DNA of 64,000 nt, from the NCBI RefSeq assembly GCF_003382365.1, contig NZ_QTSU01000002.1, forward strand, positions 186,001-250,000, written 5' to 3'. Source of the stretch: Lysobacter silvisoli. Lineage in GTDB: Bacteria; Pseudomonadota; Gammaproteobacteria; Xanthomonadales; Xanthomonadaceae. Numbering within the stretch: position 1 is the first letter of the stretch; each line of letters begins with the position of its first letter. Made by a program: the position numbers and the translations under genes. A model generated the notes under the pieces. That model made no database searches and had not been told where the DNA came from. It saw nothing but the letters and a program-made list of their open reading frames with translations. This document shows, in pieces, positions 1 to 64,000 of this stretch.

Positions 1-100
1 GCGCGGGCGTCGACGGCGTTGCAGCGCTGTCGGCGGCGGGCTGGGCGCAACCGGCGATCAGGGCGGCGGCGATGAGGCAGGCGAGCGTGCGTAGTTTCAT
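1..100 (-). CDS. 5' end of a lipoprotein gene, cut by the window edge
   Basis: An ATG at 98-100 on the minus strand opens a frame that runs off the window. The first residues are MKLRTLACLIAAALIAGC, a textbook lipoprotein signal: basic start, hydrophobic stretch and lipobox IAGC with the acylated Cys at residue 18, followed by an Ala/Pro/Ser-rich tether. It lies 68 nt downstream of the GH2 beta-mannosidase on the same strand, so it is probably the next gene of that operon and may encode another surface or periplasmic glycoside hydrolase. The catalytic part is outside the window, so no function can be assigned. Confidence 0.72.
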   Translation of the reverse strand, partial: MKLRTLACLIAAALIAGCAQPAADSAATPSTPA

Positions 101-168
101 CAGGGTCACCAAGGGTCGTGGGGGCGCCGCGCCGGGAGCGGCGGGCGCTGCGGGGTTCGCTAGCGCCA

Positions 169-2808
169 TCAGGGCGCGCCGAGCCAGCGCAGGCGCAGGC
201 TGCGGCGCAGGCGTTCCAGGTCGGCATCGGCGCGCACGCGCAGTTGCACGCTCTCGCCGGGCAGCAGGGTCAGGGCGTTGTCGGACAACTGGGCGTCCAG
301 GCCGTCGAACTCGATCCACAGCGCGCGCGTCAGCGCGCCGGCCTGCAGCGTCAGTACCGCGGCGTCGCCGTCGCGGCGCCACTGCGTGCGCAGCTGCGGG
401 TCGGCCAGGGCCAGGGACTTGGCCTCGTCGAAATAGACCACGCGGCGCGAGACCGGCTCGCCCGCGACCTGCAGTTCGAACACCGCGGCGGTGCGGCGCG
501 GGTCGGCGCCGCGCAGCAGCTCGGCATCGCTCCAGGCGCCGGCGGCGGTGGCCGCCAGCGGCGCCAGCGTGACCTGGCCCTGGTCGCGCCAGTGTTCGCG
601 GCCGTCGAAATCGATGACCCGCAGCGTCCATTGCGCGGGCTTTGCCTGGGTGCGGTCCGACAGCAGGTTCAGCGCGGTGCGGCCGTCCTTGCGCAGCGCC
701 GACGCCGCCACCGGAGCGAAGAAGCGCCGGGCGTGGAACTGCAGCGCCTTCCAGCGGCCGTAGTAGTCGATGCTGGACCAGGACGCGCCTGGCCAGACGT
801 CGTTGAGCTGCCAGTACAGCGAGCCCATGGTGTGCGGCCGGCTGGCGCGGTGGTGCAGTGCGGCCAGCTCGATGCCCTCGGCCTGCATGACCTGGCTGAG
901 GTAGACGAAGTCGGCGAAATCGCGCGGCTCGCCGTAACCGGCGCGGATGTACAGCAGCAGGCGCTCGTTGCCGGCGCCGGCCAGGAACTTCTGGTGCGCG
1001 CGCACCACCGGCGTGGCTAGGCCCTGCTCGGCCTTGCTCGCGAACGTGTCCACCGTGCGCAGCACCGGCCAGGCCTGCAGGCCGAACTCGGACATGAAGC
1101 GCGGCGACTCGCCCAGGTAGGCGGCGATCGGCTTGGAGCCGGCCCACACGTCCCAGTAGTGCTTGTCGCCCTTGGCCGAGTCGTTGGCCTTCTCGTCCAG
1201 GTCGTTGCTGGGCGAGCTGGACCAGTACGGCACCTCGCCCGACTCGCGCGCCACCACGTCGCGCAGGTCGCGGCCGAACAGCTGCACGTAGCCGTCCCAC
1301 ACTTCTTGCGCGAACGCGGGATCGGCCTGGGTCAGGGTGCGCCGGTGGCCCCAGTCCTTCCAGGCGGTCTCCTCTTCGTTGTTGCCGCACCACAGCACGA
1401 TGCTGGGATGGCGGCGCAGGCGCCGCACCTGATCGCGCGCCTCGGCCACGGCGTTGGCGCGGAAGCCCGCGTCGTAGCCCGGCTGCATGCCGCCGCCGTA
1501 CATAAAGTCCTGCCACACCATCAGGCCCAGCTCGTCGGCCAGGTCGAAGAAGGCGTCGCTCTCGTAGTAGCCGCCGCCCCAGTTGCGCAGCATGTTCATG
1601 TTGGCCGCGCGCGCGTCTTCCAGGGTCTTGCGCAGGCGCTGCGTGGACACGCGTGCCGGAAACATGTCGAAGGGAATCGCGTTGGCGCCCTTGGCGAAGA
1701 TTTCGATGCCGTTGACCGCGAAGGCGAAGCCCTGCCCCGCCGCATCGCGCGGGCGGCGCAGTTCGACCCGGCGCAGGCCGGTGCGCTGCTGCACCTGGGC
1801 CTGTTGACCGCCCTCGCCGCGCAGGCGCGCGCGGAAGGTGTACAGCGCCTGTTCGCCGTAGCCGTACGGGTACCAGCGCCGCGGCCGTTCGATGCGCAAG
1901 GGCAGGCTCAGCGTCTGCTCGCCCGCCCGCAGCGTGATCTTCTGGCGCAAGCTACGCGCGCGCCGGCCGTCGGGGTCCAGCCAATCTACTTCCAAGGTCG
2001 CAGGGCCGGCGGCATCGGCGCGCACCTGCAGCTGCGCGCTGAGTTCGGCCGCGTCGGCGTCCACGCGCAGCTGGCGCAGATGCAGTTCGTCGATGCGCAG
2101 GCCGTCCCAGCTTTCCAGCCGCACCGCGCGCCAGATGCCGGCGGTCACGTAGCGCGGGCCCCAGTCCCAGCCGTAGTGGTAACCGGGCTTGCGCGCGAAG
2201 TTGCCGGTCATCGCGTCCTTGGGTTCGTCGCCGTAGGGCGAGGGATAGTTGCCGGCGATCTTGTGCGGCATGGCCTGCACCTGAGGCAGCAGTCGCCGGA
2301 TCGGCGAATGCAGCAGCACGCGCAGTTCGTTGCCGCGCGCACGCAGCTTGCCGGTCACCGGCAGGCGCCAGGTGCGGAACGCGTTGTCGGCCGCCAGCAG
2401 CGGCTCGCCGTTGAGGCTCACGTCGGCGTAGGTGTCCAGGCCCTCGAACACCAGTTCGGCGTGGGCGCGGCGCAAGGTCGCCGGGTCCAGATCGAAGCGG
2501 CTGCGGTACTCCCAGGCGCCCAGGCCGATCCATTGCAGCTGCGCTTCCGGCGCGCCCACGTAGGGGTCCGGTATCAGCCCCTGCGCGAGCAGGTCGGTGT
2601 GGACGTGGCCGGGAACGCGCGCGGCGCGCCACTGGGTCGCGTCCGCGTGCTCGCGCGCCTGCAGATCCTGCGGCAGCAGCCGGAATTCCCAGGCTCCGCC
2701 CAGATCGCGCACGCCCGGCGCCGCGGCCTGCGCGGTGGCGGCGAACAAAACCGCCGCCGCGAACGCGAGTCCGCGCCGCCACCGATGCAGGAATGCCGCC
2801 GGCCGCAT
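169..2808 (-). CDS. GH2 beta-mannosidase, exported
   Basis: 879-residue glycoside hydrolase family 2 protein expected to remove the beta-1,4-linked mannose at the core of N-glycans or from manno-oligosaccharides. Residues 1-28 form a signal peptide (RRGLAFAAAVLFAATAQA). The N-terminal jelly-roll carries the typical GAWEFR and VPGHVHTDLL stretches, and an Ig-like domain follows. In the TIM barrel, the acid/base region reads LWCGNNEEE near residue 476 and the nucleophile region FMSEFGLQ near residue 573, as in GH2 beta-mannosidases rather than beta-galactosidases. Length is normal for bacterial family members. It begins 6 nt after the stop of the AGE-family gene, in an operon with a sugar kinase and symporter. 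The neighbouring GH92 and GH20 genes support an N-glycan role, but the exact substrate is inferred. Confidence 0.9.
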   Translation of the reverse strand: MRPAAFLHRWRRGLAFAAAVLFAATAQAAAPGVRDLGGAWEFRLLPQDLQAREHADATQWRAARVPGHVHTDLLAQGLIPDPYVGAPEAQLQWIGLGAWEYRSRFDLDPATLRRAHAELVFEGLDTYADVSLNGEPLLAADNAFRTWRLPVTGKLRARGNELRVLLHSPIRRLLPQVQAMPHKIAGNYPSPYGDEPKDAMTGNFARKPGYHYGWDWGPRYVTAGIWRAVRLESWDGLRIDELHLRQLRVDADAAELSAQLQVRADAAGPATLEVDWLDPDGRRARSLRQKITLRAGEQTLSLPLRIERPRRWYPYGYGEQALYTFRARLRGEGGQQAQVQQRTGLRRVELRRPRDAAGQGFAFAVNGIEIFAKGANAIPFDMFPARVSTQRLRKTLEDARAANMNMLRNWGGGYYESDAFFDLADELGLMVWQDFMYGGGMQPGYDAGFRANAVAEARDQVRRLRRHPSIVLWCGNNEEETAWKDWGHRRTLTQADPAFAQEVWDGYVQLFGRDLRDVVARESGEVPYWSSSPSNDLDEKANDSAKGDKHYWDVWAGSKPIAAYLGESPRFMSEFGLQAWPVLRTVDTFASKAEQGLATPVVRAHQKFLAGAGNERLLLYIRAGYGEPRDFADFVYLSQVMQAEGIELAALHHRASRPHTMGSLYWQLNDVWPGASWSSIDYYGRWKALQFHARRFFAPVAASALRKDGRTALNLLSDRTQAKPAQWTLRVIDFDGREHWRDQGQVTLAPLAATAAGAWSDAELLRGADPRRTAAVFELQVAGEPVSRRVVYFDEAKSLALADPQLRTQWRRDGDAAVLTLQAGALTRALWIEFDGLDAQLSDNALTLLPGESVQLRVRADADLERLRRSLRLRWLGAP

Positions 2809-2814
2809 CGCGCC

Positions 2815-4098
2815 TCAGCTCCCGCGCAACACGTTCAGCACCTCGTAGCAGGCGCCCATGGTGTGGTAATCGGTCTTGCCGGCCGGGCTCTTCTCGTCGC
2901 TGTACTTGCGGTTGTCGGCGTCGAGGATGCGGAACCAGGCGCCGTAGTGGTGATCGACCATATGCGCCCAGGAATAGGCCCACAGGCGCTGGTACCAATC
3001 CCAATAGCGGCGCTCGCCGGTGCGTGCGGCAAGCAAGGCCGCCGCCGCCAACGACTCCGCCTGCACCCAAAAATACTTGTCGTCGTCGCAGATGTAGGCG
3101 TCGCCCTCGACCGCCGCCCTGCCCTCGCCCGCGTGACGCAAGCCTTCGTAGGCAAAACCGTAGTACATGCCGCCGCGCTGCGCATCCCACGAATTCGCGA
3201 GCGACACATCGAACAGGTGGCGTGCGGTCGGCACCAGCCAGTCCTCGTCCACGTGACGGTCGAGAATCAGCAGCAGCTTGGCCCACTCGGTCTGGTGGCC
3301 GGGCTGGAAACCCCAGGGACGGAACAGGTGCTTGGGGTCGTCGAGGTGGTAGGTCCAGTCGACCTTCCAATCGGCGTCGTAGTGCTCCCAGACCAGGCCG
3401 CCGGCGCGCGCGGCCTGGTCGCAGGTCATGCGTTCGGCCAGGTCGAGCGCGCGCTGCAGGTAGCGGCGCTCGCCGCTGGCCTCGAACGCGGCCAGCATGG
3501 CCTCGCACATGTGCATGTTGGCGTTCTGGCCGCGGTAGCCGCTGAAATGCCAGTGCGCATCGGCCTCGTCGCGGTACAGGCGGTGTTGCGGTTCCCAGTA
3601 GTGGCGCTCGAGCAACTGCCAGGTCTCGTCCATCCAGGCGCGCGCCTCCTCGATGCCGGCCTTGAGCGCGGTGGAGTACGCCAGCAGCACGAAGGCCACG
3701 CCGTAGCAATGGTAGGTCTCGTCCTCGACCTGGCCGTCGCGCAGGGTCCAGGCGTAGCCGCCGGTGTCGGCATTGCGGTGGCGTTCGCGCAGGTAGCGCA
3801 AGCCGTGGCGCGCGGCCTGCAGGTACTGGGTGCGCAGCGCCTCGTCGTCGCCGAACTCGCGCGCGGCCATGGCGTAGTTGAAGACGAAGCGGGTGCTGCT
3901 GACCAGGTGCCGGTGCGAAGCGTCGTAAACGCCGCCGTCGTCCTTGTAGTAATGGAAGAAGCCGCCGGACGGGTCGATGCAGCGCGGGTGGTAGAAGGCC
4001 ATGGTGCGCGCGATGTGCGCGCGCAGGAAATGCTCGGAGCGGAATTCCGGGGCGGACGGGTCGTGAGTGCCGGCCGGCGGCGTGCTGTCAGGCTGCAT
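2815..4098 (-). CDS. AGE-family mannose isomerase / N-acylglucosamine 2-epimerase
   Basis: 427-residue (alpha/alpha)6-barrel protein of the AGE superfamily, cytoplasmic (no signal peptide). Conserved features are STRFVFNYAMA near residue 70, NANMHMCEAML near 195, PGHQTEWAKLL near 270 and YHTMGACYEVL near 412. These supply the His/Arg/Trp set expected for aldose-ketose isomerisation or C2 epimerisation. Family members interconvert mannose with fructose or glucose, or GlcNAc with ManNAc. The downstream beta-mannosidase and the upstream PfkB kinase, whose last 11 nt overlap this gene's start, make conversion of imported mannose to fructose the best guess. Epimerisation of GlcNAc cannot be excluded from sequence. 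The ATG at 4098 is used because it overlaps the kinase stop, which suggests translational coupling. Confidence 0.85.
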   Translation of the reverse strand: MQPDSTPPAGTHDPSAPEFRSEHFLRAHIARTMAFYHPRCIDPSGGFFHYYKDDGGVYDASHRHLVSSTRFVFNYAMAAREFGDDEALRTQYLQAARHGLRYLRERHRNADTGGYAWTLRDGQVEDETYHCYGVAFVLLAYSTALKAGIEEARAWMDETWQLLERHYWEPQHRLYRDEADAHWHFSGYRGQNANMHMCEAMLAAFEASGERRYLQRALDLAERMTCDQAARAGGLVWEHYDADWKVDWTYHLDDPKHLFRPWGFQPGHQTEWAKLLLILDRHVDEDWLVPTARHLFDVSLANSWDAQRGGMYYGFAYEGLRHAGEGRAAVEGDAYICDDDKYFWVQAESLAAAALLAARTGERRYWDWYQRLWAYSWAHMVDHHYGAWFRILDADNRKYSDEKSPAGKTDYHTMGACYEVLNVLRGS

Positions 4099-5092
4099 GT
4101 TCGTACTGTTCCTTGAGCAGTTGCTGCACCTGTGCGTGCGTGGGCATTGCCGCGAAGGCGCCGTGTCGGGTCACCGCCAGCGCGCCGACCGCGGCGGCGA
4201 AACGCAGCGCGTCTTCCAGCGCGGCGCGGTCGGACAGCAGGGCCGGCAGCCGCGCCGCGTCCACGCCCAGTTCGCACAGGCGGAACAGCAGGCCGCCGAC
4301 GAAGGCGTCGCCGGCGGCGGTGGTGTCCACCGCCTTGACCCGGAAACCGCGCAGCTCGCCTTCGGCCTCGTGGCTGTACCAGCGCATGGGCGCGCCGCCG
4401 TCGGTGACCACCAGCCAGCGCGCCGCGCCGGCAAACAGGCGCTCGCGCACCGCGCGCTCGCCGGCCTCGCCGCCGCCATAGGGCTCGGCCAGGTAGTCCA
4501 GCTCGTTGCGCGCCAGCTTGACCACGTCGGCCGCGGCCAGCGCCTGCCACAGCCGCGGCCGCGGCTGCACGCCTTGGGGCCACAGCATCGGCCGCAGGTT
4601 GAGGTCCAGGCTGACCAGGGCGCCGGCCTCGCGCGCCAGGCGCATGCCGTGCAGGGTGGCGGCGGCGATCTCGTCCTCGGTCAGGCTGTTGGAGCAGACG
4701 TGGAAGGCGCCGGCCTGGGCGAAGCACTCGGCCGCGTAATCCCCGGTGCGGAACAGCAGGTCCGCCGCCGGCGGGCGGTAGAAGCTGAAGCTGCGCTCGC
4801 CGTGGCCGTCCAGGGCGACGAAGGCCAGCGCGGTCTTGGCCGCATCGGTGCGCACCACATGGCGCGTGTCCACGCCGCAGGCCTGCAGGCTGTCGAGCAG
4901 GAAGTCGCCGAACATGTCGCGGCCCAGCATGCCCACGAACTGGGTCGGCGCGCCCAGGCGCGCGGCGGCCGCGGCCACGTTGGCCGGCGCGCCGCCGGCG
5001 TACTGCAGGAACGCGCGCGGCGCGTCCGCCGCCGCCGCGGGCTGGGCGAGGAAATCGATCAGGGCCTCGCCGAAACAAACGATAGTGCGCAT
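4088..5092 (-). CDS. PfkB-family sugar kinase, probable fructokinase
   Basis: 334-residue ribokinase/PfkB-fold kinase. The N-terminal strand reads MRTIVCFGEALIDF, followed by the substrate-binding GGAPANVA motif near residue 32. The C-terminal signature DTTAAGDAFVGGLL contains the catalytic Asp of the DTxxxGD motif. This arrangement is typical of bacterial fructokinases (fructose + ATP to fructose-6-phosphate). It starts 5 nt after the symporter stop and overlaps the isomerase start by 11 nt. With the isomerase it would channel mannose through fructose into glycolysis. A related 2-keto-sugar kinase specificity is possible. The start at 5092 places the conserved FGEALID strand at the N-terminus as in relatives. 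Confidence 0.87.
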   Translation of the reverse strand: MRTIVCFGEALIDFLAQPAAAADAPRAFLQYAGGAPANVAAAAARLGAPTQFVGMLGRDMFGDFLLDSLQACGVDTRHVVRTDAAKTALAFVALDGHGERSFSFYRPPAADLLFRTGDYAAECFAQAGAFHVCSNSLTEDEIAAATLHGMRLAREAGALVSLDLNLRPMLWPQGVQPRPRLWQALAAADVVKLARNELDYLAEPYGGGEAGERAVRERLFAGAARWLVVTDGGAPMRWYSHEAEGELRGFRVKAVDTTAAGDAFVGGLLFRLCELGVDAARLPALLSDRAALEDALRFAAAVGALAVTRHGAFAAMPTHAQVQQLLKEQYEHAA

Positions 5093-5097
5093 GCGGT

Positions 5098-6414
5098 TCA
5101 ATCCTGCCCCTGTGCGGTGTGCGTAGCGCCTTGCAAACGCGAGCCGCGCAGGCCGTACCAGACGATGTAGGCGTAGCAGAGCGCGGAGACGAAGAAGGCG
5201 TATTGCAGCGCGCGGGTCTCGTCGCCCAGCGCGCCCTGGAACAGATCGACGAAGGCGCCCTGCAACGGCGGAATCACCGCGCCGCCGACGATGGCCATGA
5301 CCAGCAGGCTGGAGGCCTTTTCGGTCATCGGCCCCAGGCGCTCGATCGCCAGGGTGAAGATGGTCGGGAACATGATCGAGTTGAACAGGCCCACCAGCAC
5401 CACCGACCACATCGCCACGCCGCCCAAGGTGTTCATGGTGACCAGCAGCAGCACGATATTGATCGCCGCGTACAGCGGCAGCAGGCGCCGCGGGTTGGCG
5501 CTCATCAGCAGCGCCGCGCCCAGGAAGCGGCCGATCATGGCCGCGCCGTGGTAGTAGGACAGATACAGCGCGGCGTTGGCCTCGCTCATCGCGCCGATGT
5601 CCGGGCGCGAGACGTACTTGACCATGAAGTGGGCGACAGTGACCTCCACGCCCACGTAGAAGAAGATCGCCAGCACGCCCCAGCGCAGGTGCGGCAGGCG
5701 CAGCACTTCGGCGTAGCCGTGCTTGCGCGTGTCGGCCTGCTCGGTGGATTCGGTCAGCGCCGGCATGCGGAAGAAGTACACCGCCAGCGCCAGCACGATC
5801 AGCGCCGCGGCCACGCCGATGTACAGCGGCTGCACCGTCTGCACGCGCTCGGCAGCCGGCAGCTTGGCCAGCTGTTCGGCGCTGAGCAGGGTCGCGCTGA
5901 AAATCAGCAGGCCGGCCACGTAGGGCCCGATGGTGTGGCCCAGCGAGTTCACCGCCTGGGCGAAGTTGAGCCGGCTGGCGGCGCGCTCGGGCGCGCCGAG
6001 CAGGCTCACGTAGGGATTGGCCGAGACCTGCAGCAGCACGATGCCGGTGGCCAGGATGAACAAGGCCGGCAGGAACAGTTCGAACGAGGCCGCCTGCGCC
6101 GCCGGCAGCACCAGCAACGCACCGGCGCCGGCGATCAGCAGGCCGATCACGATGCCGAGCTTGTAACCAACCTTGGCCACCACCCGCCCGGCCGGTATCG
6201 CCATCACGAAGTAGGCGCCGAAGAAGGCCGAGTCCAGCAGCATCGAGCGGGCGTGGGTGAGCTGGAACACCGATTGCAGGTGCGGAATCAGCACCCCATT
6301 GAGCTCGGTGATGAAGCCCCACATGAAGAAGATCGCGGTCATCGCGACCAGGGCCGCGCGGTTGCGTGCGGCGTGCGCGGCAGGCGCCGGCGCGGTACGG
6401 ACTTGCGTACTCAT
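5098..6414 (-). CDS. FucP/GluP-type MFS sugar:proton symporter
   Basis: 438-residue inner-membrane protein with about 12 predicted membrane segments. The first segment reads ALVAMTAIFFMWGFITELN, typical of the fucose/glucose/galactose and GlcNAc permease family (FucP, GluP, NagP). LLQVSANPYVSLLG and the conserved RLNFAQAVNSLG are also hallmarks of this family. The role is import of a monosaccharide released in the periplasm. The operon position between the LacI regulator and the kinase/isomerase points to mannose or another hexose. The gap to the lacI stop is 52 nt and to the kinase start 5 nt. The exact sugar cannot be read from sequence. Confidence 0.9.
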   Translation of the reverse strand: MSTQVRTAPAPAAHAARNRAALVAMTAIFFMWGFITELNGVLIPHLQSVFQLTHARSMLLDSAFFGAYFVMAIPAGRVVAKVGYKLGIVIGLLIAGAGALLVLPAAQAASFELFLPALFILATGIVLLQVSANPYVSLLGAPERAASRLNFAQAVNSLGHTIGPYVAGLLIFSATLLSAEQLAKLPAAERVQTVQPLYIGVAAALIVLALAVYFFRMPALTESTEQADTRKHGYAEVLRLPHLRWGVLAIFFYVGVEVTVAHFMVKYVSRPDIGAMSEANAALYLSYYHGAAMIGRFLGAALLMSANPRRLLPLYAAINIVLLLVTMNTLGGVAMWSVVLVGLFNSIMFPTIFTLAIERLGPMTEKASSLLVMAIVGGAVIPPLQGAFVDLFQGALGDETRALQYAFFVSALCYAYIVWYGLRGSRLQGATHTAQGQD

Positions 6415-6466
6415 GGAGTCGACTGCTCGATGGGGGCGCCGTGCGGACGGCGCTGTGGGGAGGAAC

Positions 6467-7516
6467 TCACATGGCCGCGGCTCCGCTGCTGCCGCGCACC
6501 ACCAGCTTCACCGGTGCGATCACCCGCCGCGGCAGCGCACCGGGATCGCGCACGCGCTGCAGCAGCAGCTCGGCGGCCTGGCGTCCGCACGCGCGCGGCT
6601 GCGCCGCCAGCGTGGTCAACGACGGCGTCGACAGCGCCGCTTCGGTGATGTCGTCGAAACCGGTCAGGGCGAAGTCCGCGCCGGGCCGGATGCCGCGCGC
6701 GCTCAGGCCCAGCATCAGGCCAAGGGCGACGGTGTCGTTGTAGCAAACCGCCGCGCCGGCCTCGCGCGCATGCTCGAACAGTTCGCCGGTGCGCGCCGCC
6801 GCATCCACGCGGGTCGGGCTGCATTCCACCAGCCACTCCGGCGAGGGCTCGATGCCCGCCGCGCGCAAGGCGTCGGTGTAGCCCTGCCGGCGCTGCTGGC
6901 AGGAGCTGGAATCGGCATGGCCGCCGAAGAAGGCGATGCGGCGGTGCCCCAGCGACAGCAGATGCTCGGTGGCCAGGCGCGCGCCGTGCTCGTTGTCCAG
7001 GGCCAGGAAGTCCCAGTCCACGCCGGGCAAGGCGCGGTTGAACACCAGCGCCGGCGTGTGCGCGCCCAGCAGGCGCTGCAAGGCCGCACCGTCGCTGTGC
7101 TCGGCCGGCGAGAGGATGATGCCGGCCGGGCCGTGCTCGACCAGCGAACCCAGCACCGCCAGCTGGCGCTGCGGCGATTCGCCGGTGCTGCCGAGCAAGG
7201 TGACGAAGCCCTCCTCGCCCAAGGCTTCGTCCACGCCCGCGGCGAATTCGGCGAAGAAGGGGTTGGACAGATCGTTGATCACCAGCGCGACCGAACTGGA
7301 GGTCTGCCGGCGCAGATTCGCCGCGGCGCGGTTGTAGACGTAGCGCTGGCGCTTGAGCTCGGCTTCCACCCGGGCGCGCGTATCGGCATGCACCAGCGGG
7401 CTGCCGCGCAGCACCAGCGATACCGTCGCCCGCGACACGCCGCAGGCCTGGGCGATGTCGGTCACGGTGACTTGCTTGCGGCTGGACCGGCCGGTGCCGG
7501 ACTTGTGGGTCGTCAT
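6467..7516 (-). CDS. LacI-family transcriptional regulator of the glycan operon
   Basis: 349-residue regulator. The N-terminal helix-turn-helix is VTVTDIAQACGVSRATVSLVL (about residues 16-36), followed by the hinge region and a periplasmic-binding-protein-like effector domain starting at SSVALVINDLSNPFFAEFAAG. FNRALPG, HRRIAFFGG and TGFDDI are typical LacI/GalR effector-domain elements. It is the first gene of the minus-strand set lacI-symporter-kinase-isomerase-GH2. A perfect inverted repeat sits 38 nt upstream of the start, so autoregulation and local control are likely. The effector is presumably a mono- or oligosaccharide from N-glycan breakdown, which is inference. Confidence 0.92.
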   Translation of the reverse strand: MTTHKSGTGRSSRKQVTVTDIAQACGVSRATVSLVLRGSPLVHADTRARVEAELKRQRYVYNRAAANLRRQTSSSVALVINDLSNPFFAEFAAGVDEALGEEGFVTLLGSTGESPQRQLAVLGSLVEHGPAGIILSPAEHSDGAALQRLLGAHTPALVFNRALPGVDWDFLALDNEHGARLATEHLLSLGHRRIAFFGGHADSSSCQQRRQGYTDALRAAGIEPSPEWLVECSPTRVDAAARTGELFEHAREAGAAVCYNDTVALGLMLGLSARGIRPGADFALTGFDDITEAALSTPSLTTLAAQPRACGRQAAELLLQRVRDPGALPRRVIAPVKLVVRGSSGAAAM

Positions 7517-7553
7517 CGATCCGGCTTCCTTGGACTCGGAGTGTCGGCCGATT

Positions 7554-7568
7554 ATTCACCAAGTGAAT
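7554..7568. promoter_or_regulatory. Candidate LacI-type operator upstream of lacI
   Basis: Perfect inverted repeat ATTCAC-CAA-GTGAAT with 6-nt arms, lying 38 nt upstream of the lacI ATG in the gap that follows GH92. It is directly followed on the plus strand by AATCGATCCAAG (7566-7577), which resembles motifs upstream of the other genes of this locus. Position and symmetry fit an operator for the adjacent regulator. No binding data can be inferred from sequence alone. Confidence 0.45.
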
Positions 7569-7666
7569 CGATCCAAGTTGGCCGGTGCGGGCGGCAACGC
7601 GCACCCGCGCCGACCCGCGGCCGGCGGCGGCCGCCGGGCGGCGGCTATTCAGGGCCGGGATCGCGC

Positions 7667-10120
7667 TCAAGGCGCGCCCCCGCCAGGAGCGGTGCAGGCC
7701 GCGGCCGGACGCGCCGAGGCGGCGGCGGCCCAGGCCGACGGGGTCGCGCCGAGTTCGAAACGCAGGGTGCCGCCGTCGCGCAGGCGCGACCAATCCAGCC
7801 AGACCCGGTCAACGGCCGCGCCATCGAAACGCACGGACTGCGGGTACTGCAGTACGCGACCGTCGGCGCCGGGCGCCTCGATGCGCAGGGTCTTGCCGCG
7901 GCCCAGGTCCAGCTCCACCCGTTCGAAGCGCGGCGCGTGCAGCACCAGCTCGCCGCTGCCGGGCATCAGCGGATACATGCCGATCGCCGAGTACAGGTAC
8001 CAGGCCGACATGGTGCCCAGGTCGTCGTTGCCGGTGACGCCGTTGGGCGCGTTGGTGAACAGGGTCTGCGCCGAGCGCAGCACCGCCGAGGTCTTCCACG
8101 GCTGGCCCAGCAGCGCGTACAGCCAGGGCGCGTGCAGGTCGGGTTCGTTGTTGGGGTTGTAGCGGTACTGGCTGTAATAGCTGTACGGGCCCACCACCCA
8201 CTGCTTGCGCGCGGCGTGGGCCGGGTCGGCCAGCAGCGCGTCGTAGGCGAAGAACGCGTCCAGCCGGCGCAGCGCCTCGGCCTCGCCGCCCATGGCCGCG
8301 GCCAGGCCCGGCACGTCCTGCTGCACCAGCCACTGGTACTGCCAGGCGGTGCCTTCGTGGAAGCCGTGATGCGAGCGCGGGTTGTAGCGGCCGTCGGGGC
8401 CGGTGTACCAGCTGCCGTCGTCCAGGCGCGGGCGCGGGAAACCGGTGAAACCCAGCTCCGCGTCCTTGGCCTGCGCGTCCCACACGTTGCGCCAGTTGCC
8501 GCCGCGCGCGCGCAAGGTGCGCGCGTCGGCGTCCTCGCCGATGGCCTGGGCGAAGCCGGCCAGCGAGCAGTCGGCCAGCGCGTACTCCAGCGTGGCCGAA
8601 CCGCCATGATGCGGATCGATGTCCATGCTCTTGACCGGGAACGCACGGTCGTACTGGACGAAACCGCGCTGCAGATAACTCGGATTGCCGGCGCGGCCGC
8701 TGCTGCGCGAACCGAACGGCGGCACCCCGAACGCGTTTTCGCGCAGCGCGATCCAGGCCTCGCGCTCACGGCCTTCGAGCGCGCCGAACTTCCACAGGTC
8801 GACCAGGAACGGCGTGACCGGGTCGCCGGTCATCACATTGGTCTCGAAGCTGGCATAGCCCCAGCGCGGCAGCCAGCCGCCCTGCTCGCGGATCTTCAGC
8901 ACCGATTGGGCGATGTCGCGCGCGCGTTGCGGCCGCAGCATCGCCAGCAGCTGGTTCTGCGAGCGGTAGGTGTCCCACAGCGAGAAATACTCGTAGTAGG
9001 TCCAGCCCTGGGCTTGGTGGATCTTGTCGTCGTAACCGCGGTAGCGGCCGTCGGCGTCGCTGCCGGTCAGCGGCTGCAGCAGGGAATGGTAGAGCGCGGT
9101 GTAGAACACGGTGCGGTCGTCGCCGCTGCCGCCCTGCACGCGCACGGTCTGCAGCTCCTTGCGCCAGGCGTCCTGCGCGCGCGTGCGCATGGCGTCGAAG
9201 CCAAGTTCCTTGCCGCCGCTCATGGCCTCTGTGCGCAGGTTGTTCCAGGCGCCCTGCTGGTCCACGTGCGAGATCGCGCTGAGCGCGGTCACCGCGCGGC
9301 CGCGCTTGAGATCGAAGCTGAACCACGCACCGGCCGGGCGGGTATCGCCCTGCATGGCGCTGCGGCCGCCGGGGTGGCCGCCCTCCTCGTCCCAGGTGCC
9401 GTGGCTCTGGAACGGGCGGTCGAAGCGCAGCACGAACCAGGTGGTGTAGTTCTGGCCGCCGCAAAAGCTCTTGGTGGTGATGCGGCCTTCGACGGTGCGC
9501 TCGTCCACCACGCGCAAGGCGCTGCCGACCACGGTGTGGCGGTTATTGGCCTGGCCCGTGTTGACCAGCACATGGCCGGTGTCCGCATCCACACCGAAGG
9601 TGTAGCGCTCGGCCGCGGCGCGGGTCAGCGCGGTGGCTTCGAAGTCGATGCCGCCGTAATCGGTCAGCCGCACCTTGTAGTAGCCGGCCTGGCCGATCTC
9701 GCCCTCGTGGGTGTAGGCGGCGGCGTACTTGCGCTGGTCGAAGCTCTCGGCCTTGGCGGTGTCGAAGGCGCCGCCCGGCGCGATCGCGCCGGTGACCGGC
9801 AGCACCGACAGCTGCCCGCCCTGCTCCCAGCAACCGGCGCCGGACAGGAAGGAGTGGCCGAAGCCGCGGATCTTGGTTTCGTCGTAGCGCCAGCCCGAAT
9901 AGTGATCGCCGATCGGCGAGATCTGGATCAGGCCGAACGGCGCCGACGCGCCCGGATAGGTGTTGCCGTCGTCCTTGGTGCCGATGTAGGTGTTGACCGT
10001 GACGGCCAGGTCCTCGCGCGCGGGCGCGGCGTGGGCGGCCACGCCGACCAGGGCCAGGGCGTAGCCGAACCAGCGCAGGCGCGGCGAAGAAGCGGGTCGG
10101 GCGTGGGGCTGCGGTGTCAT
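7667..10120 (-). CDS. GH92 alpha-mannosidase, exported
   Basis: 817-residue glycoside hydrolase family 92 enzyme, a calcium-dependent inverting exo-alpha-mannosidase (alpha-1,2 or another linkage). An N-terminal signal (RWFGYALALVGVAAHA) is followed by the family-typical opening NTYIGTKDDGNTYPGASAPFG. GFGHSFLSGAGC, EGTAWQYQW and GNDDLGTMSAWYLYS carry the residues conserved around the active site and metal. The ATG at 10120 overlaps the GH20 stop by 4 nt (ATGA), showing that the two are cotranslated. A longer open frame extends into the GH20 region but is only an overlap frame. The role is to trim mannose from high-mannose N-glycans. The linkage preference is not readable. Confidence 0.92.
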   Translation of the reverse strand: MTPQPHARPASSPRLRWFGYALALVGVAAHAAPAREDLAVTVNTYIGTKDDGNTYPGASAPFGLIQISPIGDHYSGWRYDETKIRGFGHSFLSGAGCWEQGGQLSVLPVTGAIAPGGAFDTAKAESFDQRKYAAAYTHEGEIGQAGYYKVRLTDYGGIDFEATALTRAAAERYTFGVDADTGHVLVNTGQANNRHTVVGSALRVVDERTVEGRITTKSFCGGQNYTTWFVLRFDRPFQSHGTWDEEGGHPGGRSAMQGDTRPAGAWFSFDLKRGRAVTALSAISHVDQQGAWNNLRTEAMSGGKELGFDAMRTRAQDAWRKELQTVRVQGGSGDDRTVFYTALYHSLLQPLTGSDADGRYRGYDDKIHQAQGWTYYEYFSLWDTYRSQNQLLAMLRPQRARDIAQSVLKIREQGGWLPRWGYASFETNVMTGDPVTPFLVDLWKFGALEGREREAWIALRENAFGVPPFGSRSSGRAGNPSYLQRGFVQYDRAFPVKSMDIDPHHGGSATLEYALADCSLAGFAQAIGEDADARTLRARGGNWRNVWDAQAKDAELGFTGFPRPRLDDGSWYTGPDGRYNPRSHHGFHEGTAWQYQWLVQQDVPGLAAAMGGEAEALRRLDAFFAYDALLADPAHAARKQWVVGPYSYYSQYRYNPNNEPDLHAPWLYALLGQPWKTSAVLRSAQTLFTNAPNGVTGNDDLGTMSAWYLYSAIGMYPLMPGSGELVLHAPRFERVELDLGRGKTLRIEAPGADGRVLQYPQSVRFDGAAVDRVWLDWSRLRDGGTLRFELGATPSAWAAAASARPAAACTAPGGGAP

Positions 10121-12369
10121 TCGATCACCAGTTCGTCGACGAAGTAGAAGGACGGGCTGCCCGCGCCGGGATGGCCGGTGGGCAGAGCGCCGTAGCTTTG
10201 GATGTGCAGGCGCAGGTAGCGGGCGCGCAGCGGCTGCGGCAGCGCCAGACGCGGCGTGAGGATGCGCTGACGCAGGTCGGCCGCGTCCACGTCCAGCGCC
10301 AGCTCGGCGCGCGGTGTCCAATGCTTGCCGTCGTCGGACGTGGACAGCTGCAGGGCGCGCGGAGGCAAAATCCAGCTGCCGGCTTGCTGCAGGAAGCGCG
10401 CCGACAGCGCGCTCACCCGCGTGGGCGCGCCCAGGTCTACGCTCACGTCCGCGTCGCCGCCGTTCCAGGCGGTCCAGCGGCCGTCGGCGTGGTCGTCGCC
10501 GGCCAGCACGCCGTCGCTGAGCGTGGCGGTGTCGGCATTGCCGCGGTAACGCGGGTGCGCGGGCAGCGAGTAACTCACCGCACGGTCCAGACCCAGGTGC
10601 GAGACCAGGGTGTAGGCGCGGCTGTGCGCATAAGCGCGGCCGTGGCGGAACGCGGTGAGCTTGAGCGTGCCCGGCGGAATCAATTCCAGGGTGTCGGCGA
10701 ACCAGGGCGAGGTCGCGCTGGGTTCGTTGCCGTCGGTGGTGTAATGGATGCGCAGGTCGTCGAAGCCGCGCTGCGCGTGCACGCGCCACAGCCGTTTGAC
10801 CGGATCGCGCTCCACGCGGTAGCTCGCTACGTCCGCCGACTCCGGCCCGTAGCTCACCTGCCACGCATCGAGCCGGCGGTAGTGCTCGCCCAGGCGGTGC
10901 TGGAAGCCGGCGTAGTCGCCGCTGCCGCTCCAGGTGTTCTCCGCGAAGGCGAGCAGGCGTGGGTACAGCAAGGTTTCGGCATTGCGCGGCGTGACCCGCT
11001 CGGTCCACAGCGGCGCCTCGGCGCCCAGCACCTGCGCGGCATGCTCGGCGAACCCGGGGCCGGCGGCGAAGTCGGTGCGGTAGAGCTTTTCCAGGCTCAG
11101 ATCGCTGTTGGCGCGGTCCAGATAGAACGGGCTGGCCACTACGATGCGGTTGCCGTTGCGCAGCGCGCGCGCGGCCGGTTCTTCGCCGCGCCACACTTCG
11201 ACGATGGCGTCGCGGCCCAACCCGCCGTCCAGGATCTCGTCCCAGCCGATCAGGGTCTTGCCCTTGCCGGCCAGGTAGCGCTGGATGCGGCGCACGAACC
11301 AGGCCTGCAGTTCGTCCTCGTTCTTGAGGCCCTCGGCGCGCATGCGCTGCTGCGAGGAGGCGCTTTCCTGCCAACGCGCCTTGGGCGCCTCGTCGCCGCC
11401 GATGTGCACATAGGGCGCGGGGAACAGCGCGACGACTTCGTCGAGCACGTGCTGCAGGAACTCGAAGGTCGATTCGTCGCCGGCGCAGTAGATGTCCTCG
11501 AACACGCCCCAGCTGGTCGGCACCTCGATCGGCTGCTTGCGGCAGGACAGCTCCGGGTAGGCGGCCAGCGCCGCCGAGGCATGCCCGGGCATCTCGATCT
11601 CGGGGATCACCATGATGTTGCGCTGGCGCGCGTACTCCACCACTTCGCGGATCTGCGTCTGCGAGTAGTAGCCGCCGTAGCGGCGGCCGTCGGCCTCGGT
11701 GCGCCAGGCGCCGACCTGGGTCAGCTTGGGGTAGCGCTTGATCTCGATGCGCCAGCCCTGGTCTTCGGTCAGGTGCCAGCGGAAGGTGTTGATCTTGTAA
11801 TACGACAGCAGGTCGAGCTGCTTCTTGATGAAGTCGACCGGCATGAAATGGCGGCCCACGTCGAGCATGTGCCCGCGGTAGCCGTAACGCGGCGCATCGT
11901 CGATGCGCGCGGCCGCCAGCTCGATGCGTGCGGCGCGGCCCGGCGGCAGCAGCTGGCGCAGGCTCTGCACCGCCCAGAACAGGCCGCGCGGCTGTGCGGC
12001 CGATAGGGTCACGCGCTGCGGCGCGATCTCGATGCGGTAGGCCTCGTCGCCGCCGATGGCGGCGTCCAGGCGCAGCTCGATGACGCGGCCCGTGCGCGCA
12101 TCGCCCGCGGTCAGCCACAGGCCGTGATCGTCGGCCAGCGAGCGGCGCAGGAATTCGGCGATCTCGCGGCTGCGCGCATCGCGCGGCGCAAGGACGGACA
12201 CGCCGCTGTCCAGAGCGAACACGCCTTCGCCGGGTTGCCACCGTCGCGGCTGCGGGATCACCGATGCGGACGCTGTCGCTGCCGCCGGCTGCGCAGCCGG
12301 CGCCTGCGCGCGGGCCCAGCCCGGCGCGAGCAGCAGCGGCAACAGCAGCGTGGCGAGGCGAAAGCGCAT
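10117..12369 (-). CDS. GH20 beta-N-acetylhexosaminidase, exported
   Basis: 750 residues with a signal peptide MRFRLATLLLPLLLAPGWARA. An N-terminal GH20b domain is followed by the catalytic barrel: YRGHMLDVGRHFMPVDFIKK, FRWHLTEDQGWRIEIK, PEIEMPGHASAALAAYPEL and the catalytic Asp-Glu pair in HIGGDEAPKARW, the residues for substrate-assisted catalysis. The C-terminal third has a discoidin-like carbohydrate-binding segment (GRWTAWNGGDADVSVDLG). An ATG 33 nt upstream would also be in frame, but the one at 12369 begins a normal signal peptide. The role is removal of terminal beta-GlcNAc. It is coupled to GH92 and separated from the upstream receptor gene by a terminator. Confidence 0.93.
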   Translation of the reverse strand: MRFRLATLLLPLLLAPGWARAQAPAAQPAAATASASVIPQPRRWQPGEGVFALDSGVSVLAPRDARSREIAEFLRRSLADDHGLWLTAGDARTGRVIELRLDAAIGGDEAYRIEIAPQRVTLSAAQPRGLFWAVQSLRQLLPPGRAARIELAAARIDDAPRYGYRGHMLDVGRHFMPVDFIKKQLDLLSYYKINTFRWHLTEDQGWRIEIKRYPKLTQVGAWRTEADGRRYGGYYSQTQIREVVEYARQRNIMVIPEIEMPGHASAALAAYPELSCRKQPIEVPTSWGVFEDIYCAGDESTFEFLQHVLDEVVALFPAPYVHIGGDEAPKARWQESASSQQRMRAEGLKNEDELQAWFVRRIQRYLAGKGKTLIGWDEILDGGLGRDAIVEVWRGEEPAARALRNGNRIVVASPFYLDRANSDLSLEKLYRTDFAAGPGFAEHAAQVLGAEAPLWTERVTPRNAETLLYPRLLAFAENTWSGSGDYAGFQHRLGEHYRRLDAWQVSYGPESADVASYRVERDPVKRLWRVHAQRGFDDLRIHYTTDGNEPSATSPWFADTLELIPPGTLKLTAFRHGRAYAHSRAYTLVSHLGLDRAVSYSLPAHPRYRGNADTATLSDGVLAGDDHADGRWTAWNGGDADVSVDLGAPTRVSALSARFLQQAGSWILPPRALQLSTSDDGKHWTPRAELALDVDAADLRQRILTPRLALPQPLRARYLRLHIQSYGALPTGHPGAGSPSFYFVDELVIE

Positions 12370-12462
12370 TCCGACGCGGTCCGGATTCGTGCCTACGGCC
12401 ATAGGCGGGAGCTGCAGCGGCCGGGGAGTGGCGGCACCGGAAAGCCGATGCCGCCGCCGAGG

Positions 12463-12491
12463 ATAAAAGGAGCCCGGCCTTGCGGCCGGGC
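12463..12491 (-). terminator. Rho-independent terminator after the first TonB-dependent receptor
   Basis: Stem GCCCGGCC / GGCCGGGC (12472-12479 and 12484-12491) with a TTGC loop. On the minus strand it is followed by a T-rich CTCCTTTTATCC. It lies just past the receptor stop and before GH20, so the receptor and the GH20-GH92 pair are probably separate transcripts. The run of T is interrupted, so termination may be partial. Confidence 0.65.
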
Positions 12492-12520
12492 CCAGGGCCC
12501 GGGGGAGGGGCGGGAGAGAA

Positions 12521-15484
12521 TCAATCGAAGTTGAACACGTATTCCAGCGAAACTTCGCGGCCGATCGGGCTGAACAGACGGCTGTTGTAGAACTCGTAGT
12601 CGAGCTTGTACGGGTCCTTGTGGTTCCAGCCGGTGCTGTTGAACACGTTGTTGACGTAGAAGTTGATCTTGGCGCGGTCGGTCACCTTGTAGCCGACGTT
12701 GAAGTTCCAGGTGATCGCCGGGCCAACGCGGCCGTAGTAGCGCTGCGTGCTCTTGCCGGCGTTGGGGTTGCTGCTGCCGGCCGGCACGGTGCAGTTGCTG
12801 TCCAGCGCATCGCTGGGCACGTAACCGTCCGGGAACGGACGGCAGCCGCCGGGGTTGTCCAGACGGTCGGTACCCCAGTGGTAGCGCACGCCCGGCACCG
12901 AGCCGATGCGGTCGCCGTACACGGTCCAGTTCCACAGCTCGCCCTGCCAGCTCACGCTGCCGCGGATCTTGCTGCGCACGTCGCGGTCGCGGCGTTCCGG
13001 GTTCGGGTCGGTCGCGTAGACCTGCTCCTTCATCGACACCAGGTTGGTGTAGTTCAGGCCGAACTGGAAATTGCCCCAACGCGCGGTCTCCAGGCGGTAG
13101 CGCAACGACGCATCGACGCCGGCGACGCTGCGCTGGGCGATGTTGATCGGGCCGGTCTCCACCGACACCAGGCGGCCGTTGGCGTCGCGGTTCACGCGCG
13201 CCAGGATGGTCGAGCAGTACTCCGCACCGCTGGGATTGGACCACGGCACCGACGGATCGACGGTCTTGCCGGTGCGGCAGCCCGCTTCGTCGTTGAGGAT
13301 GGTGCTCAGCGGCAGGTCGCGGATTTCGTCGTCCAGGTCGATCGACCAGTAGTCGGCCGACAACGACAGATTGTCCAGCGGGTCCCAGACGAAACCCACC
13401 GTCCACGACTCGCCCAGTTCGGACTTGAGGTCGGGCGTGCCGCGGCGGTTGGCGCCGAAGGCGTAGAACACGTCGGTGTTGCCGCTGCCGCAGTCGTTGG
13501 TCAGGTAGGCGCCGGTCTGGATGCAGCGCAGCGGATCGCTCATGCCCACGTCCGAGGTGCTGGGCTGGGCCAGCAGGAAGTGCATGTCCGGCGCGTGGAA
13601 GCTGGTGGCGTAGCTGCCGCGCAGCAGCAGGTTGGACAGCGGACGCCATTCGATGCCGGCGTTCCAGGTGGTCTCGGCCTGCGAGCCGATCGCCAGGCGC
13701 GCGGCGCTGTCGAAGGCTTCGTAGCTGCCGTAATGGTCGCGCCGCGCGGCGGCGGTCAGGGTCACCGATTCCAGTAGCGGCACCTTGAATTCGACGCCGG
13801 CCGAATAGCGCGTGCGCTCGCCGCCGCCGCGATCGATGTTCTGCACCCAGTAGTCCTGGTTGCCGCGCGGATCGGGGTCGAGCTGATAGCCCTGCTTGGC
13901 CGCTTCCAGCACCGCGGCGAAGCCGATCGGGCCGGCCCAGCCTTCGAACAGGTCGCCGCTGAGCGAGGCCTGGGCCTGGTTGACCCAGGACGCGGCGTTG
14001 TTGATCGAGTTCACGCCGAACTGGCGGTACTGCTCCGGCGTCACCGGCGACCACCAGCGCGCTTCGTTGAAGTTGTACACCGGCAGGCCGTCCTGCACGC
14101 CGATCTGCGGGCCCAGGAAGAAGTTCTCGGCCTGGTCCCAATCGACGGTGGCGATGCGCTCGTGCACGGTGTAGCGCGAACGGCCAACCGAGGCGTCCCA
14201 GTTGAAGCGGCCGCCGAACACGGTGCCGCTCAGGCCCGCGCTCAGGTCCCAGGACTGTTCCTTGTTGAGGTTGCGCATGTTGTCCATGCCGCCGACCTCG
14301 AACGGGGTGAAGCTGCGCACGCCGATCAGGCGGCGGCCGGTGTTGGCGTCGATGAAGGCGCCGCCATCCAGGCCGTCGGTGAGCTGCAGCGACGGCGGCG
14401 AGGTGCCCCACTGCGCCTTGGAGTCGTACAGGGCGACGTTGACCCAGCCTTGCAGGCCGTCGCCGAAGTCCCAGGTGCCGTGGGCATAGGCCGACCAGTC
14501 TTCGCTGCCGCTGCGCAGCAGCCAGTCGGCGAAGTCGGCGCTCTTGCCGCACAGCTGGCCGGTGTTGCTGACGGTGTTGGTATTGTAGTTGTAGACCAGT
14601 CGGTCGGCGCGGTAGTACTCGCCACGGAACTGTTCGCAGGCGCCGGCCGGCGGCGCCAGGCGGCGGTTGCCGTTGCCGGCGTCGAGCAGGGCCAGGCCGG
14701 TGAACGGACGGAAGCCGACCTTGCGCTGCTCGGTGTTCCAGGAGCTCGGCGCGGCGTCGTCGGAGTCGTCCATTTCGGGGCGGTCGCGGCCGAACAGCGG
14801 ATCGCGCTTGGTCCACTGCAGCGCGTAGCTCACGCTCCAGCGCTCGCCGGTCTTGCCGCCGGCCCAGGACAGGTCCCAGGTGTCGCGGCCGCCCTCGGTG
14901 GAGGTGCCGCCGCGGATGCGCACTTCGTCGCCGCTGTAGTTCTTCTTCAGGATCACGTTGATGACACCGGCGATGGCGTCGGAACCGTAGATCGCCGAGG
15001 CGCCGCCGGTCAGCACTTCGATGCGCTCGACCGCGGCGGCGGGAATATTGGAGTAGTTGGCGAAGTTGCTCTGGCCGCCATACGGCAGCGGGTAGTCGGC
15101 GACGCGGCGGCCGTTGACCAGCAGCAGGCTGCGGTTGGGTCCCATGTTGCGCAGGTTCAGCGGGCTGGCGTTGGGCGTGTGCGAGCCCCACTGCACGTCG
15201 GCTTCGACGGTGCCGATGGCCTCGTTGAGCGTGCTCAGGGCGTCGTGCACGGTGACGAAGCCTTCGGCCTTGATCTGTTCGGCGGTCATCACCGTGACCG
15301 GCGCCGGACCTTCGATGTCGGTGCGCTTGATACGCGAACCGGTGACGGTGATCTTTTCGACTTCGGTTACCTGATCCTGCGCCGCCCCCTGCGGCGCGTC
15401 CTGGGCCAGCGCGGCCAGCGGGGCGAACAGAGCGAGCGCGAGGGCGCTGGCCAACGCGTTGCGGTGTAGCGTGGAGTGGGTCAT
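12521..15484 (-). CDS. TonB-dependent outer-membrane receptor of the glycan locus
   Basis: 987-residue outer-membrane barrel with signal peptide (ALASALALALFAPLAALAQ) and a TonB-box-like EKITVTGSRI. The plug domain follows, with VTVMTAEQIKAEGFVTVHDAL, SLLLVNGRRVADYP and VERIEVLTGGASAIYGSDA. The long C-terminal part alternates aromatic beta-strands and ends in EYVFNFD. Such receptors import oligosaccharides too large for porins in Xanthomonadaceae. Placement between GH20/GH92 and cutC/aspG makes an N-glycan fragment the likely ligand (inference). A terminator lies downstream. A hairpin with a T-run sits about 85 nt upstream of the ATG, so expression may be controlled in the leader. The ATG at 15484 is chosen over an upstream TTG because it begins the signal peptide. 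Confidence 0.9.
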   Translation of the reverse strand: MTHSTLHRNALASALALALFAPLAALAQDAPQGAAQDQVTEVEKITVTGSRIKRTDIEGPAPVTVMTAEQIKAEGFVTVHDALSTLNEAIGTVEADVQWGSHTPNASPLNLRNMGPNRSLLLVNGRRVADYPLPYGGQSNFANYSNIPAAAVERIEVLTGGASAIYGSDAIAGVINVILKKNYSGDEVRIRGGTSTEGGRDTWDLSWAGGKTGERWSVSYALQWTKRDPLFGRDRPEMDDSDDAAPSSWNTEQRKVGFRPFTGLALLDAGNGNRRLAPPAGACEQFRGEYYRADRLVYNYNTNTVSNTGQLCGKSADFADWLLRSGSEDWSAYAHGTWDFGDGLQGWVNVALYDSKAQWGTSPPSLQLTDGLDGGAFIDANTGRRLIGVRSFTPFEVGGMDNMRNLNKEQSWDLSAGLSGTVFGGRFNWDASVGRSRYTVHERIATVDWDQAENFFLGPQIGVQDGLPVYNFNEARWWSPVTPEQYRQFGVNSINNAASWVNQAQASLSGDLFEGWAGPIGFAAVLEAAKQGYQLDPDPRGNQDYWVQNIDRGGGERTRYSAGVEFKVPLLESVTLTAAARRDHYGSYEAFDSAARLAIGSQAETTWNAGIEWRPLSNLLLRGSYATSFHAPDMHFLLAQPSTSDVGMSDPLRCIQTGAYLTNDCGSGNTDVFYAFGANRRGTPDLKSELGESWTVGFVWDPLDNLSLSADYWSIDLDDEIRDLPLSTILNDEAGCRTGKTVDPSVPWSNPSGAEYCSTILARVNRDANGRLVSVETGPINIAQRSVAGVDASLRYRLETARWGNFQFGLNYTNLVSMKEQVYATDPNPERRDRDVRSKIRGSVSWQGELWNWTVYGDRIGSVPGVRYHWGTDRLDNPGGCRPFPDGYVPSDALDSNCTVPAGSSNPNAGKSTQRYYGRVGPAITWNFNVGYKVTDRAKINFYVNNVFNSTGWNHKDPYKLDYEFYNSRLFSPIGREVSLEYVFNFD

Positions 15485-15568
15485 CACGGCGATCTCGAAA
15501 AGTGAACTGCAGCGGGACACGCGGACAGCGATCTCCAACTTTTTGTCACGATCTAAAAAATCGACCGT

Positions 15569-15600
15569 AAAAAAGGACGGTGGGGGGCGACCGTCCTTTT
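15569..15600 (-). terminator. Hairpin plus T-run in front of the receptor gene
   Basis: Perfect 11-nt arms AAAAGGACGGT (15571-15581) and ACCGTCCTTTT (15590-15600). On the minus strand the stem is followed by six T. It could end transcripts coming from glk-aspG-cutC, whose last stop is 176 nt upstream. If the receptor promoter lies upstream of it, it could instead act as a leader attenuator. The rest of the 15485-15775 gap shows only the ATCGATC motif at 15614-15620. Confidence 0.72.
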
Positions 15601-15775
15601 CCCCCGAAGCTGGATCGATCTAAATTCATCACAGGCTTTGCCGAATTGCATTCTGCGCTGCAACAAATCCTTAACTTCGCAGGTGCAATTCCTTGGCCGG
15701 TGCGGACTTAGCGCTGCAGCGTGCGGACAGCGGAATTGGGACGGTTTTCGCGTCGGTGCGCGGCGGCCACCGCGC

Positions 15776-16513
15776 TCAGGCGCCGCAGGCATCCAAAGCA
15801 CGGCGCAACTCGACCACCCGCTCGCGATCGCTGGCGATCCAATCCGGTTCCAAGCCGGCCAGGGCCGGGTTGCGGTACCGCATGCGCGAGCGCTGCAGGG
15901 CTTTGGCCGAGGCGTGGACTTCGCGCACGCCGGTTGCCGCGACCAAGGCCGCCACGTTGCCGGGCTCGATGCCCGCCCCCGCCATCACCGCGATGCGCCC
16001 GCCCCCCTGACGCACGAGCGCTGCGATGGCCGGTGCACCCGCGGGAGCGCCGGCCGCGGCGCCGGAGGTCAGCACGCGTTCGCAGCCCAGGGCGATGGCA
16101 TCCTCCAGCGCGCGCGCCGGATCGCGCGCGGCGTCGAGGGCGCGGTGGAAGGTAAGGCCCATGCCGCCGGCGGCCGCGATCCACTCCGCGCAGGCGGCGC
16201 GGTCGACCTCGCCGTCCGCGTCCAGCGCGCCGATTACCACGCCGTCGCAGCCCAGCCGCGCGCAGTTCTCGATATCGCGCCGCATCAACTCGCGCTCCAG
16301 CGCGTCGTAGAGAAAATCGCCGGCGCGCGCGCGGATCAGCACGTACAACGGAATGCGCAGGCGTTCGCGCGCCAGCGCGATGCTGGCGTAGGACGGCGTG
16401 CAGCCGCCCTCGCCCAGGTTCTCGCACAGCTCGATGCGGTCGGCGCCGCCGTCCTGCGCGGCCAGCGCCGAGGCCAGCGAATTGGCCGCGACCTCCAGCA
16501 GCAGGCCGCTCAT
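15776..16513 (-). CDS. cutC: CutC-family protein
   Basis: 245-residue TIM-barrel protein with the CutC signature: EVAANSLASALAAQDGGADRIELCENL at the N-terminus (residues 7-33), GGCTPSYASIA, MGLTFHRALDAARD near residue 125 and VREVHASAKALQRSRMRYRN near the end. The family was named for copper homeostasis in E. coli, but its biochemical role is unsettled. Its ATG overlaps the glycosylasparaginase stop by 4 nt. In this operon (glk-aspG-cutC) a link to glycan or nitrogen metabolism is as plausible as copper handling. It has no signal peptide, so it is cytoplasmic. Confidence 0.9.
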   Translation of the reverse strand: MSGLLLEVAANSLASALAAQDGGADRIELCENLGEGGCTPSYASIALARERLRIPLYVLIRARAGDFLYDALERELMRRDIENCARLGCDGVVIGALDADGEVDRAACAEWIAAAGGMGLTFHRALDAARDPARALEDAIALGCERVLTSGAAAGAPAGAPAIAALVRQGGGRIAVMAGAGIEPGNVAALVAATGVREVHASAKALQRSRMRYRNPALAGLEPDWIASDRERVVELRRALDACGA

Positions 16514-17517
16514 TTGTGTTCCGTGGCGTAGACCGAGGCCGACTCGTGCAGGCGTTCGTGCGGGCCGGCGCCGCCGTCGTGCACCGCATAGACGAAGCCC
16601 TGATGGAGCGCGTAGGCGCCGACTTCGCCGTGCTTGTTCAAGGCCAGAAAGCACACCTGCAGCTGCTTGCTCGCTTCGGGGCGCTTGCGCACCACGCGCT
16701 CGATCGCCTCGCGGCAGGCCTGGCCCGGCGAGCGGCCCTGGCGCATCAGTTCCACCACCAGGAAGCTGGCGGCGTTGCGCACCATCTCCTCGCCGACGCC
16801 CGAGGCGGTGGCCGCGCCGGCCTCGTTGTCCACGTACAGGCCGGCGCCGACGATGGGGCTGTCGCCGACCCGGCCGTGCAGCTTCCAGGCCATGCCGCTG
16901 GTGGTGCAGGCGCCGGCGAGCTTGCCGTCGGCGCCGATCGCCAGAATGCCCAGGGTGTCGTGGTTGCTGGCGTCGCCCGGGCGCTGGCGGCGCTCGGCGT
17001 TGATCTGCGGTTGGTACTCGCTGGTCTTGAGCCATTCGCGCCAGGCCTTGCGCGCCTCATCGGTGAGCAGCGGCTGCTTGGGGAAGCCCTGGGCCGCGGC
17101 GAAGCGCTGCGCGCCCTCGCCCACCAGCATCACGTGCGGGGTCTTTTCCATCACCGCGCGCGCCACCGAGACCGGGTGCAGGATGTCCTCCAATGCCGCC
17201 ACCGCGCCGCAGCGGCCGTCGCCGTCCATGATGCTGGCGTCCAGGGTCAGCACGCCGTCGCGGTCGGGGTTGCCGCAGCGGCCGACCGTGGGATTGCACA
17301 GGTCGGCCTCGGCCCAGCGCGCGCCGGCTTCCACCGCGTCCAAGGCGCTACCGCCGCGCGCGAGCACCGGCCAGGCCGCGGCGTTGGCGCCCACGCCGAA
17401 ATCCCAGGTCGAGACCACTTTGGCGCCGCTGCCGGCGGCGGACAGCGCCGCGCGCGGCGCGGCCAGCGCGCCGGCGGCCAACAGCGAGGACTGGAGGAAG
17501 TGGCGGCGGCTGCTCAT
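16510..17517 (-). CDS. Glycosylasparaginase (N4-(beta-N-acetylglucosaminyl)-L-asparaginase), Tat-exported
   Basis: 335-residue N-terminal-nucleophile hydrolase that cleaves the GlcNAc-Asn bond left after N-glycan trimming, giving aspartate and GlcNAc-1-amine. The precursor carries a twin-arginine signal (SSRRHFLQSSLLAAGALAAP). The autocleavage/nucleophile site is HDTLGILAIG, where the Thr becomes the new N-terminus of the beta subunit. GRVGDSPIVGAGLYVDNEAG and ATASGVGEEMVRNAAS are family hallmarks. The start at 17517 is the ATG beginning the Tat motif. A longer frame with ATG at 17565 adds a non-signal stretch. The presence of this enzyme is the strongest evidence that the locus targets N-linked glycopeptides. 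Confidence 0.92.
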   Translation of the reverse strand: MSSRRHFLQSSLLAAGALAAPRAALSAAGSGAKVVSTWDFGVGANAAAWPVLARGGSALDAVEAGARWAEADLCNPTVGRCGNPDRDGVLTLDASIMDGDGRCGAVAALEDILHPVSVARAVMEKTPHVMLVGEGAQRFAAAQGFPKQPLLTDEARKAWREWLKTSEYQPQINAERRQRPGDASNHDTLGILAIGADGKLAGACTTSGMAWKLHGRVGDSPIVGAGLYVDNEAGAATASGVGEEMVRNAASFLVVELMRQGRSPGQACREAIERVVRKRPEASKQLQVCFLALNKHGEVGAYALHQGFVYAVHDGGAGPHERLHESASVYATEHK

Positions 17518-17586
17518 GACGTGGTCTCTCGATAGCGAAAGGGACGAAGCGAACAGCGATTGCATCGGCGAGCGCGCAGCGCGGGC

Positions 17587-18576
17587 TCAGGCGGCGGCGT
17601 AACGCTCCAGATAGCAGGCCGCCGCGCCGAGCAGGCCGAGCTGGCCGTGCTCGACCAGCCGCACCGGCGTGCGCGCCATCAGTTCGGCGAACACGCCCTT
17701 GTTGACGAATCGCGCGGCGAAATCGCTGGCCAGCAGCAAGGGCACGATCTGCGCGGGAATGCCGCCGGCCAGGTACACCGACTGCGCGCCGAAGGTCACC
17801 GCCAGGTCGCCGGCCAGGCTGCCGAGCATGGCGCAGAAGATCGCCACGGTTTCCGCCGCCTGCGCATCGTCGCCGCGCTGCGCGGCGGCGGTGATCGCCG
17901 CCGGCGTGTCCAGGCGCGGCGCCACCGCGTCCAGCTCGCACAGCGCCTGGTAGGTGTGGACCAGGCCGGGGCCGGACAGCACGCGTTCGTTGTCCACGTG
18001 CGGCCAGCGCCGCAGCAGCAGGCGCAGCAGGTCCAGCTCGCGCGGCGTGCCCGCGGCCAGCGCGGCATGGCCGGCTTCGCTGGCTAGCACGCGCGCCGGG
18101 GTGCCGGGCACGTACAGCGCGGCGCCGAAGCCGGTGCCCGGCCCCAGCACCAGCGCCGGTCCGTCGGTGACGGCGTCGCCGCCGCAGACCTGGGTCATGC
18201 CTGAAGCGTCGATGCGCGGCACCGCGTAGGCCACCGCTTCGAAATCGTTGATCAGCGCCAGGCGCTCGCGCCCGGCTTCGACCCGGGTGCGTTCCAGCGA
18301 CACCGGCCAGGGCAGATTGCTGTTGACCAGGCGGTCGCCGTCCAGGCGCCCGGCGATGGCGACCACCGCATGCTCGGACGACAGCTGCGCCTCGGCAGCG
18401 AAGTCGCGCAGGATCGCCGCCAGACTAGGCGCCTGGGCGCAGGCGTACTGGCGAAAACGCACCACCGACAGCGCGCCGTCGTCGCCGACGCGCACATGTC
18501 CGACCCGTGCATGGGTGCCGCCGACATCGGCGGCGATCAGATCGCGCAGCCGCGCGCACTCGGGATCTACCGTCAT
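17587..18576 (-). CDS. glk: Glucokinase
   Basis: 329-residue ROK-unrelated bacterial glucokinase (Pfam Glucokinase type). The N-terminal phosphate loop is LIAADVGGTHARVG. Sugar-binding elements are LINDFEAVAYAVP and VLGPGTGFGAALYVPG, with EAGHAALAAG carrying the conserved Glu/His and VYLAGGIPAQIVP near the end. It phosphorylates glucose, and possibly another hexose from glycan breakdown, in the cytoplasm. It is the first gene of glk-aspG-cutC, with 69 nt to aspG. An in-frame ATG at 18699 would add 41 residues that look unlike the family, so 18576 is chosen. A 23-nt palindrome lies upstream. Confidence 0.87.
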   Translation of the reverse strand: MTVDPECARLRDLIAADVGGTHARVGHVRVGDDGALSVVRFRQYACAQAPSLAAILRDFAAEAQLSSEHAVVAIAGRLDGDRLVNSNLPWPVSLERTRVEAGRERLALINDFEAVAYAVPRIDASGMTQVCGGDAVTDGPALVLGPGTGFGAALYVPGTPARVLASEAGHAALAAGTPRELDLLRLLLRRWPHVDNERVLSGPGLVHTYQALCELDAVAPRLDTPAAITAAAQRGDDAQAAETVAIFCAMLGSLAGDLAVTFGAQSVYLAGGIPAQIVPLLLASDFAARFVNKGVFAELMARTPVRLVEHGQLGLLGAAACYLERYAAA

Positions 18577-18744
18577 AACCGACAAGCATGTCAGGTCCGA
18601 CGGCTGCGCCGCTAGCGCGGCTTGGCCGCGGCGGCGCATTGGGGCGTCGATGGCGGCCGGCGCGAGGCGGGTGGCGGCGCTGGAACGGGCGGCGGGCATG
18701 GCCGGTTTCCGGTGGGGTCGCGGCGATTATCGATCAAGTCGCGG

Positions 18745-18767
18745 CGCTTTTGTATCGATCAAAAGCG
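18745..18767. promoter_or_regulatory. Palindromic operator candidate upstream of glk operon
   Basis: Perfect 8-nt arms CGCTTTTG and CAAAAGCG around a TATCGAT centre, about 170 nt upstream of the glk start. A second TTATCGATCAAG copy lies at 18727-18738. The shape fits a LacI-family operator, and the regulator at 6467-7516 is the obvious candidate, though unproven. Confidence 0.5.
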
Positions 18768-18871
18768 GCCAAATTCGCGATTTTGAGAATTCCTGATCCG
18801 TACATGCCGGTACGGATGGGGAAGGAGGGGGATTGCTCTGGGACTGGGAGCTAAGCGAAGCAACGGCAACG

Positions 18872-18969
18872 GCAAATCCCCCTAGCCCCTTTTGCAAAGG
18901 GGGGAGCGGCGAAAGGCCGCGCCAGCTTTGGGTTCCCCCCTTTGCAAAAGGGGGTTAGGGGGGATTTGC
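18872..18969. repeat. Large imperfect inverted repeat, REP/MITE-like
   Basis: The left arm (18872-18905) begins GCAAATCCCCCTAGCCCC and the right arm (18933-18969) ends GGGGGTTAGGGGGGATTTGC. Each arm contains the inner core TTTGCAAA flanked by G or C runs, so each arm can also fold on itself. A 27-nt spacer separates the arms. It abuts the recG stop. Terminal symmetry and lack of coding potential fit a dispersed noncoding palindromic element that may also end recG transcripts. Confidence 0.7.
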
Positions 18970-18981
18970 TCTGGCTCTCTC

Positions 18982-21099
<2,118 letters not shown>

Positions 21100-21166
21100 G
21101 GCGCCAAGGATAAGGCCGCGCGTGCGAACTGGCGAACCGCAGCGGCGCGGCGTGCGTGTGGGCACG

Positions 21167-21193
21167 AAAAAAGAAGGCCCGCCGTAGCGGGCC
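21167..21193 (-). terminator. Rho-independent terminator after the second receptor operon
   Basis: Stem GGCCCGC / GCGGGCC (21176-21182 and 21187-21193) with a 4-nt loop. On the minus strand it is followed by CTTCTTTTTTCG. It sits 38 nt past the receptor stop and in front of recG, separating the two transcription units. Confidence 0.85.
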
Positions 21194-21230
21194 CCAGCCT
21201 TGGCCGTCGAGATACGGGGCTTCGCCCGGC

Positions 21231-23654
21231 CTAGAACTTGGCGTTGAACTCCACGCCGTAGGTGCGCGGATCGGTGACGCGCGCGCCGACGGTGCCGAGC
21301 ACGGTCTTGCCGTAGGTGCCCAAGGAATTGATGTACTGATTGTCGAAGACGTTGTTGCCGAACAGCGCCAGGCCCCAGTGGCCGTTGGGCGCGGTCCAGG
21401 CCAGACGCAGGTCGGTGCGGTTGCGCGATTCGCCCAGCTGCAGCGCCGGGCTCGGGCCGCAGGTGCTCTGCGCCTGCGACTCGGCGTTGCAGCGCTGCTT
21501 GCTGCGGTAGGCGTGGCGCAGCGAGAAACGCAGGTCGCCGTGTTCCTGCAGGTTCCACTGGTAGTTCATGCCGCCGGCCAGGAACCAGTGCGGCACGCCG
21601 GTGGGCTTGCCGCTCAGGTCCACGCCGTTGGTGGACTGGTAGTTCTTGTAGGTGGCGTCGATGAAGGCGGCGTTGAAGTCCAGGCCCAGCCCGTCGGTGA
21701 CCTGCCAGCGCGCGTCGAAGTCCACGCCGTAGGCTTCCATGTCCGAGGTATCGACCACGAAGCGCGGAATGGTGGTGCTCATGTCCAGCACCACCGCCTG
21801 GCGGTTGTCGTAGACGTAGTAGTAGGCCGACAGGTTGTACTGCAGGCGGTGCTCGGGGAAGGACTGCTTGAGGCCGAACTCCAGGTTCCACACGTCTTCG
21901 TTGTCGAAGCGGCTGCCGATCTGCAGCGAGTTGAAACCGCCGGCCTTGTAGCCCTTGGCCAGCGAGGCGTAGCCCATGGTGTTGTCGTTGAAGTGGTAGT
22001 CGGCGACGAAACGCGGACTCACGTCGCTCCAGGAGCGCTTGGCGCGGTTGGTCACGCCCTTGTTGAGCATGGCCGGCGGATCGATGAAGGCCACGTCGAA
22101 GACGAAGGTGTCGCGCGGGATGCCGGCCAGGGCGAAGAAGCCCATCGCCTCGAGCTGATCCAGCGCCGCGTCCAGGGTCGGCGCCGAGCGCGGGTTGTTG
22201 AGCCAGGTGAAGTCCTTCTCGTCGCGGGTGTAGCGCAGGCCGAAGGTCAGGTTGAGCTTGTCGGTGGCGTGCCAGATCACGTCGCCGAACACCGCGTAGG
22301 ACTGGGTTTCCAGGGTGTTGACGAACTTCTCGTTCCAGCGGTGGCCGCGCAGGCGGATCGGGATGCCGAACGCCGCCAGCTGCTGGTCGACGTAGCCGAA
22401 CAGATAGCCGGTGGGCGTGGGCGCCATGCCCAGGTTGCGCACGATGGTGTCCACCGAATCGGTCAGCGCGTTGACCTCGCTGGTCTGATCGGCCTCTTCC
22501 TTGAAGTAGCTGGCGCCGGCGACCCAGTCGATGCGGTCGGTGCTGCCGGCGAACTTGAATTCCTGGTAGACGCTCTCGTTGCTCTCGGTGTTGGTCGAGT
22601 CGACGTAGAGGTAGTTGCGGTCGGTGCCGTCCTCTTCGACCCGGTTGACCGAGTCGTAGTCGCGCCAGGAAGTGGTCGCGGTCAGCGAGCCCCAGTCGAA
22701 GGCGTGATCGACGATCAGGGTCACGCCGTCGAAGCGGCGCGATTCCTCGTTGCCTTCGGCGTCGGAGGCGGTGGGCACCTTGCGCGGGTCCAGGTAGCCC
22801 AACTCGTCCACCGGCAGGGTCGGCAGGCCCGGGCGCGGCGGCAGCGGCACGATGCCGGTGGTGGCCTGGCCGAGCTGGTCCAGGTTCTCGTGGTCCCAGC
22901 TCAGGGTGGCGGTGGTGCGCTCGCCCAGACCGAGCCGGAACGCGGCGCGCGTGGCCCAGTTGTTCTCCGGGTTGAGGTCGCGGCCGTTGTTGGCGTCCTG
23001 GATCCAGCCGTCGCTGTGGTTGAACAGCGCGTTGATGCGCAGCGCGGCGTCCTCGCCGGTGGGCAGGTTGACCATGGCATCGGCGTAGACGCGGCCCTCG
23101 TTGCCCAGGCGCAGGCGCGCGGCGGCCTCGGTGTCGTTGCCGGGCTTGCGGGTGATGATCGACACCGCGCCGGCGGCGGTGTTGCGGCCGAACAGCGTGC
23201 CCTGCGGGCCCTTGAGGATTTCGATACGCTCCACGTCGGTGAAGGGCAGCAGCACGCCGCCGCCGCGGCCGGCGTAGACGCCGTCGACGTAGATGCCCAC
23301 GGCCGGGTCGGTGCCGATGCCGAAGTCGTCGGTGCTGATGCCGCGCAACTCGAAGCTGGGCTGGGTCGGCTGCTGGCTGTTGACCACCAGGCCCGGCACG
23401 AAGCTGTCGAGGTCGCCCAGGTCCTTGGCGGCGACGTCGTCGATGAGCTGGTCGCTCACCACCTGCAAGGCGATGGGCACGTCCTGCAGCTCCTGCTCGC
23501 GGCTCTGCGCGGTGACGGTGATGGCATCCAGGTCCTTGGCCTCGGCGCGCGGCGCCTCGGCGGTCTGCGCCAGAGCCGGCAGGGCCAGCGTGAGCGCGGC
23601 GCCGCCGCAGAGCGCGGCGATGGCGGTGACCAGCTTGTGTTTACGCAAGAGCAT
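21231..23654 (-). CDS. TonB-dependent receptor (ligand unknown)
   Basis: 807-residue outer-membrane receptor. Signal peptide KLVTAIAALCGGAALTLALP is followed by the TonB-box-like LDAITVTAQSREQELQDVPI. The plug has SFELRGISTDDFG, GIYVDGVYAGRG and VERIEILKGPQGTLFGRN, then a 22-strand type barrel ending in YGVEFNAKF with the C-terminal Phe needed for assembly. The plug style is that of the FpvA/CirA-like and steroid- or siderophore-type receptors rather than the oligosaccharide class. It is the last gene of a minus-strand set with a beta-helix lipoprotein and a diheme lipoprotein. 91 nt separate it from the latter, so a shared transcript is likely. The ATG at 23654 starts the signal peptide. Confidence 0.9.
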   Translation of the reverse strand: MLLRKHKLVTAIAALCGGAALTLALPALAQTAEAPRAEAKDLDAITVTAQSREQELQDVPIALQVVSDQLIDDVAAKDLGDLDSFVPGLVVNSQQPTQPSFELRGISTDDFGIGTDPAVGIYVDGVYAGRGGGVLLPFTDVERIEILKGPQGTLFGRNTAAGAVSIITRKPGNDTEAAARLRLGNEGRVYADAMVNLPTGEDAALRINALFNHSDGWIQDANNGRDLNPENNWATRAAFRLGLGERTTATLSWDHENLDQLGQATTGIVPLPPRPGLPTLPVDELGYLDPRKVPTASDAEGNEESRRFDGVTLIVDHAFDWGSLTATTSWRDYDSVNRVEEDGTDRNYLYVDSTNTESNESVYQEFKFAGSTDRIDWVAGASYFKEEADQTSEVNALTDSVDTIVRNLGMAPTPTGYLFGYVDQQLAAFGIPIRLRGHRWNEKFVNTLETQSYAVFGDVIWHATDKLNLTFGLRYTRDEKDFTWLNNPRSAPTLDAALDQLEAMGFFALAGIPRDTFVFDVAFIDPPAMLNKGVTNRAKRSWSDVSPRFVADYHFNDNTMGYASLAKGYKAGGFNSLQIGSRFDNEDVWNLEFGLKQSFPEHRLQYNLSAYYYVYDNRQAVVLDMSTTIPRFVVDTSDMEAYGVDFDARWQVTDGLGLDFNAAFIDATYKNYQSTNGVDLSGKPTGVPHWFLAGGMNYQWNLQEHGDLRFSLRHAYRSKQRCNAESQAQSTCGPSPALQLGESRNRTDLRLAWTAPNGHWGLALFGNNVFDNQYINSLGTYGKTVLGTVGARVTDPRTYGVEFNAKF

Positions 23655-23745
23655 TACGGGTACTCCTTGAACGCCCGGTTTCGATGCAGGCAACGCGTTC
23701 CCCCGAACGCCCGTCGCCCTCCCCACGCGGCGCGCCGTTGCCGGC

Positions 23746-24939
23746 TCAGCCGCAATCTCCCTGCTGCGCCGCGATCCATTCGCGGATCAGCGCCACGCCT
23801 TCGCTGTGCACGACGCTGCGGCCCACCTCCGGCATCATCGCCGACGGGTCCACGCTGTCCATGCGGTACACCAGTATCGAGGCCTCCGGATCGCCGGGCA
23901 CGATGTCGTGCCGGCGGTCGCCGGTGCCCTTGCCCGCGGCGATCGGCAGCTTGCAGCGGCCCAGGCGCAGCGGTTCCTGCGTGGCCGCGTCCAGCCACAG
24001 GCCGGAGGTATTGCCCGGTCCCTTGGGGCTGTGGCAATGGCCGCAGTTGATGTCCAGGTAGGCGCGCGCGCGCGCGTCCAGGCTGGCGCGCGCGGCGTCG
24101 CGCCAGTCGGCCGCGTGCGGCGCATCCGCCGCGGCCGGCGCGCCTTGCAGATAGCCGGCCTGCTGCCAGCGCGCGAACTGGTGGGCGCGGCCGTCGGCAT
24201 ACGCGTAGTCGCGATTGAGGTGGCGCGCTTTCGGCCCGATGGGCTGCAGCGCCTTGCTCTTGATGTCGGTGCCGTGGCAACCGCCGCACTGGTTCTGGTC
24301 GGGCACCTGATAGGTCGCCGCTTCGTCGCGGCCCTGGCCGTCGCGCAGGGTCAGCGAGATCAGCTCGCCGCCGCGCATCAGCCGCGCCTGGGTCTGCTCG
24401 GCGTTCCAGACGTAGGGCAGCGCGATCCAGCCTTCGGCGCGGCGCACCAGCAATCGGGTTTCGATCAGGCGCACGCGCTTGAGATCGAGCGCGCCCTCGG
24501 CGAAGTCGGCTTGGTCGTCGCTGCGCGCGACCACGTCGCCGTCCGCTCCCACGGCGCGCGGGTAGTAGAAGGTCTTGCTCAGCACCGTGCCGACCGGGAA
24601 GTCGAACGCGTTCTGCGCGTCGTACCGCGCGGCGCTGCCCTTGGGCATCCACACCGTACGCAGCTTGTGCGCGTAGTCGGTGAACAGTGCGCTGTTGAGG
24701 CCGTAGGGCAGCACGCCGGCGTTCAAGCGCAGCCGCCCGTCCGCCACCTGCATCAGGCCCCAGTCGCTGAGCAGCGGCGGTTGGCCTTGATCGTGAAAGC
24801 GCACCTGCGCCGGCCAGGCGACCGCGGCTGGCGCGGCCGCGCCGCCCGCTGACGGCGGCGGCGCGCGCTCGCACGCGGCCAGCATCAGCGCGAGCAATGC
24901 CAAACCCCATGACGCACTGCGCTTACCCACTCCCGGCAT
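23746..24939 (-). CDS. Diheme c-type cytochrome-like lipoprotein (SO2930/HNE_0200 family)
   Basis: 397 residues. An N-terminal lipobox LMLAAC gives a lipoprotein anchored at Cys 23. Two heme-c attachment motifs are visible: CGGCH near residue 218 and CGHCH near residue 300. A DPSAMMPEVG stretch may supply a Met axial ligand. YGLNSALFTDYAHKLRTVW near residue 80 is typical of this family of unknown function, known from Shewanella, Myxococcus and Hyphomonas, where it sits beside the beta-helix family exactly as here. The beta-helix gene stops 4 nt upstream of its ATG. It is probably a redox or electron-transfer component at the outer membrane. The substrate is unknown. Confidence 0.82.
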   Translation of the reverse strand: MPGVGKRSASWGLALLALMLAACERAPPPSAGGAAAPAAVAWPAQVRFHDQGQPPLLSDWGLMQVADGRLRLNAGVLPYGLNSALFTDYAHKLRTVWMPKGSAARYDAQNAFDFPVGTVLSKTFYYPRAVGADGDVVARSDDQADFAEGALDLKRVRLIETRLLVRRAEGWIALPYVWNAEQTQARLMRGGELISLTLRDGQGRDEAATYQVPDQNQCGGCHGTDIKSKALQPIGPKARHLNRDYAYADGRAHQFARWQQAGYLQGAPAAADAPHAADWRDAARASLDARARAYLDINCGHCHSPKGPGNTSGLWLDAATQEPLRLGRCKLPIAAGKGTGDRRHDIVPGDPEASILVYRMDSVDPSAMMPEVGRSVVHSEGVALIREWIAAQQGDCG

Positions 24940-24943
24940 CGGT

Positions 24944-26173
24944 TCAGCCGCGCTTGAGGTCGATCGCCGGCAGCTTGGGCAGCGTGCAGGCGTAGGCGGC
25001 GGTGTCCTTGCTGGGGTTCTTGTAACCACCCGGGCCGTCGGCGTTGAGCACGCCGGACACGTCGTGCAGGCACAGCTGCGGATCGCCCGGCGGCGGCGCC
25101 TTGGGGTTGCGGTAGCCGTCCCAGAGCACGTCGGGCAGGCGGCCGCCGAGGCCGTAGCTGGCGACCTTCAGCGCCTTCAGGTCCAGGCCGTCGGGCGCGT
25201 CGCCGCCGCCGGACAAGCGGTTGCCGTAGACGTAGATGCGCTCGGGATAGGGATCGAAATCCTGCGCCGCCTGCTCGTCCTTGTAGCCGGTGGAATAGAC
25301 GCTGGAGATGATGATGTTGGTGGTGGCGTTGTCGCTGATGTCGTTATCGAAGATCTCGACGTCGTCGTTGGAGTTCACCACCACGCCGCTGCCGGCCGGC
25401 ACGCTGGCCACCGGCGTGCCCTTGGCGCCGAAGTTGGCGGTGTTGTTCTTGTAGACCTTGTTCTTGTACACCCGGATCGCGCCGCCCTGCTGCGACAGCG
25501 CCGGCATGTTGAACACCAGGATGCCGCCGGTGTTGTTGGTGGCGGTATTGCCGTAGACGTCGGCGTTGACGGTGTTCTCGATCTCGATGCCGGCCACGTT
25601 GAACTCGGCGCGGCTGTTGCGCACGATCACGTCGCGCGACTGGCCCACGTAGATGCCGGCGTCGGAGGCGCCGATGGCCACCGCGTTCTCGATCAGCACG
25701 TTGCGGGTCTTGACCGGGTACAGGCCGTAGGCGCCGTTCTTGGTGCTGGGCCCGCCGGTCCATTCCACGCGCACGTTGCGGATGGTGATGCGCTCGCCTT
25801 CATTGACCTTGAGCCCGTCGCCCTTGCTGTCCTCGATGGCGATGTTCTCGATGGTGAAGTCGCTGGCGTTGACCAGCAGGCCCTCGGCGCCGGCCTTCTG
25901 GCCCTTGAAGCTGAGCACCGACTTGTCCGGCCCGGCGCCGCGGATGGTCACCCCGTCCACGCGCAGGCTCAGGCTGCGGTCGAAGCTGTAGCGTCCCGGC
26001 GGCACCTCGATCACGTCGCCGGACTTGGCGTCGAGCAGACGCGTGCGCAGGGTGTCGGCGAAGGCCGGATCGCCGGCGGCGACCTGGGCGGTGGGCACGT
26101 GCTGCGGACCGGCGTCGCGGCCGCAGGCGGCCAGGGCGAACACGAGCGCGCAGGCCAGGGCTGATCGGATCAT
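24944..26173 (-). CDS. Parallel beta-helix repeat lipoprotein
   Basis: 409 residues with a lipoprotein signal MIRSALACALVFALAAC. From about residue 50 to 330 the sequence is a right-handed parallel beta-helix of short repeats (VDGVTIRGAG, SDFTIENIAI, GERITIRNVRV, TRNVLIENAV, SRDVIVRNSR and so on). This is the fold of pectate lyase-like and other polysaccharide-active or surface proteins. No pectate-lyase catalytic set is evident. It is paired with the diheme lipoprotein 4 nt downstream and lies head-to-head with an AraC regulator. The family is conserved but uncharacterised; binding or modification of a polymer or lipid is only a guess. Confidence 0.82.
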   Translation of the reverse strand: MIRSALACALVFALAACGRDAGPQHVPTAQVAAGDPAFADTLRTRLLDAKSGDVIEVPPGRYSFDRSLSLRVDGVTIRGAGPDKSVLSFKGQKAGAEGLLVNASDFTIENIAIEDSKGDGLKVNEGERITIRNVRVEWTGGPSTKNGAYGLYPVKTRNVLIENAVAIGASDAGIYVGQSRDVIVRNSRAEFNVAGIEIENTVNADVYGNTATNNTGGILVFNMPALSQQGGAIRVYKNKVYKNNTANFGAKGTPVASVPAGSGVVVNSNDDVEIFDNDISDNATTNIIISSVYSTGYKDEQAAQDFDPYPERIYVYGNRLSGGGDAPDGLDLKALKVASYGLGGRLPDVLWDGYRNPKAPPPGDPQLCLHDVSGVLNADGPGGYKNPSKDTAAYACTLPKLPAIDLKRG

Positions 26174-26340
26174 CGAGTCTCCCGCTCCTCAAAGTGCTGG
26201 AACGGCGCGCCGGCAGCGCGCCGCGGCGGGCTGCGTCCCCACGCGCACCGCCTGTGACCGAAGTCTTGAACAGGGCCCGCGTGCATCAGAGGGCGGTTGC
26301 GGCACACTAAGGGGGGATTACCGGCCAAGTTGCGAGCACG

Positions 26341-27408
26341 ATGCCCCAACCACGCGTACAGGAAGCGCCCCGCACCGACATCGCCCTGATGTCGCCCAAC
26401 CTGCTGTGGGGCCTGTTCCGCAGCGCCGAGGAACAGGGCGTGTCCAGCGCCGGCTGGCTGACCGGCACCGGCCTGACCCGGGCCCAGATCGACGACCCCG
26501 GCGTGCGCCTGCCCGACCGCCAGACCGCGATCGTGGTCGAGCGCGCGCTGCGGGTGCTGCCGCCGTCGATCGGCCTGGAGCTGGGCGCGCAGCAGAACGT
26601 GGGCAACTTCGGCCTGCTCGGCCTGGCCATGACCACCGCCGCGACCTTCGGCGAGGCGGTGGCGCTGGGGCTGCGCTTCACCCCGGTGGTCGGCAGCCTG
26701 ATGCGCTTCGTCGAAAGCGCGGCCGCGCCCGGCGAGCTGGCCCTGGCCGGCGAGATGGTGCTGCCCAATCCGGCCATCCACCGTTTCGTCTGCGAGGAGT
26801 TCTTCTCCAGCTGCCTGGCGCTGGCGCGCGGGCTGGTGGGCTCGGAACTGCGGCCGTTACGGCTGGAATTCAGTTATCCGGCGCCCGACTACGCCGAGCT
26901 CTACGCGCAGGTGTTCCAGTGCCCGGTCGCGTTCGAACAACCGCAGGACCGGCTGGTCATGGACGCGCGCTGGCTGCACCACCCGCTGAGCACCCACAAC
27001 CCGATCGCCGCGCAACAGGTGGTGGCGCTGCTGCGCGCGCAGATGCCGGCCACGCAGGCACCGGGCGAGACCACCGCGGCGGTGGAACGGCTGCTGCGCG
27101 CGCAACTGGCCGGCGACCCCAAGCTGGCCGACATCGCCGCGCAGCTGCACGTGAGCGAGCGCACCCTGCGCCGCCAGCTCACCGCCGAGGGCACGCGCTA
27201 CAACGCCCTGCACGACCGCTTACGCATCGACCAGGCCTACGCCCTGCTGCGCGAGCGCGAACGCCCGATCGCCAGCGTGGCCGCGGCGATCGGCTACAAG
27301 GACCCGCGCGAATTCCGCCGCGCCTTCAAGCGCCTGACCGGCAGCACGCCCAGCCAGGCACGCGAGCGCTTGCTGGACGAACTGGCGCGCAAGCGGCTGG
27401 CGCCGTAA
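26341..27408 (+). CDS. AraC-family regulator, divergent from the beta-helix operon
   Basis: 355 residues. The N-terminal half is the Arabinose-binding-like domain of the OruR/ArgR-type AraC regulators (GVSSAGWLTGTGLTRAQIDD, LGLRFTPVVGSLMRF). The C-terminal AraC/XylS DNA-binding domain has DIAAQLHVSERTLRRQL as first helix-turn-helix and SVAAAIGYKDPREFRRAFKR as second. It starts 167 nt from, and opposite to, the beta-helix gene, so it probably activates that operon. Regulators of this subtype often respond to amino-acid derivatives or hydrophobic compounds. The inducer is unknown here. Confidence 0.9.
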   Translation: MPQPRVQEAPRTDIALMSPNLLWGLFRSAEEQGVSSAGWLTGTGLTRAQIDDPGVRLPDRQTAIVVERALRVLPPSIGLELGAQQNVGNFGLLGLAMTTAATFGEAVALGLRFTPVVGSLMRFVESAAAPGELALAGEMVLPNPAIHRFVCEEFFSSCLALARGLVGSELRPLRLEFSYPAPDYAELYAQVFQCPVAFEQPQDRLVMDARWLHHPLSTHNPIAAQQVVALLRAQMPATQAPGETTAAVERLLRAQLAGDPKLADIAAQLHVSERTLRRQLTAEGTRYNALHDRLRIDQAYALLRERERPIASVAAAIGYKDPREFRRAFKRLTGSTPSQARERLLDELARKRLAP

Positions 27409-27427
27409 ACGAAAGCGACGACCCTAG

Positions 27428-27456
27428 GGTGCGGTGAGCCTATAGCGAACCGCACC
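27428..27456. terminator. Bidirectional hairpin between araC-type gene and ridA
   Basis: Arms GGTGCGGT (27428-27435) and ACCGCACC (27449-27456) around a 13-nt loop, located between two converging genes. There is no T-run, so it may work with Rho or only protect transcript ends. Confidence 0.45.
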
Positions 27457-27508
27457 GTCGCACCGCCACCGATTGCGCGTGGGCGCGGCCGTCGCCGCGC
27501 CGCGCACT

Positions 27509-27892
27509 TCAATCCAGCACCATCACCGCATCGACCTCGAAGGCCACGCCGCGCGGCAGCGCCGACACTTCCACGGTTGAACGCGCCGGATACGGTGGGT
27601 TGAAGTACTCGCCCATCACCGCGTTGACCTTGCCGAAGGCGCCCAGGTCGGTCAGGTACAGGCCCAGCCGCACCACCTGCGACAGCGAGCCGCCGGCGGC
27701 TTCGCACACCGCCTGCAGGTTGCTGAAGGCGCGGTGCGCCTGCGCCTCGATGTCGCCTTCGACCACCAGGCCGCTGGCCGGGTCCAGGGCGATCTGGCCG
27801 GACAGGTAGACGGTGGCGCCCACGCGCACGGCCTGCGAGTACGGGCCGATCGCGGCCGGGGCTTTGTCGGTTTGGATGATCTCTCGGGACAT
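27509..27892 (-). CDS. ridA: RidA family enamine/imine deaminase
   Basis: 127-residue YjgF/YER057c/UK114 protein. It hydrolyses reactive 2-aminoacrylate and related enamines from PLP-enzymes. Visible hallmarks are DKAPAAIGPYSQAVRVGATVYLSGQI at residues 9-34, FSNLQAVCEAAGGSLSQVV, and the C-terminal ARSTVEVSALPRGVAFEVDA, which carries the conserved Arg. It acts in the cytoplasm as a trimer. It lies 38 nt downstream of nadE on the same strand and converges with the AraC gene. Linkage to nadE is probably transcriptional convenience. Confidence 0.94.
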   Translation of the reverse strand: MSREIIQTDKAPAAIGPYSQAVRVGATVYLSGQIALDPASGLVVEGDIEAQAHRAFSNLQAVCEAAGGSLSQVVRLGLYLTDLGAFGKVNAVMGEYFNPPYPARSTVEVSALPRGVAFEVDAVMVLD

Positions 27893-27930
27893 GCGGCGGT
27901 TTCCTTGTGGAGGTGTGAGGGAACGCGGGC

Positions 27931-29568
27931 TCAGCCGCGGTAGCCGTTGCTGATCGGGTAACGGCGCTCGCGGCCGAACGCGCGCTGCGACACCTTGGGG
28001 CCGGGCGCGGCCTGGTGGCGCTTCCATTCGCTGATGCGCACCAGGCGCAGCACGTGGTCCACCGTGTCGGCGGCGAAGCCGGCTGCGACGATCTCGTCGC
28101 GCGACTGCTCCTGGTCGACATGGCGCAGCAGGATCGCATCGAGCACGTCGTAGGGCGGCAGCGAGTCCTGGTCCTTCTGGTTGTCGCGCAGTTCGGCCGA
28201 GGGCGGGCGGTCGATCACGCCCGGCGGAATCAACGGCGCGCCGGCCACCGCGTTGCGCCAGCGCGCCAGCGAGTAGATCTCGGTCTTGTACAGGTCCTTG
28301 ATCGGGGCGTAGCCGCCGCACATGTCGCCGTAGATGGTGGCGTAGCCCACCGCGTACTCGCTCTTGTTGCCGGTGGTCAGCAGCAGGCCGCCGAACTTGT
28401 TGCTCAGCGCCATCAGCAGCGCGCCGCGGGTGCGCGACTGCAGGTTCTCCTCGGTCACGTCCACCGGCTTGCCGGCGAAGGCCTCGGCCAGCGCGTCCAG
28501 GTAGCCCTGGAACGGTTTCTCGATCGGCAGCGCCAGCAGGCGCACGCCCTGCGCCGCGCACTGCTCGGCGGCCAGGTCGTTGGACAGGCCGGCGGTGTAG
28601 CGCGAGGGCATGCGCACGGCGGTGACGTTGTCGGCGCCCAGCGCGTCCACCGCGATGGCCAGCACCAGCGAGGAATCGATGCCGCCGGACAGGCCCAGCC
28701 AGACCGAGTCGAAACCGTTCTTGCGGCAGTAATCGCGGGTGCCGCGCACCACCGCGCGCCAGGCCAGCGAATCGCGGCCGTCGTCGCTTTCCTCCGGCCA
28801 CTGCACCGGCGCGAATCGGCGCGCGGCCGGCTCGTAGTCGGCCACCAGCCAATGGTCCTCGAACGCGCGCGCCGCGTTGTGCACGCGGCCGTCGCCGTCG
28901 GCCAGCACCGAGGCGCCGTCGAACACCAGCGCGTCCTGGCCGCCGACCACGTTGAGGTAGGCCAGCGCGCAGCCGCTCTCGCGCACGCGCTGGGCGATCA
29001 GGGCGTCGCGCTGGGCGTGCTTGTCGCGCTGGAACGGCGAGGCGTTGGGCACCAGCACCAGCTCGGCACCGGCCGCGGCGGTGGCCGCCAGCGGCTCGGC
29101 GAACCACAGGTCCTCGCAGATCACCACGCCCACGGGCACGCCCTTTAGGTCGAACACGCAGTCGCCGCCGTCGGGGTCCACGTCGAAATAGCGGCGCTCG
29201 TCGAACACCGCGTAGTTGGGCAGCTCGCGCTTGCGGTAGGTAGCCTCGACCCGGCCGTCGCGCAACACGCTGGCGGCGTTGTAGACCACCGCCCCGGCCG
29301 CCTGCGGCCAGCCAACCACGGCGACGATGCCGTGCGCGGCGCTGGCCACGCGCAGCAGCGCGGCCTCGCAATCGGCCAGGAAGCTGGGCCGCAGCAACAG
29401 GTCCTCGGGCGGATAGCCGCTGATCGCCAGTTCCGGGAACAGCACCACGTCGGCGCCATGTTCGTCGCGCGCCTGCACGATCATCGCCGCGATGCGCTCG
29501 GCGTTGCGCTCGACGGCGCCGACGGGGAAATCGAATTGGGCCAGGGCGATGCGGAGGGTCTGGGGCAT
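27931..29568 (-). CDS. nadE: Glutamine-dependent NAD+ synthetase
   Basis: 545-residue two-domain enzyme for the last step of NAD biosynthesis (deamido-NAD + ATP + Gln to NAD). The N-terminal nitrilase-type glutaminase domain has its Glu-Lys-Cys triad in FPELAISGYPPEDL (Glu about 46), YRKRELPNYAVFD (Lys about 112) and GVVICEDLWF (Cys about 147). The C-terminal ATP-pyrophosphatase domain has the P-loop LGLSGGIDSSLVLAI near residue 290 and LLLTTGNKSEYAVGYATIYGD. Length is normal for the fused glutamine-dependent type. A DUF559 gene ends 5 nt upstream and may share its transcript. Confidence 0.96.
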   Translation of the reverse strand: MPQTLRIALAQFDFPVGAVERNAERIAAMIVQARDEHGADVVLFPELAISGYPPEDLLLRPSFLADCEAALLRVASAAHGIVAVVGWPQAAGAVVYNAASVLRDGRVEATYRKRELPNYAVFDERRYFDVDPDGGDCVFDLKGVPVGVVICEDLWFAEPLAATAAAGAELVLVPNASPFQRDKHAQRDALIAQRVRESGCALAYLNVVGGQDALVFDGASVLADGDGRVHNAARAFEDHWLVADYEPAARRFAPVQWPEESDDGRDSLAWRAVVRGTRDYCRKNGFDSVWLGLSGGIDSSLVLAIAVDALGADNVTAVRMPSRYTAGLSNDLAAEQCAAQGVRLLALPIEKPFQGYLDALAEAFAGKPVDVTEENLQSRTRGALLMALSNKFGGLLLTTGNKSEYAVGYATIYGDMCGGYAPIKDLYKTEIYSLARWRNAVAGAPLIPPGVIDRPPSAELRDNQKDQDSLPPYDVLDAILLRHVDQEQSRDEIVAAGFAADTVDHVLRLVRISEWKRHQAAPGPKVSQRAFGRERRYPISNGYRG

Positions 29569-29573
29569 GGGCG

Positions 29574-29939
29574 CTAGGTCGGGTCGAACGTGGGGTCGGG
29601 GTCCGGGGCCAGCGCCGTCAGAACTTGTTCCAGCACGGCGTCGGTCCGCTGCAGGACGTCATTGTTCCAGAATCTCAGCACGCGGTACCCCTGTTTGCGC
29701 AAGAAGGCGGTCCGGGCCGGGTCTTTGGTAAAGCCGACGTACTGGCCGCCGTCCAGCTCCAGCGCCAGGCGCGCCTGCACGCAGACGAAATCGACCACAT
29801 AGGGGCCGATGGGGACTTGGCGGCGGAACTTGCGCCCATCCAGGGCGCGATTGCGCAGGTGGAACCACAAGCGGGATTCGGCGTCGGTCATGCCGCGCCG
29901 CAGATGGCGGGCGAAGCCGCGTTTTTGGCCTGATCGCAT
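29574..29939 (-). CDS. DUF559 (Vsr-like nuclease fold) protein
   Basis: 121-residue DUF559 protein. The order GMTDAESRLWFHLRN, GRKFRRQVPIGPYVVDFV, LALELDGGQY and LRKQGYRVLRFWNNDVLQ is that of a very-short-patch-repair-like PD-(D/E)XK endonuclease fold. The Asp of VVDF and the Glu/Asp of ALELDGG are candidate metal ligands. Such genes are widespread beside mobile or repeated DNA and have no settled function. The ATG at 29939 puts the conserved RGMTDAE block at the start; a longer frame to 30014 adds unrelated residues. It lies between nadE and a large inverted repeat. Confidence 0.82.
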   Translation of the reverse strand: MRSGQKRGFARHLRRGMTDAESRLWFHLRNRALDGRKFRRQVPIGPYVVDFVCVQARLALELDGGQYVGFTKDPARTAFLRKQGYRVLRFWNNDVLQRTDAVLEQVLTALAPDPDPTFDPT

Positions 29940-30007
29940 CCTGCGCACTCCTTCGGGAGAAGCGGCAGTTTTGCGCTTGGGGATCCGGACGACTGTCGGG
30001 AAAGCGG

Positions 30008-30155
30008 CCCTCACCCCACCCCCTCTCCCGCAAGCGGGAGAGGGGCTTTACCCCGCTGGCGTGTAGGAGTTTCGGAAAGGCTTAGCCAGCGACATCCGGC
30101 AACGACCGTGCATCTAGCCCCTCTCCCGCCTGCGGGAGAGGGGTTGGGGTGAGGG
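30008..30155. repeat. Large inverted repeat between DUF559 gene and sucD
   Basis: Left arm 30008-30046 (starts CCCTCACCCCACCCCCTC) and right arm 30117-30155 (ends GGGGTTGGGGTGAGGG) are near-perfect inverted copies separated by 70 nt. Each arm is itself a hairpin (CCCCTCTCCCGC / GCGGGAGAGGGG). This is the common CCTCTCCC-GGGAGAGG type of dispersed noncoding palindrome in GC-rich gammaproteobacteria. The surrounding gap 29940-30254 contains nothing else but the sucCD terminator. Confidence 0.8.
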
Positions 30156-30202
30156 CACGCGCAAATACAGCGGACGGCGAAAGCCCCGTCACCGAATCCA
30201 CA

Positions 30203-30233
30203 AAAACGAAGAAGCCGCCCGAAGGCGGCTTCC
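30203..30233 (-). terminator. Rho-independent terminator of sucCD
   Basis: Stem GAAGCCGCC / GGCGGCTTC (30212-30220 and 30225-30233) with a tetraloop. On the minus strand it is followed by TTCGTTTTTG. It lies 21 nt past the sucD stop. Confidence 0.9.
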
Positions 30234-30254
30234 TCACAACCACTCCAGCCGGCC

Positions 30255-31130
30255 TTACTTGGCCAGACGCTTGGCGATCGCCGCGCCCAGGTCGCCGGGC
30301 GACTTGACCGTGGTGACGCCGGCCTTTTCCATCGCCGCGAACTTGCCTTCGGCCGTGCCCGAACCGCCCGAGGCGATCGCGCCGGCGTGGCCCATGCGCT
30401 TGCCCTTGGGCGCCGAGGCGCCGGCGATGAAGCCGACCACGGGCTTGGTCACGTGCTGGGCGATGAACTCGGCCGCTTCTTCCTCAGCCGAACCGCCGAT
30501 TTCGCCGACCATGATGATGCCCTCGGTCTGCGGATCGTTCTGGAACAGCTTCAGCGCGTCGATGAAGTTGGTGCCGTTGATGGGGTCGCCGCCGATGCCG
30601 ATGCAGGTCGACTGGCCCAGGCCCACGTCGGTGGTCTGCTTGACCGCTTCATAGGTCAGCGTGCCCGAACGCGAGACGATGCCGATCTTGCCCGGCATGT
30701 GGATGTGGCCCGGCATGATGCCGATCTTGCACTCGCCCGGGGTAATCACGCCGGGGCAGTTCGGACCGACCAGAACGGTGTCCGGATAGCCGTTGAGCGT
30801 GTTCTTGACCCGCAGCATGTCCAGCACCGGGATGCCTTCGGTGATGCAGACGATGACCTTGATGCCGGCGTCGGCCGCTTCCAGGATCGCGTCGGCCGCG
30901 AACGGCGGCGGCACGTAGATCACCGAAGCGTCGGCGCCGGTCTGGGCGACCGCGTCGGCCACGGTGTTGAAGACCGGCAGGCCCAGGTGCTGGGTGCCGC
31001 CCTTGCCCGGGGTGACGCCGCCGACGACCTTAGTGCCGTACTCGAGCATCTGTTCGGCGTGGAAGGTGCCCTGCGAGCCGGTGAAGCCCTGCACGATGAC
31101 CTTGGTGTTCTTGTTGATCAAAACGGACAT
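30255..31130 (-). CDS. sucD: Succinyl-CoA synthetase alpha subunit
   Basis: 291-residue alpha subunit of the TCA-cycle enzyme that makes ATP or GTP from succinyl-CoA. The CoA-binding N-terminus is [39 protein letters not shown] follows, and the phosphohistidine site is [20 protein letters not shown] near residue 245. Length is typical (about 290). It starts 12 nt after sucC, forming the usual sucCD operon, and is closed by a strong terminator. Confidence 0.97.
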
Positions 31131-31142
31131 GTCATCGGCCCC

Positions 31143-32309
<1,167 letters not shown>

Positions 32310-32581
32310 GCGTCACCGAGGGGAGTGAAAGACGTCCCGCGCGAGCAGCGGACCGCCGAAGCGGGCCGGGCGCGAGGGGGCCGCATTGTCGCCCATCGCG
32401 GCGGAGCGAGCAAAACCGCCCGTCCCCCGGCCGCCGCCGCAACGGCCGCGGCCAGACCCGGCAAAGCCCGCCGGCGCGGCCGGATAGGTCGTCCGGCCGC
32501 GGCCAGAGCCCGCCGCGCATGGGCGCTGGCGGCGCTTTCGCGCATACTCGCGGCCACTCCCGTCCGCCCAGGGACTGCCGC

Positions 32582-34201
32582 TTGCCCTCCGGTCTCGCCC
32601 CCGTCGCCGCCTCCGACGCCGACCACGCGCTGCGACGCGAGCTGTACTTCTTCACCCTGTACCGCCTGCTCGAGGCCGCCCTGCTGGCCCTGCTGGTGTT
32701 CGGCCCGGCGCAGGTGCTGATCAGCGCCCCGACCCTGCCGCTGCTGGCCCGCGGCGTGGTCCTGGGCTATATGCTGGCGGCCATGCTGCTGTTCGTGTCC
32801 GGGCGCCGCGGCGAGCTGCACACCCAGGCCCTGATCGGCATCGTGGTCGACCTGGCCGCCGGCATCCTGGCCCTGCACGCCCTGCCCGCGGCCGGCACCG
32901 GCATCGCCCTGATGCTGGTGTTCAACGTCGGCGCCGCCGCGCTGCTGCTGCGCATGCGCTACGGCCTGGGCATGGCCGGCGTGGCGGTGGCGCTGATCCT
33001 GGGCGAGTACGTCTACAGCGAGTTCTTCGCCGGCGGCAGCAACCGGGTGCTGGGCGAACCGGCGATGTTCGCCCTGGGCTTCATGGCCATCGCCACCCTG
33101 ACCAGCCTGCTCGGGCGCGAGATGCGCGCCAGCGCGGCCCTGGCCGAGCGCCGCGGCGCCGAGGCCGCCAACTACGCCGAAATCAACGAGCTCATCATCC
33201 GGCGCATGCGCACCGGCGTGCTGCTGGTGGACGGCGAAGGCCGCCTGCGCCTGGCCAACGAGGCGGCGATGCTGCTGCTGGGCGAGGCCGGCGAGCACTC
33301 CGACCAGGCCCACCGCAACCTGTCCATCGCCGCGCCCGAACTGGCGCGCCGGCTGGGCCGCTGGCGCGCCGACGGCGTGCCCGACGAAAGCCCGCTGCAG
33401 ATGGCCGGCGACCAGCCCGAGGTGGTGCCGCGCTTCACCCGCCTGCTGGCCGGCAGCGACCAGACCCTGATCTTCCTGGACGACACCTCCCTGGTCTCGC
33501 GCCGCGCCGAATCCATCACCCTGGCCGCGCTGGGCCGCTTCTCGGCCAGCCTGGCCCACGAGATCCGCAACCCGCTGGCCGCGATCAGCTACGCGGTGCA
33601 GCTGCTGGAGGAATCGCGCGACATCGCCGTGGCCGACCGCCGCCTGCTCGAGATCGTGCGCCAGCAGGGCACGCGCATGAACGGCATCGTCGAGAACGTG
33701 CTGGGCATGGCCCGGCGCGAGCCGGCCAAGCCCGAGCACGTGGACCTGGTTGGGTTCACCCGCCAGTTCGTCGACGAATACAACACCAGCCACCCGATCG
33801 AGCAGGACAGCCTGCGCGCCACCGGCACCCAGCCGCGGCTGGCCGCGCTGGTGGACCCGCGCCAGCTGCACCAGGCCCTGACCGTGCTGGTGCACAACGC
33901 CCTGACCTACGGCCGCATGCCCGGCCTGCCGGCGCGGGTGACCGTGCACGTGTATCCCGACGCCAACGCCGTGCCGGTGATCGACGTGCTCGACCGCGGC
34001 CCCGGCATCCCCGAAGCGGTGGCCGCGCGGCTGTTCCGCCCGTTCTTCACCACGTCCAGCCACGGCACCGGCCTGGGCCTGTACATCGCCCGCGAGCTGT
34101 GCCGCGCCAACCAGGCCTCGCTGGACTACGTGCCCATGCCCGGCGGCGGCGGCTGCTTCCGCATCCAGCTCGCCGGTGCCAATGCGATGCTGCCAGCGTG
34201 A
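32582..34201 (+). CDS. pilS: Two-component sensor kinase PilS
   Basis: 539-residue membrane histidine kinase that senses pilin and activates PilR. About six membrane segments occupy residues 25-185 (for example AALLALLVFGPAQVLI and GIALMLVFNVGAAALLL). A PAS-like linker follows (VLLVDGEGRLRLANEAA). The H-box FSASLAHEIRNPLAAISYA lies near residue 325, and the ATPase domain has DRGPGIPEAVAARLF and GTGLGLYIARELC. No ATG precedes the first membrane segment in frame. A TTG at 32582, about 10 nt after an AGGGA Shine-Dalgarno, gives the family length, so I choose it. pilR follows after 66 nt. Confidence 0.92.
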   Translation: MPSGLAPVAASDADHALRRELYFFTLYRLLEAALLALLVFGPAQVLISAPTLPLLARGVVLGYMLAAMLLFVSGRRGELHTQALIGIVVDLAAGILALHALPAAGTGIALMLVFNVGAAALLLRMRYGLGMAGVAVALILGEYVYSEFFAGGSNRVLGEPAMFALGFMAIATLTSLLGREMRASAALAERRGAEAANYAEINELIIRRMRTGVLLVDGEGRLRLANEAAMLLLGEAGEHSDQAHRNLSIAAPELARRLGRWRADGVPDESPLQMAGDQPEVVPRFTRLLAGSDQTLIFLDDTSLVSRRAESITLAALGRFSASLAHEIRNPLAAISYAVQLLEESRDIAVADRRLLEIVRQQGTRMNGIVENVLGMARREPAKPEHVDLVGFTRQFVDEYNTSHPIEQDSLRATGTQPRLAALVDPRQLHQALTVLVHNALTYGRMPGLPARVTVHVYPDANAVPVIDVLDRGPGIPEAVAARLFRPFFTTSSHGTGLGLYIARELCRANQASLDYVPMPGGGGCFRIQLAGANAMLPA

Positions 34202-34267
34202 CCTGGCGCACGCTCCCGGCTTGGCCGTGACAGGCCCCATAAGCTATCGTGTCGGGCGGAGGACGCA

Positions 34268-35674
34268 ATGGCTGAAACCCGTAGTGCACTGGTAATCGAC
34301 GACGAGCGCGACATTCGCGAGTTGTTGGTCATGACGTTGGGCCGCATGGGCTTGCGCTGCGACACCGCTTCGAGCGTGTCGGAGGCGCGCAGCCAGCTCG
34401 CGCGCAACCGCTACGACCTGTGCCTCACCGACATGCGCCTGCCCGACGGCTCCGGCCTGGAGCTGGTGGCCGAGATCAGCCAGAAGCACCCCGACACGCC
34501 GGTGGCCATGATCACCGCCTTCGGCAACGTCGAGGCCGCGGTGGAAGCGCTCAAGGCCGGCGCCTTCGATTTCGTCGCCAAGCCGGTCGAGCTGACCGTG
34601 CTGCGCGACCTGGTCCGCCACGCGCTGGAACTCAACGAGGGCCGGCGCACGTCCGCCGACGCGGTCGCCTCGCGCCTGTACGGCGAATCGCCGGCCATGG
34701 CCAGGCTGCGCCAGACCATCGGCAAGGTCGCGCGCAGCCAGGCGCCGGTCTACATCGCCGGCGAGTCCGGCGTGGGCAAGGAACTGGTCGCGCGCACCAT
34801 TCACGCCGAAGGCGGCCGCGCCAGCGGCCCGTTCGTGCCGGTCAACTGCGGCGCGATCCCGGCCGAGCTGATGGAAAGCGAATTCTTCGGCCACAAGAAG
34901 GGCAGCTTCACCGGCGCCCACGCCGACAAGCCCGGCCTGTTCCAGGCCGCCGACGGCGGCACCCTGTTCCTCGACGAAGTGGCCGAACTGCCGCTGCCCA
35001 TGCAGGTCAAGCTGCTGCGCGCGATCCAGGAAAAATCGATCCGCCCGGTCGGCGCGCAGGCCGAAGTGGTGGTGGACGTGCGCATCCTCTCGGCCACGCA
35101 TAAAGACCTGGCCGCGCTGGTCGCCGACGGTCGCTTCCGCCAGGACCTGTACTACCGCATCAATGTGATCGAACTGCGCGTGCCGCCGCTGCGCGAACGC
35201 CTGGACGATCTGCCCGGCCTGGCCAGCAAGGTGCTCGAACGCCTGGCCGGCGCCCAGGGCCGGGTGGTGCCGCGCCTGGGCGAGGACGCGCTGGAGGCCC
35301 TGCGCGCCTACGCCTTCCCGGGCAACGTGCGCGAGCTGGAGAACATCCTGGAGCGCGCCCTGGCCCTGGCCGAAGGCGAGGTGCTCAACGCCGCCGACCT
35401 GCGCCTGCCGCGCCTGTCCACCCAGGCCCCGCCGCCCGCTCCGGGCGCGCCGCCGGCGGCCGCGCCGGCCGCCGCGGCCGCCGTGGACCCGCGCACCATG
35501 AACCCGCGCGACACCTCCACCAGCGCCCTGCCCTCGTACATTGAAGAGATCGAACGCGCCGCCATCCAGCAGGCGCTGCAGGAAAACCGCTACAACAAGA
35601 CCCGCACCGCGGCCGCGCTGGGCATCACCTTCCGCGCGCTGCGCTACAAGCTCAAGAAGCTGGGCATCGACTGA
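34268..35674 (+). CDS. pilR: Sigma-54-dependent response regulator PilR
   Basis: 468-residue NtrC-type activator. The receiver domain (residues 5-120) has its phospho-Asp in LCLTDMRLPDGSG. The AAA+ domain has Walker A GESGVGKELVAR near residue 165 and the sigma-54 contact loop written GSFTGAH instead of GAFTGA, as in other PilR proteins. Walker B is GGTLFLDEVAELPL. An Ala/Pro-rich linker (about 383-412) precedes a Fis-type helix-turn-helix, NKTRTAAALGITFRALRYKL. It is preceded by GGCGGAGGA. It should activate the -24/-12 promoter found upstream of the pilins in this window. A perfect palindrome forms its stop region. Confidence 0.95.
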   Translation: MAETRSALVIDDERDIRELLVMTLGRMGLRCDTASSVSEARSQLARNRYDLCLTDMRLPDGSGLELVAEISQKHPDTPVAMITAFGNVEAAVEALKAGAFDFVAKPVELTVLRDLVRHALELNEGRRTSADAVASRLYGESPAMARLRQTIGKVARSQAPVYIAGESGVGKELVARTIHAEGGRASGPFVPVNCGAIPAELMESEFFGHKKGSFTGAHADKPGLFQAADGGTLFLDEVAELPLPMQVKLLRAIQEKSIRPVGAQAEVVVDVRILSATHKDLAALVADGRFRQDLYYRINVIELRVPPLRERLDDLPGLASKVLERLAGAQGRVVPRLGEDALEALRAYAFPGNVRELENILERALALAEGEVLNAADLRLPRLSTQAPPPAPGAPPAAAPAAAAAVDPRTMNPRDTSTSALPSYIEEIERAAIQQALQENRYNKTRTAAALGITFRALRYKLKKLGID

Positions 35675-35691
35675 GCGGCCTGGCCGCTCAG
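35671..35691. terminator. Palindromic terminator overlapping the pilR stop
   Basis: Perfect arms CTGAGCGGCC and GGCCGCTCAG around one T. The pilR stop TGA is inside the left arm. It lies between convergent pilR and the methyltransferase gene and may serve both strands, although there is no long T-run. Confidence 0.55.
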
Positions 35692-35713
35692 ATTCGCATC
35701 GTTTAGATCCGCA

Positions 35714-36427
35714 TCAAATCCGCGCCACGCCGACCCATCCGGCGCTCAGCATCGGCGTCGCCCATTCCAGCAGGTTGACGCCCGCCTGGAATCCGCGCAC
35801 CGCCAGCCGACCTGCCGCGCCGCTGCGCTCGATCATTTCGTCGAAACGCGCGCCATAGGGCGACAGCGAATGCAGCTCGATACCGGCGCGGTCGAACAAG
35901 GTCCGCAGTGTCTTATAGGAATAGATCTGCAGATGGTCGGGGTGGGTGGACTCGCGCCCGGCCAGGCCGATGGCGATGTTGTGCCAGCTGCAGGCATTGG
36001 GGGTCGAGAACACGAACTCCACCCCTTGCAGTTCCGGGCAGGCTTTCAGGCTGCGCAGGAAGCCCAGGGTATCGGGCAGGTGTTCGATCAGCTCGCCCGC
36101 CACGATCAGGTCCGGCTGGCCGTAGCGCGCCACGCTGTCGCCCAGGGCGAAGATGTCGGCCTGGACGATCCGGCCATTGGGGCGCGTGGCCAAACCCCCT
36201 TGCGGCACCAAGGCCGAGTTGTCGATGCCGATCACCTCGCGCGCGACCGCGCACAGGCGCGAATGCAGCCACAGGCCCTTGTCCTGCTTGGCGCCGTAGG
36301 CGGTTTCGTCCAGCGCGCCCAGATCGAAGACGCGCTTGCCGTGCGCATGCGCTTCGATCTGGCTCAGGCGGTCGCGGGGCCTGGGCACCTTCACGCGTTC
36401 CAGCGCGGTATAGCTCAGTGGCTGCAT
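35714..36427 (-). CDS. SAM-dependent methyltransferase, class I
   Basis: 237-residue soluble methyltransferase. The SAM-binding loop is atypical (KRVFDLGALDETAYGA) but is followed by the acidic strand EVIGIDNSAL, the ADIF strand and the post-motif PDLIVAGELIEHLPDT, as in ubiquinone/sugar methyltransferase-like proteins. HPDHLQIYSYKTLRTLFDRAG is typical of polysaccharide-locus methyltransferases. It is the last gene of a minus-strand set with another methyltransferase and two GT2 enzymes, 11 nt downstream of the former. It may methylate a sugar or lipid-linked glycan. The substrate is unknown. Confidence 0.75.
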   Translation of the reverse strand: MQPLSYTALERVKVPRPRDRLSQIEAHAHGKRVFDLGALDETAYGAKQDKGLWLHSRLCAVAREVIGIDNSALVPQGGLATRPNGRIVQADIFALGDSVARYGQPDLIVAGELIEHLPDTLGFLRSLKACPELQGVEFVFSTPNACSWHNIAIGLAGRESTHPDHLQIYSYKTLRTLFDRAGIELHSLSPYGARFDEMIERSGAAGRLAVRGFQAGVNLLEWATPMLSAGWVGVARI

Positions 36428-36438
36428 GTGGGCTCGGT

Positions 36439-37080
36439 TCAGGGGACGCTGACGCGCATCAGGTAGTTGGGGCGGTCGCGGGCCAGCAAACCGATTTCGG
36501 TCGCGTCCGTATCGGGCGATACGCGGCGCAGCAGTTCGGCCAACTGCGCCGACGCCACCAGCACCACGCCGCGATCGCCGCTGATGTACTTGTCGGCCAG
36601 GTAGCCCAGGGTGGCGCGGTAGTGACCCGGCTCAACGTCCTTGATCAGCAAGGGCGCGCTCGGACGCAGCGCGTCCATGACCGCACGCAGGAAATCCTCG
36701 CGCTGGTCCAAGGCGACGTGATGCATGACGTCGACCACGATCGCCGCGTCGTACTTGCGCGACAAGCCCGACAGATGATCCTGAATCGTGGTCGCCGGAA
36801 TCCTGGTTACGCGCTCGGCGGCGTCCGGCCGTAGAAACCGACCCACGCTGGCCGCCACGTCCACCATGGTCACGCGCAGGTCGGGCCGGCGCGCGAACAA
36901 CCTATTCAGCAGTTCGCCGTCGCCGCCGCCGATGTCCAGCACGCTCGCGTCCGCCGGCAAGGCGCCGGCCAGCGCGTCGGCCACTCGGTCCAGGTCTACG
37001 AAGATCGCGCGGTAGGCATTGGCCGCCGCGCGCTCAAGCCGCGCCGGCATGCAGGCCCGCAGCACAGGACCGATCCTCAT
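36439..37080 (-). CDS. SAM-dependent methyltransferase
   Basis: 213-residue class I methyltransferase. Motif I is ASVLDIGGGDGELLNRLF near residue 47, then RVTMVDVAASVGRFL, and the motif AAIVVDVMHHVALDQRED resembles those of O- or C-methyltransferases acting on glycans or small molecules. The ATG at 37080 follows the GT2 stop by 25 nt and is the first ATG in frame after that stop. With its neighbour it may decorate the product of the adjacent glycosyltransferases. Confidence 0.78.
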   Translation of the reverse strand: MRIGPVLRACMPARLERAAANAYRAIFVDLDRVADALAGALPADASVLDIGGGDGELLNRLFARRPDLRVTMVDVAASVGRFLRPDAAERVTRIPATTIQDHLSGLSRKYDAAIVVDVMHHVALDQREDFLRAVMDALRPSAPLLIKDVEPGHYRATLGYLADKYISGDRGVVLVASAQLAELLRRVSPDTDATEIGLLARDRPNYLMRVSVP

Positions 37081-37105
37081 CGCCGCTCCATCGTCGTCAT
37101 CGGAT

Positions 37106-38125
37106 TCATTCGTCGCGCAACAGGGGGTGTACGGCCCGTTTGGGCACCGCGGAAATGTCGTAAGCCAGGAACCCCAGCAGCAATTGGATACCGACGATGA
37201 TCTGCAAAGCCGCCAGCATGACGCTGCCGGCGCTGGTCGGCACGCCGCTGCGGAACGACTCGATCCAGAAACCCAACCCCATCGCGAAACCGACGGTGAC
37301 GAACAGGGCACCGAAGGCCAACTCGATCGACGCCAGCGACAGGTCGCGCAGGAAGTAGTTGTAGAACACGCGCTTGCAGGTGTTGCGCAGGTGCTTGAAC
37401 AGGAAATCGAACAGGATCTTGGAGATGCGCAGGTTGCTGGTCTCGGCGCCGTAGCGCGCGTCCATCGGCACGTCCACCACCACCGCGCGCACGATGTTGA
37501 GCCGGAACAGCATGTCGGTCTCGAAGAAATAGCGCGGGCTGATCTTGCGCAGCGGCAGCTTGGCCACCAGCTTGGCGTGGATCGCGGTGTAGCCGTTGGT
37601 GGGATCGAACAGGTCCCAGTAGCCGGACGAGATCTTGGTCATGAACGACAGCATGGCGTTGCCGAAGATGCGCAGCTTGGGCATGCGGCCGATCTGGGCC
37701 AGGTCGTAGAAGCGGTTGCCCTTGGTGTAGTCGGCGTCGCCGCGCAGGATCGGGCCGACCAGCTGCGGCAGCGCCGCGCCTTCCATCTGGCCGTCGCCGT
37801 CCATCTTCACCACCACGTCGGCGCCGTCGGCGGCCGCGCGCGCGTAGCCGGCCATGACCGCGCCGCCCACGCCGCGGTTGACCTCGTTGTAGATCACCTG
37901 CACGCGCGGATCGCGGCAGTGCTCTTCCACGTACTGCCCCGAGCGGTCCGGGCAGGCGTCGTCCACCACGTAGATGCGCCAGACCATCGCCGGCACGTCC
38001 TCGATCACGCCCAGGATGTGCTCGCGCACGCGATAGCAGGGCACCACCACGGCGATGCGCGGCGGCTCGGCTTGCGCCTGCGGCGTGAGGCCGATGGAAG
38101 CGACGGGGTCGGCGTAGGGCTGCAT
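37106..38125 (-). CDS. GT2 glycosyltransferase, polyprenyl-phosphate sugar synthase-like (DPM1/GtrB type)
   Basis: 339 residues. The GT-A fold opens RIAVVVPCYRVREHI, with nucleotide-binding YVVDDACPDRS, NRGVGGAVMAGYARA and the metal site VVKMDGDGQM. DLFDPTNGYTAIHAKL is the acceptor-side block of the dolichol-phosphate-mannose-synthase-like group. Two C-terminal membrane segments (ALFVTVGFAMGLGFWIESF; LAALQIIVGIQLLLGFLAY) anchor it, as in GtrB-like enzymes. It probably charges undecaprenyl phosphate with a sugar on the cytoplasmic face. Its ATG overlaps the upstream GT2 stop by one base (TGATG). Its proximity to GT-C-like genes beside the pilins suggests a donor role (inference). Confidence 0.82.
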   Translation of the reverse strand: MQPYADPVASIGLTPQAQAEPPRIAVVVPCYRVREHILGVIEDVPAMVWRIYVVDDACPDRSGQYVEEHCRDPRVQVIYNEVNRGVGGAVMAGYARAAADGADVVVKMDGDGQMEGAALPQLVGPILRGDADYTKGNRFYDLAQIGRMPKLRIFGNAMLSFMTKISSGYWDLFDPTNGYTAIHAKLVAKLPLRKISPRYFFETDMLFRLNIVRAVVVDVPMDARYGAETSNLRISKILFDFLFKHLRNTCKRVFYNYFLRDLSLASIELAFGALFVTVGFAMGLGFWIESFRSGVPTSAGSVMLAALQIIVGIQLLLGFLAYDISAVPKRAVHPLLRDE

Positions 38126-38919
38126 CAGGCGGCGCCGGCGTAGGACAGGCGGTAGGCGCGCGCCAGCACGCGCGCGATCGGCCGCGGCCACAGGGAATCG
38201 AACATCATCTGGTCCTCCGCCGCGCGCACGCCCTCGCGCACGCCTGCGCTGGTCTCGCTGCCGGGATGGATACGGTGCAGCATCAGCTGCTCGCGAATGT
38301 ACACGAACGCGCCCGGCTCCCGCGCGCGCCGCACCCAGGCGTCCCAATCCAGGTTCACGCGCAGATCCTCGCGGAAGCGCGGCGCCGCGGCGCCGCGCGC
38401 CAGGGTCACTGACGGGCAAGGGATCGGACAGCCGAAACGCAGCGCACGCAGCTTGGCCCCGGGCGCCGCGATCGCCTCGCGCCCCAGGAACGCCAGCTCC
38501 AGCAGCAGGCGCTTGATCCGCAGCATCGCGGTGCCGGCGCGGGTGACCTCGCTGTCGCCCAGCAGCTCGGCATAGCCGGTGAACAGCAGCGCAGCATCCG
38601 GCCGCGCCTGCGCCGCCGCCAAGGTGCGGCGGGTGAAATCGGGCAGATAGATATCGTCCTGGTGGGCGACGGTGACCCAGGGCGTGGCGGCCTGGGCCAG
38701 GGCCTGGTTCCAGTCGCGGCCGATGCCGCCGTTGGGGCCGTGCACCGCCAGGTCGGCGCCGAACTCGCGCGCCAGTTCGGACAGGCCGTCGTAGGGCGTG
38801 GAACTGGCGATGTGCAAACGCGAGGCCTGCGTCTGCGCGCGCAGCGACTCCAGGCAAGCGCGCAAGTGCGGCGAGCGGCCGTAGGCGGGGACGACGAAGG
38901 AATGCAGCGGTTCCGACAC
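38125..38919 (-). CDS. GT2 family glycosyltransferase
   Basis: 264-residue cytoplasmic GT-A enzyme. HSFVVPAYGRSPHLRACLESL at the N-terminus, GGIGRDWNQALAQAATPWV and VTVAHQDDIYLPDFTRRTL carry the nucleotide-sugar and metal-binding parts (QDD acting as DxD). A conserved LDWDAWVRRAREPG block follows. It resembles side-chain transferases of O-antigen or capsule loci. No ATG fits; a GTG at 38919 begins exactly before the first beta strand, 11 nt after the stop of the small membrane protein. The sugar is unknown. Confidence 0.8.
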   Translation of the reverse strand: MSEPLHSFVVPAYGRSPHLRACLESLRAQTQASRLHIASSTPYDGLSELAREFGADLAVHGPNGGIGRDWNQALAQAATPWVTVAHQDDIYLPDFTRRTLAAAQARPDAALLFTGYAELLGDSEVTRAGTAMLRIKRLLLELAFLGREAIAAPGAKLRALRFGCPIPCPSVTLARGAAAPRFREDLRVNLDWDAWVRRAREPGAFVYIREQLMLHRIHPGSETSAGVREGVRAAEDQMMFDSLWPRPIARVLARAYRLSYAGAA

Positions 38920-38930
38920 GGGTGCGGCGC

Positions 38931-39311
38931 TCAGGAACTCTGCCCTACCGACGCCAGCAACAGCACCCCGGCCGACACCAAGGCCACGCCGACCCACTGC
39001 GTCGGGGTCAGCCGCTCGCCGTAGACCAGCCAACCCGCGGTGGCCATCAGGATGTACATGGTGGCGCCGGAAATGGCGAAGGCCATGCCGAGCTTGACCC
39101 GACTGACCACGACGACCCAGATGGTGAAGCCCATGCCCTGGACGGCGATCGCAGCCAATACGCCCGGCGACAGCATCGCAGACATCAGCCAGTCCAGGCC
39201 TTTCAAATCGGGACTGCGCGCGGCCAGCTGCAGCAAGGCGCGCTTGATCAACAACTGGCTGCCGATGGTCGAGCAGCTCACGAACAGAATCATCAGTATT
39301 TCGCGGATCAC
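38931..39311 (-). CDS. Small DMT/EamA-type membrane protein
   Basis: 126-residue, four-segment inner-membrane protein of the drug/metabolite transporter superfamily (EmrE/ArnE size class). Segments: ILMILFVSCSTIGSQLLIK, MLSPGVLAAIAVQGMGFTIWV, LGMAFAISGATMYILMATAG and WVGVALVSAGVLLLASVG. The pattern GMAFAISGAT.YI resembles the SMR pattern. In this operon a flippase-like role for a lipid-linked sugar, as proposed for ArnE/ArnF, is attractive but unproven. The start is uncertain: a GTG at 39311 follows a G-rich Shine-Dalgarno; TTG at 39323 or ATG at 39293 are alternatives. Confidence 0.72.
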   Translation of the reverse strand: MIREILMILFVSCSTIGSQLLIKRALLQLAARSPDLKGLDWLMSAMLSPGVLAAIAVQGMGFTIWVVVVSRVKLGMAFAISGATMYILMATAGWLVYGERLTPTQWVGVALVSAGVLLLASVGQSS

Positions 39312-39524
39312 CCCTGCCCCCAAAACAACGGCCCTGTCATCGCCACCGCGCCCACTCTCCGGCGCACATGCGACACCTTAGTATGCAAGCTCGACCCGCG
39401 CTGGGCGCCTCGCCCACTGCGGAGCTGGGACCGCCGTCGCGCTTGACCGACCCAGCCCTACCCCTGCCGGACCAGCTCGCGGCGGCCTACTTGGAACGAT
39501 TCGAAGGTACCCGGATACACGATG

Positions 39525-39574
39525 TGACGCAAAACGTCAGCCCAACCGGGCGCGCCTGACAAAAAACGTCAGGC
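39525..39574. promoter_or_regulatory. Two tandem palindromes, candidate PilR enhancer sites
   Basis: Site 1: TGACG-CAAAA-CGTCA (39525-39539). Site 2: GCCTGAC-AAAAAAC-GTCAGGC (39554-39574), perfect 7-nt arms. Both contain TGAC-A-rich-GTCA, their centres are 32 nt apart (about three helical turns), and they lie roughly 80-115 nt upstream of the -24/-12 promoter. That is the position expected of an enhancer for a sigma-54 activator. Confidence 0.6.
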
Positions 39575-39647
39575 CGCTTTTGAGGGTTGCCCCTATTTAG
39601 CGTGACCGCCGAACCAGTTTGGAATTTCAACCCCCCGATGGCCGCTA

Positions 39648-39663
39648 TTGGCATGGCTTATGC
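39648..39663 (+). promoter_or_regulatory. Sigma-54 (-24/-12) promoter of pilA1
   Basis: TTGGCATGGCTTATGC matches the RpoN consensus, with GG and GC exactly 12 nt apart. It lies 100 nt upstream of the pilA1 ATG. PilS-PilR encoded 4 kb away is the expected activating system, as in Pseudomonas pilA. Confidence 0.8.
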
Positions 39664-39762
39664 GTATGCTTTTAGCGCACGTGCAGTTCCGCACGGCAAG
39701 CCGACGGACCGCAAAGCCGGGCCAAAAGGCACGTGAAGTTCACCACTCCTAGGGGAAACACC

Positions 39763-40191
39763 ATGAAGAACAACCAGCAAGGCTTCACCCTGATCGAACT
39801 GATGATCGTGATCGCGATCCTCGGCATCCTGATCGCCATCGCTCTGCCGGCCTACCAGGACTACTCGATCCGCACCAAGAACTCCGAATGCCTGAACGTC
39901 GCCGCGGCCGCCAAGCTGGCCGTGTCCGAAACCGCTCAGGACCGTGGTTCGCTGGGCGTCGTGACCCAGGCCAACACCGGCTACAACTTCACCGCCAGCG
40001 ACTACTGCAACTCGGTCGCCATCGCCAACGGCGGCACCATCACCGCCGTGACCCGCAGCACCGGCGGCCCGGCCACCACCTTCACCCTGGCCCCCAGCAC
40101 CGCCAGCAACAGCGGCCGCATCGACTGGACCTGCTCGGCCACCGGTATGGCCAACCAGTCGCAGCTGCCGGGCGAGTGCCGCGCCCCGTAA
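39763..40191 (+). CDS. pilA: Type IV major pilin, first copy
   Basis: 142-residue prepilin. A short leader MKNNQQG is cleaved by PilD before [20 protein letters not shown], with the conserved Glu at position 5 of the mature chain. The N-terminal helix continues to about residue 55. The globular part has four Cys (in SECLNV, SDYCNS, WTCSATG and GECRAP). The last two probably form the C-terminal disulfide loop. The Ser/Thr-rich stretch [20 protein letters not shown] offers O-glycosylation sites. RBS AGGGGAAACACC precedes the ATG. It is driven by a sigma-54 promoter and followed by a hairpin before a paralogous pilin. Confidence 0.95.
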
Positions 40192-40220
40192 TTGGTTTCA
40201 CGGTAGTAACGCAACATCGA

Positions 40221-40247
40221 GAAACCCCGGTTCGCCGGGGTTTCTTC
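40221..40247 (+). terminator. Hairpin between the two pilin genes
   Basis: Perfect stem GAAACCCCGG / CCGGGGTTTC with a TTCG tetraloop, followed by TTCT. It lies 29 nt after the pilA1 stop. The short pyrimidine tail suggests partial termination, which would favour pilA1 mRNA over pilA2. Confidence 0.7.
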
Positions 40248-40255
40248 TGAAAGGC

Positions 40256-40276
40256 CTGTTGCAATGCCCGCAACAG
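40256..40276 (+). other. Second stem-loop upstream of pilA2
   Basis: Perfect arms CTGTTGC and GCAACAG around AATGCCC, followed by TTTC, 74 nt upstream of the pilA2 ATG. It could stabilise a processed pilA2 transcript or be part of a pilA2 control region. There is no clear promoter in this gap. Confidence 0.4.
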
Positions 40277-40350
40277 TTTCAGGACCACCCCCCTGTCGGT
40301 CCGCAACGCCATTCGGCTCGCGACTCTTGTGTCCTGCTGAGGGACCGACC

Positions 40351-40776
40351 ATGAACAGACAAAACGGTTTTACCCTGATCGAACTGATGATCGTCATTGC
40401 GATCCTCGGCATCCTGATCGCCATTGCCCTGCCGGCCTATCAGGACTACTCGATCCGCACCAAGAACGCCGAGTGCCTCAACGTCGCGGCCGCCGCCAAG
40501 CTCGCCGTCGGCGAAACCGCACATTCGGCCGAAGGCTTGTCGCTGATCACCACCACCAACACCGGCTTCACGTTCACCGGCAGCGATTACTGCCAGTCGA
40601 TCCAGGTCCAGAACGGCGGCTCGGTGCGTATGGTGACCCGCAGCACCGGCGGCCCGGTGACTACGTTTACCCTGCTGCCCAGCAGTGGCTCGAACACGGG
40701 CCGGATCGAGTGGACTTGCAGCGCTACCGGACAGGCGAACGAGTCGCAGCTTCCGGCCGAGTGCAGGACCCCGTAA
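40351..40776 (+). CDS. Type IV pilin, second copy
   Basis: 141-residue prepilin, leader MNRQNG then [20 protein letters not shown] with Glu5. Residues up to the end of the spine helix are almost identical to the first pilin, and the four Cys are kept (AECLNV, SDYCQS, WTCSATG, AECRTP). The globular face differs (for example [13 protein letters not shown] versus [13 protein letters not shown]). It arose by tandem duplication. It is preceded by GCTGAGGGACC. It may be a second major subunit or a minor component; expression relative to the first is probably set by the hairpins between them. Confidence 0.94.
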
Positions 40777-40792
40777 TTTCAGACATCCTTAG

Positions 40793-40834
40793 TGCGCATG
40801 CGCCCCTGCCGGGGCCATGCGCATTTTGCTTTTT
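40793..40834 (+). terminator. Rho-independent terminator after the second pilin
   Basis: Outer stem TGCGCATG (40793-40800) / CATGCGCA (40816-40823), with an inner GCCCC/GGGGC stem, followed by TTTTGCTTTTT. It ends 31 nt before the first membrane glycosyltransferase gene, which must depend on read-through or its own promoter. Confidence 0.85.
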
Positions 40835-40865
40835 GCACCCCAAGTAACCGCCCGTAGGAATACGA

Positions 40866-42752
40866 ATGCGCCAAAAATTGCCGCTGATTCTGCTACTGCT
40901 GTTGACTGCGGCGATCTATTGGCAGGGCCTGTCCGGCCCGTTCCTGTTCGACGATGGCTGGAACTTCACTGCGTTGTTCGCCTGGGCGAAGGGCAAGGCG
41001 ACCTGGCAGGAGGTGGTGCTGGGCAACGGATCGCTGCTGCTGGCCCGCCCGGTTGCGATGGCGAGCTTCCTGCTCACGACCTGGCTGGGCGGCGTCGATC
41101 CGTTCTCGTTCAAGCTGGGCAACCTCGCGGTGCACCTGGCCTGTGGCGTGCTGGTGTGGGCGGTCGCCCGCCGCGCACTGACCGAGGACCCGCGCCTGGC
41201 TATGCATGCCAACGCGCTGGCGATCGTCGCCGCTGCGTTCTGGCTGCTGCACCCGCTGCAGGTCAGCACCGTGCTGTATGCGGTACAGCGCGCGGCGCAG
41301 CTGAGCACGCTGTTCGTGCTGGCCGCGGTCTGGACCTACCTGATCGCGCGCCGGCAGCTCGCCCAAGGCGCTACGCGCCGCACCGCCATGCTGTTGTTCC
41401 TGCTGTTTCCGCTGATCGTCGTCGCGGGCCTGCTCAGCAAGCAGAACGCCGCCATCGCGCCGCTGCTGTGCCTGGTGCTGGAGTTGGCTTATTTCCGTGG
41501 GCAGTCTGCCTCGCGCGCCGTGCTCTGGCCTTTCTTCGGGCTGAGCCTGGGCCTGCCGGCGGTCCTGGCTGCAGGCTTGCTCGCGTTCGCGCCGGACAAG
41601 CTGCTGGGCGGTTATGCGGAGTGGGGCTTTACCCTGGGCGAGCGCCTGCTGACCCAACCGCGCGCGCTATGCGACTACCTGGCGATGCTGTTGATACCGC
41701 GCAGCCCAGCCATGGGCCTGTACACCGACGATTTCGCGGTATCGACCGGCTTGATGGCGCCGCCGAGCACCCTGGCGGCGATCCTGGCCCTGCTGGCGAT
41801 CAGCGCGGCGGCCATTGCGGTGCGCAAACGCGCCCCTACGGTGTTCGCCGGCTGGTTCCTGTTCCTGGCCGGCCACGCCGTGGAGTCCGGCTTCCTGCCG
41901 CTGGAGATGTACTACGAGCACCGCAACTACCTGCCTTCGGCCGGGGTCATGCTCGCTTTGGTCGCCCTGTTCGCCCAGGTCGGCGCCCGCTTGCGGACCA
42001 ATGTGCTGTCGACCCGGCAACTGGGACTACTGGCCGCCGGCACTTTCGGCCTCGTTTTGGCCTTCGCCACCTTCGGCAGGGTAATGGTGTGGCAGAAAAT
42101 CGAAACCGTGGTCGCCCAGGGCCTGCGTTTCCATCCGCAGTCGCTGCGCGCCAACTTCGACCGCGCGGTGCTGGCCCTGCAGGCCCAGGACTACGCCACC
42201 CACCAGTTGATCATGCAACATCTGCTGCGCAGCCCCGATCCGCGCAACCGGTTGCTCGCGCAGATCAACCTGATCACCGGCAGCTGCCTAAAAAACTCCG
42301 ATGCCGACCCGGCCGATCTGGACCGTCTGGTTCCTGCATTGCAGCCGCAGATCACCATCTTCGAAATGTCGTCGCTGCAATTCCTCGCCGACACCACGCA
42401 GAGCCGCGGCTGCGGACGGATCAGTAACAGCCGCCTGGCCGCGAACTTGCTGCAGCTGACCGACGCCACGCCGAACCAGGCCGATTCGGCGATGCCGAAG
42501 TGGCGCACACGCTATATGGCGGCCGACCTGTATGCCATGGACCGCGACTTCGCCAAATCCGAAGCCCTGGCGGCGTCGCTGTGGGAGCCCAGCGGCCATG
42601 ACATCCAGGTGGGGCTGTTGCTGGCTTGGTCCCAGGCCAAGCAGGGCAAGCGCGAACAGGCGCAGCGCATGATCGAAACGCTGGATGCGACGATCAAACC
42701 CTACGACTCCAAGCAGCGCCGCGAACTGGCGATGGTACGCAGCGCGCTCTGA
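40866..42752 (+). CDS. Multi-spanning GT-C-like protein, candidate pilin glycosyltransferase (copy 1)
   Basis: 628 residues. About ten or more membrane segments fill residues 1-410, and a soluble helical (TPR-like) periplasmic tail follows. GPFLFDDGW at residues 24-32 puts an Asp-Asp pair in the first outer loop, the catalytic signature of GT-C enzymes that use lipid-linked sugars. YYEHRNYLPSAGVML near 348-362 resembles the conserved block of TMTC/O-mannosyltransferase-like proteins. LLHPLQVSTVLYAVQRAAQ and VAGLLSKQNAAIAPLL are shared with the next gene. Its place directly after two pilins is that of TfpO/TfpW-type pilin glycosyltransferases. A tail of A/Q-rich helices may bind the pilin. Assignment to a named family is uncertain. 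Confidence 0.7.
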   Translation: MRQKLPLILLLLLTAAIYWQGLSGPFLFDDGWNFTALFAWAKGKATWQEVVLGNGSLLLARPVAMASFLLTTWLGGVDPFSFKLGNLAVHLACGVLVWAVARRALTEDPRLAMHANALAIVAAAFWLLHPLQVSTVLYAVQRAAQLSTLFVLAAVWTYLIARRQLAQGATRRTAMLLFLLFPLIVVAGLLSKQNAAIAPLLCLVLELAYFRGQSASRAVLWPFFGLSLGLPAVLAAGLLAFAPDKLLGGYAEWGFTLGERLLTQPRALCDYLAMLLIPRSPAMGLYTDDFAVSTGLMAPPSTLAAILALLAISAAAIAVRKRAPTVFAGWFLFLAGHAVESGFLPLEMYYEHRNYLPSAGVMLALVALFAQVGARLRTNVLSTRQLGLLAAGTFGLVLAFATFGRVMVWQKIETVVAQGLRFHPQSLRANFDRAVLALQAQDYATHQLIMQHLLRSPDPRNRLLAQINLITGSCLKNSDADPADLDRLVPALQPQITIFEMSSLQFLADTTQSRGCGRISNSRLAANLLQLTDATPNQADSAMPKWRTRYMAADLYAMDRDFAKSEALAASLWEPSGHDIQVGLLLAWSQAKQGKREQAQRMIETLDATIKPYDSKQRRELAMVRSAL

Positions 42753-42776
42753 ACGGAGTGCGGCCGAACGATCGCC

Positions 42777-44705
42777 ATGTCCGCCGCACGAGTCCCGATG
42801 CCGCTCCCCGACTCACGTTGGGACTTCGCCAGGTGGCTGCTGGTCGCTGCGACGCTGGCAGCCTTTGTGCTGTACGCGCCCGGGCTGCAGGGGCCTTTCC
42901 TGTTCGATGATCCGGCGAATCTGGCCGTGCTCAGGGCCTGGTACAACGGCCAGGCCGATTGGCGGACGGTCGTGCTGGGCCAAGGCGGCCTGATCGAAGC
43001 GCGACCGCTGTCGATGCTGAGCTTCCTGGCGACCGTCGCAGCCGGCGGCCCGGGGCCGCTGTCGTACAAGGCCGGCAACCTGTTGCTGCATGCGGCCTGC
43101 GCCGCGCTCGGGTTCCGCCTGCTGAGCCGGACGCTCGCTCAGGACCCACGTCTGGCGCCGCAAGCGCGCGCATTGGCGGCGATCGCCGTTGCGCTATGGC
43201 TGTTGCACCCCATCCAGGTCAGCACCGTGCTATATGCGGTGCAGCGCATGGCGCAACTCAGCGCGCTGTTCGCACTGGGCGCCGTGCTGGCCTACTTCCT
43301 CGCCCGGACCCGACTGACTTCGCGAGCGCGGGACCGGACCGCCATAGCGCTGTTGTTCGCCGCCTTTCCTTTGCTGGTCGTTGCCGGCGTACTCAGCAAG
43401 CAGAACGCGATCGTCGCCCCACTGTTGTGCCTGGCATTCGAGCTGGCCTACTTCCCCGGCAAGCGCCCCCTTGCGATACGCCTGTTCTTCGGCCTGTTCC
43501 TGGCCTTGCCGTTCGTGGTGGCGCTGCTGGCGTTCGCGGCGGCGCCGCAGACGCTGCTGCGGGGTTATTCGGACTGGGGATTCTCGCCGGACCAACGCCT
43601 GCTGACCCAGACGCGCGTGCTAATGGACTATGCCGGCTCGCTGTTGTGGCCGCGCGGCGAGCATATGAGCCTGTTCCGCGACGATTTCGTTATCTCCGTG
43701 GGCCTATTCGCTCCGGCGACGACCGCCCTGGCCATCGCCGGCCTGCTGGCCTTGAGCGCACTCGTGGTCGAATTGCGCCGACGCGCACCCAGCCTTTTCG
43801 CGGGCTGGTTCTTCTTCCTGCTCGCTCATAGCGTCGAATCCAGCGTGCTGCCGCTGGAGATGTACTACGAACATCGCAACTATCTGCCCGCATTCGGTCT
43901 GGCGTTGGCCCTGGTCGGGACACTGGCGCTGTGGCCGCGACGTGGCGCAGCGGGCCTGCGGCTCGCGCCGCTGGCCTGGTTCGCCACCGCCGCCTGCTTG
44001 GTACTGGCCCTACAAACCTACGGCCGCGTGCAGACCTGGCGCAGCAAACCGGCCATCGTCGCCAACGCCCTCATCCACCACCCCGAGTCGCTGCGAGCGC
44101 GCCAGACCCAGGCTTTCATCGACTTGGCCGAAGGCCGTACGGACGCGGCGCTGGCCCAGATGCACCGCCTGCAGCGCAGCGCCCAGCCCCGCACGCGCCT
44201 GCTGGCGCGGATCGACGCAGTGTCCATCGCCTGCCTGGCGGGACGCCCAGCCGATCCGTCCGAATTGACGCGGGCGCTGACCGATGCCCAGGCCAAGGTA
44301 ACCCTGGACGAGGTGCTGGTCGTCGACTTGCTCGCCCAAGCCTCCGCGGGCGATCGCTGCCCCGGGGTCGCCTCGCCGCAGGTGTCCGCACTGGTACTGG
44401 GTTTGTTGCGCGCCGCCCCGACGCAGGACCCGGCCGCCCATCCCAGGCGACAACTGCACCTGATCGCGGCCCTGGTCCTGGCCCGCTCCCAGGACTGGGC
44501 CGGAGCCCAGGCCCAGGCCGAAGGTGCCTGGACCACCCAGGCGCCGCTCGAGGTCGCCGACGTGCTGGTCCAAGCCTATCTGGCCAACGGACGTCGCCAG
44601 GACGCCGAGCGCGTGCTGCGGCAAATACAGGCGCGCACCCGCCCCTACGACCGCGCCGGCCAGGCCCTGATCGCCCAGCTGCGTGGCCGCATTCAGACCC
44701 ATTGA
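42777..44705 (+). CDS. Multi-spanning GT-C-like protein, candidate pilin glycosyltransferase (copy 2)
   Basis: 642 residues, clearly paralogous to the preceding protein along its length. GPFLFDDPANL has Asp44-Asp45 in the first outer loop. LLHPIQVSTVLYAVQRMAQ, VAGVLSKQNAIVAPLL, GYSDWGFSPDQRLLTQTRVL and YYEHRNYLPAFGL (near 360) match its partner. The hydrophobic part ends near residue 425 and a helical, Ala/Arg-rich repeat-like tail of about 200 residues follows. It begins 24 nt after the first copy and is probably cotranscribed. Whether both modify both pilins, or each one pilin or sugar position, cannot be told. The upstream ribosome-binding site is weak. Confidence 0.7.
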   Translation: MSAARVPMPLPDSRWDFARWLLVAATLAAFVLYAPGLQGPFLFDDPANLAVLRAWYNGQADWRTVVLGQGGLIEARPLSMLSFLATVAAGGPGPLSYKAGNLLLHAACAALGFRLLSRTLAQDPRLAPQARALAAIAVALWLLHPIQVSTVLYAVQRMAQLSALFALGAVLAYFLARTRLTSRARDRTAIALLFAAFPLLVVAGVLSKQNAIVAPLLCLAFELAYFPGKRPLAIRLFFGLFLALPFVVALLAFAAAPQTLLRGYSDWGFSPDQRLLTQTRVLMDYAGSLLWPRGEHMSLFRDDFVISVGLFAPATTALAIAGLLALSALVVELRRRAPSLFAGWFFFLLAHSVESSVLPLEMYYEHRNYLPAFGLALALVGTLALWPRRGAAGLRLAPLAWFATAACLVLALQTYGRVQTWRSKPAIVANALIHHPESLRARQTQAFIDLAEGRTDAALAQMHRLQRSAQPRTRLLARIDAVSIACLAGRPADPSELTRALTDAQAKVTLDEVLVVDLLAQASAGDRCPGVASPQVSALVLGLLRAAPTQDPAAHPRRQLHLIAALVLARSQDWAGAQAQAEGAWTTQAPLEVADVLVQAYLANGRRQDAERVLRQIQARTRPYDRAGQALIAQLRGRIQTH

Positions 44706-44852
44706 ACCGTTGGTAATCGATGCGGTCCAAGATTGCGTAAGCCCGAAATTGGCGTCATAACGGCCTTTGGAGGAGCGAAAAGGCGACCGTTGTCCGCTCG
44801 CGTGACCCAAGGATTGGGGTAAAGTCGGCCTGGGGAAAAACCGAGGACTGCG

Positions 44853-46580
44853 ATGTCTAGCGTCGCGACCGCCAACTTGGTGGGAATCACCGGCATTGCC
44901 CGGCGCTTGGTGCTGGATGGTGCCCTGGAGGAATCCGCGGCCCGCGAGGCCATGACCGGCGCCACCAGCGAACGCAAGCCGATCGCGACCTACCTGGCGG
45001 AAAAGCGCCTGGTCAGCGCCAGCCAGCTGGCGGCCGCCAACTCCATCGAGTTCGGCGTGCCGATCTTCGACGCCAGCGCGCTGGACGCCTCGCAGTCGGC
45101 GGTGAAGCTGGTCAACGAGGAACTGATCCGCAAGCACAACGTGCTGCCGCTGTTCAAACGCGGCAACAAGCTGTTCGTGGGCCTGTCCGATCCGACCAAC
45201 ACCCGCGCCCTGGACGAGATCAAGTTCCAGACCAACCTGGTGATCGAGGCCATCCTGGTCGACGACGACACCATCCGGCGCAGCCTGGACCAGTGGCTGG
45301 AGTCGGCCGACGCGTTGGGCGACGGCGTCACCGAAGAAGGCCTGGAAACCCTGGACGTCGGCGGCGGCGACGACGACCTCACGGCCGCCGGCGACAGCGG
45401 CGTGGACGCCAAGGGCGACGATACCCCGGTGGTGAAGTTCGTCAACAAGGTGCTGGTGGACGCGATCCGCCGCGGCGCCTCGGACATCCACTTCGAGCCC
45501 TACGAAACCGAATACCGCGTGCGCCTGCGCATCGACGGCATCCTCAAGCAGGTCGCCAAGGTGCCGGTCAAGCTGACTCCGCGCATCGCCGCGCGCCTGA
45601 AGGTCATGGCGCAGCTGGACATCGCCGAGAAGCGCGTGCCGCAGGACGGCCGCATCAAGCTCAACCTGTCCAAGACCAAGCAGATCGACTTCCGCGTCAG
45701 CACTCTGCCGACCCTGTTCGGCGAGAAGATCGTGCTGCGTATCCTCGACGGCAGCGCCGCCAAGCTGGGCATCGACAAGCTCGGCTACGAGGAAGACCAG
45801 AAAGACCTGTTCGTCGGCGCCGTGGTCAAGCCCTACGGCATGGTCCTGGTGACCGGCCCGACCGGCTCGGGCAAGACGGTGTCGCTGTACACCGCGCTGA
45901 ACATCCTCAACGACGACATGCGCAACATCTCCACCGTCGAGGACCCGGTCGAAATCCGCGTGCCGGGCATCAACCAGGTGCAGATGAACGTCAAGCGCGG
46001 CATGACCTTCGCCGCCGCGCTGCGCAGCTTCCTGCGCCAGGACCCGGACGTGATCATGGTCGGCGAAATCCGCGACCTCGAGACCGCCGAGATCGCGATC
46101 AAGGCCGCCCAGACCGGCCACATGGTGCTGTCCACCCTGCACACCAACGACGCGCCGCAGACCATCGCGCGCCTGATGAACATGGGCGTGGCGCCGTACA
46201 ACATCACCTCCTCGGTGACCCTGGTCATCGCCCAGCGTCTGGCCCGCCGCCTGCACGACTGCAAGCGCGAGGTCCACCTGCCCGAGCACGCGCTGCTGGC
46301 CGAGGGCTTCAGCCACGACGAGATCGTCGGCGGCCTGAAGGTCTACGAGGCCGGCGGCTGCCCGGACTGCACCGAAGGCTACAAGGGCCGTACCGGCATC
46401 TACCAGGTCATGCCCATGACCGAAGAGATCCAGGCGATCGTGCTGGAAGGCGGCAACGCCATACAGATCGCCGCCGCCGCGCAGCGTTCCGGCATCCGCG
46501 ACCTGCGCCAGTCGGCGCTGATGAAGGTGCGCAACGGCGTCACCAGCCTTTCCGAAATCAACCGCGTTACCAAGGACTAA
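44853..46580 (+). CDS. pilB: Type IV pilus extension ATPase PilB
   Basis: 575-residue GspE/PilB motor that drives pilus assembly. The N-terminal T2SSE_N domain (KPIATYLAEKRLVSASQLA) precedes a hinge with an Asp/Gly-rich linker (about 165-185). The ATPase core follows, with ASDIHFEPYE, Walker A GPTGSGKTVSLYTAL near 335, the Asp box and Walker B VIMVGEIRDLETAEIA, and the His box VLSTLHTNDAPQTIARL. The zinc region reads RRLHDCKREVH...GGCPDCTEG, with a His where the first Cys is usually found. The 147-nt gap upstream contains a weak -24/-12-like TTGGCGTCATAACGGC (44749-44764). pilC follows after 3 nt. Confidence 0.96.
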   Translation: MSSVATANLVGITGIARRLVLDGALEESAAREAMTGATSERKPIATYLAEKRLVSASQLAAANSIEFGVPIFDASALDASQSAVKLVNEELIRKHNVLPLFKRGNKLFVGLSDPTNTRALDEIKFQTNLVIEAILVDDDTIRRSLDQWLESADALGDGVTEEGLETLDVGGGDDDLTAAGDSGVDAKGDDTPVVKFVNKVLVDAIRRGASDIHFEPYETEYRVRLRIDGILKQVAKVPVKLTPRIAARLKVMAQLDIAEKRVPQDGRIKLNLSKTKQIDFRVSTLPTLFGEKIVLRILDGSAAKLGIDKLGYEEDQKDLFVGAVVKPYGMVLVTGPTGSGKTVSLYTALNILNDDMRNISTVEDPVEIRVPGINQVQMNVKRGMTFAAALRSFLRQDPDVIMVGEIRDLETAEIAIKAAQTGHMVLSTLHTNDAPQTIARLMNMGVAPYNITSSVTLVIAQRLARRLHDCKREVHLPEHALLAEGFSHDEIVGGLKVYEAGGCPDCTEGYKGRTGIYQVMPMTEEIQAIVLEGGNAIQIAAAAQRSGIRDLRQSALMKVRNGVTSLSEINRVTKD

Positions 46581-46583
46581 ACC

Positions 46584-47837
46584 ATGTCCGCGACCCGCTC
46601 CGCGACCAAGCAGGCCCCCGCCCGCCGCCCCAACCCGCTCGAACTCTTCGTCTGGGAGGGCAAGGACAAGCGCGGCGTCGTCATGAAGGGCGAGCAGGCG
46701 GCCAAGAACGCCAACATGCTGCGCGCCGAGCTGCGCCGCCAGGGCATCACCCCCGGCACGGTCAAGCCCAAGGGCAAGCCGCTGTTCGGCGGCGCCGGCA
46801 AGCGCATCACCCCGCGCGACATCGCCATCTTCAGCCGCCAGATCGCGACCATGATGAAGTCCGGCGTGCCGATCGTGACCTCGCTGGAGATCATGGCCGG
46901 CGGCCAGAAGAATCAGAAGATGAAGAATCTGATCAACACGATCCGCTCCGACCTGGAAAGCGGCTCGTCCATGCACGAGGCGCTGAGCAAGCACCCGGTG
47001 CAGTTCGACGAGCTCTACCGCAACCTGGTCAAGGCCGGCGAATCGGCCGGTGTGCTGGAAACGGTGCTGGACACCGTGGCCAGCTACAAGGAAAACATCG
47101 AAAGCCTGAAGGGCAAGATCAAGAAGGCGCTGTTCTATCCCGCCACGGTCATAGCGGTGGCGATCCTGGTCTCGGCGATCTTGTTGATCTTCGTGGTGCC
47201 GCAGTTCCAGAAAACGTTCGAAAGCTTCGGCGCCGAACTCCCCGCCTTCACGCTGATGATCATCGCGGCCAGCGATTTCATGATCAAATGGTGGTGGCTG
47301 GTACTGTTCCTGGTGGTGGGCACGATCATAGGCTTCATCATGGCCAAGAACCGCTCGCCGGCCTTCGCCCATTTCCTCGACCGGATGATGCTGAAGATTC
47401 CGGTGGTCGGCCAGATCCTGCACAACTCGGCCATCGCCCGCTTCTCGCGCACCCTGGCGGTGACCTTCAAGGCCGGCGTACCGCTGGTGGAGGCGCTGGA
47501 CACGGTGGCCGGCGCCACCGGCAACGTGGTCTACGAGCAGGCCGTGCGCCGCATCCGCGACGACGTGGCCGTGGGCTACCAGCTCAACATGTCGATGAAG
47601 CAGGTCAACCTGTTCCCGCACATGGTCATCCAGATGACCGCGATCGGCGAAGAGGCCGGCGCGCTGGACACCATGCTGTTCAAGGTGGCCGAGTTCTACG
47701 AGGAAGAGGTCAACAATGCCGTCGACGCGCTGTCCAGCCTGCTCGAACCGCTGATCATGGTGGTGCTGGGCGTGGTGGTGGGCAGCATGGTCATCGGCAT
47801 GTACCTGCCGATCTTCAAGCTGGCCGCGACGATCTGA
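46584..47837 (+). CDS. pilC: Type IV pilus inner-membrane platform protein PilC
   Basis: 417-residue platform protein with two T2SSF domains. Each domain is a cytoplasmic four-helix part (for example FSRQIATMMKSGVPIVTSLEI; FSRTLAVTFKAGVPLVEALDT), and three membrane segments are present (TVIAVAILVSAILLIFVVPQF, WWLVLFLVVGTIIGFIM, IMVVLGVVVGSMVIGMYLPI). FELYRNLVKAGE-like motifs and MTAIGEEAGALDTML are conserved among PilC/GspF proteins. It lies between pilB and pilD, with spacings of 3 and 23 nt, in the order pilB-pilC-pilD. Confidence 0.97.
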   Translation: MSATRSATKQAPARRPNPLELFVWEGKDKRGVVMKGEQAAKNANMLRAELRRQGITPGTVKPKGKPLFGGAGKRITPRDIAIFSRQIATMMKSGVPIVTSLEIMAGGQKNQKMKNLINTIRSDLESGSSMHEALSKHPVQFDELYRNLVKAGESAGVLETVLDTVASYKENIESLKGKIKKALFYPATVIAVAILVSAILLIFVVPQFQKTFESFGAELPAFTLMIIAASDFMIKWWWLVLFLVVGTIIGFIMAKNRSPAFAHFLDRMMLKIPVVGQILHNSAIARFSRTLAVTFKAGVPLVEALDTVAGATGNVVYEQAVRRIRDDVAVGYQLNMSMKQVNLFPHMVIQMTAIGEEAGALDTMLFKVAEFYEEEVNNAVDALSSLLEPLIMVVLGVVVGSMVIGMYLPIFKLAATI

Positions 47838-47860
47838 CCGCTTAGGCTTATCCTTCGCGC

Positions 47861-48724
47861 ATGGCATTCCTGGATCAGAACCCCGGCCTCGGGTATCCCC
47901 TCGCGGCCGGCCTCGGGCTGTTGGTCGGCAGTTTCCTCAACGTGGTCATCCTGCGCCTGCCCAAGCGGCTGGAATGGCAGTGGAAGCGCGATGCGCGCGA
48001 GATCCTGGAGCTGCCGGAAATCTACGACCCGCCGCCGCCGGGCATCGTGGTCGAGCGCTCGCACTGCCCGCACTGCAAGCACCAGCTGAGCTGGTACGAG
48101 AACATCCCGGTCTTCAGCTACCTGTTCCTGCGCGGCCGTTGCCGCAGCTGCAAGACCCCGATCTCGCCGCAGTACCCGCTGGTGGAACTGATCACCATGC
48201 TGGCGGTGCTGGCCTGCGTCTGGCGCTTCGGCTTCGGCTGGCAGGGCTTCGGCGCGATCGTGTTCAGCACCTTCCTGATCGCGCTGTCGGGCATCGACTT
48301 CCGCACCAAGCTGCTGCCGGACCAACTGACCTTGCCCTTGATGTGGCTGGGTCTGGTGGCCAGTTCCGACAACCTGTATTTCCCGACCAAACCGGCCTTG
48401 CTCGGCGCGATGGCCGGTTATCTGAGCCTGTGGTCGGTGTGGTGGGTGTTCAAACAGCTCACCGGCAAGGAAGGCATGGGCCACGGCGACTTCAAGTTGC
48501 TGGCCGCGATCGGCGCCTGGGTCGGGCTCAAGGGCATCCTGCCCACGGTGCTGCTGTCCTCGCTGGTCGGCGCCATCCTGGGCTCGATCTGGCTGGCCGC
48601 GCGCGGCAAGGACCGCGCGACCACGATTCCGTTCGGTCCCTATCTGGCCATCGCCGGCTGGATCGTGTTCTTCTGGGGCGAGCTGATCCTGGGCGCGTAC
48701 ACGCAGTACGCCGGATTGCGCTGA
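47861..48724 (+). CDS. pilD: Prepilin leader peptidase / N-methyltransferase PilD
   Basis: 287-residue bifunctional aspartyl membrane protease that cleaves prepilins (and usually type II pseudopilins) and methylates the new N-terminus. The N-terminal domain has GSFLNVVILRLPKRLE and the zinc tetracysteine CPHCKHQLSWYENIP...CRSCKTPIS. Catalytic aspartates lie in GIDFRTKLLPDQLTLP and GMGHGDFKLLAAIGAW (GxGD type). About eight membrane segments. It should process both pilins encoded upstream. coaE starts 5 nt after its stop. Confidence 0.97.
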   Translation: MAFLDQNPGLGYPLAAGLGLLVGSFLNVVILRLPKRLEWQWKRDAREILELPEIYDPPPPGIVVERSHCPHCKHQLSWYENIPVFSYLFLRGRCRSCKTPISPQYPLVELITMLAVLACVWRFGFGWQGFGAIVFSTFLIALSGIDFRTKLLPDQLTLPLMWLGLVASSDNLYFPTKPALLGAMAGYLSLWSVWWVFKQLTGKEGMGHGDFKLLAAIGAWVGLKGILPTVLLSSLVGAILGSIWLAARGKDRATTIPFGPYLAIAGWIVFFWGELILGAYTQYAGLR

Positions 48725-48729
48725 GTGCC

Positions 48730-49341
48730 ATGGCCGCGTTCTGCGTCGGCGTGACCGGCGGCGTGGCCTCGGGCAAGAGCGAAGTCACCCGCCGTTTCGA
48801 AGCCTTGGGCGTGCGGGTCGCCGACGCCGACCTGGCCGCGCGCGCCGCGGTGGCACCCGGTTCGGACGGCCTGCGCGAGGTGGTCTCTGCATTCGGCGCG
48901 GACGTGTTGGACGCCGATGGCGGCCTGGACCGCGCGGCCATGCGCCGGCGCGTGTTCGCCGACGAGACCGCGCGCCGCCGCCTGGAAGCCATCGTCCACC
49001 CGCGCGTGCGCGAGGCCTTGCGCTGGCAATGCGAATCGGCGCCCGGCGCCTACGCCATCGCCGCGATTCCGCTGTTGGCCGAAGGCGGCGGCCGCGAGGC
49101 CTATCCGTGGCTGCACCGGATCCTGGTCGTCGACGTGCCCACCGCGGTGCAGCGCGCGCGGGTGATGGCGCGCGACCGGGTCGAGGCCGATCTGGCCGAA
49201 CGCATGATCGCGGCCCAGGCCACGCGCGCGCAGCGCCTGGCCATCGCCGACGACGTGGTCGTCAACGACGGGCCGCTGGAGGCGCTGGACCGGCACGTGG
49301 CCGATCTGGACCGGCGCTATCGGGCCCTGGCCGGCGGCTGA
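48730..49341 (+). CDS. coaE: Dephospho-CoA kinase
   Basis: 203-residue kinase for the last step of CoA synthesis. P-loop VGVTGGVASGKSEVTRRF at residues 6-23, then RVADADLAARAAV. LEAIVHPRVREALRW and IAAIPLLAEGGGREAYPW are the CoA-domain elements. RVMARDRVEADLAERMIAAQ and ADDVVVNDGPLEALDRHV complete the family pattern. It sits 5 nt after pilD as in many gammaproteobacteria. Downstream comes a REP cluster rather than zapD-yacG. Confidence 0.96.
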   Translation: MAAFCVGVTGGVASGKSEVTRRFEALGVRVADADLAARAAVAPGSDGLREVVSAFGADVLDADGGLDRAAMRRRVFADETARRRLEAIVHPRVREALRWQCESAPGAYAIAAIPLLAEGGGREAYPWLHRILVVDVPTAVQRARVMARDRVEADLAERMIAAQATRAQRLAIADDVVVNDGPLEALDRHVADLDRRYRALAGG

Positions 49342-49353
49342 GCGCGGCGCTGT

Positions 49354-49628
49354 CTGTGGGAGCGGCGTAAGCCGCGATGAATCCCCACCCACCGACGCCG
49401 CCCGACATCCCGCTGTAGGAGCGGCGCAAGCCGCGACCGCCATTTGGCGAAGCATTGCGTGTCCTGGGGTCGCCGAAAGACCTCCAGCGCGTAAAGACGC
49501 TTGCCCGCAGGCAACGGGCGGATTCGCGGCAATCTTCGGGACCGCAGTCGCGGCTTGCGCCGCTCCTACAGGGAAATGCGCAGCAACATCGCGGCTGGGC
49601 AATGGCGGCTTACGCCGCTCCCACAGGG
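49354..49628. repeat. Cluster of four REP-type palindromes
   Basis: Four related copies of the element GGAGCGGCGYAAGCCGC: 49354-49380 and 49413-49440 in plus orientation, 49547-49571 and 49604-49628 inverted. The layout is two direct copies facing two inverted copies, the form of a bacterial interspersed mosaic element. The last copy contains the stop codon and final codons of the mutT-like gene, whose last residues PVGAA are therefore repeat-encoded. No coding sequence is seen in the spacer. Confidence 0.85.
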
Positions 49629-50593
49629 GCGGTCGTGGCTTGCGCGGGCCACAGCGCGCGGATGGCGGCGATGCCCTGGGCGCCGTGGGCGCGGGCCTGG
49701 GCCAGGTCTTCGGGGCCCAGGCCGCCGATGGCGTAGATCGGCAGCGAGACGGTCTCGCGCAGGGCGGCGAAGCCGTCCCAGCCGATGCCGGCTTGGCCGG
49801 GGTGGCTGGGCGTGGCCTGGACCGCGCCGACCACGGCGAAATCGCAGCCCAGGGCCTGGGCTGCGCGCAGCTCTTCGGCGTCGTGGCAGGACGCGGCCAG
49901 CGCCTGGCCGGCCGGCAGCGGTCGCTGCGCGTGCTCGCGCAGCTGCGCGGCGCGCAGGTGCAGGCCGATGCCAAGCTCGGCCGCGAGCGCGGCGTCGCCG
50001 CTGAGCAGCGCCTGCGCGCGCGCGCGCCGGCAGCGCAGCGCGGCGGCGGCGGCCAGCGGCTTCCAACGCGCCGCGGGCGTGGCCGGCGCGCGCAGCTGCA
50101 CCCGGCGCACGCCGGCGGCCAGGGCGCGGTCCAGCGCGGCCAGCCAGTCGGCGTCGGTGGTCGTGGCCGGATCGGGCGTGACCAGATAGCGGTCGGGCTG
50201 CAGCAGCGCCGCCACCACCGGCCGGTCGGCCGGCGGCATCGCGTAGGCGCTGAGCTTGGCCGGCGGCACCCAGGCCAGGGCCTGGCCTTCGCGGCCGCGC
50301 ACGCTGCCGCGCCACTGGCGCAGTTCGCGCACGTCCAGGCGCAGGCGCTTGTCGGGGTAGATCTGCGGCACGTCGATCACCGCGGCGCCGACCTCGCAGT
50401 CGATGCCCAGCTCTTCGTGCAGTTCGCGTTGCAGCGCCGCTTCGGCGGTCTCGCCGGCCTCGCGCTTGCCGCCGGGGAATTCCCATAGCCCGGCCAGGTC
50501 GCGGCCCTCGGTGCGCCGGGTCAGCAGCACCCGGCCGCGCGCGTCGCGCACGACCGCGGCGACGACGTGGATCTGGCGGGGCTGGGATGACAC
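49610..50593 (-). CDS. Nudix hydrolase (MutT-like) fused to a ThiE/TenI-like domain
   Basis: 327 residues. The N-terminal Nudix domain has the complete box GGKREAGETAEAALQRELHE-ELG near residues 37-60, as in 8-oxo-dGTP pyrophosphatase MutT, which cleans the nucleotide pool. From about residue 130 a TIM-barrel half resembling thiamine-phosphate synthase/TenI follows (CDFAVVGAVQATPSHPG, IYAIGGLGPEDLAQARAHGA). The fusion is known beside secA in Pseudomonas and relatives; the role of the second domain is unproven. A GTG at 50593 is the start, because the upstream open frame is encoded by intergenic repeats (HPRESGDPG). The stop lies in a REP element. Confidence 0.87.
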   Translation of the reverse strand: MSSQPRQIHVVAAVVRDARGRVLLTRRTEGRDLAGLWEFPGGKREAGETAEAALQRELHEELGIDCEVGAAVIDVPQIYPDKRLRLDVRELRQWRGSVRGREGQALAWVPPAKLSAYAMPPADRPVVAALLQPDRYLVTPDPATTTDADWLAALDRALAAGVRRVQLRAPATPAARWKPLAAAAALRCRRARAQALLSGDAALAAELGIGLHLRAAQLREHAQRPLPAGQALAASCHDAEELRAAQALGCDFAVVGAVQATPSHPGQAGIGWDGFAALRETVSLPIYAIGGLGPEDLAQARAHGAQGIAAIRALWPAQATTAPVGAA

Positions 50594-50611
50594 TAGCCGA
50601 TCGTCCGGCCT

Positions 50612-50691
50612 GCCATCCCCGCGCGGACGGGGATGGCGGGCGTTACCGCCACATGACGCCGAAGTCCCTGGATCCCCGCTTTCGCGGGGAT
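50612..50691. repeat. Two short palindromes between secA and the mutT-like gene
   Basis: First: GCCATCCCCG / CGGGGATGGC (50612-50621 and 50628-50637). Second: ATCCCCGC-TTTC-GCGGGGAT (50672-50691). The second is the widespread repeat that reads HPRESGDPG in one frame. They may end secA transcripts, but there is no T-run. Confidence 0.65.
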
Positions 50692-50723
50692 GACGAGCAA
50701 GAGCCGAATCTTCGGTGCCGGCT

Positions 50724-53444
<2,721 letters not shown>

Positions 53445-53745
53445 GAACGGGTCCGAGAAGCGGAACGGGTATCCGAAGGCCGAAGCGTTTAAGAACGCTG
53501 CCGCGCCCGCGAGTTCCCAGTTTTAAGGAAGTCCGGAGGAAGAAAGTCCAGAGACGGAATCGGGGCGCCTGGCGCCCCGATCGCACGAGCCTGGTCTTAA
53601 GCCAACGCTCATTCTAGCTTGGGCCGGGCCCGAGCGCTTGCAAGGGGGACCAGGCCCCGGATTCATGCGCCGGGCCGCAAATGCGGACGGCGCCCGCAGG
53701 CGCCGTCGCTGGAGGCCGGTTACGCCGTCAAGCGCCCCGCCGCAA
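53445..53745. other. Intergenic region upstream of secA with two hairpins
   Basis: 301 nt. A perfect palindrome ATCGGGGCGCC-T-GGCGCCCCGAT lies at 53559-53581. A stem GACGGCGCC / GGCGCCGTC lies at 53686-53707 just past the M23 gene stop, probably its terminator. The A/T-poor sequence shows no evident start of a SecM-like gene. A secA promoter or translational control element may lie here. Confidence 0.55.
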
Positions 53746-54657
53746 TCAGCCCCGCAAGGGCGACTGCTGGTTCAAGAACTTGACCGGATTCACGACCCGG
53801 CCGTTCTCCCACACCTCGAAATGCACGTGCGCGCCGGTGGAGCGGCCGGTGGAGCCGGCCTTGGCCACTTCCTGGCCGGCGCGGACCAACTCGCCCACCT
53901 TCAGCAGCAGGCGCGAATTGTGCGCGTAACGGGTCACGTAGCCGTTGCCATGATCGACCTCGACCACGTTGCCGTAGCCCGAGCGCACGCCCGAGTAGCT
54001 GACCACGCCGTCGGCCACGGCCAGCACCGGATCGCCCACGTCGGCCTCGAAATCGATGCCCTTGTGGAAGGCGCTGCCGCCGTTGAACGGATCGGCGCGG
54101 CCGCCGAAACCGGAGGTGATGTAGCTGTTGGCGATCGGCGCGCGCGAGGGCACCGCGTTCATGTCCAGCTGACGGTTGAACAGCAGCGACTCCAGCACCG
54201 AGAGCTGCTCGCCGGAGGCCTTGAACTGTAAGTCCAGGCGCCCCATCCCCGCCGATAATTCGGCCTTGGGCATGTCGCGGACCGGGCCCGCGCCACCTTG
54301 GCCGACCGGCTTGTCGAAATCGAACTCGCCGTCCTGCAGCTGGCCGATGCGGGTCAGACGCTCGCCCAGGGCGTTGAGGCGGTTGGCCTCGGCCTGCAGC
54401 TCGCCCATGCGGGCGGCCAGGGCGTTGATCTCGCGCTGGGCGTCGCGACGGCCGGCTTCGATCTGGACCTGCTGGTCGCGCACCTGGGCGCGCAGCATGG
54501 CGTTGTCGGCGATACCGGCGCCTGCGCCGATCGCCACGCCGGTGCCCAACAGCAGGGCCACGGCGACCGCGGGGCGCTGCGCGCCTAAATGGCCGGCATG
54601 CTGGAACAACATGCCCAGCTTGCTCCGCGATTTGTTTACGATGGATTGGTAGGTCAT
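53746..54657 (-). CDS. M23/LytM-type peptidase, membrane-anchored
   Basis: 303 residues. One N-terminal membrane segment (AVAVALLLGTGVAIGAGAGIA, about 30-50) is followed by a coiled coil (QVQIEAGRRDAQREINALAA onward, about 60-105) and a C-terminal LytM domain. The zinc ligands are in FHKGIDFEADVG (HxxxD) and GAHVHFEVWENGRVVNP (HxH), so the enzyme is likely an active peptidoglycan endopeptidase, unlike degenerate EnvC/NlpD activators. Such a gene regularly sits between lpxC and secA in Pseudomonas and Xanthomonas. Its start is only 7 nt from the start of dciA on the opposite strand, so its promoter must overlap dciA. Confidence 0.9.
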   Translation of the reverse strand: MTYQSIVNKSRSKLGMLFQHAGHLGAQRPAVAVALLLGTGVAIGAGAGIADNAMLRAQVRDQQVQIEAGRRDAQREINALAARMGELQAEANRLNALGERLTRIGQLQDGEFDFDKPVGQGGAGPVRDMPKAELSAGMGRLDLQFKASGEQLSVLESLLFNRQLDMNAVPSRAPIANSYITSGFGGRADPFNGGSAFHKGIDFEADVGDPVLAVADGVVSYSGVRSGYGNVVEVDHGNGYVTRYAHNSRLLLKVGELVRAGQEVAKAGSTGRSTGAHVHFEVWENGRVVNPVKFLNQQSPLRG

Positions 54658-54664
54658 CTGCTCT

Positions 54665-55114
54665 ATGTCTGATTCCAAGCCCAAACCGCCCTCGCGCCCC
54701 CCCTCGACTCCTCGCGACGCGCTGGAAGCGCTGCTCGCCGAGCCGGCGGGAAACCCGATCCGTCGAGCGCTTTGGCTGGACGGTCTGGACCGACGGTTAC
54801 GCCCCCTCCTGCCGCCTTCGCTGGCCGCGCACGCGCGGCTGGCGAATTTCGAACACGGCAAGCTCGTATTTGTCGTCGACGCTCCGGTGTGGCGGGCCAA
54901 GCTGCGGCTCGCGGCTCCGGAACTGCTCGACGCGGCCCGTTCCGTCGGGCTGGATGCAGCTGAACTGATCGTCAAAACGACAGCACCGGCGACCGCACCT
55001 GCGCAGCCCAGCCGGAAAGCCTTACCCATGTCGGCGGCCGCGCAGAAAGCGCTGGCGGACGCCCTGGCCTCGCTCAAGGAACCCGATCCTTCGAGTCCGG
55101 ATGAGACCGCCTGA
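54665..55114 (+). CDS. dciA: DciA/DUF721 replicative-helicase loader
   Basis: 149-residue DUF721 protein. The conserved domain (residues 30-100) reads RRALWLDGLDRRLRPLLPPSLAAHARLANFEHGKLVFVVDAPVWRAKLRLAAPELL, here cited as residues 34-88 with key LWLDGL, ARLAN and WRAKLR elements. DciA helps load the DnaB helicase in bacteria lacking DnaC. The Pro-rich N-terminus and the disordered C-terminus (about 105-149) are normal. It is the only plus-strand gene in the 49.6-64 kb segment and runs against the cell-wall cluster. Confidence 0.85.
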   Translation: MSDSKPKPPSRPPSTPRDALEALLAEPAGNPIRRALWLDGLDRRLRPLLPPSLAAHARLANFEHGKLVFVVDAPVWRAKLRLAAPELLDAARSVGLDAAELIVKTTAPATAPAQPSRKALPMSAAAQKALADALASLKEPDPSSPDETA

Positions 55115-55189
55115 CCCCCGTTGCAGGCGCTGGCACGATCCGTGCTCGCCGCCGGCGAGGGGCCGGGTCGGGGCATGCTAACGGCCTAA

Positions 55190-55260
55190 ACCCTTGAATT
55201 TGTTAAATAGTTACTAAGGAAACGGAAAGATATCGTTAAATTTCCGTTAAACCGTCACCC
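55190..55260. other. AT-rich island with inverted repeat
   Basis: About 70 nt much richer in A/T than anything around it, containing AACGGAAA (55221-55228) and TTTCCGTT (55241-55248) around GATATCGTTAAA. It lies between the convergent ends of dciA and lpxC, so it could be a promoter for a minus-strand M23-secA transcript, a small RNA, or foreign DNA. I cannot choose between these. Confidence 0.45.
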
Positions 55261-55274
55261 ATCATTCACGTCTG

Positions 55275-55297
55275 TGACCCCTGGCACGTTGGGGTCA
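55275..55297. terminator. Hairpin between lpxC and dciA
   Basis: Arms TGACCCC and GGGGTCA around TGGCACGTT, followed on the plus strand by TTCC. A second small stem CCGGC-CTTGC-GCCGG lies at 55306-55320. It is suited to ending both convergent transcripts. Confidence 0.5.
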
Positions 55298-55335
55298 TTC
55301 CTGAACCGGCCTTGCGCCGGCATGGGGGTTTGCAC

Positions 55336-56244
55336 TCAGGCGAGCGCGGGTTCGCCGTAGGCGACAGGCGGCGCGTCGGCGCTGGTATAGGTCACTTCTT
55401 CCCAGGCCGAACGCTCGGCCAGCAGGGCGCGCACCAACTGGTTGTTGAGGGCGTGACCGGACTTGTAGCCCTCGTAGGCGCCGATGATCGGGTGGCCGGC
55501 CAGGTACAGATCGCCGACCGCATCGAGGATCTTGTGGCGCACGAATTCGTCGGCGTAACGCAGGCCGTCGTCGTTGAGCACGCGGAACTCGTCCAGCACG
55601 ATGGCGTTGTCCATCGAGCCGCCCAGGCCCAGGTTGCGCTCGCGCATGTACTCCAGGTCGCGCATGAAACCGAAGGTGCGGGCGCGGCTGACCTCGCGGA
55701 TGTAGTTCTCGGTGGAGAACTCCACTTCCGCGCGCGACTGCGAGGCCGGGATCGCCGGATGGTCGAAGACCACGGTGAAGCCCAGGCGGAAGCCGTCGTA
55801 GGGTTCGAAGCGGGCGACCTTGTCGCCCTGGCGCACTTCCACCGGACGCTTGATCCGGATGAAGCGCTTGGGCGCCTCCTGCTCGGCGATGCCCGCCGAC
55901 TGCAGCAGGAACACGAAGGGGCCGGCGGAGCCGTCCATGATCGGCACTTCGGCCGCGGACAGCTCCACATAGATATTGTCGACGCCCAGGCCGGCCAGCG
56001 CCGACAGCAGGTGCTCGACGGTCATGACCTTGCCCGCGCCCTGGGTCAGGCCGGTGCACAGCACGGTCTCGGTGACCAGCTGCGCGGCGGCCGGAATCTC
56101 CACCACCGGGTCCAGGTCGACGCGACGGAACACGATGCCGGTGTCCACCGGGGCCGGGCGCAGGGTGAGAAAGACCTTCTCGCCGCTGTGCAGGCCCACG
56201 CCGGTGGCGCGGATCACGTTCTTGAGAGTGCGCTGACGCAACAT
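55336..56244 (-). CDS. lpxC: UDP-3-O-acyl-N-acetylglucosamine deacetylase LpxC
   Basis: 302-residue zinc enzyme for the committed step of lipid A synthesis. [20 protein letters not shown] opens the protein. The first zinc His is in [17 protein letters not shown] near residue 78. [20 protein letters not shown] near 238 supplies the second His and the Asp, and [13 protein letters not shown] near 265 the catalytic His. Length matches the family (about 303). It follows ftsZ after a 419-nt gap with hairpins, in the conserved order ftsZ-lpxC. Confidence 0.97.
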
Positions 56245-56663
56245 GGACGGAAAGCGTGCCTGCTCGATGGGGGAAGCGGCGGAGGGTCGGTTTCGATGCC
56301 GGTTCCCACACTATCGGGACGGGGTCGAAACCGCGCAAGGTTAGCACGCAGGATCCTGAACCTGAACGGAAAGGACGCAGTGTCCTATCCGCCGCCAGGG
56401 CGGCCAGAAACCAGGGGACAGGCGCGGCCGCGGCCGTGGGCGCCCGCTGCTGTCCTCTGGCTTCTCCGGCCCGTACGGAGCCGCGGAGAAACCGGCCGGC
56501 CGACCCCGCCTAGGGACGGGGCCGGCCGGTCCAAACGCCGCGCGCCAGCGCGCGCGGCGGCATAACGCCCCGGGGCCAGGGGACGAGTCCGGCCCGGGGA
56601 TACGACGGGAGCAGGTGCAGAAGCTTCTTCTACCCCCTAACTCCTATTCGCTAACTCCTAGCC
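56245..56663. other. ftsZ-lpxC intergenic region with hairpins and a tandem decamer
   Basis: 419 nt without a gene. A 10-nt direct repeat CTAACTCCTA occurs at 56637-56646 and 56651-56660, adjoining the ftsZ stop. A strong stem CGCCGCGCGC / GCGCGCGGCG lies at 56536-56559, and a bulged stem ACCGGCCGG / CCGGCCGGT at 56491-56530. These probably act as ftsZ terminator or mRNA stabilisers, and the lpxC promoter must lie to their left. Confidence 0.6.
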
Positions 56664-57893
56664 TCAGTCGGCCTGCCGGCGCAGGAACGCCGGAATATCC
56701 AGATAGCTGCTGTCGCTGCCGAAATCGGCCACGGCCGGCGACTGGGTCTCGACCGGTCGCGAGCTGCCGCGCAGGCTGCCGCCGAAGCTAGGCATCGGCG
56801 CCGACGGCATCTCGTCCATGGCCGAGAACTCCGGCTGGCCGGTGGTGGCGTTGCGCACCAGCTGGATCGGCGAACGCTGGGCTTCGCGCTCGTAGGCGTG
56901 GCCGTGGCCGCGCACGGACTGCTTGGCGGCCACGCGGTTGAGGCCGGTGGCGACCACGGTGACCTTGACCTCGTCCTGCATGTCCGGGTCGAGCACGGTG
57001 CCGATGACCACGGTGGCGTCTTCGGAAGCGAAGTTCTCGATGGTGCGGCCGACCTCGTCGAACTCGGCCATGGTGAAGTCCGGACCGGCGGTGATGTTGA
57101 CCAGGATGCCGTTGGCGCCGGACAGGTTGACGTCGTCCAGCAGCGGGTTCTGGATCGCCGACTCGGCCGCGGCCTGGGCGCGATCGTCGCCGCGCGCCGA
57201 ACCGGTGCCCATCATCGCCAGGCCCATTTCGGACATGACGGTGCGCACGTCGGCGAAGTCGACATTGATCAGGCCCGGACGCACGATCAGATCGGCGATG
57301 CCCTGGACCGCGCCCAGCAGCACGTCGTTGGCCGCGCGGAAGGCCTGGATCATGGTCGCGTTGCGGCCCAGCACGGTGATCAGCTTCTCGTTCGGGATCG
57401 TGATCAGCGAGTCGCAGTGGTGGCTCAGCTCCTCGATGCCCTTGAGCGCGACCTGCATGCGGCGGCGGCCCTCGAACGGGAACGGCTTGGTGACCACGGC
57501 CACGGTCAGGATGCCCATCTCCTTGGCCAGCTGCGCCACCACCGGTGCGGCGCCGGTGCCGGTGCCGCCGCCCATGCCGGCGGTGATGAACACCATGTCG
57601 GCGCCGGTCAGCGCGTCCATGATGCGCTCGCGGTCTTCCAGCGCAGCCTGGCGGCCGACTTCCGGATTGGCGCCCGCGCCCAGGCCCTTGGTGACGTTGC
57701 TGCCCAACTGCAACTGCAGCTTGGCGCCGCAGTTCTTGATCGCCTGCGCGTCGGTGTTGGCGGTGATGAACTCCACGCCGTCGACGTTGCCGCTGACCAT
57801 GTGCGCCACGGCGTTGCCGCCGCCGCCGCCCACGCCCACGACCTTGATCACCGCGTTCGGGGCCATTTTTTCAACCAGTTCGAAATGTGCCAT
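56664..57893 (-). CDS. ftsZ: Cell division tubulin homologue FtsZ
   Basis: 409-residue GTPase forming the division ring. Residues 15-30 ([17 protein letters not shown]) and the tubulin signature [19 protein letters not shown] near 105 bind [18 protein letters not shown] is the T7 synergy loop with its catalytic Asp. A disordered linker follows (about 318-395). The C-terminal tail [11 protein letters not shown] is the FtsA/ZipA-binding peptide. It follows ftsA after 167 nt. Length is typical for Xanthomonadaceae. Confidence 0.98.
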
Positions 57894-57976
57894 GTCCTCG
57901 TCCTCGTTATGTGTTGCTAGTGATGGAGCTGTGGTTACCGCTTGAAATTTCGTTCGCCTCGCCTCGCCTTCCGCAC

Positions 57977-57998
57977 GCTGCGGGCCCTTGCCCGCAGC
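57977..57998. other. Hairpin in the ftsA-ftsZ gap
   Basis: Perfect arms GCTGCGGGC and GCCCGCAGC around a 4-nt loop, 84 nt upstream of the ftsZ start. No T-run follows on either strand. It may mark an mRNA processing or attenuation point that sets the FtsA to FtsZ ratio. Confidence 0.45.
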
Positions 57999-58060
57999 GG
58001 GAATCGGCGCCGCTGGGTCCGGCTCGATTCCGCATGCACCGCCGCTTCCGCCGTCGCCGG

Positions 58061-59299
58061 TCAGAACTCGCCGCGGTACCAGTTCTTGAGCTTGTTGAAG
58101 AAGCTGCCGGCGCGGCCGGTGGGGATCACCGAACTGCGCCGCGGGTGTTCGATCTGGCTGCCCATCAGCAACAGGCCCACGCCGGTGGCGTGGACCGGGT
58201 TGCCGACCACTTCGCCCAGGCCGGTCACGTGCTGCGGTATGCCCACACGTACCGGCATCTGCAGCATTTCCTCGGCCAGCTCGACCACGCCTTCCATCTT
58301 GGCCGCGCCGCCGGTCAGGACCATGCCGGCGCGCACGTGCTGCTCGAAACCGGAACGGCGCAGCTCGGCCTGGATCATTTCGAAGATCTCCTCGTAGCGC
58401 GCCTGCACCGCCTGCGCCAGCGAGTGGCGCGGCATGCGCCGCGGCGGCCGGTCGCCGACGCTGGGCACCTGGATCGATTCTTCGGCGGTGGCCATCTGCG
58501 CCAGCGCGCAGGCGTAGCGCACCTTGATCTGCTCGGCCTCGGGCGTGGGTGTGCGCAGCATGTGGGCGATGTCTTCGGTGACCTTGTCGCCGGCGATCGG
58601 CAGGCTGGCGCTGTGCGCGATCGCACCCTGCACGAACACCGCGATGTCGGTGGTGCCGGCGCCGATGTCCACCAGCACCACGCCCAGTTCGCGCTCGTCG
58701 CTGGTCAGCACCGCGGTGCTGGAGGCCAGCACGCTCAGGATCAGGTCGTCCACCTGCAGGCCGCAGCGCTGCACGCACTTGCTGATGTTGGCCGCGGCCG
58801 ACTGCGCGCACACCACCAGGTGCGCGTGCACCTCCAGGCGCACGCCGGTCATGCCGACCGGATTGCGGATGCCTTCCTGCGAATCGTCCAGCACGTAGTC
58901 GCGCGGGATCGCGTGCAGGATCTTCTGGTCGGCCGGGATCGCCACCGCCTTGGCCGCTTCCAGCACCCGGTCCAGGTCGCCGTAGGTGACCTCGCCGTCG
59001 CGGATCGGGGCGATGCCCTGCGAGTTGCGGCACTGCACGTGGTTGCCCGAGATCGAGGCGTAGACCGAGCGGATCTCGCAGCCGGCCATCAGCTCGGCCT
59101 CCTCGATCGCGCGCTGGATCGATTGCACAGTCGACTCGATATCGACGACCACGCCGCGCTTGAGCCCGCGCGATTCGTGCGAGCCGATGCCGATGACCTC
59201 GATCGGGTTGCCCGGCGAGTACTCGCCTACCAGGGCCACCACCTTCGAGGTGCCGATGTCGAGACCGACGATCAGCGATTTGTCGCCTTTGCGATTCAT
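58061..59299 (-). CDS. ftsA: Cell division protein FtsA
   Basis: 412-residue actin-like protein that tethers FtsZ to the membrane. Phosphate-1 motif [17 protein letters not shown] at residues 9-25, the 1C domain ([19 protein letters not shown]), phosphate-2 [17 protein letters not shown] and the adenosine motif [18 protein letters not shown]. The C-terminal amphipathic helix is [14 protein letters not shown]. Its ATG overlaps the ftsQ stop by 4 nt (ATGA). Confidence 0.97.
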
Positions 59300-60051
59300 G
59301 ACTGTTCCTGCTGCTGTTGCGTCGCCGCCGCGGGTGCCGTCGCCGGCGCCCAGGACAGCGCGAATCCATTGGTGTAACGAAGGTCGGCGCGGGCCAGGAT
59401 CTGCACCCGCTGCGCCAGCAGGCGCGGCATCAGCCGCACGAACCGGCCCAGCCGCGCGCGCGCCTGCTCGCGGCCCACCACCACCTCGGTGCCGCCCGGC
59501 GCGGCGCCGTTGACCAGGCCCAGCGTGCAACTGCCGCGCTGGTCGATCTCCACCCGCTGCACTTCCATTCCGATCGGCGCGAACATCGCGCGCGATTCGT
59601 TGTACATCGCCACCACCTCGCCCACCCGCGCGTCGGGGCCGGCGAACTGCGGCAGGCCCTTGGGCACTTCGATGCCCTTGGCCGGGAACAGCCGGCCCTG
59701 CTCGGACAGCAGGCGGTCGGCGCCCCAGCGCGCGATCGGGCGGTGCTCGACCACGCGCACTTCCAGCACGTCCGGCCAGCGCTTGCGCACCTCGGCGTGC
59801 TCGACCCAGGGCAGTTTGGCCACCGCGTCCTGGGCCGTGGCCAGGTCCACGGCGAAGAAGCCACGCTGGGCGTAAGGCAGCAGCGTGCGCCGCAGCAGCG
59901 CCTCGTCGACCCGATCGAACTGCCCGGTCACGCGCAGCTTGCGCAGCGGCCACTGGCCGGCGCCGATCCAGCCGTTGAGCACGGCGACCACCGGCAGCGC
60001 GACCAGCGCCAGCGCGAGCAGCCAACCGATGAGGCGCAGCATGGCGTTCAC
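59296..60051 (-). CDS. ftsQ: Cell division protein FtsQ
   Basis: 251-residue bitopic membrane protein linking early and late divisome (partner of FtsB/FtsL). One membrane segment ([21 protein letters not shown]) is followed by the POTRA domain ([20 protein letters not shown]) and the beta domain ([19 protein letters not shown]). I choose the GTG at 60051 because it overlaps the ddl stop (GTGA) and is preceded by AAGGAGG at 9 nt. An ATG at 60042 would be too far from that site. It ends in a Gln-rich tail. Confidence 0.95.
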
Positions 60052-61025
60052 GCCGTCGCGCCTCCTTGCACGGTCGCTTCCAGCACGCGCCAGCACAGCT
60101 CGTCGTACTCGATGCCGACCTGGCGCGCGGCCTTGGGTACCAGCGAGTGGCTGGTCATGCCCGGCGCGGTGTTGACCTCGATCAGGTACAGCTGGCCGCT
60201 GTCGCGGTCGCGCATCACGTCCACGCGGCCCCAGCCCTTGCAGCCGGCGGCGACGAAGGCGCGCATGGCGAAATCGCGGATGCGCGCCTCGTCCTCGCCT
60301 TCCAGACCGGGGCACAGGTACTGGGTGTCGTCGGCGATGTACTTGGCGTGATAGTCGTACCACTCGCCCTTGGGCACGATCCGGATCGACGGCAGCGCGG
60401 TGTAGCCCTCGCCGTTGATCAGCACGGCCACGGTCAGCTCGTCGCCGATCACCATCTGCTCCATCAGCATTTCGCCGGGATAGCGCGCGGCCAGGTCCAC
60501 GGCCTCGTCGATGTCGGCGTCCTTGAGCACCCGCGACACGCCCACGCTGGAGCCTTCGCTGGAGGGCTTGATGATCACCGGCAGGCCGATCTTCTGCGCC
60601 GCGGCGTGCACGTCCTCGCCCTTGGCGATGCGCTGGTAGCGCGGCGTGGGCAGGCCTTCGGCCAGCCACACCTGCTTGGTCCGGATCTTGTCCATGGCCA
60701 GGGCCGAGCCGAGCACGTCCGAGCCGGTGTAGGGCACGCCCAGGGCCTCCAGCACGCCCTGCAGCACGCCGTCTTCGCCGCCGCCCTTGTTGCCGTGCAG
60801 GATGTTGAACACGCGGTCGACGCGGCCGGACTGGATCGCCTCGATCAGCGCGGGAATGCCGTCCACCGCGAAGGCTTCCACGCCGCGCGAGCGCAGCGCC
60901 TCGAGCACGCCGCGGCCGGAATCCAGCGACACCTCGCGCTCGGCGCTGGTGCCGCCCATGAGCACGGCGACGCGGCCGAACACGGCCGGATCGGTGACGC
61001 GGAGCGGAGCGAACTGCAGACTCAC
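60048..61025 (-). CDS. ddl: D-alanine--D-alanine ligase
   Basis: 325-residue ATP-grasp enzyme making the D-Ala-D-Ala dipeptide for peptidoglycan. [19 protein letters not shown] near residue 19, [35 protein letters not shown] near 150 and [20 protein letters not shown] with metal ligands, ending [16 protein letters not shown]. It starts with GTG, whose last bases overlap the murC stop by 4 nt, and its stop overlaps the ftsQ start. Confidence 0.97.
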
Positions 61026-62467
61026 TTGGGTTCTCCCTGGAAACCTTGGCTGGCGATCTGCTGCGCGGCGTGGCCGATGTCGCCGGCCCCCATCATCAGC
61101 AGCAGGTCGCCGTCGTTGAGCACGTCGGGCAGCACGCCCGACAGTTCGCCGGCGCCGCCGACCACCACCGGATCGATGCGGCCGCGCGCGCGGATCGCGC
61201 GCGCCAGCGACTTGGCGTCGGCACCGGCGATCGGCGCCTCGCCGGCCGGGTAGACCTCGGTCAGCACCAGCGCGTCCACCGACGACAGCACCGCGGCGAA
61301 TTCGTCGAACAGATCGCGTGTGCGGCTGTAGCGGTGCGGCTGGAACGCCACCACCAGGCGCTTGTCCGGCCAGCCGCCGCGGGCGGCGGCGAACACGGCT
61401 TCCAGCTCCTTGGGGTGGTGGCCGTAGTCGTCGACCAGCTGCACGGTCGCGCCCTTGGCGGTGCGCAGCTGCGCGAGCAGGTTGAAACGGCGGCCGATGC
61501 CGGCGAAGTTCTGCAGCGCGCGCGCGATCGCCTCAGGCTGCACGCCCAGCTGCCAGCCCACCGCGGCCGCGGCCAGCGCGTTCTGTACGTTGTGCCGGCC
61601 CGGCAACGCCAGGGTCACCGCGGTGCGGGTGGCGTCGGGCAAGCACAAGGTGAAGCGCATGTGGCCGCCGTGCTGCTCCACGTCCTCGGCGCGCACGTCG
61701 GCGGCGGCGTCGAAACCGTAAGTCATCACGTGGCGCGGCGTTTCGGCGGCCAGCGCGGCGACCTTGGGATCGTCGATGCACAGCACCGCCAGGCCGTAGA
61801 ACGGCAGCCGGTGCAGGAATTCCTCGAACGCCGCCTGGACCTTGGCGAAGTCGCCGCCGTAGTTTTCCAGATGGTCGGCGTCGATGTTGGTGACGATGGC
61901 GATCTGCGGATTCAGGCGCAGGAAGCTGCCGTCGCTCTCGTCGGCCTCGGCCACCAGCCACTGGCCGCCGCCCAGGCGCGCGTTGGCGCCGGCGGCGAGC
62001 AACTGCCCGCCGATGACGAAGGTCGGGTCGATGCCGCCCTCGCCCAGCACGCTGGCGGCCAGCGAGGTGGTGGTGGTCTTGCCGTGGGTGCCGGCCACAG
62101 CGATGCCGCGGCGGAAGCGCATCAGCTCGGCCAGCATCTCCGCGCGCGGCACCACCGGAATGCGCTGCGCGCGCGCTTCCATCAGCTCGGGGTTGTCGCG
62201 CTTGATCGCCGACGACACCACCACGCAGTCGCTGCCCAGCACGTTGGCCGCGGCGTGGCCGCGGTGCACCGCGATGCCCAGCGAGGCCAGCCGGCGGGTG
62301 ACCGCGTTGTCGGCCATGTCCGAACCGGAGACCTGGTAGCCCAGGGTGCACATGACCTCGGCGATGCCGCTCATGCCGGTGCCGCCGATGCCGACGAAAT
62401 GCACGCGCGGGAACGCCTTGGCCAGGTCGCCCGTGTGTTGCAGCCGGCGGCGCAATGCCGTGCTCAT
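61022..62467 (-). CDS. murC: UDP-N-acetylmuramate--L-alanine ligase MurC
   Basis: 481-residue Mur ligase adding the first L-Ala to UDP-MurNAc. The N-terminal UDP-binding domain has [18 protein letters not shown]. The P-loop is [19 protein letters not shown] near residue 118. [14 protein letters not shown] carries the conserved His, and [13 protein letters not shown] and [18 protein letters not shown] belong to the C-terminal domain. It overlaps murG by 4 nt (ATGA) and ddl by 4 nt (GTGA). Confidence 0.98.
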
Positions 62468-63576
62468 GCCGGCTTCCTCATAGTGGTGGTGATGTCCAGG
62501 ACGATGGCGGCGACGCGCTCGGCCGCATCCGGCCGGGCCAGCGCGCGCGCCGCCTTGGCCATCTGCAGCAGGCCTTCGCGTTCGCCCAAAATCTCGATGG
62601 TGGCCGACAGGCGCTCGGCCAGGTCGCCGCTCTGCGGCAGCAGCTGCGCCGCGCCGCGGTCGACCAGGAACTGCGCGTTCTTGGTCTGGTGGTCGTCCAC
62701 CGCCTGCGGGAACGGCACCAGCACGCTGCCCACGCCGGCCGCGCACAGCTCGGCCAGGGTCAGCGCGCCAGCGCGGCAGATCACCAGATCGGCCCAGGCG
62801 TAGGCGGCGGCCATGTCGGCGATGAAGGGTTCGACCGAGGCGCTCACGCCGGCCTCGGCGTAGGCGCGCTCGGCGTCCTCGCGCAGCTTCTCGCCGCACT
62901 GGTGGCGCACTTCGCAGTTGAGCCGGCCGCGCAGCCCGGCCACGGCCTTGGGCACGGCGGCATTGAGCGCGCGCGCGCCCTGACTGCCACCCAGCACCAG
63001 CAGGCGCAGCGCGCCGCTGCGGTCGGCGAAACGCTGCTCCGGCGGCGGCAACACCGCGATCGGCGCGCGCACCGGATTGCCGACCACCTGCTCGTCGCGG
63101 CCTTCGAAGGTGTCCGGGAAGCCGGTCAGCACCGCGCGCGCGAAACGCGCGAGCACGCGGTTGGTCATGCCCGGCGCGCGGTTCTGTTCGTGCACGACCA
63201 GCGGGATGCCGGCCAGTCGCGCGGCGATGCCGCCCGGGCCCGCGGCGTAACCGCCGAAGCTGATCACCGCGCGCGGCCTGCGCGCGCGCAGTACCCGCGC
63301 CGCCGCGCGCACCGCGCCCAGCAGCTTGAACGGCGCCGCCAGCAGCGTGGCCGCGCCCTTGCCGCGGATGCCGCGCACGGCGATGGTGTCGATGGCGATG
63401 CCCTGCGGCGGCACCAGCCGGGTTTCCATGCCGCCCTCGGCGCCCAGCCACTGCACCGGCGCGCCGCGTTCGCGCAGCGCCTGGGCCACGGCCAGACCCG
63501 GGAAGATATGCCCGCCCGTGCCGCCGGCCAGGATCATCACCGGGCGCGTGTCGGAGTCGGCGCCGTGCTGGCTCAT
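62464..63576 (-). CDS. murG: UDP-GlcNAc:lipid I GlcNAc transferase MurG
   Basis: 370-residue peripheral membrane GT-B enzyme making lipid II. The N-terminal Gly-rich loop is [19 protein letters not shown] near residues 13-31. [18 protein letters not shown] and [17 protein letters not shown] bind acceptor, and the C-terminal donor domain has [14 protein letters not shown] and [16 protein letters not shown] with [15 protein letters not shown]. Length is normal. It overlaps ftsW by 4 nt. Confidence 0.98.
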
Positions 63577-64000
63577 GCCGTCCTCCCCAGGCTAGGTTCG
63601 ATGCGCTGGCGCAGGCGGCTGGTGCCGCGCACCGGGTCGGCGGCCACGCCCGAAGGCAGCGGATTGGCCGTGGCCGGCACGCCCGTCGAGGGCTGCCCGG
63701 CTTCGCTGCGCAGGCGCGCGACCTGGCGCTGGGCGCGGTCGAGCTCGTAGGACACGCGCAGCAGCACGCCCAACGCGGCGCAGGTCAGGATCACGCTGGA
63801 GCCGCCGGAGGAAATCATCGGCAGGGTCAGGCCCTTGGTCGGCAGCAGGCCCAGGTTCACGCCGATGGAAACGAAGCTCTGCAGGCTCATCCACAGGGCG
63901 ATGCCAAAGGCGACGTAGCCGGAGAAGTGGCGGCGCATTTCCACGCACTTCAGGCCCAGCCAGAACGCGCGCCCGGCCAGCAGCGCGTACAGGCCGATCA
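63573..64000 (-). CDS. ftsW: Peptidoglycan polymerase FtsW, 3' part
   Basis: The C-terminal 141 residues or so of FtsW, the SEDS-family glycosyltransferase that polymerises septal peptidoglycan. The 5' end is beyond the window. Visible are the loop and segments [40 protein letters not shown] (the SEDS signature) and [20 protein letters not shown], followed by a cytoplasmic tail rich in Arg and Pro. Its stop overlaps the murG start by 4 nt. Confidence 0.95.

Follow-up and report, generated by a model that had tools for sequence, protein, structure and literature searches.

The genes for two type IV pilins of Lysobacter silvisoli are followed by a pair of genes, here called A and B, whose products are predicted to have the fold of GT-C glycosyltransferases. 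We think it probable that they belong to a dedicated type IV pilin glycosylation system, consisting of a synthase, a flippase and a periplasmic GT-C, that works like TfpW and has an architecture resembling that of the TMTCs. The evidence for this reading consists of the predicted fold, the invariant residues, the conserved gene neighbourhood in several lineages and the recurrence of lipid-sugar-synthase-like genes nearby, and from it we infer activity, sugar, linkage atom and modified sites. Coordinates given without a locus label refer to the window, the whole analysed stretch of 64,000 nucleotides (GCF_003382365.1, contig NZ_QTSU01000002.1, positions 186,001 to 250,000, forward strand); L and G numbers are our labels for loci and genomes.

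Results

The gene pilA1 (39763..40191, +) encodes a type IVa major-pilin-like protein and pilA2 (40351..40776, +) a second pilin; both products exceed the cut-offs of PF07963 and PF00114 and are the presumed acceptors. They share 74% identity (104/140), and the four cysteines of one coincide with those of the other (mature positions 36, 75, 117 and 132), in agreement with the preliminary description, which had reported two four-cysteine pilins with near-identical spines and a terminator after them. That terminator corresponds to a strong hairpin with a T-tract between pilA2 and A (40786..40840, +; −29.3 kcal/mol, z −5.8; 0/200 shuffles equally good), and a second, terminator-like hairpin lies 3' of pilA1 (40216..40256, +; −21 kcal/mol, z −3.9; 1/200 shuffles equally good). 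Both hairpins were missing from the output of a simple terminator scan, and the one after pilA2 is a probable attenuator of the accessory genes. From mature residue 30 onward, serine and threonine make up 24.5% and 26.4% of the two pilins, a composition that would allow O-linkage without demonstrating it. A sigma-54 candidate 5' of pilA1 and near pilSR (39649-39664, +) was dismissed as meaningless, the pattern not being enriched (135 observed versus 199 expected with at most three mismatches).

The A/B pair lies inside the pil cluster, which begins upstream with pilS and pilR (32285..35674, +; 6TM_PilS, HisKA, Sigma54_activat) and ends downstream with pilB, pilC and pilD (44853..48724, +; T2SSE, T2SSF, Peptidase_A24), coaE being the next gene. 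Several minus-strand frames at 24-35 kb were rejected as wrong-strand, the true genes there being the plus-strand pilS and pilR. Between pilR and pilA1, a minus-strand block resembling glycan-donor genes faces the pair. The 4.5 Mb genome holds 16 N_methyl (pilin-like) sites, so chance adjacency is rare, and only pilA1/pilA2 adjoin the A/B pair.

Protein A (40866..42752, +; 628 aa) comprises a predicted GT-C core (residues ∼1-410) and a TPR solenoid (∼410-628), and protein B (42777..44705, +; 642 aa) is a paralogue (46% identity, 282/615) with the same architecture and presumed catalytic residues. The AlphaFold model of A has a pLDDT of 94.3. By our reading of its helix list and of the loop charges, the core is predicted to have 11 membrane helices; we count about six helical hairpins (12 helices) in the TPR tail, which the predicted topology places on the periplasmic side. 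A structure-based search, suggested in the preliminary description, was run on predicted structures with VIA-align, and both cores fell among GT-C transferases, with STT3, PMT and ArnT as the best solved folds and PglB and AglB also among the best structural matches; the modelled membrane domain thus appears to have the fold of the GT-C (GT-CA) superfamily. WaaL and PglL folds were not among the best 50 matches in either comparison, and these folds may still match. Foldseek alone gave no match at E ≤0.001 and ranked TPR chains first.

Sequence searches returned little besides TPRs. Pfam and NCBIfam yielded only sub-cut-off TPR and chance-like names for A and B, and phmmer against the PDB found nothing for them beyond one TPR-like match at E 0.44. 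A whole-length profile against the PDB was dominated by TPRs (best 60 of 309 matches), and a core-only profile matched no chain at E 10. TPR_19 was detected in 34 of 67 full-length members (E 0.1), and among 25 of the 45 families found TPR families dominate, the weak other names including DUF6056 (2/67 members, best E 0.0047); Pfam on 35 cores gave six names, all weak and scattered and none found in more than two members (E 0.008-0.083). Because none of these searches matched a GT-C, kinship with that group is argued from fold and motifs, and the family has no Pfam model of its own.

The blocks FLFDD, STVLYAVQR, LSKQNA and YYEHRNYLP, which the preliminary description had noted in both A and B, are kept across a large family, so they are not due to chance. 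In 67 aligned sequences, D29, R61, K83, N86, H90, Q141, R142, R162, K192, E206, Y271, P278, D288, E351, H352, R353 and Y355 are invariant (67/67), D30 is Asp in 66/67, and all invariant residues of A are present in B. D29 and D30 form the acidic pair expected of a GT-C in the first extracytoplasmic loop; this pair, and the helical tail (TPR_19 and TPR chains of the PDB), had both been proposed before and were borne out.

The available portion of PMC7801869 describes TMTCs as having 11 membrane helices and an outer-side C-terminal region of about ten TPRs, lists seven motifs, M1-M7 (DD, SHKSYRP, RxD, KE(T/Q)xxT, DW, PxxP and ERxxY; its Table 4), gives D52, R93, R167, K219, D330 and E403 as key residues of TMTC1, names bacterial TMTC homologues, and states that transferase activity was undemonstrated as of 2021. 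We matched the motifs by eye, by order and loop, in the 67-sequence alignment. M1 is matched whole (DD29-30), M2 only as R61-P62 (R in 67/67, P in 58/67), M3 as R142 without Asp (position 144 is A in 63, S in 2 and E in 2), M4 as K192 followed by E (56) or Q (11) with no Thr, M5 as D288 without Trp, and M7 as E351 and Y355, its Arg being shifted by one residue towards the C-terminus; M6 is absent, HxxES (337-341) standing in place of PxxP. Like TMTC1-4, the animal ER O-mannosyltransferases, A and B would thus have 11 helices, a first-outer-loop DD and an outer-side C-terminal TPR region, together with the key residues of six of the seven motifs, as that portion of the source gives them, in the same order and at similar spacing (29/61/142/192/288/351 for the TMTC1 residues above). 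Unlike the TMTCs, they lack the Asp of RxD, the Trp of DW and the PxxP motif, the tail has ∼6 hairpins rather than the ∼10 TPRs given in that portion, and the presumed acceptor is pilin rather than cadherin. DUF1736 (PF08409) matched neither the organism's own genome (E 1) nor the 35 cores (E 0.1); in a phylum sample it matched 0/349 at E 1e-6, where no control matched either. Because of the missing PF08409 match, we call A and B TMTC-like rather than TMTCs. Of the TMTC-like core proposed in the preliminary description, the predicted architecture and, as matched by eye, the key residues of most motifs appear to stand, and formal membership does not (no DUF1736, one motif missing).

The minus-strand block upstream, MT1-MT2-GT2syn-GT2b-EamA (35714-39323), is divergent from the pair and was absent from the preliminary description. 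It encodes an ArnE-like small membrane protein of EamA/SMR type and 130 aa, the presumed lipid-sugar flippase (38931..39323, −; PF00892 over cut-off); GT2b, a second GT2 with an uncertain start codon (38125..38919, −; PF00535 over cut-off); GT2syn, a GT2 resembling polyprenyl-phosphate-sugar synthases (37106..38125, −; PF00535 and hydropathy); and the SAM-dependent methyltransferases MT2 (36439..37080, −; PF08242) and MT1 (35714..36427, −; PF13489). GT2syn matches the dolichol-phosphate mannose synthase of P. furiosus (5mlz, E 1.3e-13) and ArnC (E 2e-4) in the PDB, has C-terminal hydrophobic helices by hydropathy, and matches the NCBIfam models AglJ and PpgS below cut-off; by this similarity, the linked polyprenyl-phosphate-sugar synthase of a three-component system appears to be present. 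The EamA-type protein matches ArnE, ArnF and other SMR models below cut-off and EmrE in the PDB at E 0.007. GT2b may extend or modify the donor, and MT2 possibly methylates the donor sugar.

Weaker GT2 matches occur in 243 of 247 Xanthomonadaceae genomes at E 0.001, so presence is meaningless and adjacency is informative. GT2syn matches of at least 68% identity were found in 12 of the 247, nine of them with a GT-C within ∼4 kb; in the remaining genomes the parts lie at contig ends (G173), no GT-C matched (G109), or the two are ∼79 kb apart (G220). Among ten loci chosen for having GT2syn (L152-L161), EamA-GT2b-GT2syn is present in all ten and adjoins pilins in eight, seven of which also show a GT-C (the stretch of L154 ends first). 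The cassette stands without GT-C or pilin in the fetched stretches of L155 (8055-12270, −) and L156 (6039-8233, +), where it may serve another acceptor. In L157, L158 and L159, pilB is separated from pilC and pilD and sits in inverted orientation between pilSR and the glycan genes. A relative of the EamA-type protein, sought in L032-L103 and L134-L153, was found in L032, L033, L152 and L153 only.

Halieaceae and other lineages have a different GT2 directly downstream of pilin-GTC or pilin-GTC-GTC. Such GT2s, picked up by a weak resemblance to GT2syn (20-33 bits), follow on the same strand in 24 of the 50 loci with enough sequence and are lacking in 26; 23 of the 24 lie within 90 bases (stop-to-stop frames) and one at 1.3 kb. 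Those of L074 and L049 have ArnC, sll0501 (which we take to be GtrB) and DPMS as their best PDB matches (E 1e-11 to 3e-18), and for four of the downstream GT2s AglJ was the best NCBIfam model, below cut-off. Among 20 larger stretches, 11 have a same-strand downstream GT2, L144 has one in the opposite orientation, L152 and L153 have the EamA-GT2b-GT2syn cassette, and L134, L135, L138, L142, L145 and L150 have none; in L136, L137, L144 and L148 a GT2 is present although the pilin is missing. That a single transferase family is accompanied by two distinct synthase-like GT2s argues for lipid-monophosphate sugars as the donors of the transferase.

A search with A found matches at E 0.001 in 120 of 247 Xanthomonadaceae genomes (35/54 genera), and because the other 127 had none, A is accessory. 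A profile search of a class sample found the family in 82 of 274 genomes (68/222 genera) at E 1e-30. Plasmid and phage collections held no relative of A, and in a literature search we recognised nothing describing this GT-C family. One family copy (G279:C1:1406351-1407692) is broken by several stop codons.

A survey of co-occurrence with pilins, also suggested in the preliminary description, covered 52 loci obtained by scanning genome contigs with peptide patterns of B, not chosen for pilins. In 41 of them, from several lineages, the gene is immediately preceded by a pilin gene in the same orientation, so that a GT-C gene downstream of a pilin gene, the arrangement of TfpW, is found in most relatives as well as in the window; any pilin-like frame occurs in 48/52 and any of PilB/C/D/S/R in 47/52. 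The other 11 comprise L037, which starts at a contig end, and ten loci of one Woeseiaceae-type clade (100/100), where the gene neighbours coaE-pilD, which is encoded on the opposite strand, in 9/10 and L078 has no pil gene. In 20 further, hand-picked Xanthomonadaceae loci, read by eye, the pilin was directly upstream in 20/20. For best-matching loci with short flanks it was upstream in 27 of 29 from Xanthomonadaceae, some of them from the same genomes as the 52-locus set, and in 22 of 29 class-wide. The two Xanthomonadaceae misses are L004, which ends at a contig end, and L017, which follows another copy. Class-wide there are seven misses: L122 and L125, each a second copy preceded by another GT-C; L118, which lies at a contig start; and L119, L127, L129 and L133, which have no pilin even in larger stretches. 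Twelve further stretches (L140-L151) had the pilin upstream in nine and none in L144, L145 and L148. In a Coxiellaceae MAG (L057:4529-7400), a lone GT-C gene is flanked on both sides by a pilin.

In a tree of 90 cores, the 29 Lysobacter-type sequences form one group (100/100) and the first and second copies of Halieaceae type form two separate groups of 20; paired genes therefore arose at least twice. A and B probably serve different sites or successive steps, or form a heterodimer. A strict rule of one GT-C per pilin was ruled out by loci with three pilins and one GT-C (L038, L040) and by Halieaceae loci with one pilin and two. Two Lysobacter relatives carry alternating arrays, of four pilins and three GT-C copies (L160:8669-17679) and of three each (L161:2992-11379).

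Discussion

To our knowledge, few types of enzyme have been described that are dedicated to the glycosylation of pilins, namely TfpO/PglL and TfpW. TfpO and PglL carry Wzy_C (PF04932), whereas no match to it was found in 35 cores at E 0.1, the best solved folds for A and B being STT3, PMT and ArnT; the two Wzy_C matches over cut-off in the organism's own genome are both on other contigs. Kinship with the TfpO type, which the preliminary description had named together with TfpW, was thus not supported. TfpW is said to have been found by Kus in 2008 to be an active GT-C, and our pair is likened to it by description and gene position: TfpW of Pseudomonas paraeruginosa Pa5196/PA7, whose pilin bears D-Araf, is likewise a GT-C, and its gene belongs to an accessory cassette that follows the pilin gene. 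As far as partial sources describe it, there too a terminator follows the pilin, and a polyprenyl-phosphate pentose donor pathway lies on the TfpW side; unlike TfpW, our block shows no Araf pathway among its Pfam labels and has a DPMS/ArnC-like synthase and an ArnE-like protein instead. ArnT transfers aminoarabinose to lipid A and is not known to be linked to pilins. The available portion of PMC7801869 gives it 13 TM helices and a different periplasmic domain. With TfpO, our pair shares a presumed job and a gene position, and the layout of pilin, terminator and accessory gene is that of P. aeruginosa cassettes and of X. campestris pv. vesicatoria, as described in the available part of PMC11841053. 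Three-component extracytoplasmic systems (GtrA/GtrB/Gtr; GT136 pentofuranose) combine a polyprenyl-phosphate-sugar synthase, a flippase and a periplasmic GT-C, according to the excerpted PMC11127046; our set would have a putative synthase, a candidate flippase and a predicted GT-C, but the characterised systems in that excerpt decorate O antigen or wall polymers, while the set described here is linked to pilins and has a GT-C with a TPR domain.

In the mechanism that we propose, GT2syn would charge undecaprenyl phosphate with a sugar in the cytoplasm, the lipid-linked sugar may be extended or methylated by GT2b and the methyltransferases MT1 and MT2, and the EamA/ArnE-like protein would flip it. 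In the periplasm, judging from the fold and the invariant residues, the GT-C core of A and B would bind the lipid-phosphate sugar through conserved Lys, Arg, Glu and Tyr residues and a metal, and D29-D30 would position or activate a pilin Ser/Thr, while the pilin waits in the inner membrane, for the sugar to be transferred. The TPR solenoid probably docks the pilin, and the hairpins after the pilins would hold enzyme levels below those of the substrate.

The pilin glycosylation put forward in the preliminary description is thus supported, as a prediction, by the GT-C folds, the acidic pair and the co-occurrence with pilins. Against it stand the TPR-first ranking by Foldseek, the accessory nature of A, the clade of 10 of 52 loci without an upstream pilin, the pilin-less L119, L127, L129, L133, L144, L145 and L148, the failure to find an EamA relative in L034-L103 and L134-L151, and the 26 of 50 loci without a same-strand downstream GT2. 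A GT-C fold is equally compatible with lipid A or a polysaccharide as acceptor, being shared by ArnT and polysaccharide-modifying enzymes, and A and B might modify such another periplasmic acceptor (lipid A, O antigen or an envelope protein) and be merely parked in the pil cluster; the pilin-less relatives that keep a GT2 (L136, L137, L144 and L148) and the cassette without GT-C or pilin in L155 and L156 would suit this idea. We nevertheless regard it as unlikely, given the same-strand pilin directly upstream in 41 of 52 loci of several lineages and a TPR tail that would suit a protein acceptor.

It is likewise rather unlikely that A and B are oligosaccharyltransferases using a diphosphate-linked oligosaccharide, as do TfpO and PglL, instead of a monophosphate-linked sugar: the linked GT2s resemble makers of monophosphate-lipid sugars, no Wzy_C match was found in the 35 cores, and none of the block genes has a Pfam label that points to a phosphoglycosyltransferase or to Wzx, even though STT3, PglB and AglB rank high in the structural comparison and GT2b could extend a glycan. 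TfpX, TfpY and TfpZ occupy the same place in their cassettes, and a TPR domain suggests protein binding, so a pilus assembly accessory of TfpY-like, non-enzymatic function that retains a GT-C scaffold was also considered. At least 14 polar or charged residues invariant in 67/67, among them D29 and a Lys at the position of the phosphate-binding Lys of TMTCs, and the repeated linkage of donor-synthase-like genes make this highly improbable.

A dedicated pilin glycosylation system therefore remains our preferred reading. On a broader proposal our judgement is evenly balanced: that A and B represent a new, widespread TMTC-like GT-C family for type IV pilin O-glycosylation, in which glycosylation is the task of the membrane core and recognition of the pilin that of the periplasmic TPR solenoid, and in which the independently arisen Lysobacter and Halieaceae pairs work as two enzymes together or as a heterodimer, supplied by a linked lipid-phosphate-sugar synthase. 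New here are the family itself, its pilin-tied TMTC-like architecture, its breadth and the donor block, pilin-linked glycosyltransferases being already known. Pilin glycans protect Pseudomonas against pilus-specific phages, according to the available parts of PMC11841053 and PMC12369383, which makes the A/B family a testable surface-defence trait. If the broader proposal is true, the family would be a bacterial counterpart of the animal TMTCs and perhaps the commonest dedicated route of pilin glycosylation in Gammaproteobacteria. It would also provide a simple bacterial TMTC model, reconstitutable from one synthase, one GT-C and one small pilin, and, given its frequency in the class sample, mostly next to pilin genes, decorated pilins would be a common trait.
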